Virus record (IMG/VR): IMGVR_UViG_3300043466_002346
Location: 1-26,768 of that record
Source of the DNA: a virus
Strand: one strand, 5' to 3'
Length of the DNA stretch: 26,768 nucleotides
Position numbers and translations under genes: made by a program
Shown: positions 1-26,768 of the stretch, piece by piece
Layout: each line of letters begins with the position of its first letter
How positions within the stretch are numbered: position 1 is the stretch's first letter
The notes under the pieces: model-generated
Databases searched by the model: none
Seen by the model: only the letters and a program-made list of their open reading frames with translations
What the model was told of the DNA's origin: nothing

Positions 1-239
1 ATCCGTGGGGACATGCGCCATTCTTCTAAGTTTTCGTCAGTAATCATCATTGGGGTTTTGATTGGCTTCTCGTCTTGCATCCTCTCGTAGTCATGCGGTT
101 CGGTGTTTTTCGCACTGACGATATACCAAAGTTTGCCGTCACCACCAGATACGGCTATGCTTCCCAAAAATTCATGCAGTCTTTCAGATTGGATTTCATT
201 ACCAATTTTTACTGAAGTGTCAATTTTTTTATTTTTCAT
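1..239 (-). CDS. Unknown phage protein, 3' end cut by window edge
   Basis: The ATG on the minus strand at 239 overlaps the stop of the upstream 1054-aa gene in an ATGA arrangement, so the two are translationally coupled. The frame stays open for 79 codons to the window edge. The visible protein starts MKNKKIDTSVKIGNEIQSER and contains a GGDGKLWYIVSAKN segment, then a charged stretch with TPMMITDENLEEW. I recognise no family. It is the last visible gene of the leftward head operon. It does not look like a major capsid protein start, although only a third or less of a typical gene may be visible. Confidence 0.7.
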   Translation of the reverse strand, partial: MKNKKIDTSVKIGNEIQSERLHEFLGSIAVSGGDGKLWYIVSAKNTEPHDYERMQDEKPIKTPMMITDENLEEWRMSPR

Positions 240-3200
240 CAGAAAGCCTCGTCAAAATCCCATTCTGGTTCTGGCAATTTTTCAATTGCTTCGTACAGTT
301 TATCTATTAGTTGCTGTGCTTGTGCTGTTATCTTTTTTGTTGTTCCCTTTTCGGCGCTTGTTGGGAGAACTTTTTCTAATAAATCTTTAATCTGGTTAAT
401 CTTAACCTCATCAATAACCCTTGAGCCGTTAAAATTTTCCAATAGGTAATTCAATGTTCCAGCCTCAGCAACACTTTCGTTCAGTATTGCAGAGCCGTAA
501 GTTGATGTTTGACCAAGTACCTCCAAAACTTCACTTGGGTCAACTCCGCCAGTGCTTCTTGTTGTAAAATCAAAACCAAATTGTGCTGAAACGGCATCTT
601 GTAGTTCTTTGACAAAAGAATCAAAATCTTGACCTAGCGCGTCAGATAGTGCTTTCTTCACATCGTCAGATGTTTCCATCCCATCTGGTCGCTTGAAGTT
701 GCCACCCCACCTTCCGCTTTGCATTGAAGATAATAAATTCCTAAACAAAGACTGTTTTTCTCCTACCCCATCAAAATAACTTCCTTCCATGAGGAGGTCT
801 TGCAATACCGATACCGAATCTTCTCTGTTAGTATTCTTTACATGAATTGCCTGATAGTTTACGAATGAGGCAAATCTTTCAGGGTAGTCATTGTATTTTT
901 GTCCAGATCGTACTCTTTCCATTTTTTTAAGTTCTTCTATTGGGGTGGCTGGATCAATTCCTTCGTTCTTTGCAAAAACTAACCCCAAATAACTATCCCC
1001 AATATTAGGACCAGCAGATAGTAATTGGTCAAGCATTGGCGGACTTCCAGCACCAATTTCAAAACCTAAATTTCTAGCAGTTTGGTCATAATGCACAAGA
1101 TGTAGTGCCTCGTGAACTGCAATTGTCAATTGGTTTGAGTCTGTTCCTTTTATTCTTGCAACATTTGGCAACATATCTCCGTCTTCTAAATTCTCTGCGC
1201 CAATTGTAGAATCAGCAAATAAAGCAGTAGGTGACATTTCGGTCAACATGTATATTCTTCCATCTTGGGTTGTTCTTCTCCCTGCGTATCCACCCCTAGC
1301 AATTGCAAATTCTGGTGTTTCAATACCAAGTGAAAATTTCCCCCTAAGCATTGGATATTTTTTTTGCATATCATCAATACCCTGTAGTATCTGTGCGTAG
1401 TTTTTTATCATGATTTTTCTAAGTTCTTGGGCGCCCTCTGGGGTTTTGAGTTTTTCTATAACTTCGTCAAATTCGTCTAATCTTTTTTGTATCATTCTGA
1501 TCTTTAGTGGATCGGTTTCTGCGTCAAGCATTTTCACATAAATATCTCTTTGATCATTTTCTTCGTTCAGCATGTAGGCAATCGCGTCGTCAATTTTTTG
1601 TGCCGTAGTTTTTTCTGTTGGGACTAGTTCCATTTTTTTCTCAATCGCATCAATATCAGACTCTGTTAAATCTCCAAGTTGACTAGGTCGGTATTCTGCA
1701 ACAAATGAGTCAAATGCTTCTGCCGCATCAATATTAAATTGTTCAGGATCAAAAGTGACCGCAACCAGCCCTTCTGCTTCCCTTGCACTAACAAGTGGTG
1801 CTCCTTCTGCGTCTAGAGCGAATGGGTTGACACCAGCAGTATCTTCACCAAACTCGCTGAGTATTTCTCCATCGGCAAGGTCTGGCGTGGGTATGTCTAG
1901 ATCAAGAGCAAAACTGTCAAGTTGTGATACTGGATCTTGCGGTGTGTAATCTGGGTTGGGGAACAGGGCATCTGCAACTTCTGTCGCAGATTTACTTTGC
2001 AGTTCTTTAATGCGACCAACAAGTGCGTCAATATCTGATTTTGACCTTGTGTCTTCATAGGTTGGATCCCAACCTGTTGGATTAGCGGGGATTATATTTC
2101 CATTAGCCATTGCATCTAATGTGTTTTGTGTTGAATACTTATCATCACTTGGTGGATACTTGTCGCTCATATCTTGAAGAATCTTTTTAAGTTTTTCCCC
2201 AAGCGCATCTGCATCTATTTCGCGAATATCGGCTAATGATTGTTCAAGTGCTTGAATTAGTTCTTCGCGATCTTTCTTTTTGTCAGGACTGGCATGCCTT
2301 TCAAAAAATGAATTAAGTGTTTCAAGGATTAGATTCCCTCTTTGCATACCTGCCGTATTACTATTGAGTCCTCCGTCTTCATTAAAGATGGGCAAAGTTT
2401 TATTATGAATAGAATTCCCGTGGTCAATTGGAGCAATTACTATATTCTCCCCATCATCCACCTTTAGGTAGTTGTGACCGTGCCTATCGGTATTCCCCAA
2501 CACCAGATCAAGAAGGACTGCGTGGGTCATTGAATCAACGGATGCATCTTTTCCTGCTTCTCTTTTGTCATAATCGTAACCAACAGATATTTCACCTTCA
2601 TATTTGTTGTGGATCAACTCTGTTACAATTCCGATACGGCCATCCATGTTCCTTACTGCACGCATGGAACTTGCTGGGTAACCAAATTCCTCAAGAACAG
2701 ATGCACTCAAAATTTCTGCACTCAATTCTGTCACTGGTGCAAAACTCATGTACTTAACACCGATCATCTGACCAGTTTTAGTATCAATGAACCGAGCCAT
2801 TCCGTGGACACCGCCACCATAGCCAGCCTCTTTAAATCTTCCACCACCATCACCAGAAATCACATTTTTCAAAATTGCATTCATCAAAAATTCATCTGGT
2901 ATTTGACTCAAATCTGCACCATCAGCCACGGCACTCACTGCATCGTCAGCATTTGTTATCCCAAGTGAATCATCAAACGCACCAATAGGAACATTGGATC
3001 CATCAGCATCTGGAATACCAAGATTCGCTGGCTTTTGATCAACCTTGTGTTTTGCAAGACGACCTTTCTTAAACCTAAAACCATCAACAAACCTCTGTAC
3101 AGCATTTACTGCTTGCGCAGCCAGAGTCTCGGCACTTGGAATCAGACAGTTAGACATTTGCATGTCGGTAAATTGGTTTGCGTTCGGGGTGCCTGGAGGA

Positions 3201-3403
3201 CAACGCAACTTGCCAGCAGAATCAACAATCACTCCAGCGGCGCGAGCAGCACGCATTCCAACCGACTGAAGTGCGTCATTGTCTTTTATCGTAGGTCCGA
3301 GAAATCCTTTGAATAAAAGGATGTTTTCGTGCACAGCAGAAACAGACTTCCTGTACCTCTGTACCCTCTCGTTTGCGTCAAAAGCACGAGACGATTTATA
3401 CAT
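239..3403 (-). CDS. Large virion-locus protein with PI3/4K/HipA-like kinase and HExxH zincin signatures
   Basis: This 1054-aa protein follows a good ribosome site (GGGGAG, 5 nt before ATG). Near residues 66-86 it has a KLRCPPGTPNANQFTD motif, which I associate with actinophage structural proteins. Residues about 200-335 read as a protein/lipid-kinase-like fold: a GVKY lysine (K217), a following acidic helix (E226/E230), a catalytic-loop motif GNTDRHGHN (D306, H308, N311) and IAPIDHG with a metal-binding D327. Such motifs occur in PI3/4-kinase, HipA and SCO1664-type families. Residues about 700-860 carry VHEALHLVHY (H764, E765, H768), a zincin motif, and YPERFASF with E842 as a possible third zinc ligand. 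A long acidic, helical region joins the two. Its place in the head operon suggests a packaged or injected protein that modifies and cleaves host targets; that role is inferred. Motifs are seen, activity is not proven. Confidence 0.7.
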   Translation of the reverse strand: MYKSSRAFDANERVQRYRKSVSAVHENILLFKGFLGPTIKDNDALQSVGMRAARAAGVIVDSAGKLRCPPGTPNANQFTDMQMSNCLIPSAETLAAQAVNAVQRFVDGFRFKKGRLAKHKVDQKPANLGIPDADGSNVPIGAFDDSLGITNADDAVSAVADGADLSQIPDEFLMNAILKNVISGDGGGRFKEAGYGGGVHGMARFIDTKTGQMIGVKYMSFAPVTELSAEILSASVLEEFGYPASSMRAVRNMDGRIGIVTELIHNKYEGEISVGYDYDKREAGKDASVDSMTHAVLLDLVLGNTDRHGHNYLKVDDGENIVIAPIDHGNSIHNKTLPIFNEDGGLNSNTAGMQRGNLILETLNSFFERHASPDKKKDREELIQALEQSLADIREIDADALGEKLKKILQDMSDKYPPSDDKYSTQNTLDAMANGNIIPANPTGWDPTYEDTRSKSDIDALVGRIKELQSKSATEVADALFPNPDYTPQDPVSQLDSFALDLDIPTPDLADGEILSEFGEDTAGVNPFALDAEGAPLVSAREAEGLVAVTFDPEQFNIDAAEAFDSFVAEYRPSQLGDLTESDIDAIEKKMELVPTEKTTAQKIDDAIAYMLNEENDQRDIYVKMLDAETDPLKIRMIQKRLDEFDEVIEKLKTPEGAQELRKIMIKNYAQILQGIDDMQKKYPMLRGKFSLGIETPEFAIARGGYAGRRTTQDGRIYMLTEMSPTALFADSTIGAENLEDGDMLPNVARIKGTDSNQLTIAVHEALHLVHYDQTARNLGFEIGAGSPPMLDQLLSAGPNIGDSYLGLVFAKNEGIDPATPIEELKKMERVRSGQKYNDYPERFASFVNYQAIHVKNTNREDSVSVLQDLLMEGSYFDGVGEKQSLFRNLLSSMQSGRWGGNFKRPDGMETSDDVKKALSDALGQDFDSFVKELQDAVSAQFGFDFTTRSTGGVDPSEVLEVLGQTSTYGSAILNESVAEAGTLNYLLENFNGSRVIDEVKINQIKDLLEKVLPTSAEKGTTKKITAQAQQLIDKLYEAIEKLPEPEWDFDEAF

Positions 3404-3415
3404 CGTCTCCCCTTA

Positions 3416-3682
3416 CTAGATCAGATCGTTGAGTTTTACGGAGTCTTCTTCTTCAGCAACATCGTCTTGCTTCTTGCGTACGCGCTTCTTCGGTTCTGAG
3501 GCAGTTTCTTCTTCAACAGCAACTTCTGCTACTGGTGTTTCAATTACTTCCTCTTTTACCTCAGCAACAACTTCAGTGACGACTTCTGCAACAGCCTCGG
3601 CTACAACTTCTGTTGCAACTTCTGGCTGTTCAACCTGACGGACGATGAATCCAGCGGCGTTTGGTTGGTTCTTCTTTTTCAC
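3416..3682 (-). CDS. Small V/A/E-repeat protein, function unknown
   Basis: This 88-aa ORF starts with GTG that overlaps the stop of the upstream gene (GTGA), and a strong GGAGGA site lies 7 nt upstream, so it is very likely translated. The middle (residues about 20-60) is a degenerate repeat of VAE, VTE and EVV units with no aromatic residues, followed by a basic KKRVRKK patch at 65-71 and an acidic tail. Such composition suggests an extended or helical, low-complexity scaffold, linker or inhibitor rather than an enzyme. Its position between the PepSY-like protein and the kinase/peptidase protein suggests a head-assembly role. A small scaffolding protein is one possibility but I see no specific homology. 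Confidence 0.7.
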   Translation of the reverse strand: MKKKNQPNAAGFIVRQVEQPEVATEVVAEAVAEVVTEVVAEVKEEVIETPVAEVAVEEETASEPKKRVRKKQDDVAEEEDSVKLNDLI

Positions 3683-5181
3683 TTTGATTCCTCCGAGTCA
3701 ATACCAGTTTCAATGGTAAGAAGTTCAAACTCCATGAGATCGCTCAAGAATGATTTTGCTTCTTCTCCATCAAGGCTCTTGCCTTCTGATGTCCATTCTT
3801 CTGGAATCATGTCTTCTTTTCCGAGAGCCATTGCACGCTTCTTAATGTGTGCCATAGCCTTTTCTTTGTCTTTTGCGCGACCATAAGCCATGATTGCGTT
3901 CTTGAGATCCGTCTCGTCTGCGATTGGGTATGAACCATCGTCCATTGCCTCACCGCTCTGTGACATCTTCTCACGCTGATCATCACTGTATGCACGCTTC
4001 AAAGCGAGGTCTGCAACTTCTGCATCAATGTCTGATGCTTCTTCTGCGTCATACTCGTCGTAGCCAAGAACTTCGCCGTCAATGCCTACGAATACATCGT
4101 AAGACTTTCCGTCTTTGCCCTCAATCTCAACTGCGTATGCGTCGTAACCTTCAAACATGTCCGCATCAACAGAGACAACTTCACCCTCAATTGACTTGGT
4201 GGCAATTGTTGCGGCTTCACCGAACGAGATAACTTTCTCGCCAGGAACCGAAGCAACTTCACCGATCAACTCTTCATTGAGAAGGTGCCAGCCCATGCAC
4301 TCGCCACTTGTTCCATCAAAGTAAGCCTCAATTGGCTTTCCATCTTTGCGCTGAACATCAACAACAAAAATGTCTGTCTCGTCTGCGTAACCCGAGTCAA
4401 GAACTTTTCCTGCGAACATGTCTTCTGCAATTCCTTCAACTTCAAGAAGTGATGGAAGATCGCCGTGTGGTTCGCAACCGCCTGGGCACTGTGCACAGAT
4501 GTCTGAACCGCCAGCATAAACCTTGCGCTCAATTGCGCAAACAAAAGCCTGCTCATCGTAGTCAAGTGACTTAACGCCCATTGACTCCATGCGCTTTGCG
4601 CGTGCCTTCTTGCGACGCTTCATCATGCCTTCAAGTTCGTCCCACATCTTGTCTTCTTCGGCATCAAGCATTTCTGCATCTGCTGGAAGTTCGTCATCTT
4701 CAGGTGACATTGAAGCCATATCTTCTTCTGCTTCTTTTTCTTCGTCGTAGTCATCTGGATCGTCTTCGTCGTCCATTGCGTCATCAACACCCATGGCAGC
4801 CATTGGCATTGGCTTCTTTGGTGCCACTGGCATCATGCCCTTTTCATCGTCTGCCGAAACCCAACCATCTTCTTCGTTGCCTTCGTATTCAGACTTAATT
4901 GCAAGTGCAGGTGCTCCGCACTTACCGCAAGTCTTCGCGCCTGGCTTGTAGCCGCACTCTGACATCTCTAGACCTTTTGCACATTTAATTGTGCCGTCAG
5001 CCATTAGTTCTACTGTTGGTGTCTTAGCCATGTTGTTTGACTCCTTGTAGTGCATCGCCTTGACGAGACACCCTGTTGGATTAGGGCAACCAGCACAGGG
5101 TTTCATGCGTTTTTCGCCCGAAACCATGCACTGATATTTTGCTGATTTTTGTGGTAAACCTGTATTAGAAGTATAACTCAT
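3679..5181 (-). CDS. Cys-rich acidic head-locus protein with two PepSY-like repeats and a C-terminal DUF6582-like motif
   Basis: The 500-aa frame has three cysteine clusters that could bind zinc: C18/C29/C32/C38, C67/C76/C85/C88 and C215/C229/C232/C236. Residues 132-180 are almost all acidic. Residues about 244-298 and 316-377 look like two PepSY domains: each has a helix (for example FGEAATIATKSIEGEVVSVD) then a two-strand unit with DGK and a closing DG.xxGY or GW. Residues 399-463 (REKMSQSGEAMDDGSYPI then HIKKRAMALG and IPEEW) resemble a short module often found next to phage prohead proteins (DUF6582-like). The start is uncertain: ATG at 5031 (residue 51) has AAGGAG 9 nt upstream, whereas ATG at 5181 has no clear site but would keep the first Cys cluster. 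PepSY domains elsewhere inhibit peptidases; a similar role here is only a guess. Confidence 0.75.
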   Translation of the reverse strand: MSYTSNTGLPQKSAKYQCMVSGEKRMKPCAGCPNPTGCLVKAMHYKESNNMAKTPTVELMADGTIKCAKGLEMSECGYKPGAKTCGKCGAPALAIKSEYEGNEEDGWVSADDEKGMMPVAPKKPMPMAAMGVDDAMDDEDDPDDYDEEKEAEEDMASMSPEDDELPADAEMLDAEEDKMWDELEGMMKRRKKARAKRMESMGVKSLDYDEQAFVCAIERKVYAGGSDICAQCPGGCEPHGDLPSLLEVEGIAEDMFAGKVLDSGYADETDIFVVDVQRKDGKPIEAYFDGTSGECMGWHLLNEELIGEVASVPGEKVISFGEAATIATKSIEGEVVSVDADMFEGYDAYAVEIEGKDGKSYDVFVGIDGEVLGYDEYDAEEASDIDAEVADLALKRAYSDDQREKMSQSGEAMDDGSYPIADETDLKNAIMAYGRAKDKEKAMAHIKKRAMALGKEDMIPEEWTSEGKSLDGEEAKSFLSDLMEFELLTIETGIDSEESK

Positions 5182-5230
5182 ATTAGTGTTTCTGTTCTGC
5201 TATCACTGCAACGATGCAACTGTAAATTAT

Positions 5231-8200
5231 TTAAGCATTTTCAATAACATCAATAACAGATGTCAATGCCTCAATTGCATCATCGTGGTGGTAACCGAGA
5301 TCGTAGAGTTCTACTCCATCTTCATTGGCAAGTGCTTCAATGCCGTAGTAGTCAAGAACAGGGTCAAGAAGCGACTTAATTTCGTAGACCGACATATAGT
5401 CAGACTGAACTACGAAAAGACCGTCTTTTTGCTCTTGTTCCATGCCACCAGAGTTAATGACCTCTTCAAGCATTCTGTATGCATCACGCAATTTGTTCAT
5501 ATTTCGGGTGCTGAGAACTCGTCCAGCCTTAACCTCAATATCTTCATCAAGTTGCTTCATCATTCCAGAAAGAGCAGAAACGATTGAAGCGATCATTGCA
5601 TTATGACCTTCACCGCCTCCACCACAACCGCAGTCATCTTTGTCGCCACGGGTGAATGGCTTTTCAACGACTTCATCGTCATCATCTTCGCCTTCCATGA
5701 CCCAGTTATCGTCGCCAGTCATGTAAGAGACGAATTCTGGCTCGTCATCCATAAACTTACGGAGTGCCATGTAAGCCATTTCATTGGCTTTTTCTTCGTC
5801 ATCAGTCTCAAAGTCTGGCTCTGATTGGTTCTCTGACTCAAGACGCTCGGCGAACTGCTCCATCATCTGCATGTTCTTCTCGTCATCACCAGTGTCTGCA
5901 AGCAGATACTTGAGTTCATCAGCCGAAAGGGTCAAGAGTGATTTGCCGTCTCCGAGTCGTGCAAGACGCTCATTCCACTGCGAATCGCTCCAGACTGAAC
6001 CGTCTCTAATGCCCTTGAGTTTCTTGCGACAGTTCTTCATGCCTGGGTGGTGGCAACCTTCGTTCGGCCAGAGACCAGTTGTTTCGTGATGTAGCCAAGC
6101 GCAAATATTGCTCAATGGATAAAGTTCTGGATGGTTGGCGAGGATTACTCGGCAACGACGGAATCCGCCTGGCTTCTTCATGATTGGACGCCAGTAGCGG
6201 AGAAGTTTCTCAAGGTTGCCACGGCGAGGACCGTATCCACGGGTCTGTGCTGTAATAATTTCTTGAGGAATAATCCCGCCCAGTGGGTCAGCCTTTTCTG
6301 GCGACTTTGGCTTTACGCCGAAAGGAATTTGTGGATCTTCATCCATTCCGTAGCGATCTTCGTAACGGCGTTCAGCATCAGAACCACTTGGGACATTGTC
6401 GTTGTTCATGTTCAAATAAACCGTTTGTGGCTTAACCCTTGTTGGGTCACCAAACATGAATTCGCCATTCTCAAAATGATAAGAAACACGCAATGTCATC
6501 TGACCCTTTTCACCACGGTGATCAAATACAACGCTATTAGCGTCTGACTCACGAACACGGACAGCACCACCAAAGCGCTTTGAAAGAGCGTAAGGGAGAT
6601 TTGCCTGACGACCCATCTTTGGGTTCCGCGCTTGCACGCCATCATCTTCGCCATATCCTTCGCCTTTTTTCCGTAAAGCGTTAGAGGTCGGTGGTTGGCT
6701 TGCTCGTCGGAGTCTTGCAGTATTTTGCGCAAGAATTCGTTCACGGGCTACTTGACCCGCTGAACGGTCAACGCTGTCAGGGCGACGACGATCATTTGCA
6801 CCTGTTCTTGTGTCAGGACCATATGACTGAAGCGTGCCATCACGCTGTTCTCTTAGGTATTCACTATCCTTTGGCGGTCGTCCAGCGCGATCCTGCAACC
6901 GCCCGTCAGCGCCTTCTGTAATGTATCCAGGCTTGTATTCAGTCCGACTAGCCCTATCAGCCGAATCGGGTTTTCTATTTGGGGCTGAACGGTCTGTTCT
7001 GTCAGCACCCCTACGGTCATCTGCACCAGTTGGTCGTGTGTCACGGCGTCCAACTCCTGCACGGACTGGTTGATCTCCGCCCGTTGAAGGAATTGGGCGA
7101 CCAACTTGTCCTACACCTGCGCGTACTGGCTGATCCCCACCAGTTGATTGACGGTCAGGGCGAGTTCCAACACCTGCGCGTACTGGCTGGTCACCACCTG
7201 TTGAGTTACCTACACCACGGTTCGCTTGAACTCGTTGTGCGGAATCGCCCATTCGGTTCGGTGCCGAACGGTCTGTTCTGTCAGCACCCCTACGGTCATC
7301 TGCGCTCGTTGGTCTGCGTGAATCAGTCTGTCCACGGCGAGTAGCAGCGTCTGTTGCCTGTGGTGTTCCGCGATTAGCAGCGACTCGTTCTGCTGAGTCA
7401 ATTCGTCGTGCTGGTGGTGAATTGTCAATACGATCTGCTGGCTTGCGATCAGCGGCAGATGATCGTGCGGCTTGACCAGCAAGACGGTCGGATTGTGCTT
7501 GGTTACGGCGTGCGCGTGTTGCATCAGTATTCGCACGACCGATTTCAGCCTGTGCTTGTGCTCCACGACCAACTGTCTGCTTGTCAAATGCGGCACGGGC
7601 ACGGGCGCGTGCATTGCGTTCTGCTTCAGAGCGGTCTTCCACTCGGGCGTTTGGTTTGATTCCTTGTGCGCGAAGTTGACCACGAACAAAGCGACGACGC
7701 TCTTGCTCGTATTTTCCGCCAGCAGCACTTTGACGCTTATATGGAACTCGTTGCTCCTGTGGGGTGCCGTCAAAGATCATTCCGTCACCATCACTGTCAA
7801 CGACGTCCATTGAACCTTGCGCAGTTGCGCCTGGTGCTCCAGTGCGTTGACCAACAGTTCCTGCTTGCTGACCAACAGTTGCTTTTGTTCCCATTTCGTC
7901 CGCCTTGATTGAAATTGTTCCAGTCAACTGGTTTGCACCATGGAGAACTGGAGATACTTCGTAAAGTTCAACTGACTTCAAGATGTTTGCTTGGCGCTGT
8001 GGATCAAAGTCGGCATCAAGTGTCTTGTAGCCGATTGACCACTCTTGCTCTTCGCCAAAGAACGAAACATCAGCGAAAGCCTGACGACCACGCTCTGATT
8101 TCAAGTTGAACTGAACGCGTGCATAGACACCGCCAATTCCAGCACGCTTCATCTTCATTGGAAGGCGTGGGTCAGATGCTGGGACTTCATAAATCTCAAG

Positions 8201-8419
8201 AACTTTGCCGATTGGCTCATTCCAGTTGTGACCCCAGACAACGCGTGGCTTGCGACGCTTTAGGCTTTCATTAAATGCGCCAGATACGATGATGTCACCA
8301 ACGGAGTCCTTGTTGCCAATACCTGCAACAAAAGCCTCAACAATTCCAAGCGCTTCGTCAATGGTTACTTGACCTTGTAGCGCCTTATATTCTTGTGCGT
8401 CATCATATTGTGTTGGCAT
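5231..8419 (-). CDS. HK97-type prohead protease fused to Arg-rich repeat linker and C-terminal modules
   Basis: The 1062-aa protein has AAGGAG 5 nt before its ATG. Residues 1-170 match the S78 prohead protease family, which cleaves scaffold and capsid proteins during head maturation: VVWGHNWNEPIGK supplies H64, EWSIGY supplies S128, and ELYEVSPVLHGAN supplies an acidic residue near 151-154. Residues 208-220 (DSDGDGMIFDGTP) look like a calcium-loop or linker motif. Residues about 230-580 are disordered, Arg/Ala/Asp-rich and contain repeats. Residues about 729-804 form a Cys/His-containing module (RRGNLEKLLRYWRP, then WLHHETTGLWP, C756/C773/C789/C797), a type I recall from actinophage head proteins. 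Residues 850-960 are acidic and end in a CGCGGGG turn. The C-terminus (VLSTRNMNKLRDAYRMLEE) resembles an end helix of other prohead proteases. The usual family length is about 150-250 aa, so this is a large fusion that may itself be processed. Confidence 0.85.
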   Translation of the reverse strand: MPTQYDDAQEYKALQGQVTIDEALGIVEAFVAGIGNKDSVGDIIVSGAFNESLKRRKPRVVWGHNWNEPIGKVLEIYEVPASDPRLPMKMKRAGIGGVYARVQFNLKSERGRQAFADVSFFGEEQEWSIGYKTLDADFDPQRQANILKSVELYEVSPVLHGANQLTGTISIKADEMGTKATVGQQAGTVGQRTGAPGATAQGSMDVVDSDGDGMIFDGTPQEQRVPYKRQSAAGGKYEQERRRFVRGQLRAQGIKPNARVEDRSEAERNARARARAAFDKQTVGRGAQAQAEIGRANTDATRARRNQAQSDRLAGQAARSSAADRKPADRIDNSPPARRIDSAERVAANRGTPQATDAATRRGQTDSRRPTSADDRRGADRTDRSAPNRMGDSAQRVQANRGVGNSTGGDQPVRAGVGTRPDRQSTGGDQPVRAGVGQVGRPIPSTGGDQPVRAGVGRRDTRPTGADDRRGADRTDRSAPNRKPDSADRASRTEYKPGYITEGADGRLQDRAGRPPKDSEYLREQRDGTLQSYGPDTRTGANDRRRPDSVDRSAGQVARERILAQNTARLRRASQPPTSNALRKKGEGYGEDDGVQARNPKMGRQANLPYALSKRFGGAVRVRESDANSVVFDHRGEKGQMTLRVSYHFENGEFMFGDPTRVKPQTVYLNMNNDNVPSGSDAERRYEDRYGMDEDPQIPFGVKPKSPEKADPLGGIIPQEIITAQTRGYGPRRGNLEKLLRYWRPIMKKPGGFRRCRVILANHPELYPLSNICAWLHHETTGLWPNEGCHHPGMKNCRKKLKGIRDGSVWSDSQWNERLARLGDGKSLLTLSADELKYLLADTGDDEKNMQMMEQFAERLESENQSEPDFETDDEEKANEMAYMALRKFMDDEPEFVSYMTGDDNWVMEGEDDDDEVVEKPFTRGDKDDCGCGGGGEGHNAMIASIVSALSGMMKQLDEDIEVKAGRVLSTRNMNKLRDAYRMLEEVINSGGMEQEQKDGLFVVQSDYMSVYEIKSLLDPVLDYYGIEALANEDGVELYDLGYHHDDAIEALTSVIDVIENA
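6987..7303 (-). repeat. 38-bp exact direct repeat pair within the protease linker
   Basis: The same 38 bases, beginning GAACGGTCTGTTCTGTCAGC, occur at 6987-7024 and 7266-7303. They encode two copies of ADDRRGADRTDRSAPNR in the disordered linker. Identity at DNA level, not only protein level, suggests recent duplication or recombination. Confidence 0.9.
7049..7204 (-). repeat. Three tandem STGGDQPVRAGVG repeats in the protease linker
   Basis: Protein residues 406-457 contain the 13-residue unit STGGDQPVRAGVG three times, starting at residues 406, 425 and 445, with short variable spacers. Two DNA copies share ACACCTGCGCGTACTGGCTG; the third has diverged. This is a low-complexity linker expansion. 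Confidence 0.9.
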
Positions 8420-8438
8420 TTTTGCTCCTTGGGTATAT

Positions 8439-8459
8439 ACAACAATAAACTATTGTTGT
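8439..8459. repeat. Perfect 9-bp inverted repeat upstream of the protease ribosome site
   Basis: ACAACAATA, a 3-nt loop, then TATTGTTGT forms a perfect dyad. On the minus strand it lies about 11 nt before the AAGGAG of the protease gene, so as RNA it would be a hairpin in the protease leader. It could affect translation or stop or stabilise transcripts; it is AT-rich and not followed by a U tract. Confidence 0.6.
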
Positions 8460-8476
8460 CTCCAAAAATGCAACAC

Positions 8477-8506
8477 TTTCAGTAAAGTCAATATGTTTTA
8501 CTGAAA
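8477..8506 (-). promoter_or_regulatory. Perfect 10-bp dyad just after the portal stop: weak terminator or operator
   Basis: TTTCAGTAAA, a 10-nt loop, then TTTACTGAAA gives a perfect inverted repeat whose half-sites are two helical turns apart. It begins two bases after the portal stop codon. The stem is AT-rich and the downstream T tract (CATTTTTGG) is about 6 nt away, so an intrinsic terminator would be weak; an operator is equally possible. The 88-nt spacer is unusually long for this otherwise tight operon. Confidence 0.45.
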
Positions 8507-8507
8507 A

Positions 8508-10721
8508 TCAATCAAACCTAAACCTCAGACGACAGCGACAATTAAATGTCAGTGCTGGTGGCGCGAGTGGGTCGCCAGGAAACCTGAGTGCAATGCCATC
8601 AACCATGAATCCGTCGCCAAAATCAACAGTCTTTCCCTCAAGGAATTTGTGCGTGTTTCGTACTCGCGAGTCTTTTCTGGTCAACCATGTCTTAGTTACT
8701 CCAGCGTCAAGGCTCTTGCCTGCCATGAATACTCCTGCGTTGTATGAAGTTTGCGCTTCATGTTCAGCCATTGCACGGCGTCGTTTGGAAAGAAGGTTTA
8801 CGAAAATTGCGATCAAAGCAGCCCGTAGAAGGAGTGACTTTTCTTCTTCTTCGCCAACCGCAAGGGCAACGAGCACAGCGGCAGATATTTCCTCAAGGGT
8901 TGATTGGTTTGCTTGTTGCATGCGAGCCAACTGCTCTGCGGCAAACTTCTGCATTTCTTCCTCGTCTATTTGGGCAGGAAGACTTGAGCGAGATGAAACA
9001 TATTCCTTAGCCTCGGTGTAAATGGAGGTAATAATTGGGGTTAGGTCGTCTGCTAGTTGCTTATCCCAAATCTCTTTATCAAAGATCATTTCGGCGGTAA
9101 GTATTCCAGACGAAAGAGCCTTCATCCCTCGTTTGCCAAAAGCCTTCTCTAGAACAACTCGTTGCTGTCTCTCAAAGACTCTTTCTAGTGCACGATCCAT
9201 TATTTCTGTCCACCTATCGGTGTCAGAGTCCGCTTTTGTCTCAACTTCTTCTAAAAACTTGCGTTGCATTTGATGTTGGATTTCCTCAAATGCTGAAAGT
9301 TGCTGGTCTGGAGTCATCGCTCCAGTTTGCGGAGATGTTGCTTCTGGAACTTCAATTGGTGTTGGTGGTGCTGGCTGTGGCATTTCGGGAGCGCCAGGAA
9401 CTGGAGGTAATCCACCAGGAACTGCGTTCGGATCTGCTGGAGCACTTTGATCAACACCTGCCATATCAACGGGCATTTGTTCTTCAGGCTTGAATGGCTT
9501 TTCGGTGTTAGCGATTGGCGTGAGGTTTGGATTAGAGAGAAGCGAGTCAGCAAGTTCTGATTCAACTTTCTTTCTTCCAGACGCTGTTCGGTATTCATTC
9601 AAACTAATCAGACCCTGTTGGAATTCGTCCATCACATAGCGTTCACGCTCTTGCTTGGCAAGAATAAGAATTGGAATGTCGTTGGTATCAAAGTCAACAT
9701 AATACTTATCGTCAAGTTCATCAAAAGCGCGAGCAAGAGTATGTAAGTGAGGAGCCATTGTCTCCATCCAAAAAACTCTGATCTCTTCGCTTGCGTTACT
9801 GAAAGTTCTTCCAGAAGCATTACCAATTACCGACTCTGGAACACCAAACGCTGCGAATATTTCATTCTTCTGAATCTCTCGCATTTGCACATAAGCGGCA
9901 TCGCGAGGTGATGCAGATGTATCAACATAATCAACGCCATCGCTTGACGCAATAACTGTTGTAGATCCAGCACGCGAAAGATTTCCACGGAACCTGCTCT
10001 TTAACTCTTGCTTGTCATCATCTTCCATTTCACCACGGACTACTAGTAATCCGCCTGGGCGACCATCGTTGAGAAGGTAGTTTCGGTTATAAATCTTTGC
10101 AAGGTTTTCTAATTCAATTGCAATTCCTGCTGATTCCATTGGCGTCATTGAAAGGTATGGATCAAGCGGGTGTGGTCGGCGAATCCAGCAAACATCATCT
10201 GGCTTAAGCGTGAACTTTGTTCCGTTACGCATATCTACTTCGTATCCCGAAATAAATTTCTTCGGATCTGGGATTGGCGCAGTGTGTTGCGGTGGGAGAA
10301 TTTGAAGAGCGATTATGCTTCCGTCACGACCTCGCACTTTTTCAATAAAGACACCACGGGTGCTCATTAAGAGTTGAGCAGAAACCCTGTATCTAAAAGC
10401 AAAAGAGTTTTCGCCATCGTTTGATTTAGAGTTAAAAATCTCAAGTAGTGGTTTATTTGCCTTGGTTAGTTCTCCACGCTGATCGTTGTCTTTACGGAGA
10501 ATAACTGGAAGGCGTGCTTGGTTTCCTGCGATTGCATCTATGCAACGGAATACCCAAGTAACTCTTTGCATTCCCTCGCGGTATGCACGCTCAATGTCCC
10601 AGCCATCTTTGTATGGTTTTCCTGCGCGTGCCGCGTCAAAAGCAACTGGGGCGCCTGGGTTTGACATGGCTTTTTCTGAGCCATTCTGCAAACTTTTATT
10701 TGAACCGCTATTCCACGCCAT
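8508..10721 (-). CDS. Portal protein fused to MuF-like minor head domain
   Basis: The 737-aa protein begins with an HK97 gp3-like portal (residues about 40-400), the ring at the capsid vertex through which DNA passes. Diagnostic stretches are TWVFRCIDAIAGNQARLPV, LLMSTRGVFIEKVRG, LNDGRPGGLLVV, and IFAAFGVPESVIGN with SNASEEIRVFWMETM. A Pro-rich linker (about 415-470) leads to a helical region and a C-terminal MuF-like domain (about 640-737), with KTWLTRKDSRVRNTHKFLEG and a final FNCRCRLRF. MuF domains are usually a separate minor head protein and may carry toxins; here the fusion ends without one. The ATG overlaps the stop of the upstream 58-aa gene by one base (TAATG), which fixes the start. 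Confidence 0.92.
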   Translation of the reverse strand: MAWNSGSNKSLQNGSEKAMSNPGAPVAFDAARAGKPYKDGWDIERAYREGMQRVTWVFRCIDAIAGNQARLPVILRKDNDQRGELTKANKPLLEIFNSKSNDGENSFAFRYRVSAQLLMSTRGVFIEKVRGRDGSIIALQILPPQHTAPIPDPKKFISGYEVDMRNGTKFTLKPDDVCWIRRPHPLDPYLSMTPMESAGIAIELENLAKIYNRNYLLNDGRPGGLLVVRGEMEDDDKQELKSRFRGNLSRAGSTTVIASSDGVDYVDTSASPRDAAYVQMREIQKNEIFAAFGVPESVIGNASGRTFSNASEEIRVFWMETMAPHLHTLARAFDELDDKYYVDFDTNDIPILILAKQERERYVMDEFQQGLISLNEYRTASGRKKVESELADSLLSNPNLTPIANTEKPFKPEEQMPVDMAGVDQSAPADPNAVPGGLPPVPGAPEMPQPAPPTPIEVPEATSPQTGAMTPDQQLSAFEEIQHQMQRKFLEEVETKADSDTDRWTEIMDRALERVFERQQRVVLEKAFGKRGMKALSSGILTAEMIFDKEIWDKQLADDLTPIITSIYTEAKEYVSSRSSLPAQIDEEEMQKFAAEQLARMQQANQSTLEEISAAVLVALAVGEEEEKSLLLRAALIAIFVNLLSKRRRAMAEHEAQTSYNAGVFMAGKSLDAGVTKTWLTRKDSRVRNTHKFLEGKTVDFGDGFMVDGIALRFPGDPLAPPALTFNCRCRLRFRFD

Positions 10722-10897
10722 TATTCAGACCCCAACAGGTAACCATAGATACCGCAAGTAATACCACCGACTATGAATCCTGCTGGGAAAAACATGAGAC
10801 CAGAGCCGAGAGTTGTACCTACCACGAATAAAACCATCAAACAGTTCGCAAGGTTGCTTCTTGTCCCAAATTTTTTTATTTTCTGGAAAATATCCAT
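10721..10897 (-). CDS. Small two-helix membrane protein, first gene of the portal operon
   Basis: A 58-codon ORF on the minus strand, MDIFQKIKKFGTRSNLANCL and onward, ends in TAA that overlaps the portal ATG by one base. A ribosome site (AAGGTG) lies 9 nt before its ATG. After a basic amphipathic N-terminus, residues about 17-56 are hydrophobic and Gly-rich with a central FFPAGF break, consistent with two short transmembrane helices in a hairpin. No family is recognised. Coupling to portal suggests a real gene. It could be a membrane-active protein such as a small holin-like or superinfection-exclusion peptide, but there is no lysis gene nearby to support that. Confidence 0.7.
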   Translation of the reverse strand: MDIFQKIKKFGTRSNLANCLMVLFVVGTTLGSGLMFFPAGFIVGGITCGIYGYLLGSE

Positions 10898-10971
10898 TCA
10901 GACCATCACCTTAGCAAATGAGAGACCTAATAAATACTACATTATGTATGTACCTATTTTTGCGGAGACAC
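10898..10971. promoter_or_regulatory. Divergent intergenic region between portal and terminase operons
   Basis: These 74 bases separate two operons pointing away from each other, so both promoters must lie here or inside the adjoining coding starts. The region is AT-rich (CCTAATAAATACTACATTAT) and contains the palindrome TACATTATGTA at 10938-10948, which could be an operator. I see no clean -35/-10 pair on either strand. The palindrome overlaps the frame of the alternative upstream terminase start at 10918. Confidence 0.45.
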
Positions 10972-12276
10972 ATGGCTGACTGGAAACAAATTTATGATTA
11001 CCTTCAACCGAAGGAACCTTTGTTTTGTCCAGAGGAACCATCCATCACTCAAAAAGTCTTTTTGAGATCATACGCTATTGAAGGACTCTTCGGTGGAGCA
11101 GCGGGTGGAGGAAAATCCTCCGCTTTGCTTATGTCCGCATTGCAGTATGTGGATGTACCTAATTACTCAGCAATTCTGTTCCGCCGTACCTACGCTGACT
11201 TAGCCCTACCTGGTGCTTTGATGGACCGTTTTCGTAGTTGGATATCTAATTATGATGATGTCCACTGGAACGCTAATAGTTATGTGGCTACATTTCCATC
11301 TGGCGCTCGTATTTCGTTTGGTTATTTAAATAACACAAATGACTATTTACGATATAAAGGTTCTGAATTTCAATTCATTGGGATGGACGAGGTCACAGAA
11401 ATCAGGGAAAGTGACTACCGATATATGTTCTCCCGTTTGCGCAGACCAGCAAGCGGACCTTTGTCAAAAGTCCCTTTGAGGATGAGATCAGCATCAAACC
11501 CAGCACCCAATTGGGTTCGGCAACGATTTATCGTTGAGGGCAAGCAGGAGAGCCGAGTTTTCGTACCGTCCTTTTTGACGGATAACCCAGGAATTGATGC
11601 AGAATCCTACCGACAGGCTCTTTCCGCGCTTGACCCGATTGAGCGTAGGCGCTTGGAAATGGGTGACTGGTGGGCAACCACTTTGGGCACATTATTTGAC
11701 AGAACCGACTTTGTGATCATTGACCCGACCGATGTTCCTCAAATAACCAGTTCAGCCCGAGCCGTAAGGTTTTGGGACTTAGCGGCGACCGAGCCTCATT
11801 CTGGAAACTTGAACCCCGACTGGACGGTTGGGACGCTGATGCTTTTTGATCAGGGAATTGCCTATGTAATGGATGTCCGAAAGATTAGGGCTAAGTCGGA
11901 CAAGGTTGAAGCCTTCATTTCCCAAACCGCCATGGAAGACGGCAAGGGTGTGGCGATACGAATGGAGCAAGAGCCAGGATCGTCGGGTAAGGCATTGATT
12001 GACCAGTACGCGAGGTATGTGGTTCCTGGTTGGGACTTGATGGGTATTCGTTCAACTGGCGACAAATTAACCCGAGCCAGACCCTTCGCAGCCGCTGTAG
12101 CCAATGGCAATGTTCGCCTAGTTCGTGCGTCATGGCTCTCTGACTGGCTTGACGAATTCTCATCATTTCCTGAAGCGTGTGACCACGACGACCAAGTTGA
12201 CTCTGCGGTTGGGGCTTTTACATTTTTAACTGGTTTGGGGTTGCCTCAGAGGAGTAGAGCCACTATCATCGTCTGA
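10972..12276 (+). CDS. terL: Terminase large subunit
   Basis: This is the packaging motor ATPase and nuclease that cuts concatemers and pumps DNA into proheads. With the start at 10972 it has 434 aa. Walker A is GGAAGGGKS (residues 41-49), Walker B FIGMDEV (D139, E140). The RNase H-like nuclease shows D269 in VRFWDLAAT, E332 in IRMEQEPGSSGKALID, and DHDDQVD with D407/D410. I chose ATG 10972 because GGAG lies 4-5 nt upstream; an in-frame ATG at 10918 would add 18 residues of unlikely hydrophobic sequence and has no ribosome site. No small terminase subunit is recognisable beside it. It is divergent from portal, whereas the usual order is terminase then portal on one strand. Confidence 0.95.
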   Translation: MADWKQIYDYLQPKEPLFCPEEPSITQKVFLRSYAIEGLFGGAAGGGKSSALLMSALQYVDVPNYSAILFRRTYADLALPGALMDRFRSWISNYDDVHWNANSYVATFPSGARISFGYLNNTNDYLRYKGSEFQFIGMDEVTEIRESDYRYMFSRLRRPASGPLSKVPLRMRSASNPAPNWVRQRFIVEGKQESRVFVPSFLTDNPGIDAESYRQALSALDPIERRRLEMGDWWATTLGTLFDRTDFVIIDPTDVPQITSSARAVRFWDLAATEPHSGNLNPDWTVGTLMLFDQGIAYVMDVRKIRAKSDKVEAFISQTAMEDGKGVAIRMEQEPGSSGKALIDQYARYVVPGWDLMGIRSTGDKLTRARPFAAAVANGNVRLVRASWLSDWLDEFSSFPEACDHDDQVDSAVGAFTFLTGLGLPQRSRATIIV

Positions 12277-12306
12277 ACATATACCACTATTGCCCGAGGG
12301 GGTCAG

Positions 12307-12546
12307 ATGAAAAAGCCAACAAAACTACAACTAAAACAAGCCTCAGAGCGCAGTCGGATCAAGATTTCTGACTGGGTTTGTGACGAAAGAATTGAAAAAG
12401 GACTGAGCCAAGAGGCACTTGCAAACATCGCAGGCGTTGACCGCAAGACAATCAACCGAATTGAAAACGGTCACTTTTCGCCAAGCATTGACACGATGGT
12501 GCGTATCGCTTTGGCACTCAACGCAGACATTCCTGAGTTGGTGTAA
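12307..12546 (+). CDS. XRE-family helix-turn-helix regulator
   Basis: This 79-aa protein is almost entirely one XRE/Cro-type DNA-binding domain: RIEKGLSQEALANIAGVDRKTINRIENG covers helices 2-3, and FSPSIDTMVRIALALNADI completes the fold. A strong GAGGGGG site precedes the ATG, 30 nt after the terminase stop. It has no extra ligand or protease domain, so it would act as a compact repressor or activator. Likely targets are the divergent region at 10898-10971 or the downstream recombination genes, but that is inference. It could equally be a housekeeping late-phase regulator; a prophage repressor role is not shown. Confidence 0.88.
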   Translation: MKKPTKLQLKQASERSRIKISDWVCDERIEKGLSQEALANIAGVDRKTINRIENGHFSPSIDTMVRIALALNADIPELV

Positions 12547-12548
12547 TA

Positions 12549-13061
12549 ATGAGTAATCCAGAATGGGAAAATTCTGAAAGGCTCAAGCCACTACTTGATT
12601 TCCGCAAGGCAATCATGGAGATTGACGCATTGTGTCTTGCGAACTTGGAAAGCGAAAACGAGCAAGACCTGTTTGACACGCTTGTTCTATTGCATTCCAT
12701 CAAGGCTGACATTGGCGTAATCTTCAGTCAGTATTCAGCACTGTTTGCAGACAAGATTAAGAAAACAGAAGGCACTGCATCAAACGGTCAGGTCATTGAA
12801 AAGAAAGTGGCTTCAGAGCGAAAAGGCTGGAAGCACGAAGATTTGGCAAATGAAGTTTTGCGCAGACTGAACGAAATGTCTGTTGACATGGATACTGGTG
12901 AGGTAGTAATGTCCTCACATGAAATAGCAGTAAAACTTTTGGATTATGTACAACCGTCGTATTGGAGAGTAAAAGAACTTTCCAAGTTGGGCATTAATGC
13001 AGATCAATACTGCGAAGTCGGAGAACTTAAAACAAGCGTAATCGTAAGAAAGGCACAATAA
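12549..13061 (+). CDS. Unknown protein in the recombination cassette
   Basis: This 170-aa protein starts two bases after the XRE stop and its own stop overlaps the next ATG (TAATG), so it is tightly coupled to the Rad52-like gene. The N-terminal half is helical (LLDFRKAIMEIDALCLANLE). The C-terminal half has ERKGWKHEDLANEVLRRLNE, a TGEVV turn and a VKELSKLGINADQYCEV segment that looks like a winged or helical DNA-binding module. Similar unnamed proteins are, as I recall, found beside annealing proteins and Cas4-like nucleases in actinophages. A partner or loader for recombination is plausible; I cannot assign a family. Confidence 0.8.
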   Translation: MSNPEWENSERLKPLLDFRKAIMEIDALCLANLESENEQDLFDTLVLLHSIKADIGVIFSQYSALFADKIKKTEGTASNGQVIEKKVASERKGWKHEDLANEVLRRLNEMSVDMDTGEVVMSSHEIAVKLLDYVQPSYWRVKELSKLGINADQYCEVGELKTSVIVRKAQ

Positions 13062-13756
13062 TGTCAGATATTTACCACTCACTTAGTGAACCATTTCCGC
13101 AGGAGATGGAAAAGCGTTTGAATAAGGGTGGGGCTAATCTCACCTATATTCCAATCAGCGAAGTAATCAACCGCATGAATAAGGTTCTCGGTGTAGAAAA
13201 CTGGTCATTCAATGTCAAGACTTGGCAACAGGTTGGAACATCAATTGTTGCTCATGTCATTGTTCATGCAAAAATCAACGACACAATGGTCTCGCGAGAC
13301 GGCGTTGGTGGACAAAAGATCAAGATGAGCAAACAGGGCGACCCTGTTGACATTGGCGATGAAGTCAAGGGTGCTGTTTCTGATGCTTTGAAGAAAGCAG
13401 TGCAAACACTTGGTGTTGGTCTTTACCTTGCACGAAGCGAGGAAGCAATTGAAATTGAGCAAGTAATGGACTCTTATATTTCCCCAGTACAAACTCAGTC
13501 AGTTGCCCCTGTTCAGTCCGAAAAGTACACGCAATTCAAGTCCTTGATTGATGGTCTCCCAGCAGAGGGGAAACAGCACATCAAGAATTTTTGGAATGAA
13601 ATCTCTGGTGGTCGCAAGACTCCAAAGCCAACAGAATTCACAGATGGTGAACTTGATGCGTTGATTACTGAATGCATCGCGTTTAGTTTCAATGGATCTT
13701 CGGTTGTTTCTCAAAAAGAAGCAGTTAGCGCTCCAGCCCGCAGAGATCTGGAATAA
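13061..13756 (+). CDS. Rad52/22-like single-strand annealing protein
   Basis: The 231-aa protein has the core of the Rad52/22 annealing family: LTYIPISEVINRMNKVLGVENWSF near residues 28-50, a beta region with VAHVIVHAKI, then a GD.VKGAVSDALKKAVQTLGVGLYLAR signature at about 100-127. The family binds single-stranded DNA and anneals complementary strands in phage recombination. The C-terminal 90 residues are less conserved and probably bind partners. It sits between an unknown gene and a Cas4/RecB-like nuclease, a typical annealase-exonuclease pair. RecT/Erf are the alternatives; the GLYLAR signature favours Rad52. Confidence 0.85.
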   Translation: MSDIYHSLSEPFPQEMEKRLNKGGANLTYIPISEVINRMNKVLGVENWSFNVKTWQQVGTSIVAHVIVHAKINDTMVSRDGVGGQKIKMSKQGDPVDIGDEVKGAVSDALKKAVQTLGVGLYLARSEEAIEIEQVMDSYISPVQTQSVAPVQSEKYTQFKSLIDGLPAEGKQHIKNFWNEISGGRKTPKPTEFTDGELDALITECIAFSFNGSSVVSQKEAVSAPARRDLE

Positions 13757-14515
13757 ATGCTAAAGGCTCCTGAGTACTTATCACCAAGTTCAATCTCAAC
13801 ATTCCATCAGTGTCCGCTGAAATATAAGTTTTCACGCATTGATGGGATGTCTGAGCCACCAACGGAACACACACTCTTAGGTAATTTTGTTCACGAAATC
13901 CTAGAGAACTTCTATGCTCTTGATCCAAACATGCGCACTATGGGGAATGCCCGTGGTATCGCTCATGAGGTTTGGGGTAAATATGCGGATGATGTTGCAA
14001 AAATACTCAGGTTTGACCAAGAACTTAAGTCTTTCCGCTGGCGTGCATGGTGGTGTGTTGAGAACTTGTTGAAAATTGAGTTGCCTGAGATGATGCATTT
14101 TGACGGTATAGAAACCGCCTTGGATCACGAAGTTGATGGGGTCAGGGTTAGGGGCTTTATTGACAGGTGGTCATTTAGTAATGACAAGATTGTCATTGGT
14201 GACTATAAGACTGGCAAGGTTCCTGCGCTCAAATATAGGGCTGACAAATTTGATCAACTCTTGATCTACGGGGTAATCCTGTCGGAAATATACGAAAAAG
14301 AGATTCAAACGGTTGAGTTGCTGTATCTCAAAGACGGCATTAAACTGACACTTGACCCGACCGCAGAGCAAATACAAAAGGTCAAAGACTTACTAACGGA
14401 TACACGAAAACAAATAGACATACGATGCGAAAGCGAAGTTTTTGAACCTACTGTTAGCGCCCTGTGTGGATGGTGCCACTTTAAACCAATATGCCCTGAA
14501 TGGAGTAAAAAATGA
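13757..14515 (+). CDS. Cas4/RecB-like PD-(D/E)XK nuclease with iron-sulfur cluster
   Basis: The 252-aa protein starts immediately after the annealase stop (TAAATG). It begins YLSPSSISTFHQCPLKYKF with C19, and has H46 in LGNFVHEIL, D136 in VRGFIDRW, and D149/K151 in IGDYKTGK, followed by the FDQLLIYG helix (a Q/Y motif). The C-terminus carries C237, C240 and C246 (LCGWCHFKPIC), so four cysteines can hold a 4Fe-4S cluster as in Cas4 and AddB. The family are exonucleases that resect DNA ends, and pairing with the annealase indicates genome recombination. No cas1/cas2 or repeat array is nearby, so a CRISPR role is not supported. Confidence 0.9.
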   Translation: MLKAPEYLSPSSISTFHQCPLKYKFSRIDGMSEPPTEHTLLGNFVHEILENFYALDPNMRTMGNARGIAHEVWGKYADDVAKILRFDQELKSFRWRAWWCVENLLKIELPEMMHFDGIETALDHEVDGVRVRGFIDRWSFSNDKIVIGDYKTGKVPALKYRADKFDQLLIYGVILSEIYEKEIQTVELLYLKDGIKLTLDPTAEQIQKVKDLLTDTRKQIDIRCESEVFEPTVSALCGWCHFKPICPEWSKK

Positions 14516-15033
14516 ACGATGATGCTTTTGCACGACTAGTTGCTGAAGATGTTAAGAATAAGTCAACGCCACAACAGCAGGCTTATTTAAATTTGCCTGA
14601 GAACTGGATTAGGTGGCAGAAGGCTCTTGCCTTGCTGTCGGAGAACCTAGTCAAACAGATTGCTGGCATTCATGAGTTTGAGCGCGAGAAACTAAAAGAA
14701 TACGAGTCGCTTGGCGATGAAGGTGTCCGCTTGATTGCTGAGACATCTGCAAGTTTTGACGAGCGTAGAGCAAAGATTGAGCGATTCAATTTCTATGTTC
14801 AGGAAAAATACGATGCGGTTTCACGGCTGATTGCCGTTGGTAGTTCAAATGTTGATGAACGAGTCAAGATGGTTGAATTCTTCAGACGAGCAATTGAGAA
14901 GCACAGAGCACTCATTGACGAGTACGAAATGGATCCAACAGCAATTGATTATGCGCTTTGGGACACCTTGGATGGGAAGTGGAACTTTGACACCATCACC
15001 GAGGAAAATGCGTTCGGTTCATTTTCAGACTAA
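14512..15033 (+). CDS. Unknown helical protein coupled to the nuclease
   Basis: The 173-aa ORF starts at an ATGA overlap with the nuclease stop. It has no transmembrane segment and is mostly helical with many charged residues. Notable stretches are LNLPENWIRWQKALALLSENL near the N-terminus and VQEKYDAVSRLIAVGS and EHRALIDEY-type helices later; a coiled coil is possible over residues about 60-135. I recognise no catalytic motif or family. Coupling to the recombination genes makes a DNA-metabolism accessory role likely. Confidence 0.75.
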   Translation: MNDDAFARLVAEDVKNKSTPQQQAYLNLPENWIRWQKALALLSENLVKQIAGIHEFEREKLKEYESLGDEGVRLIAETSASFDERRAKIERFNFYVQEKYDAVSRLIAVGSSNVDERVKMVEFFRRAIEKHRALIDEYEMDPTAIDYALWDTLDGKWNFDTITEENAFGSFSD

Positions 15034-15036
15034 TAT
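15031..15036 (+). promoter_or_regulatory. Candidate leaderless -10 element (TAATAT) before the PAPS-like gene
   Basis: TAATAT fits the actinobacterial -10 pattern TANNNT and ends 6 nt before the GTG start at 15043. The gene has no Shine-Dalgarno sequence. A transcript starting at the GTG would be leaderless. There is no recognisable -35. Confidence 0.4.
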
Positions 15037-15042
15037 CTTGCT

Positions 15043-16176
15043 GTGACAAGACAACGGCTATTTCTTGATACATCATGCGTTGACGCGGCGCGTGAGCGCT
15101 TGCGCCATGTGTACGACACATTTGACACCGTCTGTATTCAATTTTCGGGTGGCAAAGACTCAACTGCTGTTCTTTATCTTGCAAAGGAAATCCACGAAGA
15201 GCGCGGTCTTGGAAAAGTAAAAGTAATTTTCCGAGATGAAGAAATGGTTAGTCCAACCGTTGTTGCTTTTGTTGAAAAAGTTCGCAACTATGACTGGGTT
15301 GATATGGAGTGGTACTGCCTTCCATCTGGTCAAGAAGTTTGGGTTTTGGGGCGTCGTGAGTATGTACTCCTTTGGTCTGGTCAGAGAAAAGAAGATGGCA
15401 GGCTCGTCAGGGATATGCCAGAGTGGGCTATCCGTGCAGAACATTTTGGATTAGACCCAAATAAACCTGCGCCAAAACTTGTGGACTATTACACGATGCA
15501 GGGCAAGCAGGGAAGAACCGCTTTTGTTACTGGCGTTAGAGCAAATGAATCAATGATCCGTTATCGCTCTTGTGTTCAGAAACTACACGAGAATTACATC
15601 GTTACCCCGTTCATGCTTTCAAAGTCAATACCTTTAAAGTTTGCAAAGGTAATTTATGACTGGACAACCGAAGATGTAATGAAGTTTATTATTGATGAGC
15701 ACAAAGCAGAGTATTGCGAGTATTACGACTTGGCTGAATTAACAGGTAGCAACAGTCGCGTTGGAATCCCACTACACTCTGTGGCTATTCGCAGGATTGG
15801 TGATGTTGTTGTTACTGAGCCAGAATTCTACGATCAGTTGGTTAGGTGTTTCCCACAAATTGATGCACAGCGCAGATACTGGGCTGACTTTGATATTGAG
15901 AGTCTGATCTCTGGATATGCATCAGAAGGTTGGGACGGAGTAAAAGATTGTATTGACGATCACATGCTAACTCCAGGAATGCACCGCGATGCGATGAAGT
16001 TTGCATCTGAGTTCAGGAAGAAACGAGCAGTTGACCCGTACGGTTTTCCGATTGAGTACTTAGTGCGAACACTTCTGCTGAATGAGTTTCACCAATCAAC
16101 TCCAACGCCAGTAGGACCAAAGACTCGCGCTCACACCATGAGAATGAAGGCAATTGAAGCGGGCGAGGATTACTAA
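15043..16176 (+). CDS. PAPS-reductase-like PP-loop protein (IbrA/DndC-like)
   Basis: The 377-aa protein has the PP-loop FSGGKDSTA (residues 34-42) that binds ATP, a following IFRDEE motif, GVRANESMIRYRSC (164-177), and YDWTTEDVMKFI (205-216), the order seen in IbrA and related phosphoadenosine-phosphosulfate-reductase-like proteins. True CysH proteins carry a C-terminal ECG(I/L)H motif; I do not see one, so sulfate assimilation is unlikely. The start is GTG, with no ribosome site; no in-frame ATG precedes the PP-loop. The next gene is ParB-like, matching the IbrA/IbrB pairing reported in bacteria and prophages. What chemistry it performs is unknown: nucleotide or nucleic-acid thiolation and regulatory roles have been suggested for relatives. 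Confidence 0.85.
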   Translation: MTRQRLFLDTSCVDAARERLRHVYDTFDTVCIQFSGGKDSTAVLYLAKEIHEERGLGKVKVIFRDEEMVSPTVVAFVEKVRNYDWVDMEWYCLPSGQEVWVLGRREYVLLWSGQRKEDGRLVRDMPEWAIRAEHFGLDPNKPAPKLVDYYTMQGKQGRTAFVTGVRANESMIRYRSCVQKLHENYIVTPFMLSKSIPLKFAKVIYDWTTEDVMKFIIDEHKAEYCEYYDLAELTGSNSRVGIPLHSVAIRRIGDVVVTEPEFYDQLVRCFPQIDAQRRYWADFDIESLISGYASEGWDGVKDCIDDHMLTPGMHRDAMKFASEFRKKRAVDPYGFPIEYLVRTLLLNEFHQSTPTPVGPKTRAHTMRMKAIEAGEDY

Positions 16177-16221
16177 ATGGCTTTCAATACGAACAAACAG
16201 GAAGGCGGTTGGTGGGAATGA
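16177..16221 (+). CDS. Possible 14-codon coupling ORF between the PAPS-like and ParB-like genes
   Basis: ATG lies directly after the TAA of the PAPS-like gene, with GAGG 8 nt upstream, and the ORF (MAFNTNKQEGGWWE) ends in TGA that overlaps the ParB-like ATG at 16218 (ATGA). The arrangement would deliver ribosomes to the second gene. It is very short and could be chance; the two Trp codons at the end are unusual. Confidence 0.35.
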   Translation: MAFNTNKQEGGWWE

Positions 16222-16766
16222 AAATCACTCAACTGATGGCTAAATCACTAAAGGCTCCCAAATGGGGCGCAACTAGCATCTTGAAGCCTGACAAGGCTTT
16301 GCTCCGTCTATCAATGGTTGAGTCTGGATGGTTGCAACCGCTTGTTGTGAGAATGAGCGACCTCACGATTATTGACGGGTATCACAGGTGGATGATTGCC
16401 CAAGAAGATGAGAAATTCATCAAACGCCACGGTGACTGGATTCCTGTTGTTTTCCATGATGTGGACGAAATTGACGCCATGGTTCTACACATTCGGCTCA
16501 ACCGTTCCCGTGGAAATGTCAATTCGTATGCCTTGAGTAAATTAATCAAGAGAATCGTGTCATCGGGGAAATATAACGAAAATGATTTGAAAAATGTCCT
16601 TTTGATGCACGACGATGAGATAGACCTGCTTATGTCAAGCGGTCTATTGAAAATGAAGAACTGGAAACAGTATGAGTATTCCCGTGCTTGGGTTCCGATT
16701 GAGGTTCCAAAAGGCGAGGAAGTTGGAACTTCAATTATTGAGAGACCACCTAATAAAGACCGATAA
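16218..16766 (+). CDS. ParB/Srx-like protein (IbrB-like)
   Basis: The 182-aa protein shows the ParB/sulfiredoxin fold core: SMVESGWLQPLVVRMSDLTI, IIDGYHRW (the GxxR-type motif), a PVVFHDVDE strand, and LHIRLNRSRG (the EN..R-type motif). It then has a helical domain (SKLIKRIVSSGKYNENDL). ParB-fold proteins bind DNA or CTP, and in some families cut DNA. Proteins of this type occur next to PAPS-reductase-like genes (IbrB/IbrA). I chose ATG 16218 over TTG 16209 because it overlaps the small coupling ORF and AAGGCGG lies about 9 nt upstream. It is not likely a plasmid partition ParB: no ParA is present. Confidence 0.85.
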   Translation: MKITQLMAKSLKAPKWGATSILKPDKALLRLSMVESGWLQPLVVRMSDLTIIDGYHRWMIAQEDEKFIKRHGDWIPVVFHDVDEIDAMVLHIRLNRSRGNVNSYALSKLIKRIVSSGKYNENDLKNVLLMHDDEIDLLMSSGLLKMKNWKQYEYSRAWVPIEVPKGEEVGTSIIERPPNKDR

Positions 16767-16767
16767 C

Positions 16768-16796
16768 TTATAAAACACATAAAAATGTGGTAATCT
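16768..16796 (+). promoter_or_regulatory. Candidate promoter of the neck/tail operon with internal dyad
   Basis: TTATAA (16768-16773), a 17-nt spacer and TAATCT (16791-16796, with TG just upstream) could be -35 and extended -10 boxes. The spacer contains CACAT-AAAA-ATGTG (16776-16789), an operator-like dyad. It is the longest gap before the structural genes, and the next gene has an AGGGAG site. The -35 is weak. Confidence 0.4.
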
Positions 16797-16826
16797 CGTT
16801 GAAGCCTTTATTTTCAGGGAGCATTG

Positions 16827-17237
16827 ATGCCACGACCTCGTTTTACGGAAGATGTAGAGTTCCGCACAGGATTGGATTCAAGGGATCGCCTTGTCCGCAA
16901 CGCACGCTTTGTTAAACGACCACGCGTCATTAATGGTCGTACCGTTCCAGGAAACGCCGCCTACTATCGCCGTCGTGAAGCAGAATTGCGTGCAGAGCGT
17001 CGTCAACAGCGAGCCGCTCTTGCTGGTGCTCGTTCAGCAGCCCGTCGCACCCGTGGTGCAGAACGAACAGCGAGCAACGCCGCTCGTACTGGACGAAACG
17101 CAGGCAACCCACGGACTGTTACGCCTCGGTCAACTGCTCCAAGTCGTACTCGTCGTGGTGGAGTTAGGGGTGCGCTTGCCCGTGTTGCTAGAGGCGCTGC
17201 TAACGCACTTCAACGACGACGCAACCGCCGTAGTTAA
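16827..17237 (+). CDS. Highly Arg-rich basic protein, function unknown
   Basis: The 136-aa protein has about 37 arginines (27%), few acidic residues and many Ala, Asn and Thr, mostly after residue 45. The N-terminus (PRPRFTEDVEFRTGLDSRDR) is more ordered. AGGGAG precedes the ATG at 16827, which is preferred over an upstream TTG at 16824. It is the first gene of the neck module, directly before the head-tail connector. Its composition is like histone or protamine-type proteins, so binding to packaged DNA or to the acidic portal/connector surface is plausible. A shifted-frame ORF over the same bases is an artefact of the CGT-rich sequence. Confidence 0.75.
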   Translation: MPRPRFTEDVEFRTGLDSRDRLVRNARFVKRPRVINGRTVPGNAAYYRRREAELRAERRQQRAALAGARSAARRTRGAERTASNAARTGRNAGNPRTVTPRSTAPSRTRRGGVRGALARVARGAANALQRRRNRRS

Positions 17238-17250
17238 TCGGAGATAAGCC

Positions 17251-18123
17251 ATGTTGGTTTCTGTTTCAGATCTAGCAACCTATATGGACATCAAGTTTTC
17301 TAACAGGCAGGAAGATGCTGCCCAAATGGTTCTTGAAGGTCTACAAAGTGAACTTGAGGCTTACCTTCGTCGCCCCATAGAAGTTGCCTCATTCACTGAA
17401 GAATATGTTCTTGAATCAGATCATATTGGTCTTCCTTTGGGTTCAACAATCTTCAACGATTTTTATGCAACATCAGATGTTGACCCTGTTGGACTTGTTA
17501 GTTACGGAACTCCACCTCCAACTATTTATTTCAACAATTCACCAGTTGTTTCTGTGCAAAGCGTAACCGTAAGGAATTTGTCCGAGAATCTTCGGGTTCT
17601 TGGTGAGGCGATAAAAAGGACAGCCACTATTACTTCGGTAACTGTTGCTGGAACCACTGTTACATACACGGCTGCTAATCACGGTTTCACGGTAGGGCAA
17701 AACATTACGGTAACTGGTTTAAGTACTGCTTCTTTGAACCTTAAGTCAAATGTCATCACATCAGTTGCTACTAACACTTTTGCAGTCACACAGAGCGGTC
17801 TCACCGCAGGAACATTCGCTCAAACTGGAACATGCCTTGCGTCGGGTTTTGACTATACGGTACGAAAATTTGGAATTGACTTCTATCGCGGTTCTGCAAG
17901 CGACATAGTACAAGTTACATATACCGCTGGAATCGCTGGTGCAAATACACCGATGTTTAAACTTATGATCCTTCGCGCGGCTTCAAGAGAAGTACAGAAT
18001 ATGCACGACGATGTTGTTGGCATCAAAGATCTGTCTGCTCGTGAAGTAGCAATTGCTGAAGTTGGATTCTTGGAAAAAGAACTCATGGCTGTGAAACGGT
18101 GGCGCAGGAATAGGATTGCGTAA
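17251..18123 (+). CDS. Head-tail connector (gp6-like) with inserted beta-rich domain
   Basis: The 290-aa protein begins MLVSVSDLATYM and continues with a helical N-terminus (AAQMVLEGLQSELEAYLRRP), a beta region, and a helical C-terminus (FKLMILRAASREVQNM). This is the layout of HK97 gp6-type adaptors, which bind under the portal and join the tail. Between residues about 124 and 196 sits an extra Thr/Val/Gly-rich segment (TVTYTAANHGFTVGQNITV and onwards) typical of small phage beta-sandwich or decorating repeats seen mainly in tail proteins. Removing it joins VRNLSENLRVLGEAIKR to SGFDYTVRKFGIDFYRG, as in normal connectors. GGAG precedes the ATG and the stop overlaps the next start. Confidence 0.75.
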   Translation: MLVSVSDLATYMDIKFSNRQEDAAQMVLEGLQSELEAYLRRPIEVASFTEEYVLESDHIGLPLGSTIFNDFYATSDVDPVGLVSYGTPPPTIYFNNSPVVSVQSVTVRNLSENLRVLGEAIKRTATITSVTVAGTTVTYTAANHGFTVGQNITVTGLSTASLNLKSNVITSVATNTFAVTQSGLTAGTFAQTGTCLASGFDYTVRKFGIDFYRGSASDIVQVTYTAGIAGANTPMFKLMILRAASREVQNMHDDVVGIKDLSAREVAIAEVGFLEKELMAVKRWRRNRIA

Positions 18124-18587
18124 TGGTCAGGATCAAAGTATCCGTTGACGCCAAGAAAGCAATTGACAGGATGAGCGATATGGAGAAGCGCTCAAGGGAT
18201 TTCAGGGTCGTTCTTCGTTTTGCAAAAGCAGAATTAGCAAAAGCAAACAAGTTGAACTTTAACTCTCTTGGTCTTCCAGTTGGTGGTTGGTCTCCATTGC
18301 AACCAAGATATGCGTCATGGAAGGCAAGAGAATTCCCAGGCACCCCACCAATGATTGTGAGCGGAAAACTGTTTAGGAGTTTGACACAACTTGATGGTCC
18401 TGCAAACTCAATAGGTATGACAAAAGCAACTTTCGGAACAGATGTTGAGTACGCGAAATTCCATCAGTACGGAACGACTAAGATGGCAAAAAGAAAAATT
18501 GTTTATGAACCAGTGTTATTTGCTAAGAGTTTGGCAATCATTGCGGCTGGCTATGTAACAGATGGACGAGTAAGGATGTTTACATGA
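18123..18587 (+). CDS. Neck/tail completion protein (gpG/GpS-like virion morphogenesis family)
   Basis: The 154-aa protein starts with TAATG coupling to the connector. It shows GGWSPLQPRYASWK, an ELxx...MIVSGKLFRSLTQ stretch (a TGxL-like motif), and VEYAKFHQYGTTK, which is the YAxxHQxG pattern of the Mu gpG / P2 GpS family. Members complete the tail or sit at the neck. It follows the connector and precedes the candidate terminator, as expected. The family is assigned by motif only. Confidence 0.8.
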   Translation: MVRIKVSVDAKKAIDRMSDMEKRSRDFRVVLRFAKAELAKANKLNFNSLGLPVGGWSPLQPRYASWKAREFPGTPPMIVSGKLFRSLTQLDGPANSIGMTKATFGTDVEYAKFHQYGTTKMAKRKIVYEPVLFAKSLAIIAAGYVTDGRVRMFT

Positions 18588-19195
18588 CAACTCCAGTCAC
18601 AGACCTAATGCATGGTGCTCAATGGGCTAAGTATTATGTCAACCAATACTTGACAAATGACATCCCAAACAGACTGAGCAAATACCGATCTGGCTGGAAT
18701 CTTGACGACAGGGAACTACCAGACCCAGAGTTGTATCTAACCTACGAACCAATTGCGCTTGACCACTGGCCGACAATTATTACGGTCTGTATTTCAACTA
18801 ATTCTTTTTCCCGCTACCTTCAGGGATCACAAGGCGACCCTCTTTATGGGGTGACCTACAGCATGCGTACATATGTCTGGACAAAAACAGAAGGTTCAGA
18901 GGCTGTAACAATAATGCGAGATAGGTTGACAACCGTTCTTCGCTCGGCAATTCTTGACAGACCGTGTCTAAATCGCCATGACTCTGTCTACGACACAGAT
19001 GTAAAGATTGATGAATCCACACTAAGAGAAGAGTTTTCAGATTTAACACTCATTAAAGGTGACCGTGTATTAGCGGGCGCTTATTTAGGGTATGATTTAG
19101 TATTGAACGAAGTAATTTACAGGGATCAAATTGCGGCTCTTTCGCAAATAAACCTTGAGGATTACAACATACGCGACAATACGGAGACTTACTAA
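18584..19195 (+). CDS. Candidate tail terminator / neck protein
   Basis: The 203-aa protein begins at an ATGA overlap with the neck gene. It is a mixed alpha/beta protein: TVCISTNSF strand, YSMRTYVWTKTEGSEAVTIMRDRLTTVLRSAI, and a beta/Leu-rich end (LAGAYLGYDLVLNEVIYRDQI). The pattern of a strand, a helix with RDRLTTVLR, and a final strand is like tail terminator (U/gp16-type) proteins, but there is no diagnostic motif. The place, between the gpG-like neck gene and the sheath, fits. Its stop overlaps the next ATG. Confidence 0.5.
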   Translation: MTTPVTDLMHGAQWAKYYVNQYLTNDIPNRLSKYRSGWNLDDRELPDPELYLTYEPIALDHWPTIITVCISTNSFSRYLQGSQGDPLYGVTYSMRTYVWTKTEGSEAVTIMRDRLTTVLRSAILDRPCLNRHDSVYDTDVKIDESTLREEFSDLTLIKGDRVLAGAYLGYDLVLNEVIYRDQIAALSQINLEDYNIRDNTETY

Positions 19196-19569
19196 TGAAA
19201 CCAATTTTTGACGAAGACTTTGCTGGTGATTCTGGCTTGATTAAGGTTTGGAACAACACGCACGGCTATTTGGATGTTTCCGAAGAGGGTCATTTGCTTG
19301 AAGGTCAAAAAAGCGCTTGGGTTGAAGAGACCACAAAAATTATTGATTTGCTTGAAAGTGGCGAACTAATCGGTATCGGTGGCTACCAAAACAAGGATCT
19401 TGAGGCTTCAGTGAAGGCTTCTCCTAAAAAAAAATCCAAGACAGTGGAAGAAAACGAGATCAGCGAATCAGTTTCAGCCCCAGAAGTTCTTCCTGTTGTC
19501 CAAGAAATTGGTGAAGACGACATAAAAAATGACTCATTAGAAACAGATGTTTCTGTTGAGAGCATTTAA
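19195..19569 (+). CDS. Small acidic unknown structural-operon protein
   Basis: The 124-aa protein is coupled by TAATG to the preceding gene. Residues 1-65 look ordered (SGLIKVWNNTHGYLDVSEEG, then LEGQKSAWVEETTKIIDLLE and GELIGIGGYQN); the rest is disordered, with a Lys-rich patch (PKKKSKT) then Glu, Asp, Ser and Val. Short proteins with an N-terminal Val-(N/T)-G beta motif occur near tail genes in other phages, with unknown function. No enzyme motif is seen. A minor virion protein is the likeliest role. Confidence 0.7.
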   Translation: MKPIFDEDFAGDSGLIKVWNNTHGYLDVSEEGHLLEGQKSAWVEETTKIIDLLESGELIGIGGYQNKDLEASVKASPKKKSKTVEENEISESVSAPEVLPVVQEIGEDDIKNDSLETDVSVESI

Positions 19570-19575
19570 GTAATG

Positions 19576-19581
19576 TATACT
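19576..19581 (+). promoter_or_regulatory. Candidate -10 box (TATACT) before the tail sheath
   Basis: TATACT lies in the 59-nt gap before the sheath gene, about 47 nt before its ATG, so a leader with its own Shine-Dalgarno (ACGGAGG) would follow. The best -35 at 17 nt spacing is CTGTTG, which is poor. A boost for the abundant sheath and tube proteins would make sense. Confidence 0.4.
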
Positions 19582-19628
19582 CGCTGTAAGGACTTTCGTA
19601 CCATTATCTGAGACACGGAGGGTGTTTA

Positions 19629-21092
19629 ATGCCCGGAGTAACAATCACAACCGCAGTGCGAACTGGTGCAGTTAATACTGGCATCGCCCCAGCGGCAACA
19701 TTCTTCATTGTAGGAACCACTGAGCGTGGTATTGACACTGAGGCAGTACTGGTAACATCGCTTGAAGACTTTGAAACCAAATTTGGTGGTCATGTCAGCG
19801 GTTCGTACACTTGGTACTCGCTGAAGACCTTCTTTGAAGAAGGCGGAGTTCGTGCTTATGTTGCACGCGCATCGGCATCTGATGCTGTAGCAGGTTCAAA
19901 AGCAATTCTTGTTGGAACTTCTGATCCAGGAATCACGCTGACTGCTGTTGGTAAGGGTACTTGGGGTAATAGCCTTTCAGTTACTGTTACAAACAACACA
20001 ACGAGTTTTGATCTAAGCGTAACCTACAGTGGAACAACAGTGTTCTCTGGAACTGGCTACACAAGTCTCACTGAAGTAATCAGTGCGATCAACTTTGACA
20101 CCACTGCTCAGTACTACTTCACTGCGGCACTCACCGCATCTGCAAGTGCATCAGCATTGTTGAAGACAACCGCCGCATCGGCTTTCGCTAGTGGTGCAAA
20201 CGGAGCAATTGCTAAGAGCGACTACATCGCCGATCTTGAACTCTTCACAGCAGATCTTGGTTCTGGATGTGTAGCAGCACCTGGTGTTGCAACTGGAACA
20301 AGCGACAGTGCACTTTACGACGCACTTCGCGTCCACGCTCAAGCAAACAACCGTATTGCAATTTGCAGTATGGCTGAAGGTGCATCGCTTTCAACTGCAC
20401 GCTCGGCATCAACTGGCTACACAGGAACTGAATACCACGAATACATGGCGTTCTACCATCCTTGGGTAAAGATTCCTAACGGAACCGTAACTGTTAACAT
20501 CCCACCAGATGCTTATGTTGCAGGTGTTCGCAGTCGCACTCACAACCAGACTGGTCCTTGGAAGGCATATGCTGGCGTTGTTTCTGAAGCAGAATTTGTT
20601 TCGGACACAGTTCTTGCTGTAAGCCGTTCAGAAGGCGACCTCATGGACGCCGCTTATTTGAACCCAATCCGCGTTATCAACGGTCGCGTACGCATCTATG
20701 GTGCACGCTCGCACTCGTCGGTAACTGCCCAGTGGCGTTTCATCACGGCACGCGACACCATCAACTACATCGTCACCGAGGCTGAAAAGCGTCTTGAAGA
20801 CCTTGTGTTCTCAACGATTGATGGTCGTTCAACGCTCTACGCAAACATCATCAATGCCGCCCAAGGCGTTCTTGAGCCAATTCGTATCAATGGCGGACTG
20901 TATGAGGGTTTCACCGCAGACGGTCGTCGTATTGACTACGGATACACAATCAAGTGCGACTCAACACTCAACCCACTTTCACAACTTGAAGAGGGAACAG
21001 TAAAGGCTCGCATCGGAGTCCGCGTATCAAGCGTGGGCGACAAGATTGATGTTGATCTCATCAAGTCAAATCTCACAACTGCTTTGGCATAA
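19629..21092 (+). CDS. Contractile tail sheath protein
   Basis: The 487-aa protein matches the phage tail sheath family, which forms the outer tube that contracts on infection. It begins MPGVTITT, a typical PGV start. YHPWVKIPNG (276-285), PPDAYVAGVRSR (292-303) and GPWKAYAG (309-316) are characteristic, followed by NPIRVINGRVRIYGAR (345-360) and the FITARDTINYIVTEAEKRL helix before the C-terminal arm. A Ser/Thr/Ala-rich, variable outer domain covers about 85-225. The ACGGAGG site 8 nt from ATG is strong. The tube gene follows 15 nt later. Presence of this gene shows a myovirus-type tail. Confidence 0.97.
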   Translation: MPGVTITTAVRTGAVNTGIAPAATFFIVGTTERGIDTEAVLVTSLEDFETKFGGHVSGSYTWYSLKTFFEEGGVRAYVARASASDAVAGSKAILVGTSDPGITLTAVGKGTWGNSLSVTVTNNTTSFDLSVTYSGTTVFSGTGYTSLTEVISAINFDTTAQYYFTAALTASASASALLKTTAASAFASGANGAIAKSDYIADLELFTADLGSGCVAAPGVATGTSDSALYDALRVHAQANNRIAICSMAEGASLSTARSASTGYTGTEYHEYMAFYHPWVKIPNGTVTVNIPPDAYVAGVRSRTHNQTGPWKAYAGVVSEAEFVSDTVLAVSRSEGDLMDAAYLNPIRVINGRVRIYGARSHSSVTAQWRFITARDTINYIVTEAEKRLEDLVFSTIDGRSTLYANIINAAQGVLEPIRINGGLYEGFTADGRRIDYGYTIKCDSTLNPLSQLEEGTVKARIGVRVSSVGDKIDVDLIKSNLTTALA

Positions 21093-21107
21093 CGGAGGAA
21101 TAATTAA

Positions 21108-21599
21108 ATGGCACGCCCAACACTCTTCAAGAATCTTGCCACACAGCGTCAGATTGTTGCAAAGATCACCCCAACCAACACCACCTCAAACATCCCGACC
21201 TTCCCTGACTATTTCACGCAGGTAAGTGGCGGAGAAATTACCGCGGCTGTTGAGAAGGTTTACCATGGTGGCGACCTGTTCCCTGAGACCCTTTGTGCTC
21301 CAGCGGAAATCGGCGACATCACGCTGACTGGTTATGTTTCAACCGACGGAGTATTCCTTGCAAAACTTCAGGAACTTCGCCAGAAGGTTGGTCGTATCCG
21401 TTACAACATTGACATCCATGTCTTTGACTGTGACATCCAAGTTCCTGGCGCAGATCGTCAATACACAAGCGCACTGCTTGTTGGTTTGACTGAGCCAGAC
21501 GGCGATGCAACTTCGGGTACTCCAGCAACTTTCGCGATGACCTTCAGCATCTCAACGGTGTCTGTTGGTAACGCACCACAAACCAGCGCATCTGCCTAA
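21108..21599 (+). CDS. Tail tube protein
   Basis: The 163-aa protein directly follows the sheath, as is usual. It is beta-rich, with a predicted tube fold: QRQIVAKITPTNTTSNIPTF, GGEITAAVEKVYHGGD, EIGDITLTGYVSTD, and a final TPATFAMTFSISTVSV. FPDYFTQVSGGEI and PETLCAP match the phi-tail-tube/gp19-like family by pattern. ACGGAGGA precedes the ATG. The protein forms the inner tube through which DNA passes and is expected at high copy. Confidence 0.88.
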   Translation: MARPTLFKNLATQRQIVAKITPTNTTSNIPTFPDYFTQVSGGEITAAVEKVYHGGDLFPETLCAPAEIGDITLTGYVSTDGVFLAKLQELRQKVGRIRYNIDIHVFDCDIQVPGADRQYTSALLVGLTEPDGDATSGTPATFAMTFSISTVSVGNAPQTSASA

Positions 21600-21634
21600 T
21601 TTTTAGGGTTGCAGTTCTGAGTATTTTGTTGTGT

Positions 21635-21640
21635 TAGTGT
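21635..21640 (+). promoter_or_regulatory. Candidate leaderless -10 element (TAGTGT) before the tail chaperone gene
   Basis: TAGTGT fits TANNNT and ends 7 nt before the ATG at 21648. The gene has no Shine-Dalgarno. This mirrors 15031-15036. Without a clear -35, it is weaker evidence than the earlier case. Confidence 0.3.
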
Positions 21641-21647
21641 TCCCTGC

Positions 21648-22178
21648 ATGACAAACTTTACTTTCAACTCTGGTGATGAGCCAGTAAGTTCAGCAAATCC
21701 AGCGTCTTCAGGGGTATTTGAAGACACAAATGTACTCAATAATCTTAAAAAGATTATTTCTGAGAAGGTAAAACGAACAGACATCTACATCCCTGTTCCA
21801 GAGCGTCCAGGCGTGATGATTCGTGTTTCACCTAATATCAATCAGCAACAGATGAAGAACTGGCGTAAGAGCGCGGGCGAAGATCGCAAAAATGGAATGG
21901 ACACGATCCGTTTTTCCGCAAACCTAATCGCAGCCACAACAACTGGAATTGTTCTGAACGATGAAATTGTCACCGACTCCGAAGGTGTTGAGTTGACATT
22001 TGCGTCACGAGAAATCATGGAAATGACTGGAACAACGCGTCCACATCCAGATTGTGTGTTGGCATTCTTTGGTCTTGAGCCACATGTTGAATCAGCCGCT
22101 GTCGCAATCATTGAGTCTGCTGGTTATGGAGACAATGTTGATGCAGTGGACCCCACGAAGAGGTCTTCCGAGAGTTAG
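21648..22178 (+). CDS. Tail assembly chaperone, zero-frame product (gpG analogue)
   Basis: The 176-aa protein is short, follows the tube and precedes the tape measure, where tail assembly chaperones lie. It contains VKRTDIYIPVPERPGVMIRVSP (25 aa strand region), NQQQMKNWRK, and a helical REIMEMTGTTRPHPDCVLAFFGLEPHVESAAVAIIESAG region. It ends soon after in TAG at 22176-22178. These proteins coat the tape measure before tube assembly. A second reading frame continues it (see the extension entry). No clear Shine-Dalgarno is present, see the -10 candidate. Confidence 0.85.
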   Translation: MTNFTFNSGDEPVSSANPASSGVFEDTNVLNNLKKIISEKVKRTDIYIPVPERPGVMIRVSPNINQQQMKNWRKSAGEDRKNGMDTIRFSANLIAATTTGIVLNDEIVTDSEGVELTFASREIMEMTGTTRPHPDCVLAFFGLEPHVESAAVAIIESAGYGDNVDAVDPTKRSSES

Positions 22179-22351
22179 TAGGCGATTTCCGCATTCAATT
22201 AGCGGCAAGGCTTGGAGACCTCTTTAAAACAGACCCAGTCCAACTACTCAACAGCACTGAAGAAGAATGGCTCATACGCTTAGCGTGTGCTAAAGTTATA
22301 CAACAGGATAGAGAAAAACAGGAAGCGGAAGCACGACGACAAAGTCGTTAA
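22142..22351 (+). CDS. Tail assembly chaperone C-terminal extension, reached by -1 frameshift (gpGT analogue)
   Basis: In the -1 frame the sequence is open from 22142 (after TGA 22139-22141) to TAA 22349-22351, and it has no ATG, GTG or TTG start before the conserved region. The product reads HEEVFRELVGDFRIQLAARL, then GDLFKTDPVQLLNSTEEEWL and a charged coiled-coil end (RLACAKVIQQDREKQEAE). This helical, Arg/Glu-rich tail is typical of gpT/T domains. Fusing at the CCCC site gives a protein of about 234 aa: 169 from frame zero and 65 from the -1 frame. It is not translated from its own start as far as I can see. Confidence 0.85.
   Translation, partial: CSGPHEEVFRELVGDFRIQLAARLGDLFKTDPVQLLNSTEEEWLIRLACAKVIQQDREKQEAEARRQSR
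22151..22154 (+). other. Programmed -1 frameshift slip site, CCCC
   Basis: In the sequence GTGGACCCCACG the frame-zero codons are GAC CCC ACG. A tRNA-Pro on CCC can slip back one base onto the identical CCC, and the next codon becomes CAC. The shift must occur between TGA 22139-22141 in the -1 frame and TAG 22176-22178 in the zero frame; CCCC is the only homopolymer of four there. No perfect X XXY YYZ heptamer is present. Confidence 0.6.
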
Positions 22352-22399
22352 TCTGCTGGAGCGCTCATAATCCCCAACCCTTAATACGGAGACGGAATT

Positions 22400-25300
22400 A
22401 TGTCAATGCCAGGTGGCGGCGAACGAGTCGTAATCAATATTGAAGTCAATTCAGATATTGCAACGATTGAGGCTACACGCGAGGCATTAGAACGACTTAC
22501 ACGCGCCGAACGAGACTATGGTCGCGCACGAGATTCCCGTCCTGATGGTGGCGATGATGACGACGGCGGCGGAAGTAGTGGTAGTGGTCGTAGTCGTGGT
22601 GGCAGTAGTCGCGGTGGTCGCGGAGGCGGTGGTCGTAGAACACGACCAGGTCGCTATGACGGTTTCAGGGGTGAGGTTTTTGACTTCCGTGGCGACATGG
22701 GAAAAGGCATTGCTAGTTACGGGAAGATTCTTCAACTCGTAAACAAGATGTCAATGATTGAATTGCCTCTACTAGCAGCGGCAATCGGTGGTGTAACTCT
22801 TGCTTTCAAGGCTGGTCAGTACTTCATAAAGATGTACAACGCAGCCATGTCAACACTAGCGGGTACAGTTGGCGTTGCGTTTGTAGCACTGACTACATTT
22901 TTGGCTGCGCAGAAGCAATTTGCAGCCGTACAGAACTCACCTGCGTACTATCAAGGCGCTGAAAATACTTCCGATAGGTTCGTAGCCGCTGGTCAAGCAA
23001 TGAGTATATTCGTTGAGAACTCAAATCTCGCGGTTGTTGGAGCAAAAGGACTCACCTCGGCATTTAACAAACTGAGCGCAAATGCCCCAGTCACTGGAGA
23101 AACAACAAGGGCATTTGAAACATTAATGAATGTTGTTGTCGGATCTGGTGGAGATATTGAAAAAGGAACAGAGAACTTAGCAACTTTCTTTAACGCAATT
23201 CAAAAAGGTGGTCTTAGTGGCGGTGCTAGTGCAGCCAAGGAACTCGGTCCTGACTTTGAAAAGATCATCAAAGAGGCTGGTGCTTTAGGAATCAAAACAA
23301 AAGAAGACTTCATGAAGGCTGCCGTAGAAGGCAACCTCGGTGAAACATTTGAGAAGAAATACGCTGGAACATTAGATGCATTAAACAACACACTCATGGG
23401 TCGTTTCAAGATTGCGATCAGTGACATCAAGGCTCAATTAACCGATCTTGGTGGTGGTTACTTAAGCGATGCTGGAAACGCTGTTGGTCGCTTGCAGGGA
23501 ATCATCCAGAAAACAATTGCTCGTCTTGCGTATGTTGTAAACGGATGGGCTAACACTGGAAAACTCAACGATGTCATTGACTTCATTGATAAGGGTTCGG
23601 ACAAGTTTATTTTCTTGATGCAAAAATACCTTGGCACAGCCCCTGGTATTTTTGGTTTTTTCAAATCAAGTTTTGATTCAATTGGTAGCGCTTTTGACAA
23701 AATGCAAGACTGGCTCCGCACATTTAAAGAGGCTGGAGATGTAATCAACCGAAGTTTTTTCGGTCCAGTAATTGATGGAATAATTGCAAAATTTGATGCT
23801 GGTTTTGGCAATGTTCGTGATTTGATCATAGAGAACGAAGGAGCGATCCGTGGTTTTGCAGACCAGATCGTCAACATTATTGGTGCTATTGGTAAATACG
23901 GAAATGAACTAAGAACGCTAATCATTTCGGCGCTACCGATATTCACTGTTCTTGGAAAAGTTATTGAGATGTTCTTTAGTGGACTTGCAAAAGTGCTTTC
24001 AGGAATAAATGCAATAGTTGGGTTCTTGAAGAAACTTGGACCTATCGGGAAACTTCTTGGTGGTGCCGTATCGGTAGCGGCGCTATACGGAGCAATCATT
24101 ATTGCTGGAAGATTCTTTGCCACACTTGGGAAGATGTTTGGCAAGAAGATGAATAACCAGATGAACATCACTGCTGGTCATGTGACCGTTACTGGTCCAG
24201 GCGGAATGCCTGGTGGTCATGGTTCCTCACCATACAGACCAGGTGTTCCCGCAGGTGGGTACCGTTCTGGCAACGGTGGCTTTAATTTCTTACAAGCAAG
24301 CGGGCATATGACCCGTAGGCAACAGTATCAATCTCTGGGCAGAGGTTTCATGGCTCCTATTCAGGGCGGTATTGGAACAGTAAGAAACACCATGGGTCTC
24401 ATGGGGGGCTTGGGCAATGTCGGGTTGATGGCTGGTGGAGCAGCGTTGACGGGTCTTGGCAGTTCTGCTGGTGGATACGACACTGCTGGTGGATCACTCT
24501 TGTCATCTGCTGGAACGGGTTTAGCAGCGCTTGGTGGAGCAAGAATGCTCATAGGAGAGGAAGCACTGAAAAAGGGAGTGGGGACAGGAACAAAAGCGGG
24601 AAAATTCGGAAAATTTGGAAGAACTGGAGTCACAGGAACACTTGGGACGACTGTTGCTGGCGCCGCCGCTATTGGTGCGCTTTCCTATGGTGCTGGAAGT
24701 TATATCGGTGGAAAGTTTAACGATGACTCTGTGAAGTCAAGAACAACATCGGCACTTGGTAGTGCTGCTGCTGGAGCAGCAATCGGAGCAACGATCGCAA
24801 CTGCAATACCAATTCCAATTATTTCCACTGCGGTTGGAGCAGCCCTTGGTGCTGCTATTGGTGGTGTAACTGGATATATCAAGGCTGGAAAACAGCGACG
24901 AGAAACCCGCAAAGCAGCCGAAACACTTGTTGACGACTATGGTTCAAAAATCAATGATGCCATAGAGGGCGGGAATGTTGATGATCTTTTAGCGGCTCGT
25001 AATCAGTTGATGGTTGATAAGCAAAAGTTAATTAATACAAATGCTGATCCAGCGTATGCTGCTAAAGCAGTAGCAAAGTACGATGCAAAATTTGCAGAAC
25101 TAAACAAGAAGATCACCAACTACACAGGGAATGCGGCAATTGCAGAGCAGGCATTTGGTGTAAGCGCAGAAGCACTAAACAATCTTGCTGTTGCTGCTGG
25201 TATTGACCTATCTTCAAAGATGCTTGACTTCCAAGAAATACTTGATCTAGTTGGCAATTCAGCACAAGAAAATGCTCGGTTAATGAAACTAGCATGGTCT

Positions 25301-26107
25301 GGAATCGGAGAAGTCGTAGCAACAGGAATCTTTAAAAATATAGAAGACCAGAAAAAAGCAAAAGAGGCAAACCGTTTAGTAAATGCCTCTGCCTTAAAAT
25401 TAAACACTGGAGATACAAGCGATTCGGCTATTGAGTCGTATGTTAAAAGTGCACTGGAATACAACATTGCAACATATGGCGACCTTGGTGGAGCAGGGCA
25501 AACAATAGCGGCATTAGACACCGCTTTTGCTACTGGTGGTTCGCTGTCAAATGTAAGCAAAGAAACACAAGACAAAATTAGAGCATATATAGACGGAATT
25601 GGTTTAAGCCCAGCAGGAATTCTTAAGTTAATTGAAGAAAAATCGTACAAAGGCGAAGACGGAACACAGATGTCTGGTCTTGAATGGATAAGTAGCATCG
25701 TTCCAGATGTGGCAGAAAAAGCGGCTGGGGTCTTGAACGCAGACGGCACATCAAATGAACAAGCACTCAGAAGATATTTGCTTTCGCAAATGGAAAAAAA
25801 TCCAAACTTCTTGGCAAACCTTGAAAGTTTTGGCATGGAGTCGCAAAAACTAGGAGAAGATGAAAGAAACAAATTAATGATAAGTGCTTTCAAGGGTGAA
25901 GGACAGGGAGTTTATGGAACAAGCAACTACTCGCCAGGTCCGTACACGGGTGGAATGGAAAAAACAACAAATAATTCAGTTGTTGTAAATGTGTCTGGAA
26001 ATGTTGACCAAAGGTCAATAGATCAAATCAAAACTACAGTGCAAAAAGTTTTGAATGAAGAACGCGAACGAGGAAATTCTGGAATATACACGGGGTTGTT
26101 ACCATAA
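22400..26107 (+). CDS. Tail tape measure protein
   Basis: The 1235-aa protein is the largest of the right arm, directly after the chaperone. ACGGAGACGGAATT precedes the ATG. Residues 1-42 form a helix, residues 42-88 are a D/G/R-rich low-complexity stretch (DGGDDDDGGGSSGSGRSRGG), and residues about 120-175 contain hydrophobic segments (LPLLAAAIGGVTLAF, LAGTVGVAFVALTTFLAA). More hydrophobic and Gly-rich segments follow around 490-560 and 660-830, consistent with membrane insertion and DNA passage. The C-terminus (NNSVVVNVSGNVDQRSIDQI) is typical of the family. At roughly 0.15 nm per residue it would set a tail near 185 nm, as an estimate. Confidence 0.94.
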   Translation: MSMPGGGERVVINIEVNSDIATIEATREALERLTRAERDYGRARDSRPDGGDDDDGGGSSGSGRSRGGSSRGGRGGGGRRTRPGRYDGFRGEVFDFRGDMGKGIASYGKILQLVNKMSMIELPLLAAAIGGVTLAFKAGQYFIKMYNAAMSTLAGTVGVAFVALTTFLAAQKQFAAVQNSPAYYQGAENTSDRFVAAGQAMSIFVENSNLAVVGAKGLTSAFNKLSANAPVTGETTRAFETLMNVVVGSGGDIEKGTENLATFFNAIQKGGLSGGASAAKELGPDFEKIIKEAGALGIKTKEDFMKAAVEGNLGETFEKKYAGTLDALNNTLMGRFKIAISDIKAQLTDLGGGYLSDAGNAVGRLQGIIQKTIARLAYVVNGWANTGKLNDVIDFIDKGSDKFIFLMQKYLGTAPGIFGFFKSSFDSIGSAFDKMQDWLRTFKEAGDVINRSFFGPVIDGIIAKFDAGFGNVRDLIIENEGAIRGFADQIVNIIGAIGKYGNELRTLIISALPIFTVLGKVIEMFFSGLAKVLSGINAIVGFLKKLGPIGKLLGGAVSVAALYGAIIIAGRFFATLGKMFGKKMNNQMNITAGHVTVTGPGGMPGGHGSSPYRPGVPAGGYRSGNGGFNFLQASGHMTRRQQYQSLGRGFMAPIQGGIGTVRNTMGLMGGLGNVGLMAGGAALTGLGSSAGGYDTAGGSLLSSAGTGLAALGGARMLIGEEALKKGVGTGTKAGKFGKFGRTGVTGTLGTTVAGAAAIGALSYGAGSYIGGKFNDDSVKSRTTSALGSAAAGAAIGATIATAIPIPIISTAVGAALGAAIGGVTGYIKAGKQRRETRKAAETLVDDYGSKINDAIEGGNVDDLLAARNQLMVDKQKLINTNADPAYAAKAVAKYDAKFAELNKKITNYTGNAAIAEQAFGVSAEALNNLAVAAGIDLSSKMLDFQEILDLVGNSAQENARLMKLAWSGIGEVVATGIFKNIEDQKKAKEANRLVNASALKLNTGDTSDSAIESYVKSALEYNIATYGDLGGAGQTIAALDTAFATGGSLSNVSKETQDKIRAYIDGIGLSPAGILKLIEEKSYKGEDGTQMSGLEWISSIVPDVAEKAAGVLNADGTSNEQALRRYLLSQMEKNPNFLANLESFGMESQKLGEDERNKLMISAFKGEGQGVYGTSNYSPGPYTGGMEKTTNNSVVVNVSGNVDQRSIDQIKTTVQKVLNEERERGNSGIYTGLLP

Positions 26108-26768
26108 TGGCTAATACAGTTACAGTCTGGCTCCGCTTAAATCAAGACTTTGATTCATCCGTTGCGTTTAATGATGAGCCTCAAGGCGTAATACCACTGG
26201 TTATGCGCATGCGTGGTGACAGCGCTCTTGAAGATGAGGATTTTGTATTCCCATATAATCCAAGAGAATTCAACCTTGGTCAACTATCGGACGAAACCGC
26301 GCAAATAGCAAGACCAGCAACTACGCCTATTCTGGCTTTTAAATCACATCGTTTGATGACGGTTAGTTTTACCGCACTCATCGCTCACCCTGGAGATGGT
26401 CTAGTTACAAGCGTTGACAAGGAACTTCAAGTTCTTAGGAAATTTGCATCTAGTAGTGACAAAGTTTTTGAGTTGCTTAACTACGATATTTTTACGAATA
26501 CTCCATACAACTACAGGAACATGTCTGTAGAAAGAAACAGTGGTTTGTTTTTCTCAATAAGCGAAATGACAATCAATGTTATTCGTCGTAATAGGATGAA
26601 TCTCATCACTCAGGCAAATGTGGAAATTAGTTTGATTGAAAACAGAAACCCAAAGATGAATATTGCCTTCATAACGCCACTTGCTCCAGTGAAAGAAACA
26701 GATAAGTGCACTCAAGAAAAATATCGCAAAAACAACAAGGATAAGTGTAAGGCGGCTTCAAAAGCCGC
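26107..26768 (+). CDS. Baseplate/tail protein, XkdP or gp53-like, 3' end cut
   Basis: The ATG overlaps the tape measure stop (TAATG), and the frame is open for 220 codons to the window edge. The start MANTVTVWLRLNQDFDSS leads to FVFPYNPREFNLGQLSDETA, a beta-rich TTPILAFKSHRLMTVSFTAL block, and FASSSDKVFELLNYDIF, resembling the N-terminal domain of XkdP/gp53-type baseplate proteins, which often end in a LysM domain. The next gene after a tape measure in myoviruses is usually of this type. The last visible stretch is Lys- and Cys-rich (DKCTQEKYRKNNKDKCK), perhaps a linker to a cell-wall-binding part beyond the edge. Confidence 0.8.
   Translation, partial: MANTVTVWLRLNQDFDSSVAFNDEPQGVIPLVMRMRGDSALEDEDFVFPYNPREFNLGQLSDETAQIARPATTPILAFKSHRLMTVSFTALIAHPGDGLVTSVDKELQVLRKFASSSDKVFELLNYDIFTNTPYNYRNMSVERNSGLFFSISEMTINVIRRNRMNLITQANVEISLIENRNPKMNIAFITPLAPVKETDKCTQEKYRKNNKDKCKAASKA
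26752..26768. repeat. Perfect 7-bp inverted repeat at the window edge
   Basis: GCGGCTT, CAA, AAGCCGC lies within the open frame of the baseplate gene, exactly ending the window. It encodes part of a KAASKA stretch and may be a coincidence of codon choice. Without downstream sequence it cannot be called a terminator. Confidence 0.4.

What the first reader, a model, noticed from the sequence alone, without database searches (positions are those of the whole stretch)
239..3403. One phage protein carrying a kinase-like signature and a zinc-protease signature
The 1054-aa protein has GNTDRHGHN plus IAPIDHG (D306, N311, D327) with K217 upstream, as in PI3/4K-, HipA- and SCO1664-type kinases, and VHEALHLVHY (H764-H768) with a candidate third ligand at E842, as in zincins. 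I know of no named phage family with both in one chain. Its position in the head operon suggests it is packaged and delivered, so the phage may modify and cleave host targets at entry.
Basis: partly seen in the sequence, partly recalled or inferred. Interest (0 to 1): 0.9.

Follow-up and report, generated by a model that had tools for sequence, protein, structure and literature searches.

The report
Phage effector with swappable enzyme warheads
A virus of bacteria, probably actinobacteria, makes one large protein with a kinase and a zinc protease; in related viruses the same front end carries other enzymes, each with its own small companion gene, so this looks like an exchangeable weapon system built alongside the virus head.

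Summary
The 1054-aa protein (window 239-3403, minus strand) has a PI4K/HipA/Fam20-like kinase (K217, E230, D306, N311, D327 invariant in 12 aligned sequences) and a zincin-type HEALH (H764-E765-H768 invariant in 9). The proposed third ligand E842 is not conserved; the invariant glutamates are E976 and E980. The zincin fold itself has only weak support.

The larger finding is the system around it. Residues 1-95, a strongly conserved Cys-containing module, recur in about 80 uncultured phage contigs, fused to different cargos: kinase, zincin, both, DUF3626, others. Cargos are exchanged between phages with identical or 99.6%-identical portals, and the downstream partner gene goes along. Cargo types have their own small downstream gene: zincin partner in 8 of 8 zincin genomes and 0 of 22 others; kinase partner in every kinase genome examined. 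This protein has both partners. Further kinases plus a degenerate kinase follow in tandem, up to the major capsid gene.

Best reading: a head-operon, polymorphic-toxin-like effector with two warheads and two cognate immunity or chaperone proteins. Packaging, injection, activity and immunity are inferred. New variant of a known kind (polyvalent/MuF-type phage effectors).

The parts
239..3403 (-). Two-warhead effector gene, 1054 aa (P0001)
   Evidence: near-identical copy L001/L042
3119..3403 (-). N-terminal carrier module, residues 1-95, with RCPPGTPNANQFTDMQMSNC
   Evidence: A1: 55-77% identical while cargos differ; about 80 loci; predicted disordered, mostly pLDDT below 50
2159..2911 (-). Kinase domain, about residues 165-415
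   Evidence: PF00454 E=1.8e-4; A2 profile at 162-414, E=1e-88, built with this sequence included; AF2 and Foldseek
2810..2824 (-). Glycine-rich loop G194-G198
   Evidence: G194 and G196-198 invariant in the 12-row alignment
2753..2755 (-). K217, predicted ATP-anchoring lysine
   Evidence: invariant in the 12-row alignment
2471..2497 (-). Catalytic loop GNTDRHGHN (D306, N311)
   Evidence: invariant D306, R307, H308, N311
2417..2437 (-). Metal-binding motif IAPIDHG (D327)
   Evidence: invariant D327
254..1801 (-). Zincin-type metallopeptidase region, about residues 535-1050
   Evidence: A3 profile over 531-1051, built with this sequence included; AF2 pLDDT 77, pTM 0.81
1100..1114 (-). HEALH active-site motif, H764-E765-H768
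   Evidence: invariant in the 9-row alignment; on one predicted helix
464..478 (-). ESVAE, E976-E980: likely third zinc ligand region, replacing E842
   Evidence: E976, A979, E980 invariant; similar YGxTNxxExxAE motif in phages Cantare gp11 and GMA6 Orf14
3..239 (-). Zincin-partner gene (S2 family), 79 of 94 codons inside the window; start codon meets the effector stop
   Evidence: S2 profile found in 8 of 8 zincin genomes, 0 of 22 others; the full copy in L042 E=1.8e-19
3416..3682 (-). Small 88-aa gene upstream, acidic, function unknown
   Evidence: a small ORF sits in the same place in most relatives
3679..5181 (-). Conserved 500-aa operon neighbour; PepSY-like hit at the cut-off
5231..8419 (-). 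S78 prohead protease with long extension
   Evidence: PF04586 E=3.8e-11, phrog_80 E=4.1e-26
8508..10721 (-). Portal-MuF fusion protein
   Evidence: PF04860 E=3.8e-50, PF04233 E=1.4e-8
10918..12276 (+). Terminase large subunit, divergent from the head operon
   Evidence: phrog_979 E=1.5e-102

Best explanation
This is the two-warhead form of an exchangeable head-operon effector. Residues 1-95 are a carrier module, probably a short sorting or packaging tag. The kinase and the metalloprotease are cargo, and each has a cognate small protein encoded just downstream (zincin partner first, kinase partner second) that probably holds it inactive, or chaperones it, in the producing cell. The effector is probably made with the capsid proteins, loaded into the head, and delivered into the next host with the DNA, where it phosphorylates and cleaves host proteins. 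Shown here: the domains and invariant catalytic residues, the conserved carrier, the cargo exchange, the cargo-specific partners, and the operon position. Inferred: enzymatic activity, packaging, delivery, targets, and the partner's inhibitory role.
For: Carrier 55-77% conserved with different cargos. Cargo swaps: L059 (DUF3626) and L060 (kinase) have identical portals; L043 (kinase) and L055 (another cargo) share 94-96% DNA identity up to residue ~93, nothing in the cargo, and about 94% after it; L055 and L069 have 62%-identical portals but 94%-identical cargo. Partners: zincin-S2 8/8 versus 0/22, kinase-S1 in every kinase genome examined. All 33 kinase genes classed as slot c/d and examined have a small ORF at their 3' end, mostly 82-117 aa, whereas most degenerate-kinase genes in slot b lack one. 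Purifying selection on cargo and partners, dN/dS about 0.03-0.22. Position between prohead protease and major capsid gene.
Against: No virion proteomics and no activity data. The zincin region has no Pfam, NCBIfam or PADLOC match, no PDB Foldseek match (best E=0.73) and only weak SprT-like hits in the viral library. The kinase model has modest confidence (pLDDT 59). The partner-cargo association has few independent contrasts (3 of 3 for zincin; 4 same, 0 opposite, 2 undecided for kinase), too few for significance once ancestry is counted. The partners match no known immunity family. Only 12 of the 33 slot-c/d partners are recognised as the kinase-partner family.
Confidence: 0.6

Rival explanations
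1. A head-assembly enzyme: the kinase and protease act inside the producing cell or procapsid on capsid, scaffold or sibling proteins and are not delivered.
For: Same operon as prohead protease and capsid gene; polyvalent-protein peptidases are proposed to process their own chain (PMC5512222).
Against: A core assembly step should not tolerate replacement by unrelated cargos in phages with identical portals, or a carrier without enzyme cargo (L081).
Confidence: 0.15
2. An intracellular toxin or superinfection-exclusion system expressed in the infected cell, with immunity partners, and not packaged.
For: Effector-small-partner pairing and apparent orphan partner genes resemble polymorphic toxin loci; PADLOC PDC-M03A candidate-defence kinase hit E=6.3e-6.
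Against: Placement in the head operon and one carrier shared by all cargos argue for a structural destination.
Confidence: 0.15
3. The small partners are packaging chaperones or adaptors, not immunity proteins; the rest as in the best explanation (a variant of it, not exclusive of it).
For: Cargo-specific partners are also expected of chaperones; no immunity-family match.
Against: Degenerate kinases in slot b still carry a Cys motif but mostly have no partner, while active kinases do, as expected of protection against activity.
Confidence: 0.35
4. The HEALH region is a helical domain that only resembles a zincin and is not a protease.
For: No library hit; no PDB fold match.
Against: H764, E765, H768, E976 and E980 are invariant at 22-27% overall identity; predicted strands, HExxH helix and later Glu helix match the zincin core; small SprT-like domains among the viral hits.
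Confidence: 0.12

Closest known systems
Polyvalent proteins of phages and conjugative elements (Iyer et al. 2017, PMC5512222)
   Same: Large multi-domain phage proteins, zincin as the commonest domain, kinases also reported, proposed delivery with DNA; some relatives here also carry KTSC, RNase_T and ParB-like domains
   Different: Their kinases are a Ser/Thr/Tyr-kinase group lacking the C-terminal subdomain, mostly Verrucomicrobia-Chlamydia and Bacteroidetes; here a PI4K/HipA/Fam20-like DRHxxN...D kinase. MPTase-PolyVal (PF18818) does not match. I saw no cargo-specific partner genes in the passages read.
MuF polymorphic toxins of temperate phages (Jamet et al. 2017, PMC5576092)
   Same: Head-module proteins with a conserved carrier and exchangeable toxin ends, proposed delivery by phage (abstract)
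   Different: The carrier here is a Cys-containing module, not MuF, which is fused to the portal instead; host group differs; not found in bacterial genomes
HipA / CtkA / Fam20 / PI4K kinases; SCO1664 family (TIGR03843)
   Same: DRHxxN catalytic loop and following Asp; PI4KII-alpha and CtkA among the top folds; Fam20 and CtkA among profile hits; weak TIGR03843 hits in relatives
   Different: All family scores weak; fused to a phage carrier
PDC-M03A candidate phage-defence kinase (PADLOC)
   Same: Kinase region 215-336 matches, E=6.3e-6
   Different: Here encoded by a phage head operon; system membership not tested
Head-operon HExxH proteins of Brevibacterium phage Cantare (gp11) and Gordonia phage GMA6 (Orf14)
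   Same: Similar operon slot downstream of the portal; HExxH plus YGxTNxxExxAE motif
   Different: No carrier module or kinase match; profile similarity limited to 25 columns, E=0.005, probability 7%

Membership tests
PI4K/HipA/Fam20-like (atypical) kinase | Gly-rich loop, Lys, Glu, catalytic Asp-Asn, metal-binding Asp | tested here: met
   all invariant in the 12-row alignment
PI4K/HipA/Fam20-like (atypical) kinase | Library score above the curated threshold | tested here: inconclusive
   PF00454 21.9 vs cut-off 27.1 here; 27.2-30.8 in L065, L004, L083
PI4K/HipA/Fam20-like (atypical) kinase | Kinase fold | tested here: met
   Foldseek top 50 all kinases, best E=5.7e-4; modest model quality
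Zincin metallopeptidase | HExxH plus downstream third ligand | tested here: met
   H764/E765/H768 and E976/E980 invariant in the 9-row alignment; E842 not
Zincin metallopeptidase | Zincin fold match | tested here: inconclusive
   topology consistent, PDB search negative, weak SprT-like viral hits
MPTase-PolyVal (PF18818) | Match to the curated model | tested here: not met
   no match at E<=10 in six records including L042's
Polyvalent protein | Multi-domain protein encoded in a phage | tested here: met
   kinase plus zincin in a head operon
Polyvalent protein | Delivered into the host with the DNA | not testable with these tools
   needs virion proteomics or delivery assay
Polymorphic toxin system | Constant N-terminus with exchangeable C-terminal domains | tested here: met
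Polymorphic toxin system | Cargo-specific adjacent partner gene | tested here: met
   S2-zincin 8/8 vs 0/22; S1 in every kinase genome examined
Polymorphic toxin system | Toxicity neutralised by the partner | not testable with these tools
   no assay
MuF toxin | MuF domain in the toxin chain | tested here: not met
   Phage_Mu_F lies in the portal protein, not in P0001

The most novel reading that the evidence does not exclude
The virion carries a whole set of injected kinases (plus a degenerate kinase) and a protease, each swappable and each active enzyme paired with an immunity protein, so the phage both reprograms or disarms hosts at entry and protects cells it already occupies from rival phages of the same kind: a phage-borne polymorphic toxin-immunity arsenal.
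Probability: 0.3. Interest if true: 0.9.

Novelty: new variant of a known kind. Interest (0 to 1): 0.78.

Why it matters
As far as I know, injected phage effectors have mostly been described one at a time. This family shows, by natural recombination, where the carrier ends and the cargo begins, and which small protein goes with which enzyme. It gives a testable kit: a candidate phage packaging tag, several predicted enzymes aimed at probably actinobacterial cells, and candidate protein inhibitors of kinases and zinc proteases. No relative of the effector was found in the cultured-phage collection searched, so it also points to a poorly described lineage.

Tried and rejected
E842 as third zinc ligand: rejected, not conserved. 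Filing the zincin under MPTase-PolyVal: rejected, no match. Filing the protein as a MuF toxin: rejected, MuF is in the portal. Cultured-phage relatives of the carrier or kinase by tblastn: none. Bacterial or prophage copies: none in two genome scans, so the host stays unidentified. Homology of the zincin to Cantare and GMA6 proteins beyond the Glu-helix motif: not established. Literature searches for this kinase-carrier arrangement found nothing specific in the held library. An R-partner dN/dS pair was computed in a wrong frame and is not used. One family search of relatives' zincin domains failed on coordinates and was not repeated.

Full report
Observation. The ORF lies on the minus strand of 239-3403 and encodes 1054 aa; read on the plus strand the interval is full of stops. 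All named residues are present at the stated positions. Shuffling the protein gives HExxH in 1.4%, DRHxxN in 0.28%, and the spaced DRHxxN...Asp-motif pattern in 0 of 20,000 cases. A near-identical contig, IMGVR_UViG_3300042557_000834 (L001/L042), carries the same gene and the sequence beyond the window's edge. The window is itself a virus record of 26,768 bases.

Kinase. Pfam gives PI3_PI4_kinase at E=1.8e-4 (21.9 bits, cut-off 27.1) over 289-335; relatives L004, L065 and L083 pass the cut-off. The 12 aligned sequences share invariant G194, G196-198, K217, E230, D306, R307, H308, N311 and D327. The AF2 model of residues 1-430 is modest (pLDDT 59, pTM 0.56), better in the kinase core; its 50 listed Foldseek matches are all protein or PI kinases, including PI4KII-alpha and CtkA. 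A profile search of PDB sequences gives Fam20-type kinases and CtkA at weak E-values. PADLOC gives PDC-M03A, E=6.3e-6. Substrate, protein or lipid, cannot be told.

Metalloprotease. Nine aligned sequences, 22-26% identical to the window's, keep D755, H764, E765, H768, H771, E976 and E980. The AF2 model of residues 500-1054 is fairly confident (pLDDT 77, pTM 0.81): strands, then a helix with HEALH, a long helical insertion, then a helix with E976 and E980, which fits the core described for polyvalent-protein zincins (PMC5512222). PDB Foldseek finds nothing; the viral library gives only weak SprT-like zincins among many long helical matches. MPTase-PolyVal does not match. The assignment therefore rests mainly on invariant residues and predicted topology.

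Carrier and cargo. Residues 1-95 carry RCPPGTPNANQFTDMQMSNC and are 55-77% conserved in relatives whose remainder differs. A scan with this module gave 80 loci. Cargo includes kinase only (L002, L004, L082, L083, L090), zincin only (L003, L024, L027, L036), kinase plus zincin (this protein and L065), DUF3626 (L023, L030), a ParB-like region (L007, L019), another unnamed cargo, 'R' (L034, L039, L055, L058, L069), and giant proteins up to 3435 aa, some with RNase_T or KTSC domains. The carrier is mostly predicted disordered although strongly conserved, as expected of a short binding or sorting signal; that role is inference.

Cassette exchange. On a portal tree of 27 phages the cargo type changes at least 14 times. 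L059 (DUF3626) and L060 (kinase) have identical portal proteins. L043 (kinase) and L055 (cargo R) are 94-96% identical in DNA up to about residue 93 of the effector, unrelated through the cargo and nearly all of the partner gene, then about 94% identical again. L055 and L069 have portals 62% identical but cargo 94% identical over 526 aa; the zincin cassette of L061 and L073 is 87% identical in DNA amid roughly 65-76% flanks. These are horizontal swaps; in L043/L055 and L059/L060 the partner gene is exchanged with the cargo. Kinase, zincin and partner genes are under purifying selection, dN/dS about 0.03-0.22.

Partner genes. Immediately after the effector, usually overlapping its stop, lies a small gene whose family follows the cargo. 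A profile of three zincin partners finds a partner in all 8 zincin genomes and none of 22 others; the window's P0006 is one (full copy in L042, E=1.8e-19). Kinase partners occur in all kinase genomes examined, plus two genomes (L055, L058) that seem to keep an orphan copy. The two kinase-plus-zincin genomes have both, zincin partner first. Fisher p is about 1e-6 (zincin) and 6e-6 (kinase) without correction for ancestry; independent contrasts agree where they differ, but are few. The partners have no convincing Pfam match.

The tandem series. Operon order is conserved: portal-MuF, S78 protease, a ~500-aa protein, usually a small gene, the variable effector, partner(s), then slot b (about 430-740 aa) and slots c and d (about 840-1800 aa). 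Where the contigs reach far enough, the series ends near the major capsid gene (phrog_10, E=1.6e-66). Slots b-d bear related Cys motifs (such as RCPAGFEFGGRFTD and RCPVGTRYGGQITDRFGRNC). Slots c and d end in kinases with DRHxxN and the metal Asp; slot b, where it has a kinase-like region, has lost them (for example DRS..T..S). All 33 genes classed as slot c/d and examined have a small ORF at their 3' end, mostly 82-117 aa, recognisably of the kinase-partner family in 12. Seven degenerate-kinase genes have no small ORF within 350 bases and three more only have ORFs that look like alternative frames inside the next gene. That active kinases have partners and most degenerate ones do not favours a protective role. 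Iterated profiles can drift, so membership of distant kinases was checked by catalytic residues.

Known relatives. The portal resembles those of actinobacterial phages at about 40% identity. Brevibacterium phage Cantare gp11 and Gordonia phage GMA6 Orf14, in a similar slot, have HExxH and the YGxTNxxExxAE motif; Streptomyces phage Gilgamesh has a 4624-aa protein close behind its portal-MuF. An actinobacterial host is likely but not shown; the carrier and the slot c/d module gave no relatives in the collection of about 85,000 bacterial and archaeal species genomes.

Verdict. The two-signature protein is real and the kinase reading sound; the zincin reading is probable. Its interest lies in the exchangeable carrier-cargo-partner design. 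It works like a polymorphic toxin or polyvalent effector; membership of MuF toxins and MPTase-PolyVal failed. Packaging, injection, enzyme activity and immunity are untested.

Noticed in passing
L042:13769-15913 and 15894-20330; L142:1115-4441: Further Cys-motif proteins follow in the same phage: a 714-aa protein with a degenerate kinase-like end and two long proteins ending in kinases with intact motifs.
   Followed up: partly
L048:10001-13086 and L007:5432-8517: A kinase cargo is split: carrier plus first kinase part plus a ParB-like region in one ORF, rest of the kinase (catalytic Asp changed, ERDxxN) in an overlapping 253-aa ORF, partner gene kept.
   Followed up: partly
L055:12332-12592 and L058:12333-12584: Shortened kinase-partner genes remain beside a non-kinase cargo, like orphan immunity genes.
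   Followed up: partly
window 5231-8419: Prohead protease with a several-hundred-residue Arg/Asp-rich region containing STGGDQPVRAGVG repeats and a Cys-rich CRVILANHPELYPLSNICAWLHHETTGLWPNEGCHHPGMKNC segment, which is a separate gene in L092 and L099.
   Followed up: no
window 15043-16176: Phosphoadenosine phosphosulfate reductase gene (phrog_2302, E=8.4e-77), an auxiliary metabolic gene between recombination and tail genes.
   Followed up: no
N-terminal regions of slots a to d, e.g. P0001 K32-G33: A Lys-Ala/Gly motif, usually after an aromatic residue, precedes the Cys module in most slots; a possible prohead-protease site or docking peptide.
   Followed up: partly
L139:17697-31571 (Streptomyces phage Gilgamesh gp48): A 4624-aa unannotated protein close behind the portal-MuF fusion, with no Pfam match.
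   Followed up: partly
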